From contig RPFO01000027.1 in NCBI GenBank assembly GCA_009746045.1, positions 5,453,924-5,517,923 of the forward strand: a stretch of 64,000 nt of DNA, written 5' to 3'. The position numbers were made by a program, and so were the translations under genes. The notes beneath the pieces were generated by a model, which worked only from the letters and a program-made list of their open reading frames with translations, was not told where the DNA came from and did not search any database. Of this stretch, positions 1 to 64,000 are shown piece by piece (position 1 is the stretch's first letter; every line of letters begins with the position of its first letter). The DNA comes from Mesostigma viride. Lineage: Eukaryota > Streptophyta > Mesostigmatophyceae > Mesostigmatales > Mesostigmataceae.

Positions 1-1263
1 GTGATGGTTATGGCGCGTGTTGATGCGACAACGCTTCCGCCATTCATGGGAGGAGATACAATAGGGGAACTGCCGAGAAATAGCAATCTACTTCCGGTAA
101 TCAATGCCACTTGACTGCCGTATTCTGTGGAGGGTAAGAGCATGCCAGAAAGTCATGAGGTGTTTCATGATGATTCAGATGCACTGAGAGCTAAGACATC
201 AAACAGAACCAGAGCGGAGCATATTGAGGTAAGTCAATATTCACTGCGTAACACCCGTTAAGCGATAGCGGTGGTCCATGATGCATCTCCCCGGGGCAGG
301 ATGTGGCTGACAACACAGCTGAACGGACTCGGAACATGTGGATTCCCGGTGGGGGGGCCTTCCAATTGTCATATACTTGACACCTCTTTCCTGTAACGAA
401 AAGATTTCCCTTCTTCATGTTCCAGATGAGTCACCGTGCTCCTACCTTTGTGTTTTTTTGGCGTTTGTAAAGAGATATGGGAGGGTAAACAAAAGCAAAG
501 GCTGATATTGCCGTGTGGGGGGCCCGATCCTTGGTTAGTCTCTCAAGTGCCCACAGAAAAACACGAGAGTAGCACACACAGCGCGCAGCCCAGCCTAGCT
601 CCCTCAGTAAGAGTACAAGAAAAAGGACAAGAACAGCAAAACAAACAAGAACAAGAAAAAGAACAAAACACAGACACGTAGTGCAATGTGAGCGGAATGA
701 TGGAGGAAGGTGAGAGGGGGACATCGTATTGAATGTGTAGGCATTGAGGCAGCCGAAGCGTCCCATCCCCGGGTACATGCGTGGCTTTCAAAAAAGCCAC
801 AACCTGTGTGGAAGAGGAAAATGCAGGAACGATGAGTATGATCCTGAAAACGAGTTGAGGAAACGCGGAGAGGAAGTGCCGGCCGCTGAAACGATTCCGA
901 TGGAACTGTGGGTTTCGCCGACATGAGGCGGTGCATCATGGTGATCAGGGTATCCAGAGTCTACGTATTCATTAGTTAATCCAGGGTACATGCCATGTAG
1001 CTCACGTAGCTCACGTGGCAAATGGCAGTTTCATTCAAAGTTGTTAATAGATTCGCTCAAGTGACACGGACCTTGTTTCGGGCAAACGCCACGAGCATGC
1101 GTGGCAAGAGTCTTGATGTTGAGCAGATGCCTACTGCCTAGCTCAAATGTCAAGGATCTCATTTGGGTCAACTGCGACATAGCTCACGTGACAAGTGGCA
1201 GTCTCATGGAGACCCGCCCAATATAAACTAGTATGGCACGGGGCAGTTTCATGAAACTAGGCT
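1..1263. other. Gene-free stretch with short CACGTG-containing repeats at its right end
   Basis: No convincing coding region was seen; short open frames on both strands are low quality and overlap one another. Between about 1000 and 1260 a motif of the form TCACGTG followed by a TGGCAGT(T/C)TCAT core recurs several times. The same motif reappears in the last codons of the minus-strand reading frame that ends at 1264. The segment is therefore probably the 3' flank of that gene. Confidence 0.4.
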
Positions 1264-1869
1264 TTATGTGACAGGCGGCAGTCTCATGGTGATGGGCCCT
1301 ATGTTGACGATGGCTCCCCAGCCAACCAGCTTGGGAAGGAACTTCTTCACGTGCTCCTCTGCCGCCTCGTCCGACTTCAATGTCTCGCAGGAGAAGCGGA
1401 GCTCGGCGCGGTCCCCGTGCGCGCTGCCAGAATTGCCGCGGTTGTTGCCGTTAGCAGTACCGCCGGCGTCCTCTGGGAGCGGGTCCCACCCAGGGAGAAG
1501 CCCAGGGATGCTGTCCATCTTGGCGACGTCCCAGCCCGTCCGCTGCAGTAGGAGCTTGTGCTCGGCGCCAGATTTGAAGTCGATAATGGACGCCTGGAGC
1601 AGCTTGTAGTCTTCGCCGTGGCTGCACTCTTTCTCGCAAGCGATCTCCGTGCCCATGACTCCGTAGCATTTCTGAGTGGTTTTGTCGATCGCATGCCCGC
1701 TCAGGGACCCGTCGGGGAGGAACACCAGCCAGGCGACTCCGTCCACGTCCGTGCAGTTCGACAGCGCATTCGCGCCCCTCCCGTCATCGTAGGAAAAGCC
1801 TTCAACGATGGTTGACTCCGAATCGAAGTTATGGCCTGGTTCCTCGCGCTCTTCGGCTGTATTATGCAT
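1264..1869 (-). CDS. Hypothetical protein, 201 aa, not recognised
   Basis: The open frame runs from an ATG at 1869 to a stop at 1264. Its composition is balanced and protein-like, and it is not low complexity. The N-terminus is acidic (MHNTAEEREEPGHNF). A central part has several cysteines, including CYGVMG and CEKEC, and a glycine/asparagine-rich linker lies near residues 136-150. There is no signal peptide or membrane segment. I do not recognise the family. A possible splice acceptor (ATACAG) lies four codons inside the ATG, so this could be an internal or terminal exon of a longer gene. The last codons resemble a short repeat that continues downstream. Confidence 0.5.
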   Translation of the reverse strand: MHNTAEEREEPGHNFDSESTIVEGFSYDDGRGANALSNCTDVDGVAWLVFLPDGSLSGHAIDKTTQKCYGVMGTEIACEKECSHGEDYKLLQASIIDFKSGAEHKLLLQRTGWDVAKMDSIPGLLPGWDPLPEDAGGTANGNNRGNSGSAHGDRAELRFSCETLKSDEAAEEHVKKFLPKLVGWGAIVNIGPITMRLPPVT

Positions 1870-2875
1870 TATGCCCGCTCTGCAGCTGCCTGTAGCTAGT
1901 GGGGGAACGGACGGTTGCCGCCCATGCCGCGAATCTTGTGGCGTAAGTCAGCTGTCACCGCGTCATCTTTCTGGCACTCGCATATTCATGGCCCTTTGTC
2001 GATGGTAACAGGTACCGGCTGCATTCAAGCTTGGCTGCTGAAGCAGAGCCCGTCTTCAAAGCTTCGGGAAAAAGCGCACGCGTCGACCACTTTCATTGAG
2101 TCTCACTTGCGGTCCCGATCAGATCGCGAAATCCGTGACAACGGACTCGACAGCATTCCGTGCCCAGCAGAAGGGAGAAACAGAAACTTACACGAGTTTA
2201 ATGGATTGTGTTCCACATCCTGCAATAAATTACGAAAAGTGCAGTACCCCAGGCCAATGCAAGAACCCAGACACGGCCTTCCTACAGTAGTCGGAAACTT
2301 GGTAGGAATTACTCGGGAAACTAGAATATTATGGTCTGCTCCTGCCTCCTGGCCTCCTGGCTGCTGCCGAGGATCCTTTTCTGCTTAGCTGTTTCTGCGT
2401 TCTGGGCAACTGTGTGGCACTGTGGCAGTTGCCAGGTTGCCAGTCGTGCCAGTCTTGCCCAGGCTTGTTCTGCTGCCATTCTGTGGCAGTTGGCAGAGTG
2501 TGGGTGGTTCCGCTTACAGTCGTACAGGCAGTTGGCACTTGGCAGAGTTGTTCCAGTGATGAACCGGACCGGGACGGTCGGAGACATGATCAGGTCAGGT
2601 GGACGGTGGCCACGTAGCTCCTAACGACGGCCTTGGCCGGAACTGTGAAAGTCATCATCTGGGAGCCCGACCTGGCTTATGCTGCATGTCGTCAACACTT
2701 ATTGGACGTTTGCCTACGTGTCCATCGCTCGCGCTTCCACTGATGATCATCATTTTGAGGATCATGCACGTAAATTGCGGAGGTTTCGAAGGAAATCAGA
2801 CAAGGGGTTTCGAGGTGGGATTATTTGGCTGACAATCTCTGGCTATGCCGGTGTTGCTGCCCTAGTTCCGTGGTT
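1870..2875. other. Gene-free stretch
   Basis: No supported gene. A G/T-rich patch around 2400-2545 contains repeated TGGCAGTT/TTGCCAG words. Nothing else stands out. Confidence 0.3.
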
Positions 2876-3076
2876 TTAACTTCCCGCATAGTCCTCCAAA
2901 TCCTGCAGAATGGCGTTGATGGATAGAATTGTGGGGTCGATGCCTGGGGTAAGGCCCGTTACCTCCCTGTTGCGGATATCTAATCCATGCTCGAGGACAT
3001 GGCGGGGCAGAATATCTTCCGTGCCTCTGCCGCAGGGAATGGGGAGAGGGTTATCGATATCGCACCTCTCTTCCTC
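2876..3076 (-). CDS. Possible C-terminal exon of an unrecognised minus-strand gene
   Basis: After a TGA at 3077-3079 one minus-strand frame stays open for 66 codons and ends at a TAA at 2876-2878. The peptide looks like real protein: it has GRGTEDILPRHVLEHGLDI near the middle, then LTPGIDPTIL, and ends in QDLEDYAGS. There is no ATG near the start, so it would have to be spliced. I could not identify the acceptor or the family. The call rests only on amino-acid composition. Confidence 0.35.
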   Translation of the reverse strand, partial: EEERCDIDNPLPIPCGRGTEDILPRHVLEHGLDIRNREVTGLTPGIDPTILSINAILQDLEDYAGS

Positions 3077-4290
3077 TCATTCCATTGCATGGACAGGTGG
3101 CTTATGGCAGCGCACTCCCTCCGCTGCTCCGCCGAATGTCGGCGTTTGCGTCTGTGAAAGCACAAAAGAGGACAAAAAACCAAAACAATACAGGTACGTC
3201 CACTTCAGAGGACACTTGGGCAGACGATGGCTAAAAGTCTTTGCACGCTTCTTAGCAGTTCCCGAGTATGTTGTTGTAGGTCTACGGGCTTAGTAATTTT
3301 TGCAGTCGCTCCTGTCAAGCTTTTCGTGGCAATGAGTTTTTGCATTGCTAATGTTTCCACTCGTACTTCTCGGTCCCCTGCACTTGTCGATCGACAGTTC
3401 AAACACGAAGCTTCGCGCGGAGGCAGTGGCGCCATTCCGTGCTTTCCGTATGTTCTTTTTCCAGGCATTCTCGGCCGCGGCCGCCCTGGCAGCATTTATT
3501 ACGATTCCGAGGTAGGTTCATGGACACTATGGCCTGCGTCGGCATGCATGGCTGCAGTAAAATCACGCTTCAACACACATATGCTGTTACTGTCATTGGC
3601 TTGATACTTAAATGCGGTAACATACTAGTAGTGTAGTCATGATAATACTCCAGATGGGCAACCTGTCACTATTGGCATGCGGCAGGGACCCCTTGGGAGC
3701 TTTTTCGTTTTTTGTGGGGACCTTTTCCGTCTTCGTGGGGAAATGACATGATAGATGAGCCCGGTATGTACAGCATGCTGTAGTACTCAATACTTAATAA
3801 TATTCCGAAGCTCTGCTCCTGCCCCACCCCCTACCCCACCCCCTGCCCCACCCCTACCCCAACCCCTACCCCAACACCTACCCCAACCCCTACCCCGCCC
3901 CCTACCTCCGCCCCCTACCCCACTCCCCACCTCTTTCCCGCCCCCACCTTCCTTCAAGCTGATGTTCCTCTTCCCCGTTAACCGCCCTTGCAGGAAGTCC
4001 GAAAAAGACAATGGAAAAGTTTTTTTTTAAAGGTGTCGTTGTGACGTATCCCTGGGCGCCTTTTAAACGATAAATGATGCATGGGCGCCGCTCGCAAGGG
4101 CACCCCTCTTTTTCTGGTCTCATCCCCCCGCTGCTGCTGCTTCACCCCTGACTTCCCCGCCCCCTTTTTTTCTTTACCTCCCCCCCTCCGTGCAGTCGCC
4201 AGCCGGTTTAGGAAAAGATGCCTGGGCACCCTGGGTAGACGGAGAATCCCGGCACCCTATATCCTCAAGTTTATTGTAATGCAAGTCGGT
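3077..4290. other. Gene-poor stretch with a C-rich block
   Basis: No supported gene. Positions about 3822-3945 are an irregular C-rich repeat built from CCCCTAC/CCCCAAC/CCCCACC words. The block is too irregular, and in the wrong context, to call telomeric. Open frames across it (proline-rich on +, glycine-rich on -) are artefacts of composition. Confidence 0.4.
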
Positions 4291-4294
4291 GCCT

Positions 4295-4455
4295 AGAATA
4301 GGGGGTTGCCTTGCGAAGCCGTAGTCCCTAGCAAAGGACCTGGGCACCCTAAATATAGAATAGGGGGTTGCCTCGCGAAGCCGTAGTACCTATCAAAGGA
4401 CCTGGGCACCCTAAATATAGAATAGGGGGTTGCCTTGCGAAGCCATAGTCCCTCC
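4295..4455. repeat. 62-bp minisatellite, nearly three copies
   Basis: The word AGAATAGGGGGTTGCC begins at 4295, 4357 and 4419, an exact 62-bp spacing. Units differ by only a few substitutions. The array sits upstream of the LPA1-like exons. Confidence 0.85.
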
Positions 4456-4695
4456 TCATCAGGTGTTAAAGAGTTGACGGAACCAGGAGTCGATGGGACC
4501 ACTTGTAGCTGGTGCCACGCGTGGAGGCTTTTGTACTACATGGTAACATCTCCTTCAAGTAGCTTGTAAATTATATCCCCTTTCCCCTTTCCCCTTCCCC
4601 CTTCACTGCCCCCCTTCCCCCTTCACTGTCCCCCATTCTGTTGCCAGGGTTTTCTAACCCCTTCTGCCTAAGTGGATAAATCTCCCGCCCCCTTT

Positions 4696-5363
4696 CATCA
4701 GGGTGATGAACCTCTCGCATATGGCTCATCTCGCTACTTCTCTGCCCCCCTCCCCCCGTTCTGCGCCGGCCTCTCTCCCCTACCACCACCTTCCCTTTGT
4801 CCCCTCGTCCCCTCTCTCCCCCCAACCATACCCCTCACCCGGGTGGTCAAGGCATGCAACGGCATTAATATGTGCCCAGGGCTATGTCCATTTCCAGTCT
4901 TCCTTCCCCCTCCCTCCCCTCTCTCTCCTGCCCTCACCAGCGTGATCCAGACGGCCACCCGCGAGGGCATTCAGTGCCCTAGCGATCCAAACGTTTTACC
5001 AGCCCCTCCCTCGCCAGTGGCTAACTATTTCCTCCCATCACCACGGTCATCAAGGCGGCCAATGTCGACGATATTAAACACCAGGGTAAATTAATACCTC
5101 TTCCTAAGTGGATGCTTCCCCCCCCCTCCTTCCCCTCACCGTTACGGAAATCAAGACGACCAATGGCGTGGATATCAAGTACCCTTCTGGCGATCTAAGC
5201 CCTCCTTTTACTCACCAAGACATTCATCCCCACCGACGCCACTGCCCGGTTGATAAATGCAGCCAACGGCGTCAACAACAAATATGAGAGCAATCTAACC
5301 CCTCCTTTCAATCATCATCTGTTCGCCCTCCCCCTCGACACTTAACAATAAAATCTTCACCAG
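4696..5363 (+). repeat. Degenerate ~100-bp tandem repeat echoing the splice-acceptor edge of the first visible LPA1 exon
   Basis: Six decayed copies of the first visible exon's 5' edge (CACCAGGGTGATCAAGGC) lie upstream of it. They are near 4696, 4836, 4935, 5038, 5136 and 5231; the real edge is at 5358-5395. Each copy follows a C/T-rich tract, as an acceptor would. Neighbouring words such as CCTAAGTGGAT (about 4667 and 5104) also recur, so whole ~100-bp units were duplicated. None of the copies keeps a long open frame. Confidence 0.65.
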
Positions 5364-8300
5364 GGTGATCAAGGCGGCCAACGGCGTCGAGGGCCTCGAG
5401 CTCCAGAGCGAGGTGATTAACCTGGGCATCGACATCGGCGTGCTGCTCCTCCTCGTGTGGCTCTATCAGCGGGACGACAAGGGCGTGCAGGCCACGCTGG
5501 CCAAGATGGACCGCGAGGAGGAGCTCGGCGAGTGCCGCTTGGAGCTCGGGTCGGGTGGGTGGAAGGGACTGTTTCCGGTTTTTATGAGGGGGAATTATGG
5601 TACCATGCTGAATTTGAACACAGGACCTCTTGCACGATATTGTTACAAGGGTCTCTCTTATGCGATTATATGGGTCTCCTGATCCTACTGATGGCTCTTA
5701 TGCGATTATAAGGGTCTCTCGTATGCGATTATAAGGGTCTCTCTTATGCGGTTATAAGGGTCTCCTGATCCTAGTGATGTCTCTTATGCGATTATAAGGG
5801 TCTCTCGTATGCGATTATGAGGGTCTCCTGATCCTGCTGATGGCTCTTATGGTGAGGCAAGAGCTACCGTGGTGTTGTATGGTGGGTGGTCCGAGAGGGT
5901 GGGCGCATGCCGTGTGGAGCTCGGATTGAGTGGGTGGAGCGGACGGTCTCTGGCTTTCATGATGGTGGTTCTAACGATGCCTCTGACGGTGGGGCAGGTT
6001 CTACCAATGTGTTAGATGTTGGGTGGACCGAGAGCGTGAGCGTGGGCACGTACCACATGGAGCTTGGGTCCGGTGGGTGGAGGACAGATTATGTGGCTGG
6101 CCTGCCTGCAATATATGGGTCGCAGCTGTCGGTAGAGGGTGAGTGTGGGTGCGTGCCGTGCGGAGCTTGGACCCACTGGGCCCCTTCCCCCCTTCCCCCC
6201 TTCCCCCCTTCCCCCTTCCCCTTCCCCCCTTCCCCCCTTCCCCCTTCCCCCCTTCCCCCCTTCCCCCTTCCCCCTTCCCCCTTCCCCCTTCCCCCTTCCC
6301 CCTTCCCCCCTTCCCCCTTCCCCCTTCCCCCCTTCCCCCCTTCCCCCTTCCCCCTTCCCCCTTCCCCCCTTCCCCCTTCCCCCCTTCCCCCTTCCCCCTT
6401 CCCCCTTCCCCCTTCCCCCTTCCCCCTTCCCCTTCCCCCTTCCCCCCTTCCCCCTTCCCCCTTCCCCCTTCCCCCTTCCCCCCTTCCCCCCCCCCCTTCC
6501 CCCCTTCCCCCTTCCCCCTTCCCCCTTCCCCCCTTCCCCCTTCCCCCCTTCCCCCTTCCCCCCTTCCCCCTTCCCCCCTTCCCCCTTCCCCCCTTCCCCC
6601 CTTCCCCCTTCCCCCCTTCCCCCCTTCCCCCCTTCCCCCCTTCCCCCCTTCCCCCCTTCCCCCTTCCCCCTTCCCCCTTCCCCCCTTCCCCCTTCCAACG
6701 TGGTCTTCCTTTTCACCTCACCACCGCCCGCCCTTTTCTAATACTAACCTCATGATTAATGCTTTACTTTCACTACTATATCTCGCCCCCCCTTGTCATC
6801 GTGGCTTGCCTGCCCTCCCCGGGCCGTTTGGTCTCCCTTGTCCCTCGCTAGCCCTCCTCCCCCTCTAACGTTCCTGTCATTGCCTCAAAAGGCATCTAAA
6901 ATTTGCTTCTTTTCGCCCGACCTTCCCCACCTCAGGCCGTGTGGTCACCCTGGAGCAGCTCCGCACGTCCCTGCGCGTGGTCCTGGTCGCTGGGTCCGAG
7001 GAGCACTGCCGCAAGGCCATCAAGGAGGCCCGCACACACCAGTCGGCGCTCATGGAGCGTGGCGTGCTGGTCGTGCCCCTCGTGCTGCCCATCACCGCCT
7101 ACGACAGAGTCGGGGGGTTCTCTAAGGAGGCCTCCGGCGCGGGGGCCGTGCCCCTCTCGGCAAAGGACATCGCCAGCAAGCGCGACAAGCGGTTCCTAGC
7201 GGTGCCCATCGCGCCCGCCAAGTGGGCCAGGTGCGGGCGGAGTGGTAGGGATGGAACGGACTCTTGAACATATGGTTTAGTCGCTGGAGGGATGGCCAAG
7301 TGGGCCATGTGAGGGATATGTGTGTCAGGAACACAATGGTTTAACTTATTGTTTAATCGATGGAGGAATGGCCAAATGGCCAAGTGGGCCAGGCCAGGCA
7401 AGGGCTGACGGTAACAAAAAGAGTGGTTATGACTCATGGTCTTGGAGTCTTCTCTCGGTCTACCCTTGGCTTATCCTCTTTTTTAATGCTTATTTCGTCC
7501 ATAATTCTACGCTTGAAGGACCGGCCAAGGGACAGGTTACCTAGTCTGACTCTTGGAAACGTAGTGGCTGGAGGGCCATTATGGGCCAGGTGAAGGCCGA
7601 GTAGCGGAGTATGGAATTCCCTTCTACTCACTGCCCGTTTTGAGTTCCATTCCCCTTGCACTGATTTTTCTTCTGTGGACTTCTCCTTGTGACTGCCCCC
7701 TCTCCCCCCCCACTTGTCTTAGTGACAGCCGCCTGCTTGCCTTACCGCTGGGTGCAGGAGCGGAACTGTTTGAACCGCTGCTTTCGTCCTGCTTTCCTTT
7801 TACTTACTTCCCCTTCAATGGCCCCTTCATAAATTTGGCATCGGTGCCGCTTGATTTCTCTCCGTACAGCTGGGTGCAGGAGCAGAAGGAGTTTGCCAAC
7901 ACGAACGCGGCGGATAAGAAGAAGGATTTTTCCGTCGACGCGGCTGACCCCGTGTAAGCGATGTAATGCCGTATCACTGTTGTGTACTACAGTGACCTCG
8001 ATGCTCGTATATGTGTGCCCTTCGATGCTTGAATATATCAATAAGACAACAAATACAGTATTATGTGTATATCTGTATACTATGTGTGTAAATCTGTATA
8101 CTGTGTATATGTGTGTATGTGTGTATACATGTATACATACGTACCCTTTGTCCCTGCAGTTTGCCTCCCTATCGCTTACAGGATCGTGGGGGATGAAAAG
8201 GAGGATGTGTATTTTGACGCATCCTTCCCCATGTAAGCGCCGTAGTGTATACTATACGATACTATACTGCTCCAATTATACTATTCATTCATTCACGCGC

Positions 8301-9234
8301 CTCCGTTGGGATAGTCATGGGGTACCAACTTCTAAGTAGATACCTTCCATCCCTGATTGATGCACAGCAAGAAGGGGGCAGGGACCACCCCCTTCTCTCA
8401 TTCCCTTGAAAGGCAGGCCACAGGTTCTGCTCGCTGGGCGAGTCTAGCAACTGCTGTGGGTGCAACAAAGCTTTGACACAGCAAAGCATACCGTAGGGGA
8501 TCCAGTACGGCTGCCCTGTGGTCCATAGCCCACAGATAGGCGATAGGTAACGCATTTAGAGGTGCCGGATCGGAAGAATGTAAAGGCCTCTCCCGGAGCC
8601 TGAGGGTTTTGCAGCACAGTATACTAAGACTACAGTAACTTCGACGAGTGTACATGCGCAACCTGCCTAGTGTTTGCCAACACGACCGCGGCGGAGAAAA
8701 AGAAAGACTTGTCACTGGGCATGTCCGAGTTCATGTCACTAATGTAGTAGTTACCACTCATCTAAATAAGGATGAAGAACTTGTTGTCTGTATTTCCATC
8801 GTCATGTCGTCAGCCTATTTAAATGTATACAACAGTGTATACAACAGTTATACTAGTACTGCGCTGGTTGTCTCTTTGATACTAGTACTAGCATACTCGA
8901 CCTGACACATATATGCTATTCATGTGGATAGGGTAAAGGCAGGCGTGAACTTCCATGGTGTGAATCTTGCAGGTTTCATGCCTATGCTTGTTTTCTTATT
9001 GACATGCCCTACTTACACGCACCTTTTCTCCACTTTGTGTTACCGACCTTTCTTACCGAACGTTTCCCACTTGTGCTTGGCTCGTGTCCACCCAGCTATG
9101 TGTGCCTGCGCATGGACGGCCGCGTGCGCAGCAGCGGCAAGGGCATGCCCAACTGGGGTGCGATGGCCACGTCGCTGCCCTCGGTTAAAGGCGTATTCAA
9201 GGGCTTCTTGGATGGCATGGACGGAGCCGTCTAG
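5364..9234 (+). CDS. LPA1/REP27-like: LPA1/REP27-like photosystem II assembly factor, 3' five exons
   Basis: Proposed exons are 5364-5554, 6936-7230, 7870-7953, 8182-8232 and 9096-9234; all introns are GT-AG and phases agree. The joined peptide has a membrane segment ([11 protein letters not shown]), then DREEELGE, then an alpha/beta stretch ([21 protein letters not shown]). It continues with [12 protein letters not shown] and [10 protein letters not shown], then [13 protein letters not shown], and ends in [10 protein letters not shown] and TAG. This order matches the C-terminal half of LOW PSII ACCUMULATION 1 of plants and REP27 of Chlamydomonas. Those are thylakoid proteins needed for D1 synthesis and photosystem II assembly or repair. 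The N-terminal tetratricopeptide exons and transit peptide expected for the family were not found within 1-5363, so the gene is partial here: the exons lie beyond the window, are lost, or were missed. The family call is from memory of conserved motifs. Confidence 0.8.
5643..5850. repeat. Minisatellite of CTTATGCGATTATAAGGGTCTC units (intron of LPA1-like gene)
   Basis: The words ATGCGATTATAAGGG and GGGTCTC(TCG or CTGATCC) recur at roughly 24-50-bp spacing through this part of the intron. Two unit types alternate. No coding potential. Confidence 0.7.
5885..6180 (+). repeat. Degenerate copies of the splice-donor edge of the first visible LPA1 exon
   Basis: The exon's 3' edge reads GTGCCGCTTGGAGCTCGGG then TCGGGTGGGTGG, with the donor at 5555. 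Similar words recur at about 5908 (TGCCGTGTGGAGCTCGGATT), 6050 (ACATGGAGCTTGGGTCCGGT) and 6153 (TGCCGTGCGGAGCTTGGACC). Each is followed by a GGGTGG or similar donor-like sequence, except the last, which runs into the C/T block. Confidence 0.65.
6178..6697. repeat. C/T-only block of CCCCCTT repeats (intron of LPA1-like gene)
   Basis: About 520 bp of almost pure cytosine and thymine, built from CCCCCTTC and CCCCCCTTC units. All three plus frames stay open as Pro/Ser/Phe/Leu repeats and the minus frame as Gly/Lys/Glu repeats; none is a gene. On the transcript this is a very long pyrimidine tract 240 bases before the acceptor at 6935. Confidence 0.9.
7290..7605 (+). repeat. Degenerate copies of the donor edge of LPA1 exon 2
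   Basis: The second visible exon ends GCCAAGTGGGCCAG with donor GTGCGG at 7231. In the following intron similar words lie at about 7293 (GGCCAAGTGGGCCATGTGAG), 7370 (CCAAATGGCCAAGTGGGCC) and 7570 (GGGCCATTATGGGCCAGGTG). Two of the three are followed by GTGA, like a donor. Confidence 0.55.
7747..7785 (+). repeat. Decayed partial copy of LPA1 exon 3, upstream of the exon
   Basis: The true exon 3 starts GCTGGGTGCAGGAGCAGAAG at about 7869. The intron carries CGCTGGGTGCAGGAGCGGAA at about 7747, followed by diverged sequence. This is a second, truncated copy of the exon's 5' edge 120 bp upstream of the real one. Confidence 0.7.
8289..8500 (-). mobile_element. Decayed copy of the short interspersed element seen at 18.8, 36.0, 49.5 and 62.9 kb
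   Basis: Starting with CGCCTCCGTTGGGATAGTCA, this intron segment follows in order the landmarks of the better copies: GGGCAGGGACC, CTTCTCTCATTCC, GCCACAG and CTGTGGGTGCAA. It has no TTAATTAA tail left. It lies inside the last intron of the LPA1-like gene. Confidence 0.5.
8664..8712 (+). repeat. Decayed copy of LPA1 exon 3, downstream of the exon
   Basis: The segment GTTTGCCAACACGACCGCGG and the following GAGAAAAAGAAAGACTTGTCA match exon 3 (7893-7935, GTTTGCCAACACGAACGCGG then GATAAGAAGAAGGATTTTTC) with few differences. It has no intact splice sites and lies 0.75 kb downstream, in the next intron but one. Confidence 0.8.
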
Positions 9235-9690
9235 TAGAAGCCAAGACTCAAGAAGTTTGGCGCATCTGCTTCTCTTAACAGACTGTAGAATGAGAGCATT
9301 CGCGAAATAACGGGATGTGGTGATTGGGAACCCTGTCAATGCAAGTGGGAATCATATATCAAGTGAGACAACTATTCCTGGATGCATGGCGATCCAACGC
9401 CGTGGAAGGACTACGTTTGCAGGTGAAGAATGGAAAGCTGTGCATTAATTAATTAATTAAACACGTGCTCCCGTTGGGTAGTCACGAAGCATTTTAATGT
9501 ACTCCAACATGTGCATTAAATGAGTTGTCCCACGCTAATATAAGTAATCGGCTCACTTCATAAGTAATTGGCGGCCGGCGGCAGCGCACCCCTGTGGAGC
9601 ACACGGGGGAGCAGCCTTTACCGCTGGTTGGCCTACAATGTTTCCTAGGACAGGTGGGGCCCGCGCCCCCCCCCCCCCCCCCGGCCGCTC
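9235..9690. other. 3' flank of the LPA1-like gene with a retroelement tail
   Basis: No gene. A TTAATTAATTAATTAA run (9446-9460) followed by ACACGTGCTCCCGTTGGG is the 3' tail and hairpin of a minus-strand retroelement of which only about 100 bp remain. A run of about 20 C lies at 9666-9682. Confidence 0.5.
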
Positions 9691-10320
9691 CACCCTGAGA
9701 TGGCCGCCCGTCTCAGTGTTGAGCACTGGACCCCCCCCCGGCCCCCGCCGCCCGCGGCGCCCTTTTCGGCTGCGGACTACCAACTCCCCGCCTTGAAGGA
9801 GGGCTACCTTGCAACCAACGACGTCGTCAATCCACCCCTTCACTTTGGAGGAATTGGACGGCGCCCTTGCTTGCTTGCGGTACGATGCGGCCGGGCGGTC
9901 GGTGCCGACCACCTTTCGGCCGAGCTGCTCAAGACCCCCCACCTGGCAGTGCGGGAGCTTCTGCTGGCGTTCTGCAACCATGTCCCATGCTCTCTGATGA
10001 GCCCCCACCTGCTGAGTGGCAGACGGCCATCCGAGTCATGCTGTACAACAAGGGTTCTGCCGCTGACCCCAGCAAATATCGGGGTGTCTGCCTCTGGACA
10101 GAGCGCCGCGCTGAAGGTGTTCATGCACATGATGCTGCGGCGGGCTCCGCACTGCGCTGGACCCTCACCTGGGTGAGTCTCAGATGGGTTTTTGCAGTGG
10201 CCGTAACACTGTCATGGCTGTCTTTGTTGCGCGCCGGTTGGTGGAAGAGGTGCTTCGCATTTGCCTTGATGGTTTTCCGCTGGTCTTCATTTTTGTCAGG
10301 GTGTGGAGCCGTTGCACCAC
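9690..10320 (+). mobile_element. Decayed LINE fragment (reverse transcriptase, N-terminal part)
   Basis: Pieces of one protein appear in shifting frames: LEELDGALACLRYDAA, GADHLSAELLKTPHL, VMLYNKGSAADPSKYRGVCL, GRNTVMAVFVARRLVEE. This is the start of a LINE reverse transcriptase (compare 54.8-56.9 kb). Several frameshifts and a truncated 3' end make it a pseudogene. Confidence 0.75.
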
Positions 10321-10324
10321 ATCC

Positions 10325-10475
10325 CGAGCCACGAGATAGCCATGGCTGATGGCGGCGCCAATAACTTTCACGTTTGGGCTCCAAATTTTGCCGCGACTAT
10401 CACAATCGCTTCGTCTAAGTTCTAAGACGCACACGCTGATACACTTTCCCGAAGCTATCGCGTAATATCCTCCAC
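10325..10475 (+). mobile_element. 5' UTR fragment of the ORF1-type LINE element
   Basis: The stretch from GAGCCACGAGATAGCCATGG to TATCGCGTAATAT parallels the 5' UTR of the element at 20.8-20.95 kb (GAGCCACGAGGTAGCCATGG onward). It includes the ATCACAATCGCTTCGTCT word. It ends just before the point where the ORF1 start codon would be. Confidence 0.6.
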
Positions 10476-10847
10476 CCCCCCAAGGAATATGTGCTACATG
10501 ATCTCCCAGTTTGAATACCGCATCCACTCTCTCTCCCTTCTTTGGACTGCCATGCAGAACAAGACGCGGTGGAAGAGGATTGTCAAGGCTCACACGCCCG
10601 ACCCTGTGGGCAAACCACCTACCCCCAAGCGGAGTAGGCGTTTTGATGAGTAGGGTAGTTAGGATTTTTCTAGACTAGCTAGATTAGCGTTAGGTTAGTC
10701 CGATTACGCGGCTCTCGCCACTCCACCACCCATCAAGGAATATGTGCTACATGATCTCCCAACGGAGGCATGTTATAATTTAATTTTAATTTAATTTAAT
10801 GATCTCCCGACGGAGGCATGTTATAATTAATTTAATCGCGTAATATT
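10476..10847 (+). mobile_element. 3' end fragments of a LINE with two hairpin/tail units
   Basis: An open frame ending at TAG 10651-10653 has the basic terminus TRWKRIVKAHTPDP...RSRRFDE. After it come two copies of a 3' end: CTACATGATCTCCCAACGGA with an ATAATTTAATTTTAATTT tail (about 10741-10800), and a shorter copy at 10801-10845. The CTCC-CAAC-GGAG hairpin is the same core seen at other retroelement ends in the window. Confidence 0.55.
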
Positions 10848-10915
10848 ATGACGAGGAAATGCTCCCCTACGCAACGCAGCCTGGCGGCTGCGCTGGGCCC
10901 TGACAATGCGTCTGC
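10848..10915 (+). mobile_element. Start of an ORF1 gene, interrupted by a LINE insertion (continues at 12593)
   Basis: ATG at 10848 begins MTRKCSPTQRSLAAALGPDN, homologous to the ORF1 starts at 20953 and 51106. The frame stops being ORF1 at 10916, where a LINE is inserted, and resumes after a duplicated 11-bp target at 12593-12603. The resumed part reads SAAQAAALPSGPDGSS. Confidence 0.75.
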
Positions 10916-12592
10916 CTTGCACAGTCCTGCGGCCTGGCAACACAGTTTTCGCACGATGCTGTACAAGAACAAGGGGTCGCCTGCCGACCCCGGCAACTAC
11001 AGAGGGGTATGCATTCAAAGTGCCCCCCTCAAGCTTCTTATGCGGCTCATCCCATGATGTGAACCGCCTGCGCACGGCCCTGGACGGTCACCTCAGCGAG
11101 ACTCAGCACGGCTTCCGTTCAGGTCGCAACACAGTACAGGCGCTCTTCGCTACTCGCCGACTGGTGGAGGAACTGCAACGCCTTCAGCCTGGTGAGTCCC
11201 CTTTGCACCTTGTGCTGGTGGACTTCATCAAAGCCTTCGATTCGGTTTTCTGGCCTGCGCTTTGGGACATCCTCGAGTTGTTCCGGATCCCCCGCCCCCT
11301 GATTGCTGTCATCCGCAACCTGTATGAAGGGTCCACCACTTCGGTGCGCACTTCTTACGGGACCACGCCCCCATGCCCTTTACAGAAGGGTGTGTGGCAG
11401 GGCTGCGTGCTGTCGCCCTACCTGTTCATTATTGTTGTCGAATACGTAATGATTCAGGCGCGCAAGCGATTTGCCCGCATCGTGGGCGGGGAACCAGGAG
11501 TGCAGGTTGCTGACAAATTCTGGCATGGCGGTGCGGACACGGAGATTCGGCTGGCAGACATCATCTACGCAGACGACACCACCCTCTTCGAGGACACTGG
11601 GCACGTGCAGACATGGCTTGACTGCCTGGCTCTCGAGGCCCGTGCAGTGGGCTTGAGGTCAGCAAGAAGACAGAGGCCCTGGCGGTTGGGCTCACCAACT
11701 CACCGCCGCCCCTCTATCTCCTAGACGGCTCTCGAGTCCAGTATCGGGACCGCGTTAAGCTGCTAGGCAGCCTGCTCCCCAGCTGCGAGGCCGATGTGGA
11801 CCATCGCATCTCCCTCGCCTGGCACGCTTTACGCCAGTACCGGGCCCTTTGGCGCAAGCCCCTGGGCAAGATCGAGAAACAGGACCTGTTCAAGGTCCTC
11901 GTCCTTCCTGTTCTCACGTATGGGGCCGAGACGTGGACCCTCACCGCCGACCTGGCCCGCAAGCTGGACGGCGCGGTCACCAGCATGCTGCGTTCCATTT
12001 TCAGAGTAGGATATGCTGCTCACGTCCGCAATGAGGACCTGTACCAGGGCATGCCATATATCACCAGCACCATTAAGCAACGACGCCTGCAGCTAGTAGG
12101 GCACCTAGCTCGCACCAACCAGCTAGGTAGACACCTCACGTGGCCCCCCCGCAGGACTGAGACCAGCCCAGCCTGGCCGGCACCTCCTGACGTGGGCTGG
12201 GCCCAGTGATGTTAGACGCCGCAAGGCCCGCACCTTCAAAGAACAGCTAGTAGAGGACATGGGGGGCCTAGGCCTCTCCGTGATTTGGAAGAAGATGATG
12301 GACAAGGCCAAGTGGGCCCTGCAGGTCATAGAGGACAACGAGCCCCCCCCTGCGGGGAAGCGCCCGCGTGTGCAATCCCGTGGGAGGCACGCCAGATAGC
12401 TCCCCTAGGGCAGCGTGCGGCTGCCTACTAGATAGATGTTGTAGTTAGCGTGCTGTTAGATAGATGTAGTATTTAGCCGATGTAGATAGATTAGACCGGT
12501 AGGACTGTTTGCACCCATCCATCCATCCATCGGGGTTAATGCTCCGTGACTCCCCAACGGGAGCACGAGTCTAATTAAATAATTAATTAATT
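10916..12592 (+). mobile_element. 5'-truncated LINE with reverse transcriptase, 11-bp target-site duplication
   Basis: The insert is bounded by AATGCGTCTGC at 10905-10915 and 12593-12603. It encodes the reverse transcriptase and C-terminal domain of ORF2 with a few frameshifts. Visible motifs are GSPADPGNYRGVCIQ, GFRSGRNTVQALFATRRLVEE, LVDFIKAFDSVFW, WQGCVLSPYLFIIVVEYVM, the catalytic IIYADDTTLF, EVSKKTEALAVG, and LTYGAETWTLTADLARKLDG. A final RRLQLVGHLART word is typical of APE-type LINEs of the RTE/CR1 sort. The 3' UTR carries (ATCC)n at about 12518-12531, then the stem-loop GTGACTCCCCAACGGGAGCA, then a TTAATTAA tail. The 5' end lies in the middle of ORF2. The copy is dead by frameshift. 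Confidence 0.9.
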
Positions 12593-13142
12593 AATGCGTC
12601 TGCTGCTCAGGCTGCAGCTCTGCCCTCCGGCCCAGACGGCAGCAGTGTCACTAGCCAAGGACTAGTGGTCGCCTCTCCCCCCGGGAGTAGCCTTGCCAGC
12701 GGCATCGCCGGCCTGAGCCCAAGCGCAGTCGCCCTGTTGAACCGAGCTGGGGCGGGTCCAACTTCGACGCCAGCCAGCCCGGCTTTTTTTACAAGCTCAC
12801 CCACGACAGACTCCTGAGCTACGGGTTTTTGGGACCGCACGCCTCGCTTCTTGAACTGTGCAAGCAGCTCCACCACCAGAACCGCCTCCGCAATGCCTTC
12901 TTTCACAGGCGTTGGCTTGACGACCTCCCCAACACCGTCTGCCCCCACCTTTGCAGCAATACGCCCTCTAGTTCTCCCTCCTTGGACGCTCCATCGAGGA
13001 GCTTTTGCCCCCCACCGCCATCCCCACTGGTCACCTTGACTGAAACCTCCATCCACTCCCTCCTCGAGCAGCACGTGACCCCCCTTGCTGCAGATGTGGC
13101 AGCCATGGGAGGCATGCTGGCTGCCGAGCTCCCCCTTCTCTC
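12593..13142 (+). mobile_element. Remainder of the interrupted ORF1 element
   Basis: Homologous to ORF1 at 51.2-51.7 kb: KLTHDRLLSYGFLGPHASLL, ELCKQLHHQNRLRNAFFHRR, then a serine/proline-rich part, LTETSIHSLLEQHVTPLAAD and MGGMLAAELPLL. Frameshifts split it. It breaks off at 13142, where minus-strand LINE sequence begins. Confidence 0.75.
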
Positions 13143-13622
13143 CATGGTCCAGATCGCGTATAGCGGCATAGTAGTGTGCAACCATATCCATGCTACTTGG
13201 GTATCTGAAAGCTCAGCCCGGCCAGGTGTACGCTGTACCAGCAATACCAAATATGTGATGGTACGCACAGTGTAATTGTGAGCATTTGGGCTAGCTAGCT
13301 GGTGATGCTGTGCATGCGGCCACGTCCAAACCCCTGGGAGAATCATGCACAGAAAAGGAACCGGTGCTCAATGGTTTCGCTGGGGTGAGAGCACAGGCAT
13401 GATGCGTCATGACCACAACATTCGTGGAGCAGAGCACAGACGCCTATCGCCCTATGCATCAAAAGGTGTTGTACATCAGTGGCCGGCCCTGCGGACCGTC
13501 CACGAGAGGATGGTTTACCGCCAGGGTAATCAGCTTGACCCAATTGTACACTGTAGCCAGACCATTGTCTTCACCATCGGGCACGGCCGGGATGGGGTTG
13601 ATGGTACGTATGCAACATATTC
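13143..13622 (-). mobile_element. LINE ORF2 C-terminal fragment with zinc-binding motif
   Basis: On the minus strand the peptide contains HDASCLCSHPSETIEHRFLF followed by C, the C-x-C...H...C pattern of the zinc-binding domain found after reverse transcriptase in plant-type LINEs. A MPLYAIWT-like word follows. The related copy at 15.15-16.1 kb is better preserved. Confidence 0.65.
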
Positions 13623-14148
13623 TGCTTGTTAGTCGGCCCCCCTTCCCCAAGCTCGTTCGTGATCGCTAGGCCAGGGGCACGGCCTGCAATGCTAGCAAAG
13701 CGAGCAAGTGCCTGCCACTGCCTGGCGCATAACATAATCCACTACAATAATAAACAGGTACGGCGACAGGACGTAACCCTGCCAGACGCTGGTCTGCAGT
13801 GGGCATGGCGGGGTAAAGCCGTGTTGAGTGCGCACCGAAGTGGTCGATCCCTCATACAGCGTGTGAATGACGGTAATCACGGGAGTGGGGACGCGAGCGC
13901 GAGCAAGGATAGCCCATGCATATAGTGTCCCAGAGGACAGAATCAAAAGCCTTGATGAAGTCGACGAAGATCAGGATGGCGGGAAACTCACCAGGTTGCA
14001 GGAGAGCGATTTCCTCGAAGAGGCGACGCGCGACGAAGATGGCCAAGACGGTGTTGCGCCCAGGTCCCAGGACGAAAGCCCATTTGACTTTCCCCTAGGT
14101 GACGGTCGAGAGCCTGCCGATATCAAGGAGAGCCTGCCGATATTCTGA
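13623..14148 (-). mobile_element. LINE reverse transcriptase fragment, second family
   Basis: Minus-strand peptides GFTPPCPLQTSVWQGYVLSP, YLFIIVVDYVMRQA, IFVDFIKAFDSVLWD and MAIFVARRLFEEIALLQPGE match the intact frame at 54.8-56.2 kb. Both ends are abrupt and frameshifts are present. Confidence 0.8.
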
Positions 14149-14790
14149 TAAATGATGCAGGCACCCATTGTGGCCAGGAACAGCGTCAAGCAATTGTAGG
14201 TGGAGCCCCTCAGGTGGCAGAACCGTCACGACTAAACCCTTGCGCGCAGGTGTGACGCCATCGGCGTAGAAGCTACCCCAGTCGTCGGTTATGATTGGCT
14301 TGCGTGGAGCAGTCATCAATGCACGCCGCTGGTATCGCACGTATAAGGGTTTGCCAAGCTTGCAAGGAGGGCATGTGTTGGACCCATGTGCTGACCTCGT
14401 TGTTGCTGAGCCGGCGATACTGAGCGCCATGCCCCACTTAGAGGTCCAGCACCCTGACAATCCGCGGTGACCGACCCGCCGGCGCAGGACTGAAGCCCGG
14501 CCATCGTAAGGTTTGTGTCCGTGGACAGTGCCGAGGGGCTTGTCAGTAGCGTCAGTGATCAAGCAAGTCATTAAAAAAGAGTGGCTACCGTGCCACCTCC
14601 TTTCCGTCTGGTATGCCGGATGAGTAGGAAAGGCGTACCGACCAGGCGCCCTGGCTTGAGCTTCAGTTACTCAGTTGTACTATAACCCGTCCGTCCATGT
14701 GCGCTCACTGCTGCCGGCCATCCAAGGGGAATTCTAAGGGAGTCCTTTGTACGAAATAACCTTTGTACGGAATAAACTCAACTCAACTCA
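14149..14790 (-). mobile_element. Probable retroelement remnant, minus strand, family unclear
   Basis: A 158-codon minus-strand frame (14571 down to 14095, whose end is in the LINE fragment) includes CPPCKLGKPLYVRYQRRALM and ITDDWGSFYADG. VLPPEGLHLQLLDAVPGHNG follows. The pattern faintly recalls zinc-binding or RNase H regions of retroelement polyproteins, but I cannot assign it. It lies between two LINE fragments and ends at a CTCAACTCAACTCAA run (14766-14790), which looks like a 3' tail. Confidence 0.35.
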
Positions 14791-14846
14791 ACGCCGCACA
14801 TGGGCAGCCACGTAACAGTACCCGGCAAGTTGTTGTTGTTGTTGTG

Positions 14847-14984
14847 TCCCACGCCGTACATGGGCAGCAGAGAATCTACTATAGTGCCCCGGTACAGTAC
14901 CCGGCTAGTACCATCCGATCTGCTACTTAATACCAGCCCTCGGTCACTACAGACTCTGATCTGCTGCCCATGTGCGGCGTGGGA
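14847..14984. mobile_element. 138-bp foldback/MITE-like element
   Basis: The ends are inverted repeats: left TCCCACGCCGTACATGGGCA and right TGCCCATGTGCGGCGTGGGA, with about 25 bp matching and one mismatch. The interior holds CTACTATAGTGCCCCGGTAC. Related copies are at about 16258-16362 and 16408-16497. A (TTG)n run adjoins it on the left. No clear target duplication was identified. Confidence 0.65.
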
Positions 14985-15152
14985 TTTCCAGGTAAATGGG
15001 TATTTTTTATTAACCAATATGAATATCGTTAGGTTAAGAGGTACCACATATCGACCCGGCAGTAGGTTACCCACTGAGGGTAGTGTGATGGGTGAAAGCG
15101 GGTTTAGAAAGGAGCATTATGTGACCAGGGGAGCCAAGTGACGCGCGTAAGG

Positions 15153-16120
15153 TCACCGTGAGGAATGCAAGTAAACACCCTGTTGCGTCCCAGGAGAGCA
15201 TGGAAGAGCTCCAAGCCAGGGGCTGGGCCTGTCATTGTTGGGCCCGGGGTCCCACACCTTGTATTGTTCTTGCGCCAAGAGCCAAGCGCGACGCATTGCT
15301 GAGCGGTTCCAGAGGAAGATAAACCGCCTCACCACGGCGGCTTTGGTGTACTCGTGCCGCACTTTGAAAACCGTCTCGTTCCGGATAGTCCAGATCGCAT
15401 ATAGCATATTAGTGCGTAGCAATACCCAGGCTAGTTGACTGTCGGACAACTCATCCCCTGGGGTCCCCGCCCGTAGTACCGAATATGATACAACGCATGG
15501 ATAGCGCTAATGTGGAATGTGGTAGCGCGGTCCATGCGGACCATACCATTGCCACACCCCGCTCACTTGGTAGTAGAGAAAGCGGTGCTCAATTGTTTCC
15601 GAGGGGAAGGTGCACTGGCATGTCGCATCGTGGTGAAACGGCCGACTGCTGAGGGTCGCGTTTACCCCGATTGCCCTGTGCAGTAAAAGATGTTGAATGT
15701 CGGGCGCTCTGCGGTCCGGCACCAAGGGGTGATCGACCGCCAGGGTGATAAGTTTAATCCAACTGTATCCAGGCCATTGAAAGCCCCATCGTGGGCGGCC
15801 AGGGTGGAGCTTATGGTTCTCGTGCAATAAGATGTCATAACCCCATTCTGCCGTGTACTCGTAAAGACATTTGCTGTTCCTAGACATCCCCTTGTTCGGC
15901 AGGGTCCAGCCAAAGTCCACTGAGGGGGTCCAATGGTAAATGAGTATCCAACCTCGTATTGCCTACGTGTAACCAAGTCATGGCCTCCGCCGGGGTCAGT
16001 GGGGTCCGGCTGGAACATGCAGGACCTTGATACTAACCACGGGACCATCCGGATACGGTGACATTGGTGGGCTGGAAGACATACACATAATGTCGCCAAC
16101 TGATTGAGGCAACCATGTGG
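15153..16120 (-). mobile_element. LINE ORF2 C-terminal fragment (zinc-binding domain and tail)
   Basis: Minus-strand peptides include HHDATCQCTFPSETIEHRFL followed by YYQ (a cysteine expected here is lost), then QLAWVLLRTNMLYAIWTIRN and RRFIFLWNRSAMRRAWLLAQ. This order is typical of plant-type LINE ORF2 C-termini (zinc-binding domain, then an aromatic WAIWK-RN motif). Frames are broken and the 5' part is missing. Confidence 0.7.
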
Positions 16121-16204
16121 CCTGGAAGGATGTCGGCCCGACTTGGACTTGAATTCCGGCCGGAGGTATCACTCCCCGGACCAGAAGTCCAGAACTTCCA
16201 TGTG

Positions 16205-16497
16205 GGTGTGATCCCATGTGCGGCGTGGGATTCAACTGACTGACTGACTGACTGACTGACATGGGCAGCAGAGGTTTGGCACAGTGCCCCGATAGTACCA
16301 CCGATACTAAAAATGTCCGGCCCTCGGCCACTATAGATTCCCTGCTGCTCATGTGCGGCGTGGAACACAACAACAACAACAACAACAACAACAAGAACAA
16401 AAAAAAAGTGCCCCGATAGTACCGCCGATACTAAATATATCCGGCCCTCGGCCACTATAGATTCTCTGCTGCTCTGTGCGGCGTGGCCGCGTGGGAC
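16205..16497. mobile_element. Two or three copies of the foldback element with (CAA)n spacer
   Basis: Copies of the 14.85-kb element: the interior GTGCCCCGATAGTACC followed by CCGATACTAAA and CCGGCCCTCGGCCACTATAG occurs at about 16283 and 16410. Each copy ends in CTGCTGCTC(A)TGTGCGGCGTGG. A (CTGA)n run (16234-16259) and (CAA)n run (16370-16395) separate them. Confidence 0.6.
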
Positions 16498-16719
16498 ACA
16501 ACAAGTCAACAACAGACAATTAACCAACAACAGCATTTTACAAGTTTTGCGGGCTTCGCCCGCGACATTAGAGCTTGTACTTTTTGTGGCCGGTCCCCGG
16601 CCAGGGAGCCCCGGCTAGGGAGATGTGAGTCACCACGTACTTCCGTCGAGTGCCAAGTGGCACTAGTCCCGCCAATGCGACACCAGACAAGTGAGACAGC
16701 GCAGGAGTTTGGACAAAAA

Positions 16720-16848
<129 letters not shown>

Positions 16849-17315
16849 AAAAAAAAACTACAGCATAGCAAAAAAAATAATTCCATCAGGCACCAGGATC
16901 CTGTCAGGATCAACATTATTCCGAGTTGGCAACTGCGGGAGCCGAGGGCGTGGTACCCTTTTTCACGCCTGCTGTTTTCCACGTTCGTCAAGTCGTTGAG
17001 GATGATGGACATGAATGGAGATGGAAACACGTAGCAGTGTACGTTAAAACTCATGGCTGGCTGACGTTCGCAGCGAGACCTGGACGGTTTAGCTAAAAGA
17101 CATACTCTCCATGTACTACTACGTACACTGTATATATACCATCGGTGGTACCAAACATTTCACTGTAGGCCATAAGGGTCAGAGTGGTCAGACCCGTTAC
17201 ATGCTGCGCGGGTGGTTCGGGTCTTCTGGCTAATCTTTACCCACATTACTGTAAGCCATTTTACAAATACTCGGCAGGATATAATGTACCAACCGAGATA
17301 CTCATCGGCCGGGTG

Positions 17316-18275
17316 ATGTCGACGGCAGGAATTGCAAGCAGCCAATGCAATGCCCTGAATTGCCACGTGCAGGAACGAAGGCGTAATCTGCGGCCTCAAG
17401 CTTTGCACGCGCCGATCGTTATATTGCTGGCCAGCATATGCTGCTGCATTTTTCCTGCGTGCAGCTTGAACCTCACGGTGAAGGGGGCTTGTGCGAAGAA
17501 AGCACCCGTGGTCGTGGTGCTTGCCACCGTTCCCAGGTCTGGTAACACGTGGACACGGTCGCTCTTCCAGGCGGCCACGGGCATCCTCACAGAAACGATA
17601 TACAACGGGGAATCGTCCCCCCGGTTAACGTCTATCCACCGTATATACGGGACAAAGGGCATCAGCTGCGAAGGACCCTTCCGCGCATACGCGTGCAGGT
17701 CCCAGGGAGTTCGTCGGGCTGGGGCAAACGACCCCGTGCTGATAAAGCAGCACTGGCCATTCTTCCGGGAAAAGTCTTACAACAACACGAACCACAAGCC
17801 CACGTTTTTCCTTCACTCCATCAGAAACCCTGTCGACAATTGTGGCGCGCTTCAAGAGTATGCGAACAAGTGGCCTCGTAAAAAAAAATTTGTGAAGGAT
17901 TTTGTAGAATTTGCGAAAGATTGGGCTGCCTTTTTTGATTAATGGGCCCATCCTAATGATACGGACAGCAAGGCTACCCCTCACCACGTTTTCCGGTTTG
18001 AGGACCTCCTCAGCAACACCCAGCAAACCCTACTCGAGGTACTCAACGCCACCTGCTTTTACCAGAAGCTCTCATTGACCCAAGACGATGTGGCACGCGC
18101 TGTCGAGCTATTCCCACCACAACCCCACAAGCAGCTGCAGCGCCTGCCGGAGGTGGTTAACGTCACGGAGGGCGTGGCGTGGTTGTTTGAGAACCACCGG
18201 GGATTGTTGGAGCGGTATGGGTATGCCTCTGTGCTGGAGCCGCTGCTGCCACCGGACCACAGGAAGAGGGTGTGA
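17316..18275 (+). pseudogene. Carbohydrate sulfotransferase-like gene with one in-frame stop
   Basis: From ATG 17316 the frame has a membrane anchor (PIVILLASICCCIFPACSLN, residues about 34-53) typical of Golgi type II enzymes. The PAPS-binding loop TVPRSGNTWTRSLFQAATG follows at about residue 71. Later come IKQHWPFF and SIRNPVDNCGALQEY, the latter fitting the 3'-phosphate-binding R-N-P motif. A TAA at 17940-17942 interrupts the frame after AAFFD. The same frame then continues, with WAHPND, HHVFRFEDLLSN and a C-terminus ending DHRKRV at TGA 18273-18275. Other genes here end in TAA/TAG/TGA normally, so a reassigned code is unlikely; a single nonsense mutation or an assembly error fits best. 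A GTG-initiated extension upstream to 17184 is open but lacks ATG. Reaction (family knowledge): transfer of sulfate from PAPS to a glycan. Confidence 0.75.
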
Positions 18276-18785
18276 ATAGCTGATTGGCTATGCAGGCACA
18301 CCGCGTCACTCATCGGAGCCATAAGATGTCCTGAAATTGGACACTGTGTAGAAGACAGCATTAAGTTGGATTTGCTGCAGCCTGGTACATTATGATGGAT
18401 TGGATTGGATTGGTACTATGGTGTGTGACATCGTGGCATGGACCACGCTGCTGTGCCACCTGGCCAAACTTAGTTCAACTGTCAACTGTCAAGTCCACCA
18501 GGACCTGCCATCCTCGCGAATCATTCGCTTTCAATGCATGCATAACCCAAGTAGCTACCTCTCACTGCGTAGCAAGTAGTGGCCCTTGCTTCCAGGCCTG
18601 CCTGATTCACTGCCCGTTCAATCATTTTTCATTCATCGATTCATTTGCCTGCCTCCGTTGGGAGAGCCGTGGGGCGTACACTGTGTTAGTAGGTACCTTG
18701 CCATCCTGCGGGTGGGGGGGCACCACGTGCTACACCCGGCCTGCGGCGAACATAGCGTCTCGGGGCATGGGCTAACTCTTGTGCC
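18276..18785. other. Gene-free stretch
   Basis: 3' flank of the sulfotransferase frame. A short (GATTG)n run lies at about 18394-18410, and a CCTCCGTTGGGAGAGCCGTG word near 18654 resembles the retroelement hairpin. No gene seen. Confidence 0.35.
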
Positions 18786-19060
18786 AGTATTAATTAATTA
18801 AACACATGCTCCGTCGGGGAGTCACGGAGCACCAAAGTGGTTTTAATCCCTATGTGTGCACAACGGGAAGGGCAGGGACCCCCCTCATCCCTCATGCCAG
18901 TGCCATGCCACAGGATGCTTAAGCGGGCCCGTCAAAACGATCTGGCATTCCCTGTGGGTGCAATAAGACCCGTGTGAGCATTGCATGGCTGTGGTGGCGT
19001 GAGCGAACATGCGATGCAACGCGGGGCATAGCTATAGGCTAGCGGTGGGGCACCTAGAGC
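18786..19060 (-). mobile_element. Short interspersed element copy (3' tail at left)
   Basis: It begins with TATTAATTAATTAAACACAT and the hairpin word GCTCCGTCGGGGAGTCACGG. It then follows the landmarks shared with 49.5, 62.9 and 36.0 kb: GGGCAGGGACC, CATGCCACAG and CTGTGGGTGCAATAAGACC. No protein is encoded. It is either a SINE or a repeated LINE 3' end. Confidence 0.65.
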
Positions 19061-19289
19061 AACTGGCTACAGACTGTAGAGCAAGGCTAGGCCGTCTAAC
19101 GTGCATGATCCTTGCACATTTCGCTACCGTGGCTACAAGGCCTCAGCTACGATGGCTACAAGCAACAAGTGCGAGAATACAGATACTAAGCTCTGATGTC
19201 AAATTAGATAGGCCTTTCTGCCCGGCACTGGCACCATCCATTGTGGGACGCCGCGTGTTTGCAAGCGCGGTAAGCATGCTCGGCCAGAC

Positions 19290-19706
19290 CCCTAGGGTCT
19301 TGCTCACTCTAGATAGAATATGTAGCATAGATAGAATAGACCTGTAGGATTGTGTGCACACATCCATCCATCCATCGTAAAAATAGGTGGGAGACAGTAA
19401 TGAAGGCCACCGCCGCCCAGTCGGCGGGGGCCTCCACGTGTGACTGAGTTTGGCATGCATATTTTTCTCTCCTTTACCACTTCTCTTTGTGCCTTTTCAT
19501 TAAATTAATTAATATATTAATATCCATTGGGAGATCCGTTGGGAGATCATGTAGCACGTGAAAAGATGATGGACATGGCCAAGTTAGGATAGTTCGATCA
19601 CGCGGCTTCCTCCACCCCATCCATCATGAAATATGTGCTACATGACCTCCCCACGGCGGCATGTTATAATTTAATTTAATTTAATTTTTTTAATGGCCAA
19701 GTGGGC
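19290..19706 (+). mobile_element. LINE 3' UTR pieces with tails
   Basis: TAGATAGAAT...GACCTGTAGGATTGTGTGCACACATCC and (ATCC)n at 19361-19376 match the 3' UTR of the 10.9-12.6-kb LINE. At 19632-19690 a CTACATGACCTCCCCACGGC hairpin and ATAATTTAATTTAATTT tail follow. The piece from 19691 (ATGGCCAAGTGGGC) is LINE ORF2 C-terminal sequence interrupted by the MITE at 19707. Confidence 0.55.
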
Positions 19707-19900
19707 CAGTGTGAGCTAGTACGCCGTATTATACGCCGTATTATACGAAATACGCAATACGCCGAGGTTTGGCGTATTGCCGTACTAGAAATTTTGCTAG
19801 TAGTACGCCGTATTATACGCGTATAATACACGTATTATACGAAATACGCAATACGCCGAGGTTTTGCCGTATTGCCGTATTGCCGTACTAGCTCACACTG
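19707..19900. mobile_element. 194-bp hAT-type MITE with 8-bp target duplication
   Basis: Terminal inverted repeats are CAGTGTGAGCTAGTACG (left) and its exact complement at the right end, 17 bp. They are flanked by AAGTGGGC at 19699-19706 and 19901-19908. Eight-bp duplications and a CAGTG terminus are hallmarks of the hAT superfamily. The interior is a palindrome-rich string of CCGTATTATACG words. It interrupts a LINE coding fragment whose intact form reads AAGTGGGCCCAGGT at 12.3 kb. No coding capacity. Confidence 0.92.
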
Positions 19901-19908
19901 AAGTGGGC

Positions 19909-20790
19909 TCAGGTTATAGAGGACAAAGACCCCCCTCCAGTGGGGAAGTGCTCGCGTGTCTGCAAACATGGGAAGCATGCCAGGCCAGACCGGCCACTTG
20001 TAACAACATAAAATGATTTGTTGTTACATCCTGTGCTTTGTAATAGTTTGGATTTTATTCGAGGTCTTGTGGACAAGCATTGAGAGAGTATGAGGTTTCC
20101 CACGTGCGGAGATATTTGGGGACCTGGGCATTGTCAACTGACTTGTTTGGACCCTCATTGGTCGTGGCCTGATCCACGTGGGGTTGTTAGTTGGTCGGTT
20201 CTGCCAATGATCCTTCTGCCAATGATCCTTTAGGACTCCAGTGCTTATCAAGATTCTGTGATTCCACGTCTGGATTCTGCCGGGCTGGTTTGTGTGCTGT
20301 TCTGTTAAGTGTTAAGTTATAGAGGGACGAAGGAATCTTACTTTGAGTTGCTGTAACCTGATTGGTCCATATCAGGCTAACGTTGGAGCATGCTCGACCG
20401 CTACCATGGTCCGGATTCTCCGGATTTCTGGCAGGCATGCGCTGGTTGTCTCCTTGATATAGTCACTAGAGGGGGATATATTCCTCACCACATACCATAC
20501 GGGCGAGAATATGCCGAGCAATGGCTGCCGAGAATGCTCATAACTTTCGACTCCAGCCATGAAATTTAGTTGGGTTGGTTGCATTCGACTCGTCTTTTGA
20601 TGACGAACACGCTGATCTAATTTCCTGCAATATCGCCTCCGATTTAGTACGCTCTTGGCATCGGCCTGCCCAGCAGATATCAATCTTTTTCGGCTCCATA
20701 GTGCGGCATTCTGCCAAGCACGCCTGCAACCCCGATTTAACATACGCCATATTAATCGTAGCTATGGAGGCCACACTCGCATAATAAGGA
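19909..20790 (+). other. LINE 3' remnant then unassigned sequence
   Basis: To about 19995 the sequence is the C-terminal LINE peptide VIEDKDPPPVGKCSRV continued after the MITE. From 20000 to 20790 I see no gene; it may include the 5' UTR of the ORF1 element that starts at 20953. A short tandem, GGTTCTGCCAATGATCCTT then CTGCCAATGATCCTTT, is at about 20199-20232. Confidence 0.4.
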
Positions 20791-20794
20791 AAAA

Positions 20795-22534
20795 CAACCA
20801 CGAGCCACGAGGTAGCCATGGCTGACGGCGGCGCTCATAGCTTTCACGTTTGAGCACCGAATTTAGTCGTGAATATCACAATCGCTTCGTCTTTCTAAGA
20901 CGCACATGCTGAATTGCTGATATAATTTTCCGACGCTATTACGCAATATACGATGAGCAAACGCCCATCGACGCAACGCAGCCTGACGGCTGCGCTCGGC
21001 ACTGAAAATACGTCTGCAGCTACGGCTGCAGCTTCGCCATCAGGGCCGGAAGGCGGTGGTGACACTAGTCGCGCACTGGTGGTCGCCCAGAACCCTCCCG
21101 GGCTCTCCTCGCCCTCTGCATCGCCTGACCCAAAGCGCAGTCGCCCAGGCGAACCTGGCTGGTCTGAGCGTGATTTTGACGTCGACAGGCTCTTTACCAC
21201 CTTCGACGTCAACAGGCCTGCCTTTTTCGACATGCCACCCATCAAGATACTGGAGCTCGTGTTTTACGGGTCACACGCCTCACTGCTGGCCCTGTGCCAG
21301 CAACTCCATCTCAACACCCACTTTTTCCGCAACGGAGCTGACGGCCGGTTTTCCCACCGCGTATCAGACGTCCCTTCTTCGACCATTGAACCTGGCCGGC
21401 TGGTCTCGCCCCCGCCTTCAGCTCGCAGCTCTCTTTACCCTCACTAAGCGCTCGGCCGAGGACCTTCTGCACCCCGCCCCCATTACCGAATCCACCTTCG
21501 TCCACCATCTCCACGCCGCCCTCTCACAGCACGTGACGCCCATTGCTGCAGATATGTGGCGGCAATTGGCGGCACGCTGGCTGCTGAGCTCCCCACCATC
21601 CCCACCGCCACCGCCGCCCTCCTCGCCTCCCCCCCCCCCCCCCCTCCGCCTCCACCGACTCCATCACCGCCCAGCTCCGCGACATCGACCAGCGTCTTAA
21701 GGACAACGCCATTGCTATCGAGGTTCTGCAGAACACCGCAGGCCTCTGACACCGCCCAGGCGGTGAAGGACATTGCCGCCAAGCCAGCCCCGGCTGGCCT
21801 GGCCGGCGATGCTCCTCCCATCACCACCTGGGCGGACATGCTTAAGCAACACACCACCTCCACCACCTCCGCCGTCGCAGCCCAGCTTCAACGGCAGACG
21901 CTTGACCTCCGCGAGGAGGCCGAGCTCGCCAAGCGCAGCCTCAACGTCATTGTCAAGAATCTCAAGATGGAGGAAGGTGAGAATTCCGAGAAGCTTGCGC
22001 GTGCTTTTGAGAGAGAAATCCTTGATCGCATGGGCCTTACTGGTGAGATCGAGCTGGTCGCCCACCGCCTTCCCCGCGCGCGGGGTAAGGCAGGGCCGCC
22101 CCCGCTCCTTCTCACCTTTAAGACCCCGGCGGACAAGATTTCTTTTCTCAGACGCCGCAAGCGGCTCGAGAAGACTCTCTTCACACTTGATGACGACTTG
22201 ACCCTGGCGCAGCAACAACGGCGACGGGAGCTACGGCCGACCTACCTCCAGCTCCGGCAGACCAAGGCGGGGCAGCCGGTGTACTGGAAGGGGGCGGCCA
22301 TCTACGTCGGCCACAAGCCCTGGCAGGCGACCCCCGCGGCCCCAGCGACTCCAGACGCCCCAGCTTAGTTAGGGGAATACAGCAGTAGTAGTGTAGAATA
22401 GATAGACCGTGGCCATGTACATGTACGCCTCCTAGAGGCCCTATCCCAGCTAAGCCACGCGCTTTATTTAGCCATGTACATGTGTGCCTATGATGAGCCA
22501 CACTCCAGATGATGCCTAGTTTTATTTAGTTATG
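20795..22534 (+). mobile_element. LINE-like element encoding ORF1 only (left part; 3' end resumes at 30035)
   Basis: The 5' UTR (about 20795-20952) leads to ATG 20953 (MSKRPSTQRSLTAALGTENT). ORF1 then has one or two frameshifts near 21345-21560 and a long frame to TAG 22366-22368. Its C-terminal part has AELAKRSLNVIVKNLKMEEG, LARAFEREILDRMGLTGEIE, RARGKAGPPPLLLTF and FTLDDDLTLAQQQRRREL. VYWKGAAIYVGHKPWQA follows. That is the RNA-binding layout of LINE ORF1 proteins. No reverse transcriptase follows; the 3' UTR begins at once. A 7.5-kb DNA transposon is inserted in the 3' UTR at 22535, and the UTR continues at 30035-30360 with hairpin CATATACTCCCAACGGAGTT. Confidence 0.85.
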
Positions 22535-22616
22535 AGGGGATTCATAAGTGTTTGCTCAATTTCACAAGTCTTCAAATGAGTAAAAAAAAAATCTTTCAGA
22601 TCTGAGGGTACCTAAA

Positions 22617-24215
22617 GCTGGACTGTTGCAGGCAGCATGTAGACCATGAAAATAGACCACCCACAAAAATTGGGCTCATTCTGAGCTCAAATGGTGACAT
22701 GTGACAGCATACATGTGCAGTTTTTCGTCATTTTCCCCCTTTACTTACATGAAACAAATATGAATAGTGGACAAATGAACTCATTTCAGGCTGGATTCTT
22801 GCAGGCAGCATGTAGACCATGAAAATAGACCACCCACAAAAATTGGGCTCATTCTGAGCTCAAATGGTGACATGTGACAGCATACATGTGCAGTTTTTCG
22901 TCATTTTCCCCCTTTTCTTACATGAAACAAATATGAATAGTGAACAAATGAACTCATATCAGGCTGGATTCTTGCAGGCAGCATGTAGACCATGAAAATA
23001 GACCACCCACAAAAATTGGGCTCATTCTGAGCTCAAATGGTGACATGTGACAGCATACATGTGCAGTTTTTCGTCATTTTCCCCCTTTACTTACATGAAA
23101 CAAATATGAATAGTGGACAAATGAACTCATATCAGGCTGGATTCTTGCAGGCAGCATTTATACCATGAAAATAGACCACCCACAAAAATTGGGCTCATTC
23201 TGAGCTCAAATGGTGACATGTGACAGCATACATGTGCAGTTTTTCGTCATTTTCCCCCTTTTCTTACATGAAACAAATATGAATAGTGAACAAATGAACT
23301 CATATCAGGCTGGATTCTTGCAGGCAGCATGTAGACCATGAAAATAGACCACCCACAAAAATTGGGCTCATTCTGAGCTCAAATGGTGACATGTGACAGC
23401 ATACATGTGCAGTTTTTCGTCATTTTCCCCCTTTTCTTACATGAAACAAATATGAATAGTGAACAAATGAACTCATTTCAGGCTGGATTCTTGCAGGCAG
23501 CATCTAGACCATGAAAATAGACCACCCACAAAAATTGGGCTCATTCTGAGCTCAAATGGTGACATGTGGCAGCATACATGTGCAGTTTTTCGTGATTTTC
23601 TCGGTTAACTTCCATGAAACAAATATGAATAGTGGACAAATGAACTCATATCAGGCTGGATTCTTGCAGGCAGCATGTATACCATGAAAATAGACCACCC
23701 ACAAAAATTGGGCTCATTCTGAGCTCAAATGGTGACATGTGACAGCATACATGTGCAGTTTTTCGTCATTTTCCCCCTTTTCTTACATGAAACAAATATG
23801 AATAGTGAACAAATGAACTCATTTCAGGCTGGATTCTTGCAGGCAGCATCTAGACCATGAAAATAGACCACCCACAAAAATTGGGCTCATTCTGAGCTCA
23901 AATGGTGACATGTGGCAGCATACATGTGCAGTTTTTCGTCATTTTCCCCCTTTTCTTACATGAAACAAATATGAATAGTGAACAAATGAACTCATATCAG
24001 GCTGGATTCTTGCAGGCAGCATGTATACCATGAAAATAGACCACCCACAAAAATTGGGCTCATTCTGAGCTCAAATGGTGACATGTGACAGCATACATGT
24101 GCAGTTTTTCGTCATTTTCTCGGTTATCTTACATGAAACAAATATGAATATTGAACAAATGAACTCAGATCAGGCTGGAAACTTGTAAGCAGCATGTAGA
24201 CCATCAAACAGTATA
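22617..24215 (+). repeat. Left subterminal array of a 173-bp satellite, ten copies
   Basis: The word GCTGGA begins at 22617, 22790, 22963, 23136, 23309, 23482, 23655, 23828, 24001 and 24174: nine intervals of exactly 173 bp. Units differ by a few substitutions (for example GTAGACC, CTAGACC or GTATACC, and TTTTCTTAC versus TTTACTTAC). The first and last units are the most diverged. There is no coding potential. Confidence 0.98.
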
Positions 24216-24219
24216 GCAG

Positions 24220-25079
24220 ATGGGCCATGTCGCAACTCCACGTGGAGTGGGCGATGCCAAACATGCGTCGTATCGCATGGTGGCACCCCTCCACGTGGTG
24301 CCGTCGCCCATGCACCAGCACCTCCGCCACAACCGGCACCGAGCATTCGTATTTCCCATGGTGTCGGCCAAACTCTGGCAAGGTGACTGTCACATGCTCC
24401 AGGCCGGCAGCGACAAAGAGCCCCACCACCAGCTGCCGGCGTTCATTGCAGGACAGCCCCCAATATTTGCTACGTGCCGCCTCCCATATTACAAAGGATG
24501 ACAGGGGGCTCTGGGGATCTTGTATGCATCTATGTTTACAACACCGCCCGCGCAGCTCTGCCGCGATCACATGGGCATTACAGGCGTATTTCAGTACTGT
24601 TGTTGCTGATGATTTGAATCCTGCTGTGCGGCACCCACCACCTACATCATCATCGTCATCACTGCCGATATCCAGATGGTCGACCTGATCGTCATGATCA
24701 ACGTCTACTACGACGTTGTAGGCCTCGTACAAGGGGAATCGACGCTGCCTGGGCATCAATTCCCCTTGTACGAGACAGGCCCCTGGTGGTCGGGACGTAA
24801 GAGCAGCAACACCAAAACGGCAACGAACATTCTCCAGCAAGCTGCCTCATCCCCGGCTAAAACAGGGGGCCTGGGGCAAGGGTCTTTTTCAATTTCCAAC
24901 GACAGAAAATTCCAGCGCCCCCCACCATATTCGTCACGGCGCCTCCAATAGTCTGAACCTTCACGACCGCCCATGGCAGCTCTCGCAATTATGTTGGCAC
25001 GCCTCTCCCAATTATGCCTCTCCTGCCTCGTTTGTGGCTCGATCTTCCGCCGCCTCAGCGCGGCGCATGAGAGTTCCAT
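24220..25079 (-). pseudogene. Transposase-like fragment, truncated by the satellite
   Basis: Two overlapping minus-strand frames appear to be one broken or spliced protein. The first runs from ATG 25079 (MELSCAALRRRKIEPQTRQE) to about 24840. The second runs from about 24840 into the satellite and holds an acidic run (DIGSDDDDD), RGRCCKHRCIQDPQ, WEAARSKYWGLSCNERRQL, then HHAIRRMFGIAHSTW. The pattern CC-x2-C, then R-x2-Y/F-W-x-L-x3-E-R, then H/C-x-A-x3-x-GI resembles the N-terminal region of uncharacterised transposase-like proteins common in algae and oomycetes (from memory, not searched). The catalytic part that should follow is absent: the frame runs into satellite sequence at about 24200. 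Confidence 0.5.
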
Positions 25080-25740
25080 TCAGAATTCATTCACCGACCC
25101 CCAACACTGACCGTACAGCCTGAACATGCAAAAAGGTCTTGCATTCTCAATGAAAATGGGCTGTAACGGCATTCCATTGAGAATTCCATTGAGAACTCAT
25201 TCACCGACCCCCAACACTGACCGTACAGCCTGAACATGCAAAAAGGTCTTGCATTCTCAATGAAAATGGGCTGTAACGGCATTCCATTGAGAATTCCATT
25301 GAGAACTCATTCACCGACCCCCAACACTGACCGTACAGCCTGAACATGCAAAAAGGTCTTGCATTCTCAATGAAAATGGGCTGTAACGGCATTCCATTGA
25401 GAATTCCATTGAGAACTCATTCACCGACCCCCAACACTGACCGTACAGCCTGAACTGGGCTGAACATGCGAAAAGGACTTGCATTCTCAATGAAAATGGG
25501 CTGTTGCGGCATTCCATTGAGAATTCCATTGAGAACTCATTCACCGACCCCCAACACTGACCGTACAGCCTGAACTGGGCTGAACATGCGAAAAGGACTT
25601 GCATTCTCAATGAAAATGGGCTGTTGCGGCATTCCATTGAGAATTCCATTGAGAACCCATTCACCGACCCCCAACACTGACCGTACAACCTGAACTGGGC
25701 TGAACATGCGAGAAACGAAGGACCATCCAAAAAGTGAAAC
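25080..25740. repeat. 110/120-bp minisatellite between the two divergent genes of the transposon
   Basis: TCACCGACCCCCAACACTGA begins at 25091, 25201, 25311, 25421, 25541 and 25661. The first three intervals are 110 bp and the last two 120 bp; the longer unit has an extra TGAACTGGGC-type insert and GTTGCGG instead of GTAACGG. The array fills almost the whole space between the minus ATG (25079) and the plus ATG (25951), so it occupies a divergent promoter position. Confidence 0.95.
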
Positions 25741-25950
25741 AGTCCGCGGCGTTGTCCGAGCCTCGCATGCAAATGGCATTTGAATGAACAAAGCGCAGTG
25801 ACCGTCGTCTTTGCGCGCGCGCGGGTGGAGGTGCGTGCACTAGTCTGCCAAGAAAACACTGCAGGGCATGCGCGCACGAACACAACGAGAACGTGCCAGC
25901 CTATGACGTCGTCGACGATGAAGTTCGTCGTCCGCTAAATTGTAGGGGAT

Positions 25951-27754
25951 ATGGCGGAGTATCTGAGTGAAACAGAGAGGCTGCGGGCAGAACGACTGTG
26001 TTATGGACGAACTGCGGGTGTTTGCCTCTTAGGCCATGCCGATGGGGCAGACAACAACTGTCGGGGCCGAAATGGTGAAAGCTGCAACCTATTTGCTCAT
26101 GCGATCTGCGTCAAGGCAATTGACGGGAATAAAAATGGGGAGGAGTGGTGGTGCCCAGGATGCCGTGACCCCGGTGGCGTGAAAGTTGCCAATCTCCAAG
26201 CTTCGGGTTCGAACGGTCATCATGAGGTCGGCACTCCCCCCCGGCCCTGGGGTCCGCTGCTAACAAGTTTCTTCCAAACACCGACAAAGACCGGCGCATG
26301 TTGATGGATGATTCCGGATGCAAGGCCGTTGACGACTTCGAGAAAGCACATCACCAGGCACCCGGCAGGAAGCTAGTGTTTCCTCGTACTACCGACGGCC
26401 ATGCCACCCAGGAATCAGATGCACGCAGCAAGGAGGACGTGCCGTCAATTCCGGCTGATGCCAGCAAGGGCGTTCAATCGAGTGATGAAAAGTCGACCGC
26501 GGGGGTGGTGGACGATGACCTACCCGACTCCTCACACCCCCGCGACTCCGCGACTCCCCCCTGTGCAGGCGGTGCAGAACATGGAGACCACGCTAACCTT
26601 GACGAGGCCCAGCCGGCAGCAGCTGCCATGCCTGGCAGCGCTAGCAGTGCGACACGGCGCGCCAGCTTTGATGCAGCGAACCTCAAGTCCGGCGACCAAC
26701 TTGCGTCGGAAGCTCCAGCGTTTATGACGTGGCTTCCCTCCCCTGATGGCCCCTCCCCTGGCCATCTCCGTGTTGGACAATTGGTTCGCGTCGCCATCCC
26801 TCATAAGGAGTTTGGCAAACCCCTCTTCCCCAAGGTAATTCTTGGGTTTCATTTGTACCCTGGAGGAGCGGGGATCTTCCTGGCCAACACACCGTACGGA
26901 AGAAAGGACATCATGGAAAAGGCTGTCAAGAGCGGGGGGACCAAGCTGACGCCTGATCCCCCAGCATATTACGTGAACTGGGCTCAGCAATCCCAGGCCC
27001 TTCGGCCCGTCTTCATGGAGGATGGTGCTGTCGCCACGGTTGGCGACCTGACCGTCCTGCGCGACCGGCTAGATGCTGTGTGCGAATACCTGCCAAACGC
27101 AGGTCTGGCGGCGCTTCGAGCCACATCTGGTGGCTTGATCTACACAAACAAAGGCGAGGCCGTCAAGTTTGACTTGGTAAAGGACTTCCCAAAGCGCGTC
27201 GCACCACCACCAGCTGCCACGGCACCACCACCAGCTGCCACTTCCAGCCAACCTCGCGCTAACAAAAGCGTGCCAGAGGCGCAGCTGGTTCACCCCACAC
27301 GCTCCAAGCGTGTGAAGGCGGACAGCCAGCAGCCAACTGCAGAGCCCAAGTGCGGTGTTCAAGTGCCAGTCAAGCCGAGCACCGAAGCCAGGGCGAGTGG
27401 TGTTCGCAACAAGAGGCCTCCCTCGAGCTCGGTATATGTACGCTGCGATGACTCGGGTGAAGAACGCGACTCGGACCAAGAAGTAGCGAAGCTACGCCGC
27501 ACAAGCAGTACAACGGACCAGCACAAGCAGTACAACGCGGAGGTTGCGCAGCTGCAACGCAAGATGCAGGAGATGGAACAGCAACAGCAGCAGCAGCAGC
27601 AGCAGCACCAACAGCAGCAGCAGCAGCTCCTACAGCAGCTGCAGCAGCAGCAGCAAATGCAGCAGCAGCAGCAGCCTTTGCAACAGCAGCAGCAGGAGCC
27701 GCCGCCGCAGCAGCTGCTGCAGCCACAGCAGCTGCTGCAGCTCTCACAGCTCCT

Positions 27755-27796
<42 letters not shown>

Positions 27797-28518
27797 GCAG
27801 CCGGCGCCGCCGCCACAGCAGCAGCAGCTGCTGCAGCAGCTCCTACAGCAGCTGCAGCAGCAGCCGCCGCCGCCGCACCAGCAACTACAGCAGCTGCTGC
27901 AGCCGCCGATGCAGCAACAGCTGCTACAGCAGCAGCATCCGCAGCAGCTGGTGCTGCAGCAACTGCAGCAGCTGCTGCAACAACAGCAACACTATCGCCT
28001 CCCACTCCCTGCCGCTACAACGACTACACGAGTAATTGACGGGGACGCCGAAGTAGCGCCCCTCGCGCAAGTGCAGCAAATGCTGGCTCAGATGCAACTT
28101 CCCCAGGTATGTCCTTTCCTATTGTGATTTCTTTGAATCAACATAATCTGCCTTTGTGAATAGTTTGTTGGAGTATATAGGATATATTTGTTTGGTTTGT
28201 TGATTATTCCTTCATATACCGTGCCCTAAGGCATGCTGGCTTGATGTGCTGGGTGGTGGTGTGCAGGTTGGTGGACGCCGGCTCCCATCCATTGACCCCT
28301 TCTCTGGCACGGTCTCTGTGGCGGTGGCTGCGCTCAACTCAATTGCGACACTGGCCATGTCTGGGAACACGACGCCCGTGCCACGATGGCGCCCGGTGAC
28401 CACGTGGGTGCCATCATCCGTGTCAGCTCCGCCCAACTATGGTGTCGGCCGCCCATTGCAGCAGTGGCCAAACTTCTCCAATGACTGGACTATGAGCAAT
28501 GACTGGTTTACCAGCTAA
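25951..28518 (+). CDS. PHD-finger protein with coiled coil and long polyglutamine tract (transposon cargo)
   Basis: ATG 25951 starts MAEYLSETERLRAERL. A C4HC3 zinc finger follows: Cys 17, 25, 37, 45, His 50, Cys 53, 68 and 71, with WWCPGC at its end, as in PHD domains. The frame must shift once, near the C-run at 26234-26241, to continue as ALGSAANKFLPNTDKDRRML. A second conserved-looking region starts HLRVGQLVRVAIPHKEFGKP (about 26761) and runs to EAVKFDLVKDFPKRV. A charged segment, a short coiled coil (VAQLQRKMQEMEQ) and about 140 codons rich in CAG (27570-28010) follow. One intron, 28107-28266 (GTATGT...GTGCAG), joins MQLPQ to VGGRRLPSID; the stop is TAA 28516-28518. The function is unknown; a chromatin-reader type role is inferred from the finger only. 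Confidence 0.7.
27570..28010 (+). repeat. CAG-rich trinucleotide tract (polyglutamine)
   Basis: An interrupted CAG/CTG repeat of about 440 bp within the PHD-polyQ gene, with longest pure run about 27755-27794. Leucine and proline codons interrupt it. The same tract opens poly-Ser and poly-Ala frames in other phases, which are not genes. Confidence 0.95.
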
Positions 28519-28737
28519 GCTTATACTAGTTTCTGATGTATTATTAAGTGAGCCAGTGCTTCTAGTAGAAGGTGATGTCTTAGTACTTATTGTATATTCA
28601 TGCTGGACTGAAAGAGTACGTGGCGTGCCACTGGCAGCCGAGACATGTGCCTTGTCGATGGCCTGGGTTGCTCTTGTGCCATCCCATTTCATCTCAGATT
28701 GAATCATGAAGTTTCATGATTCAGTTGATGCTTGCAA

Positions 28738-29935
28738 GTTTCCAGCCTGACATGATCGATCGAGTTCATTTGGTCGCACAAAAATGTTTTATTCAAGAGA
28801 ACAGTGGCAATGGCATCAAACTGCATTGTTTTCCTTTCATTTGTCACCTTTTGAGCTGTAAACAGTCTATTTTCATGGTCTACATGCTGCCTGCAAGAAT
28901 CCAGCCTGATATGAGTTCATTTGTTCACTATTCATATTTGTTTCATGTAAGAAAAGGGGGAAAATGACGAAAAACTGCACATGTATGCTGTCACATGTCA
29001 CCATTTGAGCTCAGAATGAGCCCAATTTTGTGGGTGGTCTATTTTCATGGTCTACATGCTGCCTGCAAGAATCCAGCCTGATATGAGTTCATTTGTTCAC
29101 TATTCATATTTGTTTCATGTAAGAAAAGGGGGAAAATGACGAAAAACTGCACATGTATGCTGTCACATGTCACCATTTGAGCTCAGAATGAGCCCAAATT
29201 TTGTGGGTGGTCTATTTTCATGGTCTACATGCTGCCTGCAAGAATCCAGCCTGATATGAGTTCATTTGTTCACTATTCATATTTGTTTCATGTAAGAAAA
29301 GGGGGAAAATGACTAAAAACTGCACATGTATGCTGTCACATGTCACCATTTGAGCTCAGAATGAGCCCAAATTTTGTGGGTGGTCTATTTTCATGGTCTA
29401 CATGCTGCCTGCAAGAATCCAGCCTGATATGAGTTCATTTGTTCACTATTCATATTTGTTTCATGTAAGAAAAGGGGGAAAATGACTAAAAACTGCACAT
29501 GTATGCTGTCACATGTCACCATTTGAGCTCAAAATGAGCCCAATTTTTGTGGGTGGTCTATTTTCATGGTCTAGATGCTGCCTGCAAGAACCCAGCCTGA
29601 TATGAGTTCATTTGTCCACTGTTCATATTTGTTTCATGTAAGAAAAGGGGGAAAATGACGAAAAACTGCACATGTATGCTGTCACATGTCACCATTTGAG
29701 CTCAGAATGAGCCCAATTTTTGTGGGTGGTCTATTTTCATGGTCTAGATGCTGCCTGCAAGAATCCAGCCTGATATGAGTTCATTTGTTCACTATTCATA
29801 TTTGTTTCATGTAAGTAAAGGGGGGAAATGACGAAAAACTGCACATGTATGCTGTCACATGTCACCATTTGAGCTCAGAATGAGCCCAATTTTTGTGGGT
29901 GGTCTATTTTCATGGTCTGAAGGCTGGATGACCCC
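28738..29935 (-). repeat. Right subterminal array of the 173-bp satellite, inverted, about seven copies
   Basis: CCAGCCTGA words begin at about 28749, 28901, 29073, 29246, 29419, 29592 and 29765, with 172-173-bp intervals after the first. The sequence is the reverse complement of the left array. The outermost unit passes into the TIR-proximal sequence near 29930, as on the left. Confidence 0.97.
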
Positions 29936-30034
29936 TGCTTTATTGACAAATATAAGGACAAATATAAGGATTTAATCACATGTGGAAAAATTGAGTAAAA
30001 TTTATGAAATTGAGCAAACACTTATGAATCCCCT

Positions 30035-30362
30035 CTATGTTGTGCCCATGCAGGGAGTCACTCTCTGCTGAGAAGCCATGCCATAGCTCTTGTATAGCCA
30101 TGATGATCTTCCCCCACATGCCACGCTCCCCCTTAACCGGGCATAGCGCGATACATCATGAGGGTGCAGGTGCCTTGGTGCACCTAGAGCAAGTGTTGTT
30201 TACATTCCCACCCTTGCAGGAAGTAGCTTAGAATGTATTATAGGCTCATATACCCCTTCTCAGGCTATGTGCTACATATACTCCCAACGGAGTTATCAAA
30301 GAGACAACTAATTATATATATTATGTTCCTTTATATATATTATGTTCCTAATTAATTAATTA
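30035..30362 (+). mobile_element. 3' end of the ORF1 element, continued after the 7.5-kb insertion
   Basis: The sequence matches in order the 3' UTR copies at 33.6-33.9 kb and 50.3-50.6 kb (minus strand). Landmarks are GTTGTGCCCATGCAGGGAGT, GGTGCACCTAGAGCAAGTGT, CTTGCAGGAAGTAGCTTAGA and the terminal hairpin CTACATATACTCCCAACGGA. An AATTAATTAATTAATTG tail follows. No gene. Confidence 0.85.
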
Positions 30363-32640
30363 ATTGAGGCCACAGCAACACCTCCCGCTCCTGACAATTA
30401 ACCGCTCGCTGGACGTCGTTATCGAAGCAATGATCCCGCCCTGCCGCCGACACCGCTCCCGACTCCAACAAAAGGTCGCGCACCACGGAAGCCGTTTCCA
30501 TGGAGGCCGAGGCTAAGTGGCTAACACAGCGCCTGCAACCCCACCGCCTGCACCATCTGCTTTAAACAAATATACAAGCCTCGGCACCCGCCTGCAACCG
30601 GCCGACCTTGCGCGGCATTTTTCACCATCTCGGTCGCCGACATGCAACAAATCCTCAAGTTCCGATACGACGCCGACGACATCATCCGCCATCCCAAGAC
30701 CGGCGCGGCTGTGACAGAAGACCCCTCTGAAGTCTGAGCGGCAGCACTGGGAGGACGACCAGCTCCGCACCGCCTGCCTCCTAACCTGCTGCCCGGAGCT
30801 TTGCAACCCGCTGGCGACCATCGCTGCCGCACCCGACGCCGTGGCCGATGCCGCCACCCCTGCCACCGCAGCCGACCCCGGTGTGGTGCTGCGGGGTATG
30901 CAGCATTCATGCACTCACCTCTGTGCAAGGCGAGCTGAAGTCCATGGCTGCTTCCTCTGCTGCAACCCAAGCCACCTTGCTGGAATTGAAGGCAGCCATG
31001 GCCACCTCCCCCCCCAAGCGGGCCGGGGCCGGTCACGTTCGCGGACGTACGTGACGGGCAAGAACTTGGATGCCATCGTAGCCCAGTCGGCTAAGACGGC
31101 AGCCACTGCAGTAGTGTCACACATTGTGGCACAGCTCAGACAACGCAATATAATCCTCAAGAACTTCGAGGTGGGCAAGTATGACTACACCGCACAAGCG
31201 CTTACCGAGGCCTTGCAGGTCCCAGCGTTCCAGTGGGGGTGCTGCAGCTGCGCCACTACGTGGGCCATTGAGTTGACAGGGCCATTCGCCTGCCAGGCCA
31301 GCTGGGCCTGGTTCTGGTCACCATGGCCACTGTGAACGACAAGAAACGGGCCATTGGAGCCCGTCGCCTGCTCAAGAACACCGACATTAGCATGGACGAG
31401 GACTACAACCCGGCCCAGCTGGCGGCGAGGAGCAAGCTTTGGAATCACGCGGCGGTCGTGAAGGTCAGGAATGGGTACATTACTAGAGGGGGGGAAGCGT
31501 GCGCAGATGCGTCTGAATTAAGCCGGATGGTCGCTTTGCTGCATTCTTTGACGTTGTTGAGATTAACACCACGGGTACAGAGTCTCGTGTTGAGTCTCGT
31601 AAGTAACAAGCATGCTGCCCCTGGTGGTTCCAGTAGGTAGACAACTTTTACTCGTCGGCTCGCGGCTTACAGCCTGGCTTCGGGGACAGCCTCTAAATAG
31701 TCCCACCCGTTCCACCCCCATGGCTCGACCCGGTCGAGTGATACACATGGTGGTGCCGTTATTTCAGGCTAAAACGACAGCTCTCAGAAGTCAGATTTGC
31801 AGTACACAACGCATGCTAGTAGATTATCTATGCCTCTGCGTTGCGCAATCATCCCCGAAATCCCAGAGCAGGCGGCAGGCTCGCATCCTTCGCCGGCAGG
31901 ACAAGCTCAACCATGCGATGAAAAGCACTATTCCATCCATCTCCCTCCCCTCCGCCGTTCCATCCCCATCCCCATCTTCCGCTGCATCCACCCCCATCTC
32001 CCCTCCTCGTTCTCCCCTGTTGGGCCAGCAGGCATCCTTGGCCCTCACAACTTTCAACGTACGTACGCACATTGCTAGCAGATAGCGACCATAGCTACCG
32101 GGTGGAGGAGCTTGTTGCCTTTTGCATTAAGCACATCGTGTGTCTATTCTAGGTGTGCAGGAGCACCGTCGCACGGCGCCTCCTGGCACGGTGCTCACTG
32201 ATCGCCTGGCAGGCGGTTGGCGTTTTTACTTTGCTGGCAGTGGGACACCAGGCCAAGGTGCATGGCATCAGTGGCCTTTAATTTGTGTTCGCCGCTGGCA
32301 GCTGCCATGGCCTCAGCACGCCTTTTAACCCCAAGCCTTATGGTGGCACATTTCACCTCAGTTGAGGGGCGGTCTAAGCACCACCTTACGGTTGGGGTGG
32401 GTTACGCACCCCATATAGTGGTCTACCCCAGTTGGAACACCAGAAGTTCCTCGAGGACTTGCATAGCCTTGAGGGGGCCACCCCAGCCCGCCACTTTTTG
32501 GTTATGCTGCTCGACGCCAACACCACGCTCCCCGTGGGCACTGCTGGCAGTCGCTTTGCGCCTGCCGGCACGGCTGCTATAAACGACAACACCTCCTTGT
32601 TTTCTGCCTTTTTGCGGCATAGCGGGATTAATTAATTAAT
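30363..32640 (+). mobile_element. LINE fragment: divergent ORF1 and start of APE-type endonuclease
   Basis: ORF1-like peptides: TGKNLDAIVAQSAKTAATAV, LRQRNIILKNFEVGKYDYTA, then LVTMATVNDKKRAIGARRLL, ISMDEDYNPAQLAARSKLWN and VKVRNGYITRG. The order (coiled coil, IILKNF strand, K-A-...-RRLL, D-E-D-x-N-P-x-Q) is that of LINE ORF1 RNA-binding regions. From about 32040 an endonuclease begins: LALTTFNVRTHIA, ILGVQEHRRTAPPGT, and later FLVMLLDANTTLPVGTAGSR, fitting the TFN, Q-E-H and D-x-N motifs of APE endonucleases. Many frameshifts. The 3' part is missing; a TTAATTAATTAATTAA run ends it at 32627-32642. Confidence 0.75.
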
Positions 32641-32861
32641 TAATAGACGCGTGACTGCGTCACAAGAAGAGCAGAAGTCCTCTGGGAGGGGAACATGGGA
32701 TGGAATGGATGATGTAAGCTATATAGGTCCTAGTTACAGGGTCGTGGGCACCACGGCCCGAATCGCTATGAATGCCATATACCCGGTCACACGCGGAGCC
32801 CGGCCCCACAGACTTGGGGGTGGTCTCCTTCATCACTACTTGCCATCTATCCTTGCGCCAC
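32641..32861 (-). mobile_element. 3' end of the LINE family seen at 54.5 kb
   Basis: From TAATAGACGCGTGACTGCGT, this minus-strand 3' terminus matches 54.53-54.74 kb almost base for base: GGGAACATGGGATGGAATGG, CCTAGTTACAGG, CTTCATCACTACTTGCCATC. Here the tail hairpin is CACGTGAC/GTCACGTG-like rather than the CAAC type, and one arm is degraded. Confidence 0.75.
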
Positions 32862-33602
32862 GAAGCTCCAGTCCTGAGCTGGAGGACCACCGCCAGGCCA
32901 ACCAACGGGAGGCCACCGACCGCGCTCGCCGCGAGTGCGGAGTGGTGCTGCGTCGTTTCCCCCAGAAGCCAGGTGAGACGTCAACCTCCCTTGCCGACGA
33001 GCTCCTGGACCAGCTCCTTACCCTCATGGGCCGTAGAACTGCGTGGGTGCCACCGCCTTCCCCACTCATGGGACAATGCGGCCCCCCCACCAGTCCTGCT
33101 CACCTTCCCCTCCCATGAGGACAAGCAGCGGTTCCACTCTCGTCGCAAGAGGTTGCACGACCTCACCTGGACGCTGGACGACGACCTGTCAGACCCCCGC
33201 TCAGCAGCAGCAGCGACGCGACCTGTGGCCGGAATACCTCCGCCACAAGCAGGACCCCCAGAAGCCCAAGGTGTACTGGAGGGGCGGGGACCTGATGATC
33301 AACCATGCACAAGATATGGACGCCCCCTGCGGGCTAGAATAGCTTGCATAATAGCCCTAGCTTGTATCCATTGGTAGTCACTGCCGCTATGGCAACCATG
33401 CTTAGAATGTTTGCCTAGCTGTGCCAACATACCTAGTCACGTGCACCGCTAACGCACGGTACACAACCAGCCATATAGCCTTAGCTTAGTCCTTGTTGCA
33501 GGTGCCCTTGAGGCACCTAGAGCAAGTGTTGCTTACATTCTACTCTTGCAGGAAGTAGCCCAGAATGTATTAAAAGCCATATGCCCCTTCTCAGGGATAT
33601 TA
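32862..33602 (+). mobile_element. ORF1 C-terminal fragment with 3' UTR, third subfamily
   Basis: Peptides in two frames: SWRTTARPTNGRPPTALAAS, PPPVLLTFPSHEDKQRFHSR, RKRLHDLTWTLDDDLSDP and LWPEYLRHKQDPQKPKVYWR, ending about 33340. They align with LLTF...DKISFLRRRKRL...DDDLT...VYWKGA of the better ORF1 copies. The 3' UTR follows, with CTAGAGCAAGTGTTGCTTAC and GCAGGAAGTAGCCCAGAATG, to a TTAATTAATTA tail at about 33600. Truncated at the 5' end and frameshifted. Confidence 0.7.
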
Positions 33603-33975
33603 ATTAATTAGGAACATAACTCCGTTGGGAGTATCTGTAGCACATAGCCCAGAGAAGGGGCATATGGCCTATAGTACATTCTAAGCTACTTCCTGCAAGG
33701 GTGGGAATGTAAACGACACTTGCTCTAGGTGCACCAGGGCACCTGCACCCTCATGATCTATCACGCTATGCCCAGCTAAGGGGGAGCATGTCATGTGGGG
33801 GAAGATCATCATAGCTATACAAAAGCTAGAGCGTGGCATCTCAGTAGAGAGCAGCTCTCTGCATGGGCACAGCATAACTAAATAAAACTAGGCATCATCT
33901 GGAGTGTGGCACATCGTAGGCACACATGTACATGGCTAAATAATGCGCGTGGCTCAGCTGGTATAGGGCCTGTAG
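33603..33975 (-). mobile_element. ORF1-element 3' UTR copy, minus strand
   Basis: It starts with the hairpin AACATAACTCCGTTGGGAGT and proceeds through the 3' UTR landmarks in reverse order to CCTGTAGAAGGG. It contains the uninterrupted target site (CATAACTAAATAAAACTAGG) of the 7.5-kb transposon. No coding part is left. Confidence 0.8.
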
Positions 33976-34007
33976 AAGGGATATGTGCTACATGTACTCC
34001 CAACGGA

Positions 34008-34049
<42 letters not shown>

Positions 34050-34150
34050 CAACATAACTCCGTTGGGAGTAAATGTAGCACATATCCCTGAGAAGGGGCA
34101 TATGGCTTTTAATACATTCTAGGCTACTTCATGCAAGGGTGGGAATGTAA
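33976..34150. mobile_element. Two retroelement 3' ends facing each other across an (ATT)n tail
   Basis: On the plus strand ATATGTGCTACATGTACTCC plus CAACGGAG ends in (ATT)n at 34010-34048. Immediately after it a minus-strand 3' end begins: CATAACTCCGTTGGGAGTAA. This minus copy is the host of the LINE at 34151-35552 and resumes at 35553. Confidence 0.75.
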
Positions 34151-35552
34151 TTTATTAATTAATTAATTAGACTCGTGCTCCCGTTGGGGAGTCACGGAGC
34201 ATTAACCCCGATGGATGGATGGATGGGTGCAACCAGTCCTACCGGTCTAAGCTATCTACATCGGCTACATACTACATCTATCTAACAGCATTCTAACTAC
34301 AACATCTATCTAGGCAGCCGCACGCTGCCCTAGGGGAGCTATCTGGCGTGCCTCCCAGGGGATTGCACACGCGGGCGCTTCCCCACTGGGGGGGGCTCGT
34401 TGTCCTCTATGACCTGGGCCCACTTGGCCTTGTCCATCATCTTCTTCCAAATCACAGCTAGAGAGGCCTACTAGGCCCCCCATGTCCTCTACTAGCTGTT
34501 CTTTGAAGGTGCGGGCCTTGCGGCGTCTAACGTCACTGGGCCCAGCCCACGTCAGGAGGTGCCGGCCAGGCTGGGCTGGTCGCAGTCCTGCGGGGGGGCC
34601 ACGTGAGGTGTCTACCTAGCTGGTTGGTGCGAGCTAGGTGCCCTGCTAGCTGCAGGCGTCGCTGCTTAATGGTGCTGGTGATATATGGCATGCCCTGGTA
34701 CAGGTCCTCATTGCGGACATGAGCAGCATATCCTACTCTGAAAATGGAACGCAGCATGCTGGTGACCGCGCCGTCCAGCTTGCGGGCCAGGTCGGCGGTG
34801 AGGGTCCACGTCTCGGCCCCATACGTGAGAACAGGAAGGACGAGGACCTTGAACAGGTCCTGTTTCTCGATCTTGCCCAGGGGCTTGCGCCACAGGGCCC
34901 GGTACTGGCGTAAAGCGTGCCTGGCAGGCGAGGGAGATGCGATGGTCCACATCAACCTCGCAGCTGGGGAGCAGGCTGCCCAGCAGCTTAACGCGGTCCC
35001 GATACAGGACTCGAGAGCCGTCTAGGAGATAGAGGGGCGGCGACCGTGAGTTGGTGAGCCCAACCGCCAGGGCCTCTGTCTTCTTGCTGACCTCAAGCCC
35101 CACTGCACGGGCCTCGAGAGCCAGGCAGTCAAGCCATGTCTGCACGTGCTCAGTGTCCTCGAAGAGTGTGGTGTCGTCTGCGTAGATGATGTCTGCCAGC
35201 CGAATCTCCGTGTCCGCACCGCCATGCCAGAATTTGTTAGCAACCTGCACTCCTGGTTCCCTGCCCACGATGCGGGCAAATCGCTTGCGCGCCTGAATCA
35301 TTACGTATTCGACAACAATAATGAACAGCTAGGTAGGGCGACAGCACGCAGCCCTGCCACACACCCTTCTGTAAAGGGCATGGGGGCGTGGTCCCGTAAG
35401 AAGTGCGCACCGAAGTGGTGGACCCTTCATACAGGTTGCGGATGACAGCAATCAGGGGGCGGGGGATCCGGAACAACTCGAGGATGTCCCAAAGCGCAGG
35501 CCAGAAAACCGAATCGAAGGCTTTGATGAAGTCCACCAGCACAAGGTGCAAA
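34151..35552 (-). mobile_element. 5'-truncated LINE (reverse transcriptase), 12-bp target-site duplication
   Basis: Flanked by GTGGGAATGTAA at 34139-34150 and 35553-35564, which splits the 3' UTR of an ORF1 element. From the right, the minus strand encodes VDFIKAFDSVFWPALWDILE, STTSVRTSYGTTPPCPLQKG and WQGCVLSPYL, then after a small indel GADTEIRLADIIYADDTTLF, EALAVGLTNS, TYGAETWTLTADLARKLDG and the RRLQLAGHLARTNQ end. The 3' UTR has (ATGG)n at 34210-34226, the hairpin GTGCTCCCGTTGGGGAGTCA and a TTAATTAATTAATTAG tail. Near-identical to the copies at 10.9-12.6 and 43.6-44.8 kb. Confidence 0.92.
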
Positions 35553-36000
35553 GTGGGAATGTAAGCTACCCTTGATCTAGGTGCACCAGGGGCACCTGCA
35601 CCCTCATGATCTTCACACTATGCCCAGCTAAGGGGGAGTATGTCATGTGGGGGAAGATCAGCATGCCGCATGGCTATACAAGAGCTAGGGCATGGCTTCT
35701 CAGCAGGGAGGGACTCCCTGCTTGGGCACTGCATAATTAAATAAAGCTAGGCATCATCTGGAGGGTGGCTCATCATAGGCACACATGTACATGACTAAAA
35801 AGGCTAGGCCTAAGCTGGTATAGTGCCTGTAGTAGGCGGGCATGTACAAGGCCACTGTCTAACTATTCTACACTACTGCTGTATTCCCCTAGGCTGGGGC
35901 TGGAGCTGCTGGGGCCGCGGTGGTCGAGGGGGTCGCTTGCCAGGGCTTGTGGCCGACGTAGATGGCCGCCCCCTTCCAGTACACCGGAGTTATGTTACTA
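35553..36000 (-). mobile_element. Remainder of the interrupted ORF1 element, with ORF1 C-terminus
   Basis: After the duplicated target the 3' UTR continues to about 35895. A minus-strand coding piece follows whose peptide, TGVYWKGAAIYVGHKPWQAT, is the ORF1 C-terminus. It is 5'-truncated at about 35983, where GAGTTATGTTACTAATTAAT begins. Confidence 0.8.
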
Positions 36001-36029
36001 ATTAATTAATTAATTAGTCCTTGTACAGC

Positions 36030-36288
36030 CATGCTACGTCCTGGCTATGCTCAGATCACTTGCCCACGCTCCTTGTTATGCCATGCTCACATGGGTCTTA
36101 TTGCACAGATTGCACAGATTGCCGGACCGTTTAGCGTGTCCGATTGCAGCTGTGGCATGCCTTTGGCATGAAGGAGAATGGGGGTCTCTGCCCTTTCTCC
36201 TGTTGTGCACACACAGGGATCAAAAGAACTTTGGTGCTCCGTACGTGACTCCCCAACGGGCGCACGAGTTTAATTAATTAATTAATTA
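36030..36288 (+). mobile_element. Short interspersed element copy, plus orientation
   Basis: It reads in sense direction: CTTGCCCACGCTCCTTG, ACATGGGTCTTATTGCAC, GCCGGACCGTTTAGCGTGTC and GCTGTGGCATGCC. Then AGGAGAATGGGGGTCTCTGC and the hairpin GTGACTCCCCAACGGGCGCA lead to a TTAATTAATTAATTAAT tail. It shares all landmarks with 49.5 and 62.9 kb. An inner repeat of GCACAGATT is present. Confidence 0.75.
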
Positions 36289-36800
36289 ATCCTTGCGAAC
36301 CATCATATTACAGACAAACCAGGAGGCTGCCCGGGTGTGAGTCCGTCACGTCTAGGGTAGCACATGTCCATGCCCAGTCTATCACGAAAAGTCCACGGGA
36401 TAGGGGGGGGGATAGCGGGATGGTTGCTGTCAGCTGCCACTTCTAACGTCCCTCACAGGACTTGGTCACTTTTCGGGGCCCTAACAACCGTCAGGCCTGT
36501 CTGGACTCTGGACTACGTGGTGGTACGGCAGCCCAGGTGCACTTCGGTTCTGGATACCTGAGTGTTCGACCCACCCACGGTGTGCTCTGACCACCGGTAC
36601 GTGGTGCGTGCGACCATTCAGCTCCGGTTCCACGCCACCAAGCGCTGCGCCCAAGTAGCCCGTCCTTACTGGTCTGCGCTACGCCCGGTCCGTGGGGATC
36701 CTGAGGATCGACTGGACGGACGCCGAGCACGACAGGCGGAACAGGTGCCGACAGTAAATTATAACAGGACTCTGTTGGGAGATCATGTAGCACTAGTTCT
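36289..36800 (+). mobile_element. LINE endonuclease C-terminal fragment
   Basis: Peptides WSLFGALTTVRPVWTLDYVV, VRQPRCTSVLDT and PPTVCSDHRYVVRATIQLRF contain the D-Y and S-D-H-R motifs that close an APE-type endonuclease. It breaks off at about 36765 into a hairpin piece (ACTCTGTTGGGAGATCATGT). At its left end (36296-36400) is a minus-strand 3' end shared with 54.75 kb. Confidence 0.65.
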
Positions 36801-37018
36801 TATCCGTGATGCTACTAGGCTAACTCAGGGTACAAGTCATCCATCTCCAAGTGTAGGACAAAGGCACATGAATATTGATCAGCTCAGCACTTGAGCCCAG
36901 TCCATCTAGCTTATCAAAGCTATCAAATTCCCAGTCCATATTAAATAAATCCAACAAGAAACAAATCAGCCTGGGATACAATGTGGGCAGGTGGATATAG
37001 TACCCATAACACCCCTCA

Positions 37019-40000
37019 TCACCCTTCCTCGATGAAGAATCGCGCGCATGGCTCAGGGAAGCGGTACCCGAAGCACACATAGTCCTGCACGTACGTGCGG
37101 CAGAACTGGAGCAGCAGCTGTGGGTGATGGTACAAGAACTGCTCAAACACGGCAGTCGTGGGCATGAACACGTCCTTCTTCTCCCCCAGGTTCATGTGCT
37201 GGAAGCCGAGACTTGACCGGACGGTCCGGTTCACCCCCAGCTTGTCCATGAGAGCGTCGAGGTCCTCCTTGAAGCTCTCCCCCCGGATCAGCCGGTGCAC
37301 TCGCATCTGCTCGCCGTCACCCTCCGCGTCGGCGACCATCCGTGTGGTCAGAAAGCTAGCCTCAGGCCGCGCGTGGTACCCTGCCAGGGGGAACAGGTCG
37401 TCGTACAGGCCGCACTCGGCATGCGAGATGTAGCGCGCGAAGAGGCCCAGGATCTCCCGCGTCTTAGCACGGTACTTCTTCTGGAGGAGCAGCGTGGCAG
37501 CAGCACGGGAGCAGTGGCACGCGGCCATCGTCGAGAAGAGGTCCGGCCAGAACACGTCGCGCGTGTATGCTTCTCGGAACGCGGAGATGAAGCGACCCAT
37601 TGGCTCCCGCGACATGCCCACGTGGATGTACGTGAGGTCGGGCCCTAGGGAGGTCACGCGCGGCGCCCCCCCCTGGGCGATGCAGTGGGGGACCGTGACG
37701 TTGACCAGAGCCTCGTTGCGGTCGACGTAGCTCGCGTTGCGGAAGTTGTCGAGGACGAAGTTGGTGAGCGAGTTGCTGCCGGCCTTCCAGACAAGGTTCA
37801 TGATGAAGTGGTAGTCGTGCTCGATTAGGTACCTGCCAGGGAGGTTGGGGAAGGATGGGGAATTCGCAGGAGCAGAGGGAAGGTGGGGGTTAGAGGGGTG
37901 GTTTCAGACTTTAAGTTGGGGAGGGGGGGGGGGGGGGGGGGGGGATAGGGGGGGGGGGGGGGCGGGCGGCAGTGGCCTCTTTGCGGGCAATAATGGGTGG
38001 GCAGGATATTGACTAAAAGATTCTGGGTTTAGAAGATTGGTAGTACTTTGAAGATTGGTAGGTAAGTGGCTGTGCATGGCTGGGGGTAAACAATGGTTTG
38101 GGGTGCCAAACCGGGGCGGGACGGGGGGACGGGTGGACAGGGGGGGGCCGGGATAACTTTAGATATGGAAGGGAGGAGGAAATGGGGCAGGAACAAACAA
38201 GAGGAGACGGTGCCGCAATGGGATCTAATGCGTTTACGTGCATGGGGGAATGTAAACGAGCTAATCCTTAGTCGAATTCTAAAGGGGGTTGGATTAGGAA
38301 AAGGTGGTTGAAATCTTAACTCAGACTCGCCTCCCGAACCCTCTTCCCCCTGGCCCAGCCCCGCCGGCCCCCTGCCCCAGCCCTATCTGCTATCCCACAC
38401 ACACCACAGCGGTCCCAGACCACAAACCGTATAGAGCCCTCACAGCCTTTCCTTATTGAGGGCTCACAGCCTTTCCTTATAGAGCGCTCACAGCCTTTCC
38501 TTATAGAGCGCTCACAGCCTTTCCTTATAGAGCGCTCACAGCCTTTCCTTATAGAGCGCTCACAGCCTTTCCTGATAGAGCGCTCACAGCCTTTCCTGAT
38601 AGAGCGCTCACAGCCTTCCCTTGTAGAGCGCTCACAGCCTTTCCTTATAGAGCGCTCACAGCCTTTCCTGATAGAGCGCTCACATTTGCAGCCCAACAAT
38701 TGCATGCCAGCTGTCGCTAGCACCGATTTCACCCCTAGTACCCACCTGTTGGCAGAAGTGACGTGATTCGCTACTACCCGCCCATGGGCAGAGCAGATGT
38801 CAGTACTAGCCCCTACCCACCAGCTTGCAGACAAGGCGCGTCTACACAGGAACAAGCAAGCCGCATCTACTCAAGCGCGGGCGCTGGCAGCATCAGGTGT
38901 TCATTAGGGTCATCGATGTTCATATGAATACCTAGACAATTAGGTTCCTCTATGTTGAGAACGCCACAAAAAGCTTGGGATGTGTGGGTGAATGAGGGGG
39001 TATTAGCGGGTATGAGAAGGTATGAGGAGGTATGAGGCGGTATGAGGCGGTATGGGGGGGGCATGAGGGGGTATGAGGCGGTATGAGGTATGAGGCGGTA
39101 TGAGGGAGGCATGAGGGGGTATGAGGGGGTATGAGGTATGAGGAGGTATGAGGAGGTGTGAGGAGGTGTGAGGAGGTATGAGGGGATGTGAGGCTGAATG
39201 AGGAGGTATGAGGAGGTATGAGGGGGTGTGAGGCGCTATGAGGGGGTTTGAGGGGGTGTGAGGGGGTATGAGGGGGTATGAGGGGGTGTGAGGCGGTATG
39301 AGGGGCTATGAGAGGGCATGAGGAGGAAATGGGGGACACAGGTGGGAGGGAAGAGGGGGTGTGGGGCACGGGAGAAGACATGAATGACAAAGACATTCCC
39401 AGCTTCGTGCATCCATCCCTAACCTAATGAAAAGGAACACATGTCTGCTACCTACAACGACAGGCAGTGACTTGTATTTTGAGTCTGAACACAAGGACTG
39501 GTGGCATTGCTGCGACACAACTTGGCCCGTTTGGGCGTCATGAGATGCTGTGATGATAGATGGGAGCCAACACGAAACAGGCTGTGACATGCTGCTGGCA
39601 AAGATCTGAAAATGAACAACGGGTTTCTCACGCTCACGCTAGGTGACCATGAGGATGCGCGAGCCGATGGTGGAATCCTGGCATGCGCATGTGGCGAACG
39701 TACGAGTGACACGAGGTTTGGCAGTGTGACTTCAAAATGACGGCCTTGGCATCCTCGTACAATGTCGCGCAGCGAGCCGGCTTGGGCCACATCGCATCCG
39801 TGTAGACCCATATTCTATTCTTAGCTAGTTCCGCATTGTACTTGGCTTCGGGCATTGCCTGCATGCCACCATCCGCCGCGCGTTGCATCCAACGCGCCAG
39901 CCGTCGGTTCCTGGACTCCAGCTCCTCCGCAGGCACGTACTCTCCCGGAGGGCATTCTGCGCCAAACTTGGGATTCAGGTCCTGGAGATTCTCGGGCACC

Positions 40001-40074
40001 CAGCCACCAGCGGCCACATTCAGTATCGCCAGGAGCAGGAAAAAAGAGGGCACGACGGGACGCGCAAACGCCAT
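37019..40074 (-). CDS. Carbohydrate sulfotransferase, two exons, 416 aa
   Basis: Exons are 40074-39638 and 37832-37019; the intron has donor GTGAGC and acceptor CTGGCAG, and phases agree (GC|G). Exon 1 has a signal peptide (VVPSFFLLLAILNVAAGG) and a cysteine-containing region, CATLYEDAK...CQTSCHSYV. Exon 2 starts YLIEHDYHFIMNLVWKAGSN; KAGSNSLTNFV takes the place of the 5'-phosphosulfate loop. SREPMGRFISAFREAY follows, matching the 3'-phosphate motif (R-x-P-x-x-R-x-x-S-A-F/Y). The C-terminus has EQFLYH...FCRTYVQDYVCFGYRFPEP. These motifs fit the sulfotransferase family of chondroitin/HNK-1 type enzymes, which use PAPS in the Golgi. The acceptor sugar is unknown. It is divergent from the glycosyltransferase at 41385, with 1.3 kb between starts. 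The donor has a second GTGAGA 6 bp on, so that junction is the least certain. Confidence 0.8.
37919..37963. repeat. Poly(G) tract in sulfotransferase intron
   Basis: Two runs of G (about 23 and 14) separated by GATA, then GCGGGCGG. The tract could form G-quadruplexes on the plus strand; it lies just inside the intron near the acceptor of exon 2. Confidence 0.9.
38432..38690. repeat. 24-bp minisatellite in sulfotransferase intron
   Basis: About ten units of AGAGCGCTCACAGCCTTTCC plus TTAT or TGAT. The units are nearly identical and contain the palindrome AGCGCT. The minus-strand frame GCERSIRK through it is an artefact. Confidence 0.95.
38990..39330. repeat. ATGAGG(A/C/G)GGT short tandem repeat in sulfotransferase intron
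   Basis: Roughly 35 units of 9-10 bp with core TATGAGGNGG or TGTGAGGNGG. A purine-rich plus strand. No coding role. Confidence 0.9.
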
Positions 40075-41384
40075 TTCGTAGCTACATTTTGCAGGTTGTG
40101 AACCCTAACAGGATGAAATCCCCCGCTGCCTCCATACAGCAACCACATCCGCAGTCAGTATTTGAGTAGGCGGTCGATGGAGTATGATGTCGACTACTCA
40201 TGTCAACAGCACTAATGCCTCTGAAACGTAGGTATGTGCAATGCTCGGGAAAATGCAAGGAAGAAGGTGAAAATGCCGTGTAAATGGCACCAGTGAGACA
40301 TGACGCAGAACGGCTTATCCCGCAAGCTCAACTGGCCAAATATTGTTGGGAAATACGACATGAATGCCTTCGAAAGCTCGAACTAGTAGATGGGAACCTT
40401 CAGAAGTAGACGCCTCCCGAAAGGCAGCCGTTAGTGCTGGCTTCTTCATAAACACACCCGGGCGGACTTGAGGTATAAAGACTTTTACATTAAGGCCTTA
40501 TAGCCACCAGCCACCTGGCCAGATCCTCAGGCTGGACAGAATCTCAAGATCTGGTCAACGTATCAATTATGTTCAGTCTACTTACACGGTCAGCCTACTT
40601 ATACGGTAGACTCTGCTGCCTCTGTGCGCAGTGCGGCGTGAGCTTCAACTAACTAACGGTCATTGGCTCATTGCGTGGGTGATCCCGGATCCGCTCTGGC
40701 AAATAGTTAGCGTACTTTGCACATTTGGCGTCATTCCGCTAATAATTATAATCGAAACACTGGACTTGCACCGTGCACGCGGGTTAACTGGCTGCTCGGA
40801 CTGCCATTTTGGCTGGGCGGAGCCACACGGGTGACACTGGTGATCGTGGCTTGGTGCTTCATGAGGAGACACGCGCGTTGGATTGATAGAAAATGATATT
40901 ACTTGCCCACTAGTTGCCCAAAATTTGTGTGGGCAAGATTAGAGATACGTGAGGACATATTTGTTGACTGTGTCAGCAAAGAGCGCCTGAGTGTCATCAG
41001 TTCAATTAGCATTGGGAAGGTTCGTTGTAACCTTCTATGGCCAATTAAACGCAAGGATTTCTGAAGTCCGGCCGCTTCGCCTCTCTGCGCTTCCCTACGC
41101 AGCCCACTTGCCTCCGCGGTGTCTCCCTTCCGCCCACGTGACCTTCCCACACCAAACTACTGCTCACCTTGCCTTATGTACACCATCCATGTCTATTTAC
41201 GTTTCTGTGCAGCCGCTAACAACCCATCAAAATCGGAAGGGAAAGCGTCAGTTCATTGTAGCCAACCGACAAAACCCAGCACGTACGGCATGCACAAATT
41301 TTGCAAGCTCCGGCGGTCGGCGGAGTAGTTCCTGACGTTGATTAGGATGGCAATATATCAAACGCCAACTACGACCGCCAAAGA
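40075..41384. other. Intergenic region between divergent sulfotransferase and glycosyltransferase genes
   Basis: It should contain both promoters. Around 40555-40600 GTCA(G/A)CCTACTTA.ACGGT and CAGTCTACTTACACGGT repeat at 20-bp spacing. CTCTGCTGCCTCTGTGCGCA near 40611 resembles the end of the foldback element at 14.85 kb. No gene seen. Confidence 0.4.
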
Positions 41385-42749
41385 ATGAGGCTGTTGGGGA
41401 TGGCATCGCTGGCTTATTGCTGGCCATTCGTGAGCCGATGGCTGGCCGCCTCCATTGTTCTTCTCATTTGTTCTCTATGGCAACCCCTGCGCGTGTCCGG
41501 CTTCTCCTGTGCGGACAAAATTGAGGAGCTCAACGATGCTGCCCGCCACGTGGCACAAAACCAGGCCTCACTGGCCGACCTTCCGCCCCCCTTCCACGAC
41601 TACGCCCGTTTCCACGCGACCTCTCTGCATGCTGCCGCCCGCAACGAGGGCGCCGGCGTCCGCTACCTGGTGTATTACTGCCAGACGGGCAACGAGTGCG
41701 GCGGGCTGGGGGATCGTTTCAAGGGCATGGTGACCGCGCTATATTTGGCCATGGTGACCCGCCGCGTGCTGCTGCTGCACCAGTGGCCCATCCCGCTGTC
41801 CGACTCACTACTCCCCATGGGGGTCGACTGGCTCACGTGGGCCGAGTGCGTGCAAAGCCGCAGCACACGCACGCTGACCGCGTTCACGCTCCTCAAGGCG
41901 TGTGAGCACTCGGGGCTCAAACCCGAGGAGCTCATCAAAGGGGCGCTCGGCAACTTTGAGGTGGTGACACTGCGCGTGAGGACCCCTCTTTGGACGGCCA
42001 TGCTCGCGTCCAATCTCGCCCGGCCGCTCGTCCGCCGGAACAAGATGGGCGATCTCCTGAGGGAACGAGAGACCACCAAGCGGCGGGGGATTCTGTTCGC
42101 ATGGGCTTGGCGGTTCCTGTTCCAGTACAGTGACCGGCTACTACAGTCCCTCGACAATCTCTCCTCGCAACTGGGGTTGCCGGCCCTTGGGTCGGGCATA
42201 CCCTGGCTGGGTGTCCAGATCCGCATCGGCGGCGCCGGCGCGGACTATACCGACCCAGAACGGTACAAGCTGTCCGATGTGGACCAATTCGCCGCGTGTG
42301 CGGCGGATCTTAAGGATGTCCTTCGACCGGAGGGCGAGCCTGGGGGGGGTCTTCCCCGTGGGCAGGGACTCGCATCATCGCCCGTGTACGTGGCATCAGA
42401 CCAGTCATCGGCGGTACCGCTATTCATAGAAGCGATGGTTCGACGCGGGTGGAACGCGTCGAGCATCAAGTATAACGACCAGCCGGCGTTTCACGTGGAG
42501 CGAAGCGTCATGGGGAACGTGCACACGTTGGCCAAGGCGCGTGGGCTCACCGTGGACACGACGGCGGAGATGGTGCTGCTCTCGCGCGCCTCGTGCATCG
42601 TGCACGGGGAGAGCGGGTTCGCGACTGTCGCCGTCGACATGTCGCGCGACGTGCGGGACGCGGGGCGGTGCGAGCGGCTTTTGGAGGAGTGCCGGCCTCA
42701 AATGGGCATTGGGCCGTGGGAACGGTTTCATCAAAGTGATCAAACATAG
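41385..42749 (+). CDS. Fucosyltransferase-like glycosyltransferase, 454 aa, paralog 1
   Basis: Single exon from ATG 41385 to TAG 42747-42749. The N-terminus has a membrane anchor (WLAASIVLLICSLW, about residues 19-32), as in Golgi type II enzymes. CGGLGDRFKGMVTALYLA (105-122) is the nucleotide-sugar-side motif seen in fucosyltransferases of the FUT8/NodZ/plant FUT1 fold. GVQIRIGG (276-283) fits the H/Q-x-R-x-G loop. VYVASD (334-339) and VDTTAEMVLLSRASCIVHGE followed by SGF fit the C-terminal donor site. The exact CAZy family is uncertain and the acceptor unknown. The paralog at 47282 is colinear throughout the enzyme domain. Confidence 0.8.
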   Translation: MRLLGMASLAYCWPFVSRWLAASIVLLICSLWQPLRVSGFSCADKIEELNDAARHVAQNQASLADLPPPFHDYARFHATSLHAAARNEGAGVRYLVYYCQTGNECGGLGDRFKGMVTALYLAMVTRRVLLLHQWPIPLSDSLLPMGVDWLTWAECVQSRSTRTLTAFTLLKACEHSGLKPEELIKGALGNFEVVTLRVRTPLWTAMLASNLARPLVRRNKMGDLLRERETTKRRGILFAWAWRFLFQYSDRLLQSLDNLSSQLGLPALGSGIPWLGVQIRIGGAGADYTDPERYKLSDVDQFAACAADLKDVLRPEGEPGGGLPRGQGLASSPVYVASDQSSAVPLFIEAMVRRGWNASSIKYNDQPAFHVERSVMGNVHTLAKARGLTVDTTAEMVLLSRASCIVHGESGFATVAVDMSRDVRDAGRCERLLEECRPQMGIGPWERFHQSDQT

Positions 42750-42783
42750 GCATCGTTCTACTCTAAACAACTAATGTAATAAC

Positions 42784-43143
42784 TTAGGTATCCTCGCAAG
42801 CCTGTGCTGGTTGTCTTGTTGTTTGACACGCGTGGTTCCAAAACATATATAGGCCTTGGTTTGTTTCAAACATCGTTATCACCGCAATGCCTGCGCAGCC
42901 CACGCAGGCATTGCAATGCTTCAAGCACAGGCATGCGCAGTCAAAATAGTCGACTGGGCAGCTGCGGCTGAGCACTACTGCGGCTGCGGTTGCGGTTGTT
43001 GCTGCTTTGGTAGCATCTGCTGTTTTGGTAGCGTCTGCTGCTGTTGCCTGTTGGGTCGATCCGGGATACATTGGGAGACTCCATTGTGGGGGACTCCTTC
43101 CTTCCTCTATTACTCCCATCTGTTGATTATACTCAGCCTGCAT
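42784..43143 (-). CDS. Doubtful 119-aa cysteine-rich frame
   Basis: A minus-strand frame facing the glycosyltransferase 3' end, with a TTATATA-rich middle and a cysteine cluster DCACLCLKHCNACVGCAG. Much of it comes from an imperfect palindrome (GCAATGCCTGCGCAGCC and GCAGGCATTGCAATGC, about 42894-42918) and a GCTGCTGTTG-type repeat. Probably not a gene, listed for completeness. Confidence 0.15.
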   Translation of the reverse strand: MQAEYNQQMGVIEEGRSPPQWSLPMYPGSTQQATAADATKTADATKAATTATAAAVVLSRSCPVDYFDCACLCLKHCNACVGCAGIAVITMFETNQGLYMFWNHACQTTRQPAQACEDT

Positions 43144-43582
43144 GCGCGATGATCCTTACCATCTGCTTGACTTGGAAGAGCCGTGTGATGACACCTCACC
43201 GCTCTCCGACTGACTTCTATTACCCTTACCTCTCTTAGCACCTCGTTTAGTTGGCATGTTACCAATACCACAACCACGAGAGGGAGAGAGAGAGAAGGAG
43301 AAAGAGAGAGATGCCTATAATTAGTTTCACGCGGTCCCGTTGCCAAGGAGCCGCGGAAACAGCGGAGCACTAAACCCTCGAATGATACGAAAAATGCCTA
43401 TGGCCGAGGCTGAAATGGTTCTAGAACTGGTACATGTGTGCCCGTGGCGGTCTGTCTTGGAATGGTTGCAACATGGGCAGTTGTTGTCAGAATGGCGTCA
43501 AACCTTGAACATAGGAGGTACCATATGTGCAGAGGTTGGCAGCATGTGGTTTGGCCAGTTTTTGTATGGTTTGGATGGATTA
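43144..43582. other. Gene-free stretch
   Basis: A short GAGA-rich run lies at 43280-43308. No supported gene. Confidence 0.35.
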
Positions 43583-44763
43583 GTTAATTAATTAATTAGA
43601 CTCGTGCTCCCGTTGGGGAGTCACGGAGCATTAACCCCGATGGATGGATGGGTGTGTGCAAACAGTCCTACCGGTCTAAGCTATCTACATCAGCTACCTA
43701 CGACATCTATCTAACAGCATTCTAACTACAACATCTATCTATACAGCACTGGCGTGCCTCCCACGGGCTTGCACACGCGGGCGCTTCCCCACAGGGGGGG
43801 GCTCGTTGTCCTCTATGACCTGGGCCCACTTGGCCTTGTCCATCATCTTCTTCCAAATCACGGAGAGGCCTAGGCCCCCCATGTCCTCTACTAGCTGTTC
43901 TTTGAAGGTGCGGACCTTGCGGCGTCTAACATTAGGGGGCCCGGCCCACGTCAGGAGGTGCCGGCTAGGCTGGGCTGGTCGCAGTCCTGCGGGGGGGCCA
44001 CGTGAGGTGTCTACCTGGTTTGTGCGAGCTAGGTGCCCTACTAGCTGCAGGCGCCGCTGCTTAATGGTGCTGGTGATATATGGCATGCCCTGGTACAGGT
44101 CCTCACTGCGGACATGAGCAGCATATCCTACTCTGAAAATGGAACGCAGCATGTTGGTGACCGCGCCGTCCAGCTTGCGGGCCAGGTTGGCGGTGAGGGT
44201 CCACGTCTCGGCCCCATACGTGAGAACAGGAAGGACGAGGACCTTAAACAGGTCCTGTTTCTCGATCTTGCCCAGGGGCTTGCGCCACAGGGCCCGGTAC
44301 TGGCGTAAGGCGTGCCAGGCGAGGGAGATGCGGTGGTCCACATCAACCTCGCAGCTGGGGAGCAGGCTGCCCAGCAGCTTGACGCGGTCCCGATACTGGA
44401 CTCGAGAGCCGTCTAGGAGATAGAGGGGTGGCGGTGAGTGGGTGAGCCCAACCGCCAGGGCCTCTGTCTTCTTGCTGACCTCAAGCCCCACTGCACGGGC
44501 CTCGATAGCCAGGCAGTCAAGCCATGTCTGCACGTGCCCAGTGTCCTCGAAGAGTGTGGTGTCGTCTGCGTAGATGATGTCTGCCAGCCGAATCTCCGTG
44601 TCCGCTCCGCCATGCCAGAATTTGTTAGTAACCTGCATCCCTGGTTCCCTACCCACGGTGCGGGCAAATCGCTTGCGCGCCTCAATCATTACGTATTCGA
44701 CCACAATAATGAACAGGTAGGGCGACAGCACGCAGCCCTGCCACACACCCTTCGGTAAAGGGC
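43583..44763 (-). mobile_element. 5'-truncated LINE with uninterrupted 335-codon frame, inserted in another LINE's tail
   Basis: The minus strand is open from about 44746 to 43739. It carries WQGCVLSPYLFIIVVEYVM, IIYADDTTLFEDTGH, SKKTEALAVGL, YGAETWTLTANLARKLDG, QRRLQLVGHLARTNQ and a C-terminal KARTFKEQ-like region ending RHASAV. Only the second half of the reverse transcriptase remains. The 3' UTR, (ATGG)n, hairpin and TTAATTAATTAATTAG tail are at 43583-43740. The 5' end meets a (TTAA)n run at 44764 that is the tail of the next LINE. Confidence 0.88.
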
Positions 44764-45420
44764 ATTAATTAATTAATTAATTAATTAATTAATTAATTAA
44801 TTAATTAATTAATTAATTAATTAGACTCGTGCTCCCGTTGGGGAGTCACGGAGCATTAACCCCGATGGATGGATGGATGGATGGGTGCAAACATTCCTAC
44901 CGGTCTAATCTATTTGATCAGGCACTCCGCAAAGGTGAAAACCATTTGCGTTCAGTACCGGGCCGCGGAAAACGCGGAAAAACGCGATCTGCAAATGAAT
45001 CCGACCGGAACCGAACTGGGGACCTCTCGCACCAATTTTGCTGACTATAGGACGGACGTCTCCGGTTACCATGGCATCGCCAACTTACACCTACAGTCAT
45101 CCGCAAAAGTTCTCCTGTCCGGGGAGTGATGCAAGCCTTTCGGATTTGGTACTAGATAAATCACTCGAGATCTGTGTGTAGGAGTACTACACACGTGTCT
45201 GCACGCGAGACTTGTTCAGTCTCGCACCGTGAGACGGGCTGAACACGGCTGAATCCTTCTTTTTAGTAGAAGGGGGCGTAGCCGGTACTATCGAAATCAG
45301 CCAAGCGTATATTTCTAGGTCTAATCTATCTACATCGGCTACATACTAAATCTATCTAACAGCATTCTAACTACAGCATCTATCTAGACAGCCGCACGCT
45401 GCCCTAGGGCATGGTGGCGT
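44764..45420 (-). mobile_element. LINE 3' UTR with long (TTAA)n tail, split by a 404-bp insertion
   Basis: (TTAA)n spans 44764-44822, followed by the hairpin and (ATGG)n of the RTE-like LINE family. The 3' UTR stops at 44913 and resumes at 45318 (CTAATCTATCTACATCGGCT). It ends at about 45415 near GCCGCACGCTGCCCTAGGGC. Only 3' UTR is present. Confidence 0.85.
44914..45317. mobile_element. 404-bp insertion with 12-bp direct repeats
   Basis: GGTCTAATCTAT flanks it at 44902-44913 and 45318-45329. No terminal inverted repeats or poly(A) were seen. Inside are a CGCGGAAAACGCGGAAAAACGCG repeat-like word (broken here as CGCGGAAAACGCGG), and a GAGACTTGTTCAGTCTC small hairpin near 45206. The element class is unknown. 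Confidence 0.7.
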
Positions 45421-45884
45421 GGTTTTTTTATTAGACGAGCACCGGCATCTCGATCTGAAGCAATAATCTACTACTGAAGATGCCGTGAGGGTTCAAAGAC
45501 CCGTACGGTATGCGGTAATATATTCGGCCGTAACCTCCAGCTGAGCATATCAAAGAGCATATAACCAAATTACTTTACTTTACGTTGTCAGTTACACCTA
45601 GCATCCAAAGACTGGAAAATCTGAGCGCCATACTGTCTCTTCTACGTCAATGGCGCGATGGCTGCCAGGACTTGGGTTTTTATCTGCATACTGTTCTCCA
45701 GAGCTCGTCGGGCATTCGGCAATTAATTATAATTACGTGCAGTTTGATTTACGCGCCCATGAGCGCGCGGGCAGGCCCGCGCATCTCAGTCTGGCCGGCG
45801 CGGCCCGCACACGGGTACAGCCCGGCGCCTGGTCGGCGCAGCCCAGCCCAGCCCAGCCCAGCCCGACCCAGGACCGTCATACTA
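45421..45884. other. Gene-free stretch
   Basis: Contains a (GCCCA)n run at about 45839-45862. No supported gene. Confidence 0.35.
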
Positions 45885-46820
45885 CAGTCATTCCCGCGTT
45901 AAGTTGCGTTTCTTAAGGTTGCGTTCCCGCTTTAAGTTGCGGCGTCGAAGTTTGGGGGGCGACCGCAACTTAAGCATGGGGGCCATCGCAACTTAACGCG
46001 GTAATGACCGTCAATTTGTCGGGTGTCAGGCCATTTTTGGCCGCGCAAGAGGCCATTTTTTGCCAAGTCCGGACCCGCTACGTGATTTTAGGCGGCAAAA
46101 TACCGGCGCAAGCCCCACTCGCGCGCAAATTTCCCCGCCTGCTGGCCGCTTAGGTGAAAAGCGCGAATTCAACCTTACAAATTCAGCTTTGCAGCCTGCG
46201 GGTGCGGTACATAAGAATCCACGACCATGCAGGGTCTGTAATTGAGACATCTTGCCGGAAATAATTACCACCATCATCGATCATGCCGAATGCACCACAG
46301 AAGGGCGGCAAAGACCGACAAGGTCGTTGAGGCCCCAGGCAGTCTCGCTGCCTGTGGCCTCCATGCTGTTATTATAGCCGGTGTTTACATGCAGGCCATG
46401 ATTGACAGTAAATGAAGCTTCCCGGCCTCACGACCGACTCTTCCCATGTTTTGTCACAGTCAAACGTGAGGCCGGTCGGCAATTAAGTAACCCGCCAAAA
46501 AGAGAGCCGAAGTCAGAGGGTAAAAACACACATTATTTTGTGGTATAAAACGCAGGCGCGCCGGCACTCACTGCGTGGCTGCCCACGGCGTGTTTTGCTG
46601 CCCGCCTTTGTCCAAAATATCTGGCCTGGAAATGGACTTGGGCCGGCTTTGACGCTGCAGCTGGATCGGGCTTGACGAGAGCTGTCGAATGCCGTATAGA
46701 AGTCCGTCAGAGGAGGAGGTGGTCGGCTGCTAGCCTAATTCTACCGTTAAGTTGCGTTCCCGCGTTAAGTTGCGGCGCAAAGTTTTAGGGGGCGATCGCA
46801 ACTTAACGCGGGAATGACTG
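45885..46820. mobile_element. 936-bp pogo/mariner-like non-autonomous element
   Basis: The ends are perfect inverted repeats of about 24 bp beginning CAGTCATTCCCGCGTTAAGT, flanked by TA at both sides (45883-45884 and 46821-46822). Each end is itself a foldback: an internal GCGTTAAGTTGCG and its complement CGCAACTTAACGC occur within 120 bp of both termini. TA duplication and a CAG...CTG terminus fit Tc1/mariner-pogo. A possible start, ATGCCGAATGCACC at 46283, leads only a few codons, so the transposase is deleted. Confidence 0.85.
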
Positions 46821-47281
46821 TACCTACTGTCACGATCGTCACCGGGTGCGGCCAGCACCGGGTACCAATTCCTGTTTCCAAAACCTCGTTGAGAACAGTC
46901 TCGTTGCCCGCTTGCTCGCAGCTTCACATAATTGGATCTGGAGACAAACTGCATGAGATCATGCGTCTAATGCCCATCCTCTTTTCCGTAAAACCAACCT
47001 TAACATGCACGCCCGCAAACCCTGGCGGTTCACGAGTTTGTGCCTCCCGCAGCAGCCCACAGAAATAGACGTGATTACCCCGGAGAAGAAGGCCCAATCC
47101 CATGCATCACCAGCAGAGCTTGACGACATCCTGCATGGGTGCCCGCGGGTGGAGGGGTGCCGCGTGGCATTGGCCAGCGCTTTACGACTGTGAAGGTTGA
47201 GAGTGCGGCCACCTGGGATTCTTTTAGCATATCGTGGGGCCAACGTCTGGGTCAGCGGCTGGTAGTCGCCACCGCGCGCTC
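46821..47281. other. Upstream region of glycosyltransferase paralog 2
   Basis: No gene of its own. A GTG at 47234 is in frame with the downstream gene but the ATG at 47282 is preferred. Confidence 0.35.
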
Positions 47282-48931
47282 ATGGCACAGCTGCATGCTG
47301 CCAGTGATCACGATCCGCTGGCACAGAATGGAGCCTGTCGACCCTTCCCGCCCCAATGTATACCTCCCCGGTCGCTGCGGGTTTGTCTGCCCGCCTTGCC
47401 GTTAATTCTCCTTCTCTTGCCCCTGTGGACCCTGCCAGGCATATTCGCCGCCTCCTGTGCCGGCACGGACGAGGAGCTTCTCTCGGCCGCCCGCCAGGTG
47501 GCGCAAAACCAGGCCTCGCTGGCGGAGCTTCCACCCCCCTTCCAGGAATACGCGCGCTTCCACGCGGCCTCGTTGCGTGCGGCAACCAGCATGGGCGACC
47601 ATGCCAATGTCCGCTACCTGGTGTATGCGTGCGAGACGGGCAAACAATGCGGGGGTCTGGGGGACCGTTTCAAGGGCATCGTGACCGCGCTATATTTAGC
47701 CATGGTGACCCGCCGTGTGCTGCTGCTGCACCAGTGGCCCATCCCGCTGTCTGACTCGTTACTCCCAATGGGGGTCGACTGGCTCACGTGGGCCGAGTGC
47801 GCGTACAGCCGCAGCAACCGCGCGATCCTGCAATTTTCGGATAAAAAAACGAGACAAATATACAGCGGGGTGTCGAACGCAAGCACGAGCGGGGGGGTGG
47901 ACGAGGCGTTAGCAGACGCGCTCAGGCCTGACGAATTCATCACCATAAAAGCAAGGAGCGCCACCTGGTCGGACATCCTGGCTAACAGGCATGCAAAACT
48001 TCTCCTCCAAGAGCACGACAAAACGGGGTCCCTCTCGGGCCGCGCTCGCGGGCTGCTCTTCACGTGGGCGTGGCGGTTCCTGTTCCGTTATAGTGACCAG
48101 CTGGTGCGGTCCATCGATGACCTCTCCTCGCGCCTGGGCATGCCGCATGCTGGGTCCGAGGCCCCCTGGGTTGGGGTTCATATCCGCATCGGTGGCCGTG
48201 GCGTTGATTATAATGACAATACCCGGTACAGTCTTTCTGACGTCGGCAAATTCGCTGCATGTGCAGCGGCCGCGAACGAGGCCATGGCCCAGTCGACCAC
48301 CGGCACTGAGAAGCCGCCCCGTTTGCCCATGTATGTCGCCTCCGATCAGCAGGCGGCGATAAAGCTATTTATAGAGGCGATGGTCGGGCGTGGGTGGAAT
48401 GTGTCGAGTATCAAGTACAGTGACCAACCAGCATTCCACGTGGAGCGAAGCGTGGTGGCGGCTGCGCACGAGACGGACGAGGCTCGCAGGCTCACTGTGG
48501 ACACATTGGCGGAGATGGTGCTTCTCTCGCGCATGGCATGCATCGTGTACGGGCGCAGCGGGTTTGCGGAGGTCGCCGTCGACATGACCCGCGACGTGCG
48601 TGACGGCAGGCGGTGCGAGCGGCGGCTGGAGAGGTGCGGGGCATATCAAACCAAGGGCACGCCGATGGGGGCAACCGCAGACCCCACACTTTTACCAGGC
48701 AAGCCGCAACCGCACCCACCAGGCAAGGGACAGTCTCACCCACAGGGCAAGTGGCAAGCACACCCACAGGGCAAGTGGCAAGCACACCCACCGGGCAAGT
48801 GGCAAGCACACCCACCGGGCAAGTGGCAAGCACACCCACCGGGCAAGGGGCAAGCACACCCACCGGGCAAGGGGCAGCCGCACCCACCTAGCAAGGGGCA
48901 CGCGCCTTCACCGGACCAGGGGCAAACATAA
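47282..48931 (+). CDS. Fucosyltransferase-like glycosyltransferase, 549 aa, paralog 2 with octapeptide-repeat tail
   Basis: From ATG 47282 (MAQLHAASDHDPLAQ) to TAA 48929-48931. A membrane anchor (VCLPALPLILLLLPLWTLPG) precedes the lumenal enzyme. CGGLGDRFKGIVTALYLAMV, LSDSLLPMGVDWLTWAEC, GVHIRIGGRG, MYVASDQQAAIKLFIEAM and VDTLAEMVLLSRMACIVYG parallel paralog 1. The two differ mainly in the middle (after WAEC) and at the C-terminus. After CGAYQTKGTP comes a tail of about nine HPPGKWQA-type octapeptides (His/Pro/Gly/Lys/Trp/Gln), coded by a 24-bp minisatellite at 48705-48905 and absent from paralog 1. The fold and location are inferred as for paralog 1; the tail's role is unknown. Confidence 0.8.
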   Translation: MAQLHAASDHDPLAQNGACRPFPPQCIPPRSLRVCLPALPLILLLLPLWTLPGIFAASCAGTDEELLSAARQVAQNQASLAELPPPFQEYARFHAASLRAATSMGDHANVRYLVYACETGKQCGGLGDRFKGIVTALYLAMVTRRVLLLHQWPIPLSDSLLPMGVDWLTWAECAYSRSNRAILQFSDKKTRQIYSGVSNASTSGGVDEALADALRPDEFITIKARSATWSDILANRHAKLLLQEHDKTGSLSGRARGLLFTWAWRFLFRYSDQLVRSIDDLSSRLGMPHAGSEAPWVGVHIRIGGRGVDYNDNTRYSLSDVGKFAACAAAANEAMAQSTTGTEKPPRLPMYVASDQQAAIKLFIEAMVGRGWNVSSIKYSDQPAFHVERSVVAAAHETDEARRLTVDTLAEMVLLSRMACIVYGRSGFAEVAVDMTRDVRDGRRCERRLERCGAYQTKGTPMGATADPTLLPGKPQPHPPGKGQSHPQGKWQAHPQGKWQAHPPGKWQAHPPGKWQAHPPGKGQAHPPGKGQPHPPSKGHAPSPDQGQT

Positions 48932-49450
48932 GGCAAGTTGGTGATGTGAGAACACAGAGCACGCTGCTTGATGGGCTCTCGCTCGACAGCGCACCATCGG
49001 GACCTGACCAAAAGCAAGCCCGCTTGTATGCTCACTCCTACATTCATTAAATAACGCAGAAGAACCAAGACAGCTTGCAGGAAAGAGAAGAACAACAGCA
49101 AACACACTTGCCAGTTGCGTGTTACAGCTGTTGCAAGGTGATGGCGAGCATAGTCGCACTTATCTCGCCTGGAATTTGGGTCCGCCTGGCAACATAACAA
49201 GGCAATATCAATATTCTAAGTGACACTCGGTTGGCAGATGCAGCAGTGCCAAGGAATAATGGATATTAATGCCTTCACTTGATTTACTGAATGGAACATT
49301 CTTCCACGACAAACACGGTAAAGCTCTGGAGAAAATCCATGCTAAAATGCCACCCTATTGCATTGAAATGAACCCTAACTTGTACGCTTAGCAACAAGAT
49401 ATTAAATGAGAAAACTATTCCTGGACGCATGGGGTTCCAACGTCCTCGAA
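48932..49450. other. 3' flank of glycosyltransferase 2, gene-free
   Basis: Contains ACTATTCCTGGACGCATGGG at 49405, a word also found at 9370 (ACTATTCCTGGATGCATGGC). Both are followed by a TTAATTAA-tailed retroelement. No gene. Confidence 0.4.
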
Positions 49451-49459
49451 GGACTAGGG

Positions 49460-49850
49460 TAATTAATTAATTAATTAATTAATAGACACGTGACTGTGTC
49501 TAGGGTAGTTGTCTGAGAAGAATTAATTAATTAATTAATTAAACACGTGCTCCCGTTGGGGAGTCACGGAGCACTGAAGTGCTTTTAATCCCTGTGTGTG
49601 CACTACAGGAGAAAGGGCAGAGACCCCCAGTCTCCTTCATGCCAAAGGCATGCCACAGCTGCAATCGGGCGCGGCTAACTAAAAGGACAGGCTAACGATC
49701 CGGCAAACTGTGGGTGCAATAAGACCCATGTAAGCGGGGCATAACAAGTATAGCGTGGGCAAGTCTGAGAGGAAAGAGGCGAAGACCGTGGGAGCCGCGT
49801 GGTTATTTGTAGGAAGACTTGGTAGTAGTGACAAATTAATTAATTAATTA
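49460..49850 (-). mobile_element. Two short retroelement tails and a full short interspersed element
   Basis: A (TTAA)n tail with TAGACACGTGACTGTGTCTA (49461-49502) is cut short. A second tail at 49521-49541 then precedes ACACGTGCTCCCGTTGGGGA and the whole short element to about 49780: GGGCAGAGACCCCCAGTCTC, ATGCCACAGCTGCAATCGGG and CTGTGGGTGCAATAAGACCC. A third tail begins at 49835. Confidence 0.75.
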
Positions 49851-50320
49851 GTCTCGTGTCCCCGTTGGGGGACCACGGAGCACTGAATTACCCAATTTAA
49901 GATAGTTTTCTTCTAGTCATTCTTATGTATCAAGGAGACAACCAGCACAGGCCAGAAATTGTATGCCTATTTCAACATTTTTGTATTCTCATGTGTAATA
50001 CTTTGTTCTTCTTCTCATTTCATTATTATGGTTATTTTATTACTTTATTCTTTAATTTTAATTTTTTACTTCTTTCTTGCTTTCTTTTTTCTCTCCTTTA
50101 CCACTCCTCTTTGTGCCTTAACTCCTCTTGATTACTCTCACTGTTATTCTGATCACTGTTATCAAAGAGACAACTGTTATGTTTGTTCATCCTGTCTATC
50201 TATATTCCGTGTCATGTTCCATGACATGTGCTACACTAGACGTGACGGGCTCACACCCGGGCAGCCTCCTGGTTTGTCTGTAATATGGAGGCAGATTGAA
50301 TTGAATTGAATTGAATTGTA
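49851..50320. mobile_element. Retroelement 3' ends of two further families
   Basis: A minus-strand hairpin GTCTCGTGTCCCCGTTGGGG is at 49852. At 50190-50318 a plus-strand 3' end has CTACACTAGACGTGACGGGC and CCTCCTGGTTTGTCTGTAAT, then an (ATTGA)n tail. The AT-rich middle (49960-50100) shares CTCTCCTTTACCACTCCTCTTTGTGCC with 19468. No gene. Confidence 0.5.
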
Positions 50321-51060
50321 ACATAACTCCGTTGGGAGTATATGTAGCACATAGCCCAGAGAAGGGGCATATGGCCTATCATACATTCTAAGCTACTTCC
50401 TGCAAGGGTGGGAATGTAAACAACACTTGCTCTAGGTGCACTAGGGCACCTGCACCACCCAGAGTTTCAGGCAACACCCAGCGAAGGGGAGCCTGTCATA
50501 GGTGGGGAAGATCATCATGGCTATACAAGAGCTAGGACATGGCTTCTCTACAGAGAGCATCTCTCTGCATGGCATAGAATGGCGAAATTCTTAATGCAAC
50601 ATCCATGGGGGTCCCGTTATAGGCAGGGCTTGGCTAAATCCTGTAGACAACATCCATGGGGGCCATTATGGGCGCACATGCGCGTGGGCCACATGCTAGG
50701 CTAAGCCTGACTAATCTACACTACTGGTATGAATTCCCTAGTCTGGGGTGGCAGGAGGGGGCTGCCAGGGCTTGTGGTCAACGTGGATGACCGCCCCCCT
50801 CCAGTATACCGGCTTCCCCCCTGCGCTGTGCCGGAGCTGAAGGTAGGCCGGCCATAGCTCGCGTCGCCGCTGTTGCTGGGCCAGGGTCAAGTCGTCGTCC
50901 AGCGTGAAGCGAGTCCTCGAGAGCTTCTTGCGGCATTTAAGGAACGACAGCTTGTCCGCCATGTACTTAAAGGTGAGGAGCACGGGTGCCGGGCCAGCCT
51001 TCCCCCGCGCGCGGGGGAGGCGGACAGCCGACATGTCCAGCTCACCAGTGAGCATGGAGG
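50321..51060 (-). mobile_element. 5'-truncated ORF1 element, minus strand
   Basis: Hairpin CATAACTCCGTTGGGAGTAT and the 3' UTR landmarks run to about 50735. A 118-codon frame (51091-50738) then encodes the ORF1 C-terminus: LPRARGKAGPAPVLLTF, ADKLSFLKCRKKLSRTRFTL, DDDLTLAQQQRRRELWPAYL and KPVYWRGAVIHVDHKPW. It meets the next element head to head near 51060. Confidence 0.85.
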
Positions 51061-54000
51061 CAGATGGTGCTGATATAATTTTCCGAAGCAATAACGCACT
51101 ATACGATGAGCAAACGCCTCTCGACGCAACGCAGCCTGGCGGCTGCGCTCAGCAATGAAAATACGCCTGCAGCCCCGGCTGCAGCTTCGCCAACCGGCCA
51201 GACAGAAGGCAGCGGCGCCACTAGCCAAGCTCTAGTGGTCGCCCATCCCCCTGCTGAGCCCGCATCGCCAGCAGCGTCGCCCGAACCCAAGCGCAGTCGC
51301 CCTGACGGGCTGCTGGACGAGTACGACTTTGACGCCAGCCAGCCCGGCTTTTTTGACTTGAGCTCACACCCGATCGCATCCTGGGCTACGTGTTTTTCGG
51401 GACGCATGCCTCTCTTATAGAACTATGCAAGCAGCTTTCCCACCAAGGTCGCCTTGTCAATGCCATCCTCCAGAGGCGCGATTTCGACAGGGCCGTCCTC
51501 AACGCCCGCCGCCCCCACCTTCAGCAATTCGCCCTCTTTTCCCTCCTTGGACGCTCCATCGAGGAGCTTTGGCCCCCAAAGCCCCTCACCACCACCTTAA
51601 CCGAAGCCTCCATCCGCTCACTCCTCAAGGAGGCCCTCGAGCAGCACGTGGCCCCCATCGCTGCAGATGTGGCGGCCATGGGCAGCACGTTGGCTGCCGA
51701 GCTCCCCCTCCTCTCCACCATTTCCACCGCCACCTCCACCCTCCTCGCCTCCTCCACCGCCGCCATCCCCTCCTCCGACTCCATCACCGCCCAGCTCCTC
51801 GACATCGACCAGCGCCTCAAGGATAATGCAATCGCTATCGAGGTCTTGCAGAACACAGCAGGCCTCACCGCCCAGGCAGTGAAGGACATTGCCGCCAAGC
51901 CAGCCTCGGCTGGCCTGGCCGGCGATGCTCCTCCCATCACGACCTGGGCGGACATGCTTAAGCAGCACACCACCTCCACCACCTCCGCCGTCGCAGCACA
52001 GCTCCAGCGGCAGACGCTTGACCTCCGCGAGGAGGCCGAGCTCGCCAAGCGCAGCCTTAACGTCATTGTCAAGAATCTCAAGATGGAGGAAGGTGAGAAT
52101 TCCGAGAAGCTTGCGCGTGCTTTTGAGAGAGAAATCCTTGATCGCATGGGCCTTACTGGTGAGATCGAGCTGGCCGCCCACCGCCTTCCCCGCGCGCGGG
52201 GTAAGGCAGGGCCGCCCCCGCTCCTTCTCACCTTTAACTCGTCGTCTGTCCCTGGTCCTCTACGGAGGACTGAGTTGAACTCAGTCCTCTCTAGAGGACC
52301 GAGTTTTTGGGTTTCGTAGAAAATTCGCCCCGGTCAGAATGTTTGACAAAAAAATTCTCTCAAAATTTATTCAAATACTACGTGAAAAGATCTTTCTTGG
52401 ACATATTTTTGGGATTTTTTTGGATTTGGTATGCGCGGCTAACTGTACGGTCAAAGTACAGGTGGTAAGGGTACTTTTCCACGTGAAACGCGAGTTCCGG
52501 AAATGCACGACCTAGCCATGGCGGCTCGCGCCCATGCATGCAGTTTACGTTTGCGGACGAGTTAGCCGTCCAAACTCAGTAGATAGATTTAACATGCCCT
52601 AAAGATGATATAAATCAATTTTTAGCTCGCGGGGATGCGATTTACCCGGTGTCGGCACTGTTCTTGCTGGAAAAAACTGCGATAAGGCAGGTCGACGGAA
52701 TTGATTACTGCGCTTGCTTTCCGGCGCAATTTCAATGGCTGATAGGTTTCTTTCTACATGTTAACATGAGTTGCATTAGAATATATTGAGTGACAGTATA
52801 GATTTGATGATCTCGACCATTCTGTCACGTCATGGTCTATGTGCCGCAAAGTGCCACTTTTGCGGGCACCGCCTGGGCCAAGGTAACGCCAGCCGTGCCA
52901 GGTAAAGCCGGATAATCGTTGCCTCTTCGTTCCTTGATGTTCGTACATGAGTTTAAGCTTGCGAGGCGTTGTCAGGTTCAAGTCTTGATGCTCTTTCTTG
53001 ACCGTTGCCTGCCCCTCTCTAAAACCCCCTTTTCAGATGATGTTAGCAGGCATTTGCCTTAACCCAGTGTAGTTGTGCAGGGTTTTAGGAGCTGTGCAGG
53101 TTTAAACACCTTCATAGATGTTAGTTATTCTTTTGCTACGTTCATACTGCATGATTGTGTGGCCACGGGCTGCGTCAAGGGTGCATTCAAGCTTTTACGG
53201 GTGAGTGAAAAGTCTTGGTGACAAACCACTGCCATCATGTGCCAGCAACTATGTTGGCCACATCATGGCAAGGCAAAACAGTTATAGCCATATCTATTGT
53301 TGTTTGAAACAATGGAAATATGCTTAACCTACCCATTATATTGGTGGTTGACACTTATAACATAACCCTTTGTTGGTAGGTATCCAAGCCCATTCCCTAC
53401 ATGCATGCATAGGCTCTCACTACATGATAAGGTATGATATACCTGAAGTATGATGATGCAAGTGTGTTGTCCTGTAATGCTTGAAGGGAAATGAGTTGAT
53501 TGGGATGGTTGGTGGCCACGGTGATGTAGTATGACCGCACTTACATGCTAGCAAAGTTAGCAAAAGCCCCATTCCTCTCCTGAGGACTGAGAGTTTTTTA
53601 ATTGTTTCAGGCAGTTGCAGAGGCCAAATGGAGCCCAGTTTTTTGCCACGCTTCGAGAACTATGTTGTTTACATGCCTATATTTTTTCTTCATGCACCAG
53701 GATTTGATTGAATTTTTCCCACTCGTTCTTATCCCGAAAAATGCAAATTCGCGAGGGGCGCCCAACGTCCGTGTAATTTTCAGGTGTTCGGGTCAAGTTT
53801 TCACATATGCAGTATTTTTGCCAACAAAATGATGTCTAGTACACCCCAGATCCACATCAAAACATTTGGGATGGACCCCCCACCTAGTCGCTACACGCGG
53901 TTGAAAATTGTCAACTCAGTCCTCCTGTGAGGACTGAGTTGGGACAGACGACGAGTTAAGACCCCGGCGGACAAGATTTCTTTTCTCAGACGCCGCAAGC

Positions 54001-54192
54001 GGCTCGAGAAGACTCTCTTCACCGCCTTGATGACGACCTGACCCTGGCGCAGCAACAACGGCGACGGGAGCTATGGCCGACCTACCTCCAGCTCCGGCAG
54101 ACCAAGGCGGGGCAGCCGGTGTACTGGAAGGGGGCGGCCATCTACGTCGGCCACAAGCCCTGGCAGGCGACCCCCGCAGCCCCAGCGACTCC
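51061..54192 (+). mobile_element. ORF1-only LINE-like element, split by a TIR transposon
   Basis: ATG 51106 starts MSKRLSTQRSLAAALSNENT. A one-base slip near 51355 moves to the frame GYVFFGTHASLIELCKQLSH, which stays open to 52237. The protein has a leucine-rich helical part (LDIDQRLKDNAIAIEVLQNT), then AELAKRSLNVIVKNLKMEEG and RARGKAGPPPLLLTF. A 1.7-kb DNA transposon interrupts the next codons. Coding resumes at 53960 (KTPADKISFLRRRKRLEKTL) and breaks off at 54192, before the stop. This is the best N-terminal copy of the ORF1 protein in the window. Confidence 0.88.
52238..53955. mobile_element. 1.72-kb TIR transposon, TTAA or TA target, non-coding
   Basis: Perfect inverted termini CTCGTCGTCTGTCCC / GGGACAGACGACGAG, with TTAA at 52234-52237 and 53956-53959. 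The uninterrupted sequence at 22.12 kb (CCTTTAAGACCCC) has one TTAA. Because of the symmetry, a TA target with one more TIR base is equally consistent (piggyBac-like versus Tc1/mariner-like). Subterminal palindromes of GAGGACTGAGTT/AACTCAGTCCTC occur at both ends. The interior has no long open frame, so the copy is non-autonomous. Confidence 0.9.
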
Positions 54193-54520
54193 ACTATACT
54201 TTTCGTCCGAGGGTGGTAAAAAGCATCCGAGGCGTAAATTACGAGGTGGTAATTTACCGTCAAGATTACTCTTACAGTTTAGATACTACGTCGTAGTCTG
54301 TGTCGTAAGTTACGAACTAGATCCGAGGTGAGATCCGACGTAGTAATTTACGAGGTAGTAATTTACGACGTAGTAATTTACGAGGTAGTAATTTACGAGG
54401 TAGTAATTTACGAGGTAGTAATTTACGAGGTAGTAATTTACGACGTAGTAATTTACGAGGTAGTAATTTACGAGGTAGTAATTTACGAGGTAGTAATTTA
54501 CGAGGTAGTAATTTAATTAA
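54193..54520. repeat. 15-bp minisatellite GAGGTAGTAATTTAC, left part
   Basis: About twelve units of (GAG or GAC)GTAGTAATTTAC from 54332 to 54509, preceded by diverged units from 54215. It continues on the far side of the LINE at 56935. Open frames reading VVIYEVVIY are artefacts. Confidence 0.95.
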
Positions 54521-56935
54521 TTAATTAATTAATTAATAGACACGTGACTGCGTCACGTGAGCATAAGTCCTCAGTGGGAGGGGAACATGGGATGGAATGG
54601 ATGGTATAAGCTATCTAGGTCCTAGTTACAGGGGTGTGGGCACCGCGGCCCGAATCGCTATGAATGCCATACTTGGTCACACGCGGAGCCCCCACAGGCT
54701 TGGGGGTGGTCTCCTTCATCACTACTTGCCATCTATCCTTGCGCACCATCTGCCTCCATATTACAGACAAACCAGGAGGCTGCCCGGGGGTGAGCCCGTC
54801 ACGTCTAGTGTAGCACATGTCCATGCCGAGTCTATCACGAAAAGTCCACGGGTGGCGGCCCTGCCGCGCGCGGCCGGGGCACGCCAGGTGAGGACATATC
54901 GCCCAGGCTGGGCGGGCTTGGTGCCAGCTAGTCTATCTGATGTATCTACCTGATCTGTGCGGGCCAGGTGCCCGGCTAGGCCCAGGCGCCTGTGCCTAAT
55001 AATGTGGGAAACATAGGGCAAATCAGCGTACAAATCCTCATTACTAATGTGCAAACCAAAGGGGATGTTAAGGGCCTTGCGCAGCATCTTGGTGACGGCG
55101 CCGTCGAGTCGTTGCTCCAGCTCCTGCATCAGTGTCCACGTCTCGGCGCCGTAGGTCAGGATCGTCAGAATGACGACCTTGAAGAGGTCACGCTTGACGA
55201 TCCGGGGTAGGGCGGGGTTGCTCCACCAGCGGCGGTGGTCATGGAGGTGCGCCCACGCCATGCCGATCCGTTTCGTCATGTCGTCCTCGCAGTCAGGAAG
55301 CCAACTGCCGAGCAGCTTGAAGCGGCCTGAAGTAGGGTAGTTGACCTCGGCATCGTCTAAGAGGCGGAGTGTGGGTGGGGGCCCTGCCATGCCGAGGGCC
55401 AGGGCCTCCGTTTTGGGGCTGATTTCTAGACCAACCGCCCGAGCCTCGAGCGCCAGGCAGTCCAGCCAAAGTTGGGCAGACTCCGGCTTCTCGATGAGCG
55501 TGATGTCGTCGGCATAAATGAGGTCAGCTAGTAAATTCTGCTTGTTAGTCGGCCCCCCTTCCCCAAGCTCGTTCGTGATCGCTAGGCCAGGGGCACGGCC
55601 TGCAATGCTAGCAAAGCGAGCACGTGCCTGGCGCATAACATAATCCACTACAATAATAAACAGGTACGGCGACAGGACGCAACCCTGCCAGACGCCGGTC
55701 TGCAGTGGGCAGGGCGGGGTAATGCCGTGTTGAGTGCGCACCGAAGTGGTCGACCCCTCATACAGCGTGCGGATGACGGTAATCAGGGGAGTGGGGACGC
55801 GAGCGCGAGCAAGTACAGCCCATAGAGCGTCCCAGAGGACAGAATCAAAAGCCTTGATGAAGTCGACGAAGATCAGGATGGCGGGAAACTCACCAGGTTG
55901 CAGGAGAGCGATTTCCTCGAAGAGGCGACGCGCGACGAAGATGGCCATGACGGTGTTGCGCCCAGGACGGAAGCCCATTTGACTTTCCCCAAGGTGACAG
56001 TCGAGAGCAGAACGAAGGCGGTTGAGGATCATGCGCATGAACAACTTAAGTGCGGCGCTCTGGATGCAGACTCCTCTGTAGTTGGCGGGGTCGTCAGGGG
56101 AACCTTTGTTTTTGTACAGCATAATACGGTAGCTGTGCTGCCACTCAGGAATCGGCGGCGCGTCGGCAAGCAGGATCCGGTTGCAGACGTCAAGCAGGAA
56201 CCCCGTGAGCGCCGTCAGCTTAATCACCGGGGCTGGGAGCTGGTCAGGTCCAACGGCAGCATAGAAGCGGAGTTGCTTGGCGGCGGTGCTCAGCTCGAGC
56301 TCGGTGAACGGCGGGAGCTCGTTGGGGTGGGCCAGGGGTTCCGTCAGGGCTGGGTACGTGTAGTCCTGCTCAGCGGCGGGCGGCGTGGGCGGCGCAGGGA
56401 CGTCCGCCGGTGCTACTGCCAGGCGTGCGGCCGCCAGAGGGCCAAGCGGCGGAGGCGGCGGGGGGGCGCCGAGCAGCCGGGACTGGGAGGAATACCACTG
56501 GTTGAGCTGCTGCTGCGGTGAGCCAGAGAGCGTCCGCGGCGCCGGCTGCGCGCCGCCGGCGGGCCGTTGGGCGTGACGCAGGCGGGTCCAGGCGTACTTG
56601 CCGTGCTGGTCCTTGAGGTGGGCGAAGTACTCGCGGACATGAAGGTCCTCCTGCTCCTTGGTCGCCTGCCGGATGGCCGAGTGGTAATCGGCTTTGAGGC
56701 GGGCGTAGCGGGCGGGGTCGCGGTTGTCGCGCAGGGCTTGCCGGGCCTGGATGACGGCGGGGAGCCGGTGCAGGCTGGTGAAGCGGGGCGGGCGGCGGGG
56801 GGGCAGTAGGGCCCCGGCCGCGGGCAGCTTGTCAGCGAGGTGCCGAAGGGCCGATGCCGGGCCGGCAGCGAACAGCTGGGCGTGGCTGGCCGGGATGTCC
56901 AGCGCGTCGACGAACGCCTCTGCGGCAGAGGTAGT
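54510..56935 (-). mobile_element. LINE with long open ORF2, inserted in the 15-bp minisatellite
   Basis: The 3' end is (TTAA)n with the perfect palindrome CACGTGAC-GCA-GTCACGTG at 54541-54559. Between about 54752 and 54850 a different LINE 3' end is fused in. The 5' end at 56935 is truncated inside ORF2 and abuts GAGGTAGTAATTTACGAG. The minisatellite unit on both sides acts as target duplication, though its exact length cannot be read in a repeat. Confidence 0.9.
54761..56935 (-). CDS. LINE ORF2, partial: reverse transcriptase and C-terminal domain
   Basis: One frame is open for about 724 codons from the truncation point to a stop at 54761. Order: RFTSLHRLPAVIQARQALRD and ATKEQEDLHVREYFAHLKDQ (the linker before RT), a proline-rich stretch, ELPPFTELELSTAAKQLRFY, then the RT. 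RT motifs: GSPDDPANYRGVCIQSAALK, GFRPGRNTVMAIFVARRLFE, FVDFIKAFDSVLWDALW, GVWQGCVLSPYLFIIVVDYV, catalytic LIYADDITLIE, and EISPKTEALALGM. Then come LTYGAETWTLMQELEQRLDG and HRRLGLAGHLARTDQ. The last 40 or so residues are encoded by the fused foreign 3' end, so the native C-terminus is lost. The N-terminal endonuclease is missing. No ATG precedes the linker. Confidence 0.85.
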   Translation of the reverse strand, partial: TTSAAEAFVDALDIPASHAQLFAAGPASALRHLADKLPAAGALLPPRRPPRFTSLHRLPAVIQARQALRDNRDPARYARLKADYHSAIRQATKEQEDLHVREYFAHLKDQHGKYAWTRLRHAQRPAGGAQPAPRTLSGSPQQQLNQWYSSQSRLLGAPPPPPPLGPLAAARLAVAPADVPAPPTPPAAEQDYTYPALTEPLAHPNELPPFTELELSTAAKQLRFYAAVGPDQLPAPVIKLTALTGFLLDVCNRILLADAPPIPEWQHSYRIMLYKNKGSPDDPANYRGVCIQSAALKLFMRMILNRLRSALDCHLGESQMGFRPGRNTVMAIFVARRLFEEIALLQPGEFPAILIFVDFIKAFDSVLWDALWAVLARARVPTPLITVIRTLYEGSTTSVRTQHGITPPCPLQTGVWQGCVLSPYLFIIVVDYVMRQARARFASIAGRAPGLAITNELGEGGPTNKQNLLADLIYADDITLIEKPESAQLWLDCLALEARAVGLEISPKTEALALGMAGPPPTLRLLDDAEVNYPTSGRFKLLGSWLPDCEDDMTKRIGMAWAHLHDHRRWWSNPALPRIVKRDLFKVVILTILTYGAETWTLMQELEQRLDGAVTKMLRKALNIPFGLHISNEDLYADLPYVSHIIRHRRLGLAGHLARTDQVDTSDRLAGTKPAQPGRYVLTWRAPAARGRAATRGLFVIDSAWTCATLDVTGSPPGSLLVCL

Positions 56936-57090
56936 AATTTACGAGGTAGTAATTTACGACATAGTAATTTACGCTGTAGTAATTTACGACGTAGTACTCT
57001 ACGAGGTAGTAGTTTACGAGGTAGTAATTTACGAGTTGGTAATTTACGATCCCGGTACTCGGTCCCGTAGGTTACGACGTCGTATGCTTC
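56936..57090. repeat. 15-bp minisatellite, right part, diverged
   Basis: Eight or so units of GTAGTAATTTACGA(G/C) with more substitutions than on the left, ending at about 57050 in GATCCCGGTACTCGGTCCCG. Confidence 0.85.
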
Positions 57091-57364
57091 TCGCGTACAC
57101 TACCGGTACTACAATCATGTCGCTATGTCGTTCTGAATTGCAGTACGCATGTCACTTTGATTTCACTTATCATTTCGGTCAACCTAACCCCTAACACCCA
57201 TTTACCCGGGGGAAAAAAATGAATGGCATTTGCAGCAAGGCTCATGCAAGACGAGTTCCTATTTCATAAAAAAATTCATTATTAAATGCAGGATTACATG
57301 TCATGCACAAAAATCCAACGCCTTCACAGAAAATAGCATATCAAGTCTTCTGACGACAATATCA

Positions 57365-57599
57365 AGTCAATATCAAATTCGTGGCTTCTCTTCGTGGCTT
57401 GAAATACTGTTTCCATGCGGTGCTTAGGACAGCTCCGGGGATGTCGGCACCGCACAGAAGCTCCATCCGGGAGCAAGTGCGCCGGGGGAAGATGTTGTAC
57501 ATCCAGAGCTCGATATGTGCGGGAAGCCGTCGTGTTGGAAACCGAGGTGTCTGCACATAATTCCGCGCGCAGGCAGCTTGTGCCTTTACGGGGGAAGAC
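57365..57599 (-). CDS. Possible terminal exon of an unrecognised minus-strand gene
   Basis: A good acceptor (TTTTTGTGTCGCAG) ends at 57600. In one frame the exon then reads SSPVKAQAACARNYVQTPRF, IELWMYNIFPRRTCSRMELL, CGADIPGAVLSTAWKQYFKP and ends RREATNLILT at TGA. The composition is protein-like (Trp, Cys and aromatic residues spread out), whereas the alternative frame is not. No family recognised. Upstream exons were not established; one candidate is a short segment near 59180-59270 (VEKDWGENSRPLVAAFKQEV) with a GTGAGC donor. Confidence 0.35.
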
Positions 57600-57759
57600 C
57601 TGCGACACAAAAACCGTGTCCGGACAATGCAATACGGAGAAATGGCAACGGCAGATGGAGTCGGCTAAGGCCGCTTGTAAGGAAAGTGATTTTTAATGCA
57701 CGAATAAATGTATAATGCATGCTACATCGCCATCGCTTGGGCGGTGAAAAGACAAGGAC

Positions 57760-57999
57760 CAACCACATGCCCCCACCTACCCTTCGTGCATCCCGCCCTT
57801 GACGAGGCACAACCATGTGCCCCCACCTACCCTTTGTGCGTCCCTCCCTTGACAAGAAACAAGCACGTGCACCTATCTAACCTTTGTGCATCCCTTCCTT
57901 GGCAAGGAACAAGCACACCCACCCACCTACTCCACATGCATCCCTCCCTTGACAAGGAACAAGCACGATCACCCAGCTACCCACTAGCACGGCAGCAAG
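57760..57999. repeat. 50-bp minisatellite, five copies
   Basis: CAACCA or CAAGCAC words begin at 57760, 57810, 57860, 57910 and 57960, exact 50-bp spacing. Units share CACCTACC(CT)TTGTGCATCCCTCCCTTGAC in degenerate form. Confidence 0.9.
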
Positions 58000-58224
58000 G
58001 CAGACCTTACAATGGCAAGTGATGTTTATCGGTAGAAACTGTTAGACAACTAGCAAACGAGCCAGCCGGTGAAGAGCAAGGCACGCATGCAAGGAATTTG
58101 TCGTTGCCTATGTCTACGCTTGTGTTTGTCACTGCAGTTGAAATCTGCATTTGCATCAGCAGGCCCGATCGAACCCCATGTCGCCACCCGCATTTCCACT
58201 TATACTTCACGGCCCCTTATTCTT

Positions 58225-58625
58225 CTCTTGTGCCTGCCTTTGCCCTAACTGTTACCCTAGCATCTGCCCTTGCCCCTATCCTTTGATCCCCAGTGTTTGC
58301 CGTTGCCCTCATCCTTTCCCTAGTGCCTGCCCTTGTCTTCATCTTTTCCCTTGTGCCTGCCCTTGCCCTTGTCCGTTCCCTCGTGCTTGACTTGTCCTAA
58401 TCTCTTTCCCTTGCGCCTGCCCTTGCCCTTATCCGCTTCCCTTGTGCCTGCCCCTGCCCTTGCCCTTGTCATTTCCCTTGAGCCTGCCCTTTTGGCAAGC
58501 ACAAGTGCCTTTGTCCTTTCCTTGGCCTTGTGCTTGCTCTTCCAGTTTCCCTTTCCTTTGCTCGTGCGGTTGCCTTTGCTCTTACCCGGGTGCTTGCCCT
58601 TGCCGTTTGCAAGCTGCATTATTGT
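58225..58625. repeat. Short degenerate tandem repeat of TGCCCTTGCCCTTGTC
   Basis: Irregular units of about 12-30 bp (CTTGTGCCTGCCCTTGCCCT) across 400 bp. Frames rich in Lys/Gly (minus) or Leu/Pro (plus) are artefacts. Confidence 0.8.
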
Positions 58626-59340
58626 CTTAGCAAGCTAGCAAGTGCAAACTGGCACTGAGCCAGAAATGCAAGCAAAGCAGCCAGTGTAAATAAGGATGGA
58701 CGGGAACAGTAGAAAGCTAGGGGTGGCAACGGTGCTAGAGCTCATGGCAACAAGGTGGTCCCATTCTTGCTGCATTGGGTGCGTTGCGTGGGTGGGATAT
58801 TGCGAGAGGGGGACATTCTTGCCTTGGTTGTGTTTTCACATGCACCCGGTGCTTGAATTTATGCGTGCAAGGGTGGCTGGTATCCCAACCAACAGCCTAA
58901 GAGGAAAAAGAGTGCTTAGAAAGCAAGAATGACTTAATGTTGGTAATAGCAGTGGCGGCGGCAGCAAAAACTGTTGTTATAGATGCAAGCTACAACACTG
59001 CGGATGGTTTCTCACACTAATGTGGATAATGATAATGCATGCCACTTAACGGGACCATATAAACCACAACAAGAATAAATCGTGAGAGCAAAAGAAAGGG
59101 GAGTACAAAATGGCCGGCTTACCTAGCTACAGCAAAAAAATTACATGAAAAACAAGATAACTCACCTTTGTCGCAGCAGTGACCATATCAGACAGCTCAC
59201 AAAAACTTGTTGATCCTTGAAACTTCCTGCTTGAAGGCAGCCACCAACGGTCTGGAGTTTTCACCCCAGTCCTTCTCAACAGCCAAGGAAAAGGGAAAGA
59301 GAGAGGAGGGGTGCGGGAGGGACAAGAGAGCGGGGGTGGG
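58626..59340. other. Gene-poor stretch with one possible exon
   Basis: Near 59180-59275, on the minus strand, 27 codons reading VEKDWGENSRPLVAAFKQEV then SRINKF precede a GTGAGC donor. They are preceded by a very long (CT)n tract on that strand. The exon is only a suggestion. Nothing else seen. Confidence 0.3.
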
Positions 59341-59341
59341 A

Positions 59342-59455
<114 letters not shown>

Positions 59456-59459
59456 AGTG

Positions 59460-60272
59460 CGGGTGGGGGTGGGAGAGGTGGGATGGAAGATTCACTACGT
59501 TAGCAGGCGACTAAACTGCTACAATGACACAAAACCACGGAGCTAGGCCCTTCACTCCATCAGATCAGAGTGAAAACCCATGTTGAAACTGGGACAAATG
59601 CCATTAGAATGTTACTATGACCGTGGCTAGTAAACGTGAATTGACACCCAGGTTGTGACTTCAACGATTGGAGGCAACCTTGCCAAGTCTCCCAAATGCA
59701 GTCGGCTAGACAAGCTTCACAAAAAACGCAGCAAACATGTTAACGTTGCTAATATTCCAACGACGCGCATCCGCAGTCCGGCTGCCAATGAAGTCTTCTT
59801 GGTCGCCAGCTGTGCACAGAGGAGTAACCGCTAGAGACGCCAATTTGCGAACAACTCATTACAATTACAAAGCGCAGGAAGCAGATGGCTATGCATCAAC
59901 AATTACTTCCGCTCGCCCTCGTATTTAGCCAGGTCTATCTGCCCAAACTGGGTAAATGTTTTGCGATCGGTGAAATTGGCACTCTAGTGACTTACTTTCC
60001 CAGAAAGTGTCCATTCACACGACAACCGACTCACGCTCACACGTCGTGAGGAGTTGCCGATAGGATAAAGAAGCCGAACGATGAATTGCTGTACATAAAT
60101 GCCACGCTAACGGCGTCGTGAACTGACTTCTTGCAATCACGATTAAAGTGCCCGGCCCAACAACAAATTGGCGACACACGACCCCGCAACTGGAAAAGAA
60201 TTCTGGCCACATTGATATACATCGGTTTGATAAAGTAAAACCTCGCATTCGGTTCTGGCTAGCCTCAAACGC
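59460..60272. other. Gene-free stretch
   Basis: No supported gene or repeat. Confidence 0.35.
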
Positions 60273-60448
60273 ATGCGCCTTGAAACCTTTATCCTCCTGG
60301 CGGCCACAGTTTCTCGGTTCTCTTGTTCCGTTGGTCGTGCCGCTAGCGTGCCAGCCGCTCCAGTCCCTAAAATTCAAATTCGTGTTGTTCGAGAAAACGT
60401 TGTCGGGTCGGCGACGGCACGATGCCGGGCCGGGCTGCATGGGCCATG
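60273..60448 (+). CDS. Possible first exon with signal peptide
   Basis: ATG 60273 begins MRLETFILLAATVSRFSCSV with small residues (GRAASVPAAP) after it, as in a secretory signal or transit peptide. KIQIRVVRENVVGSATAR follows. At about 60448-60450 the sequence GGAGG|GTGGTGATAC could be a donor. What follows is a minisatellite whose unit begins GTGATACAC. No second exon was found before the window ends. Confidence 0.3.
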
Positions 60449-60449
60449 G

Positions 60450-60985
60450 AGGGTGGTGATACACAAATACCGTACAAGTGATACACAATTGCAGCCAGGA
60501 CAACAGCGGGTCGCTGCGTACCTGCCGTGGGAAGGAGGACAAGTGATACACAAATACCGTACAAGTGATACACAAATACCGTACAAGTGATACACAATTG
60601 CAGCCAGGACAACAGCGGGTCGCTGCGTACCTGCCGTGGGAAGGAGGACAAGTGATACACAAATACCGTACAAGTGATACACAAATACCGTACAAGTGAT
60701 ACACAATTGCAGCCAGGACAACAGCGGGTCGCTGCGTACCTGCCGTGGGAAGGAGGACAAGTGATACACAAATACCGTACAAGTGATACACAAATACCGT
60801 ACAAGTGATACACAATTGCAGCCAGGACAACAGCGGGTCGCTGCGTACCTGCCGTGGGAAGGAGGACAAGTGATACACAAATACCGTACAAGTGATACAC
60901 AAATACCGTACAAGTGATACACAATTGCAGCCAGGACAACAGCGGGTCGCTGCGTACCTGCCGTGGGAAGGAGGGGGGTGGTACA
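60450..60985. repeat. 109-bp minisatellite with nested 22-bp units, five copies
   Basis: CAGCCAGGACAACAGCGGGT begins at 60492, 60601, 60710, 60819 and 60928, exactly 109 bp apart. Within each unit GTGATACACAAATACCGTAC occurs twice in tandem. The long minus-strand frames through the array (to 323 codons) arise because it lacks stops in three phases. Confidence 0.97.
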
Positions 60986-60999
60986 CAAATATCCGACCT

Positions 61000-61790
61000 A
61001 TATATTAGCAATAGCCGCCGCCTATCAAACAGGTCCTATTCATCACGAGCGTCAACGCCCCGTCATCGCCCCGTCATCGCCCCGTCATCGCCCGGCCGAG
61101 GGCCTTAACCTGTTAACTCTTTATTCGGAGTGATAGTCAACGACCTATACTACCAATAGCTGCCGCATATCAAACATGGGCTTATCATCACGCCCGTCGA
61201 GGGCGATGACGGTGACGGTCGTCACCGTCATCGCCCTCGACGGGCCAACATCTAAACTCTTCTCTTAATCAACAATCTATATTACCAATAGCCGCCGCCT
61301 ATCAAACAGATCCTATTCATCACGCGCGTCAACGCCCCGTCATCGCCCCGTCATCGCCCCGTGATCGCCATGCCGAGCCAGCCGAGGGCCAACCTCTTAA
61401 CTCTTTACATTTGTATTCGGAGTAGTAGTCAACGACCTATATTACCAATAGCCGCCGCATATCAAAAAGGTCGTATTCATGACGCCCGTCGAGGGCGATG
61501 ACGGTGACGCCGTCACCGTCATCGCCCACGGGCCAACATCTAAACTCTTCTCTTAATCAACAATCTATATTACCAATAGCCGCCGCCTGTCAAACAGATC
61601 CTATTCATCACGCGCGTCAACGCCCCGTCATCGCCCCGTCATCGCCCCGTCATCGCTCCGTGATCGCCATGCCGACTGCCGAGGGCCAACCTCTTAACTC
61701 TTTATTCGGAGTAATAGTTAACTGCCGGCATTGCCATACAAGAAGAAGCTCTCGATCCTAGGTATAGACTACCTCGGGTATCATCATCGT
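61000..61790. repeat. Compound tandem repeat with perfect hairpins
   Basis: ACCAATAGC(C/T)GCCGC words at about 61006, 61151, 61283, 61442 and 61569 mark alternating A and B half-units, a compound unit of about 286 bp. B half-units carry a GTCGAGGGCGATGACGGTGA hairpin; A half-units carry (GCCCCGTCATC)n. Confidence 0.85.
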
Positions 61791-62270
61791 AATTGCTAGC
61801 ATCGAGATCATTCATACCTACCGACGATGGCCAGCTGCAAAAGAAAAATGTCGACCAACAGACAGGACCTATCGCCGGGAACCCTCAAGGCAATAAGGGC
61901 GAGACAGGCTTTCACCGTTAAGTAAAGTTGTCCACATCGTGCTAAGGAATTTGTGCTAATCTATGAGTACCTATATGGACACTTTGTCGCATTTTTTACA
62001 TGGCAAATAAGCGATGTATGTGTCATGTAGGCTGCCATTGGTGCATGCATGCATGGGCCAGCAATGATGGTCAGAGGTACATTGTGCCTATGAGATAACC
62101 ATCGATTTGTTGATCAGCAAGTGATTCATTACGTGAGACAACAATATGTTTGGGGGCTAAGCTTCTTACATTGGTCACATGGCCCGCCATAATTGTTTTC
62201 TTATGTGTTTAAGGTTAGGGCTCTGTTCATGACTGAACGTCATGAACGCGCTCTATTCATGACATTGATT
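61791..62270. other. Gene-free stretch
   Basis: No supported gene or repeat seen. Confidence 0.3.
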
Positions 62271-62720
62271 AATTGATTTTAATTAGTCTCATGTCCATGT
62301 TGGGGGACCGGGATCTCTGAATTCCCCAAAGAAGATATAGTGGAAGTCCCCCAAGACGTCAATATCCGTCAAGACGTCAATAACTACATGTATGTCCACA
62401 GCTCAGCTAGTAGTCTAAAATATGGGCCTCGAGCTAATCTTGCACGCAAGCAATGCCTATCATCAAGGATGAATTAATGCCTATCAACAAGGAGACAATC
62501 ATGCTTGTTAAATTTCCTAGGACCCACAACTGGGGGGTCGTAGTCTTTGACAATGTCCGCCTGGGCAACGCTACTAATCCTACATATCCGAGGTCCCATG
62601 TATGAATAAGAGGGGTTGAGCGGATGACGCCAACAGTGTCTGTGCTCTGCATGTCAGCTAAAATCATATCGCGGAGACAAACATATGGCGGTATGTCCAA
62701 TGTTGGCCACTGCGTCGCCT
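62271..62720 (-). mobile_element. Retroelement fragment with CAAC-type hairpin (as GTTG on plus strand)
   Basis: TTTTAATTAGTCTCATGTCC and ATGTTGGGGGACC resemble the 3' end at 49.85 kb. An 88-codon minus-strand frame (62700-62434; STPLIHTWDLGYVGLVALPR) is upstream of that end, as a LINE C-terminus would be. The assignment is weak. Confidence 0.4.
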
Positions 62721-62834
62721 AACAGGTTGTTACATGGTCGGCAAGGGCCTGACCATGTAAGAAGATATCTCCCTGGCTGGCCAGTCCACAAGGAACCAGC
62801 AGGGACCTCATCTGAATCAACCTGATTTATTAAC

Positions 62835-63165
62835 TAACTACTTAATTCATTTATTAAACTCATGCCCCCATTAGGGAGTCAAGGAGCATTAGTTAACCCC
62901 GATTCATTCATTAATTAATTATTTAAACACGTGCTCCCGTTGGGGAGTCACGGAGCACCGAAGTGCACAACAGGAGAAAGGGCAGAGACCCCCAGTCTCC
63001 TTCATGCCTAAGGCATGCCACAGCTGCATTCGGGAACGCTAGCTAAACGGACACGCTAACGATCCGGCAATCTGTGGGTGCAATAAGACCCATGTGAGCA
63101 TGGCATAACACTAGGAGCGTGGGCAAGTAATCTCATCATAGCCAGGACGTAGCATGGCTGTACTA
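62835..63165 (-). mobile_element. Retroelement tails and a full short interspersed element
   Basis: A decayed LINE tail (CATGCCCCCATTAGGGAGTC, 62862-62900) is followed by ACACGTGCTCCCGTTGGGGA. The short element then runs to about 63150 with the same landmarks as the 49.5-kb copy. Confidence 0.75.
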
Positions 63166-63182
63166 GGACTATACCCCGATCA

Positions 63183-64000
63183 ATGGATGGATGGATGGAT
63201 GGATGGATGGATGGATGGATGGATGGATGGATGGATGGATGGATGGATGGATGGATGGATGGATGGATGGATGGATGGATGGATGGATGGATGGATGGAT
63301 GGATGGATGGATGGATGGATGGATGGATGGATGGATGGATGGATGGATGGATGGATGGATGGATGGATGGATGGATGGATGGATGGATGGATGGATGGAT
63401 GGATGGATGGATGGATGGATGGATGGATGGATGGATGGATGGATGGATGGATGGATGGATGGATGGATGGATGGATGGATGGATGGATGGATGGATGGAT
63501 GGATGGATGGATGGATGGATGGATGGATGGATGGATGGATGGATGGATGGATGGATGGATGGATGGATGGATGGATGGATGGATGGATGGATGGATGGAT
63601 GGATGGATGGATGGATGGATGGATGGATGGATGGATGGATGGATGGATGGATGGATGGATGGATGGATGGATGGATGGATGGATGGATGGATGGATGGAT
63701 GGATGGATGGATGGATGGATGGATGGATGGATGGATGGATGGATGGATGGATGGATGGATGGATGGATGGATGGATGGATGGATGGATGGATGGATGGAT
63801 GGATGGATGGATGGATGGATGGATGGATGGATGGATGGATGGATGGATGGATGGATGGATGGATGGATGGATGGATGGATGGATGGATGGATGGATGGAT
63901 GGATGGATGGATGGATGGATGGATGGATGGATGGATGGATGGATGGATGGATGGATGGATGGATGGATGGATGGATGGATGGATGGATGGATGGATGGAT
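63183..64000. repeat. (ATGG)n tetranucleotide array, at least 818 bp, running off the window
   Basis: Pure ATGG units without a single visible interruption from 63183 to the last base. It begins after CCCCGATCA, which matches the CCCCGATGG that opens the short (ATGG)n in the LINE 3' UTRs at 34210, 43638 and 44863. Confidence 0.98.

Follow-up and report, generated by a model that had tools for sequence, protein, structure and literature searches.

A satellite-armed DNA transposon family of Mesostigma viride with 3-bp target-site duplications and a putative DUF7869 transposase

The stretch of Mesostigma viride DNA analyzed here (64,000 bp, hereafter the window) contains a gene-bearing segment with inverted termini and satellite-like arms, which raises the question of what kind of element it is and by what means it moves. 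A first-pass annotation had described it as a DNA transposon of 7,500 bp, bounded by perfect 30-bp termini and flanked by a 4-5-bp duplication. Comparison of the window with itself confirmed the identity of the termini read inward from 22535 and 30034 (30/30 bases), while the lengths required correction: G 22534 and C 30035 form a further complementary pair, and thus the perfect terminal inverted repeat (TIR) comprises 31 bp and the transposon (22534-30035) 7,502 bp with this outermost pair counted. The base lying between the 30-bp match and TATG is therefore part of the terminus, and the target-site duplication (TSD) is TAT (3 bp). The features of this region are as follows:

22531..22533, no strand: left TSD, TAT (present as a single copy at the empty site, 33876)
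22534..22564, plus strand: left TIR, 31 bp, end type A, GAGGGGATTCATAAG... (inverted-terminus comparison)
22617..24208, plus strand: A arm, 173-bp satellite array, 9.2 copies (period 173, 96% match)
24210..24231, minus strand: 22 bp left over from the putative transposase gene, C-terminal part (same bases at 1641-1662 of the C1469 copy)
24223..24756, minus strand: first-exon remnant of the putative transposase gene (DUF7869) (comparison with the C1469 copy)
25068..25714, no strand: 110/120-bp tandem array between two divergent genes (tandem-repeat detection)
25951..28518, plus strand: PHD-like/polyQ gene (reading frames, comparison with the C1469 copy)
28865..29926, minus strand: B arm, inverted 173-bp satellite array, 6.1 copies (period 173, 98% match)
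30005..30035, minus strand: right TIR, 31 bp, end type B (inverted-terminus comparison)
30036..30038, no strand: right TSD, TAT (TSD reading)
33616..33994, minus strand: paralogous empty target site, uninterrupted (joined-flank alignment)
35553..35987, minus strand: second paralogous empty target site (joined-flank alignment)

The flanks, joined without the element, align through the junction to both empty sites (33994-33616 and 35987-35553, minus strand), which bears out the proposed uninterrupted relative of the insertion site near 33,875.

A search of the 440-Mb genome with the 30-mer terminus (up to 3 mismatches) yielded 149+144 = 293 matches, compared with 0+0 for a reversed-pattern control. 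The type-A ends numbered 141 (control 0), and the family comprises roughly 140-150 copies. An exact 3-bp TSD was present in 36 of the 39 copies with both ends read (14/16, 19/20 and 3/3). Seven of 23 candidates, lacking one located end, were left out of the 16; C1215:1074xxx, C335:5886236, C1446 and C1579:5172526 were completed later and are included in the 20, while C1546:153634, C1646 and C1480, whose second end was not completed, were left out. With a chance probability of 1/64 per copy, the presence of such a TSD in 33 of 36 copies (the last three copies not included) corresponds to P of about 2e-56. The TSDs are AT-leaning (36% GC), and no TWA or TTAA consensus was found in them (26 different triplets among 33). 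The family therefore combines perfect or near-perfect TIRs with a fixed-length TSD and an empty site, as is typical of TIR transposons. The same termini, variable arrays and fuller transposase gene that the first-pass annotation had proposed to search for were all found genome-wide, the TSD being of 3 bp instead of the expected 4-5 bp.

Both arms of the window copy are made up of one 173-bp unit in opposite orientation; the initial estimate of ten and about seven units was close to the measured values, and the orientation was correct. The array begins at position 84 from type-A termini, and at 98, 100, 106 or 110 from those of type B. Units of 173 bp were found inward of the terminus at 29 of the 30 loci examined (L009-L038, the first 30 of 100 terminus loci listed, where L029/L030 represent the window and L015/L016 a single end). 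The number of full units per arm ranges from 0 to 9 in 34 arms, a set that leaves out the four repeated arms of L029/L030 and L015/L016; the counts are lower bounds in 8 of 38 arms, in which the array reaches the end of the fetched stretch. The total of 199 full units counts the window arms twice, as well as one other arm (L015/L016). Long inverted repeats composed of a variable number of tandem repeats are a Foldback-like trait. It is very unlikely that the arms are an assembly artefact, because many insertion sites with 3-bp duplications carry these same arms, and a stand-alone satellite was rejected since they travel with TSD-flanked copies.

The gene layout was observed in one fuller copy, the only one read whole (C1469:635976-647698; 11,723 bp, TSD TGG). 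Its ends, arms and PHD-like gene are those of the window copy, and in addition it has a 753-aa frame matching DUF7869 (PF25273; E 2.3e-14, 53.9 bits vs a curated Pfam cut-off of 26). The PHD-like protein is encoded head-to-head with the DUF7869 gene, its PHD match being sub-threshold. An extra 1.9 kb in this copy was rejected as element sequence: it has TTAA on its flanks and GGGGA... ends of its own, and both the window copy and the copy at C2:1465885 lack it. Among the listed DUF7869 hits, 17 align to profile positions 32-138, and 12 of these retain a frame of exactly 753 aa; the 17 do not include the diverged copy at C1107:4560786 (L117), which matches other profile positions.

Comparison with the C1469 copy revealed that an internal deletion had fused the first exon in the window copy to the 22-bp remnant, the next homology in the C1469 copy starting at 4492. 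The "transposase-like fragment" annotated earlier is thus indeed transposase-related (putatively), and is more precisely a first-exon remnant of the DUF7869 protein gene. The presence of a PHD/polyQ gene in a satellite-armed DNA transposon was borne out by both the window and the genome-wide family. This gene has an intron at 28107-28266, inferred by eye, and its frame, compared with that of the C1469 copy (719 aa), is broken near 26,240. Eight copies carry the deletion-junction peptide of the window; all six of these with both ends read have a TSD, and therefore the deleted form itself has moved.

Gene model P0001 joins the first two exons of the C1469 DUF7869 gene. Its residues D210, D303, D342 and D344 are invariant in five proteins and, read by eye, appear to fit the DDE/D order; structure models of the protein were too weak with regard to a DDE/RNase-H core. 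The Pfam hits of the C1469 frames include no known transposase family, DUF7869 alone scoring above its cut-off, and NCBIfam (prokaryotic set) gave none for P0001. Neither a THAP domain nor a MULE transposase was matched by Pfam in the scanned window and C1469 frames, although a divergent MULE domain could escape this search. Three divergent DUF7869 families of the same genome also have a head-to-head PHD-like frame.

We conclude, with a probability of about 0.88, that the window element belongs to a recently active cut-and-paste family, of which it is a non-autonomous copy with an internal deletion. The probable autonomous form would measure about 9-10 kb and have one type-A and one type-B terminus; on the inner side of each there would normally lie an array of one and the same 173-bp unit, the two arrays being oppositely oriented. 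Inside, it would carry the DUF7869 putative transposase and PHD-like/polyQ genes, head-to-head, with the 110/120-bp array between them as a putative shared promoter region. In such a system (i) the DUF7869 protein may be the catalytic DDE/D transposase, acting in trans on the window copy, (ii) the PHD-like protein may be an accessory DNA- or chromatin-binding factor, and (iii) the 173-bp arrays may constitute iterated binding sites for one of these two proteins, their length presumably changing by unequal exchange or slippage.

Since the 173-bp arrays resemble satellite DNA, it might be supposed that host satellite DNA was invaded by unrelated transposon ends, or that two arrays flank the genes by chance. 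This is hardly conceivable, given the near-fixed offsets at which arrays start, their movement with TSD-flanked copies, and the fact that, among the arrays checked in the genome, the only locus at first lacking an exact terminus (L004) has one with a single mismatch. More probable than this, though still less likely than not, is the view that the arms arose as a side effect of array expansion and play no part in transposition: copies without a B-end array have transposed and unit number varies widely (some counts being lower bounds), but arrays are retained at nearly all terminus loci examined even though their loss is possible. The architecture is Foldback-like and closest to Tetris, with a different TSD and putative transposase; the usual home of Foldback elements is Mutator/MULE. 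Tetris of Drosophila virilis (PMC4079207) similarly has inverted arms with a variable number of ~220-bp satellite-like tandem repeats, whose arrays change in length by unit duplication, and was placed in Mutator by its authors. A classical Foldback/Mutator-like element, with long repetitive inverted repeats moved by a MULE transposase encoded elsewhere, is nevertheless highly improbable here: the TSD is 3 bp, vs 8-10 bp in Tetris (PMC4079207) and 4-10 bp in MuDR (PMC10045372), and the fuller copy encodes a DUF7869 protein with no Pfam MULE match. Tetris differs further in that, according to the same report, only three structurally complete copies were found, and neither conserved ORFs nor an autonomous partner, whereas the Mesostigma family has over 100 copies and includes a copy that encodes a probable transposase. 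A model for the possible role of the arrays is provided by Galileo, a Foldback-like element of the P superfamily, with internal tandem repeats in its long inverted repeats that hold extra transposase-binding sites (PMC4079207); its transposase has a THAP domain, which was not found in the scanned Mesostigma frames.

A family whose transposase is DUF7869 could equally be a divergent member of a named short-TSD superfamily (e.g. EnSpm/CACTA, Zator, Academ, Chapaev or Harbinger), a reading to which we give even odds. EnSpm/CACTA elements have repeated subterminal binding sites and a two-gene layout, PIF/Harbinger elements have the target consensus TWA, and 3-bp TSDs also occur in Academ and Chapaev (3-4 bp in Academ, Zator and Chapaev3). 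TSDs of 3 bp are given for EnSpm, Harbinger and Zator (PMC10045372, PMC12730594), with EnSpm/CACTA and other CMC elements sharing this length, and PIF/Harbinger elements also pair a transposase gene with one for a second DNA-binding protein (PMC12730594). Moreover, DUF7869 may bear a Repbase name, the literature library searched containing no published assignment. Against this, the termini are GAGGGG..CCCCTC (window and genome matches) and not CAC..GTG, the TSDs follow neither TWA nor TTAA, and the profile searches returned DUF7869 instead of a known EnSpm or other transposase. The subterminal units are repeated as in CMC elements, but are 173 bp long vs the short motifs of EnSpm/CACTA, and in place of the Myb/SANT partner of PIF/Harbinger there is a PHD-like protein, with no Harbinger match in Pfam. 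The first-pass view that the element matches no known class holds for this combination, but not for the arms, as Foldback-like satellite arms were already known.

A new superfamily is possible. We tentatively propose, at somewhat less than even odds, that DUF7869 and its PHD-like partner represent a superfamily of cut-and-paste transposons not yet described, with two genes and a 3-bp TSD, abundant in Mesostigma, into which tandem arrays are built: the satellite arms as iterated end recognition sites, and another array as a shared promoter.

In the Tetris report only defective copies were found (PMC4079207), and therefore the origin of the arms, the proteins that bind them and their help in transposition were not testable there. 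Here, one alga combines satellite arms with long open frames and a range of deletion derivatives. The Mesostigma family suggests a transposase function for DUF7869, a domain named by no paper in the library searched, and ties this domain to a PHD-like gene that recurs as its partner. If the new-superfamily reading is true, this would be an element that generates and carries satellite DNA while still possessing its own transposase.

The window belongs to a genome assembly of 439.9 Mb (2,243 contigs). The transposon that it carries, and the two satellite arrays forming its arms, are positioned as follows:

22534-30035: transposon bounded by perfect inverted termini of 31 bp (all 30 bases counted from 22535/30034, plus one complementary outer base pair)
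22617-24208: left (A) arm, array of 9.2 copies of the 173-bp unit, inward of the left terminus
28865-29926: right (B) arm, inverted array of 6.1 copies of the 173-bp unit, just before the right terminus

The left end of this copy is of type A and the right end of type B, the two types being told apart by their subterminal sequence. Uninterrupted paralogues of the insertion site lie at approximately 33,876 and 35,735 of the window, and the joined flanks of the element align across the junction to both. These flanks recur elsewhere in the window and are perhaps parts of an RVT_1-type retroelement. Reverse transcriptase (RVT_1) ORFs are present at 10852-11724, 43739-44764 (just below the cut-off) and 54761-56938. 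The window also contains (i) a sulfotransferase-family ORF (37019-37903; Sulfotransfer_2, E 1.2e-7), (ii) two similar ORFs without a Pfam match (41346-42749 and 47228-48931), the latter ending in a repeated tail that a 24-bp tandem repeat encodes, (iii) a 109-bp tandem array (60456-60974; 4.8 copies, 100% match) with a shorter repeat of 22 bp inside it, and (iv) an ATGG tetranucleotide array (63183-64000; 204.5 copies, 100% match) that reaches the window end.

A whole-genome search with the 30-bp terminus (up to 3 mismatches) yielded 149+144 matches, and the reversed control none. Type A ends, recognized by a 47-bp pattern, gave 69+72 matches (control 0), which leaves, by subtraction, about 152 other ends; we therefore estimate the family at roughly 140-150 elements. 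A target site duplication (TSD) of exactly 3 bp, and no longer, was found in 36 of the 39 copies with both ends read (14/16, 19/20, 2/2 and one nested copy with flanks AAA/AAA). The three copies without it are located at C446:4470848, C1690:2412898 and C224:873193 (contig:position). The first 33 triplets included 26 different ones; they share no consensus and are AT-leaning (36% GC versus 54% in the window).

The 173-bp unit follows the terminus at 29 of the 30 loci inspected, which head a list of 100 terminus loci (two of the 30 are the window itself and two resolve to one end), and the array starts at a near-fixed offset from the terminus. The sole exception, locus L014, has a 120-bp unit instead; it is one of three B termini (with L054 and L062) where an array of the 120-bp type replaces the 173-bp array, and all three copies have a match to the first transposase exon nearby. 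The number of full 173-bp units per arm ranges from 0 to 9 (34 arms), counts being lower bounds in 8 of 38 arms, where 60 bp or less separates the array from the edge of the retrieved sequence. In all, 102 different full units were recorded. Nine of the 10 A arms listed have the same variant as their outermost unit (the exception is L005; L029 duplicates the window arm and L016 duplicates L015). Inner units vary from copy to copy, as would be expected if the arrays grow and shrink internally. When five elements were compared, the B arm most similar to the A arm was the element's own in two and that of another element in three, and exact units were common to both arms only in the copy on contig C1735 (three variants); this comparison therefore gives no support for regular homogenization between the arms. 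On contig C2 (4791260-4797205; L142, L015) one copy is nested, with flanks AAA/AAA, within the 173-bp array of another, whose sequence adjoins a further terminus-like sequence.

The only fuller copy read whole, on contig C1469, contains the segments of the window copy and parts missing from it. About 1.9 kb of this copy is another element flanked by TTAA, a separate TTAA-target transposon; the remainder amounts to about 9.8 kb. Its features are:

C1469:635976-647698: fuller copy, 11,723 bp, TSD TGG
5391-5880 of the copy: 120-bp array between the two genes
8700-10588 of the copy (locus L070): nested 1.9-kb insertion with TTAA flanks and GGGGA(G/C)GTGG inverted ends

The putative transposase gene lies on the minus strand in pieces: exon 1, followed by a 753-aa frame matching DUF7869 (Pfam; E 2.3e-14, 53.9 bits, cut-off 26) and by a third frame with a Tudor-like match below threshold (20.3 bits, cut-off 27.2). 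The join of exons 1 and 2 follows gene model P0001, the third frame being a putative further piece of the gene. In EukProt, the protein Mesvir1 Mv26525-RA matches the transposase frame with 100% identity across 95% of the query, which points to the streptophyte alga Mesostigma viride, or a very close relative, as the host. The second gene, on the plus strand and head-to-head with the first, has a frame of 719 aa that includes a polyQ tract and whose N-terminal 88 residues gave a PHD match below threshold (14.2 bits versus 24). The "transposase-like fragment" reported in the window by the first-pass annotation proved to be the first exon of this DUF7869 gene; an internal deletion in the window copy joins it to a 22-bp scrap of the transposase C-terminal part, and the PHD/polyQ frame there, compared with that of C1469, is broken. 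A frame of exactly 753 aa was present in 12 of 17 listed DUF7869 hits matching profile positions 32-138 (the other frames have 459, 694, 727, 923 and 4,243 aa), and 8 of these 12 sit between located ends with a spacing of 9.2-15.0 kb; the PHD-like gene was looked for in one of these copies, C1469, where it is present.

Eight copies on eight contigs (C25, C1043, C335, C446, C1579, C1735, C2034 and C2133) are 100% identical to the window fragment through the deletion junction. Six of them were read at both ends, and their 3-bp TSDs all differ, which indicates that the deleted form transposed after the deletion arose, presumably in trans. Five of these six are 6.3 to 7.7 kb long, and the C1735 copy, judged from coordinates, about 7.8 kb. 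A second derivative, without the 173-bp array at the B end, was found with an identical junction at two sites, C1813 (6,100 bp, TSD TGA) and C2:4785847, so the element can do without the B array in cis. Another copy, C2:1465885 (L011+L120; 16.8 kb), has retroelement-like pol frames nested approximately 8.1-11.4 kb from its left end (by eye).

The genome contains at least 150 DUF7869 matches (150 of 275 candidates were scored), and 14 control genomes none. Three divergent families (L071, L144/L114 and L145/L115) share 34-37% identity with P0001, and in all three an opposite-strand frame upstream of DUF7869, head-to-head with it, starts with a PHD-finger-like C4HC3 pattern (by eye). Pfam PHD matches all three frames (best E 2.6e-4; the sole displayed bit score is under the cut-off), and the PHD-like stretch of the window family matches their profile with E 5.9e-5 at a probability of only 65%. 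Three of the four families, the window family included, have tandem arrays between their two genes (110/120, 149 and 42/116 bp), and the remaining family lacks one in that place. In one divergent family the PHD-plus-intergenic block occurs full-length, with 99-100% identity, at nine places including its own, so it is probably also mobile.

We infer, in part, that the DUF7869 protein is most likely a DDE/D transposase. D210, D303 and D342/D344 of P0001 are kept in five aligned proteins in an RNase H-like order (by eye); structure models were too weak to prove a DDE/D transposase. The protein would cut at GAGGGG, insert the element with a 3-bp stagger and serve deleted copies in trans. For the 173-bp arrays the best explanation is a role as iterated binding sites (discussed for Galileo and Tetris in PMC4079207) whose length would shift through unequal exchange or slippage. 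Copies without the B array have moved, which shows that arrays at that end are helpers or by-products and not essential there.

No paper in the literature searched names DUF7869 or PF25273, and a query pairing Mesostigma with transposase and terminal inverted repeat brought up just two papers, one about arthropod MULEs and one about mites; the passages seen from the genome paper on Mesostigma (PMC7027972) contain no more than repeat totals and methods. A new superfamily is possible; DUF7869 may already carry a Repbase superfamily name. Satellite-like repeat arms are already known in Foldback elements, and Tetris has repeats of about 220 bp, a TSD of 8-10 bp and three structurally complete copies, with no autonomous partner found in the paper describing it (PMC4079207). 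Two later papers, in the passages seen, mention Tetris in their reference lists only. The Mesostigma family shares this known satellite-armed architecture, but its TSD and putative transposase set it apart.
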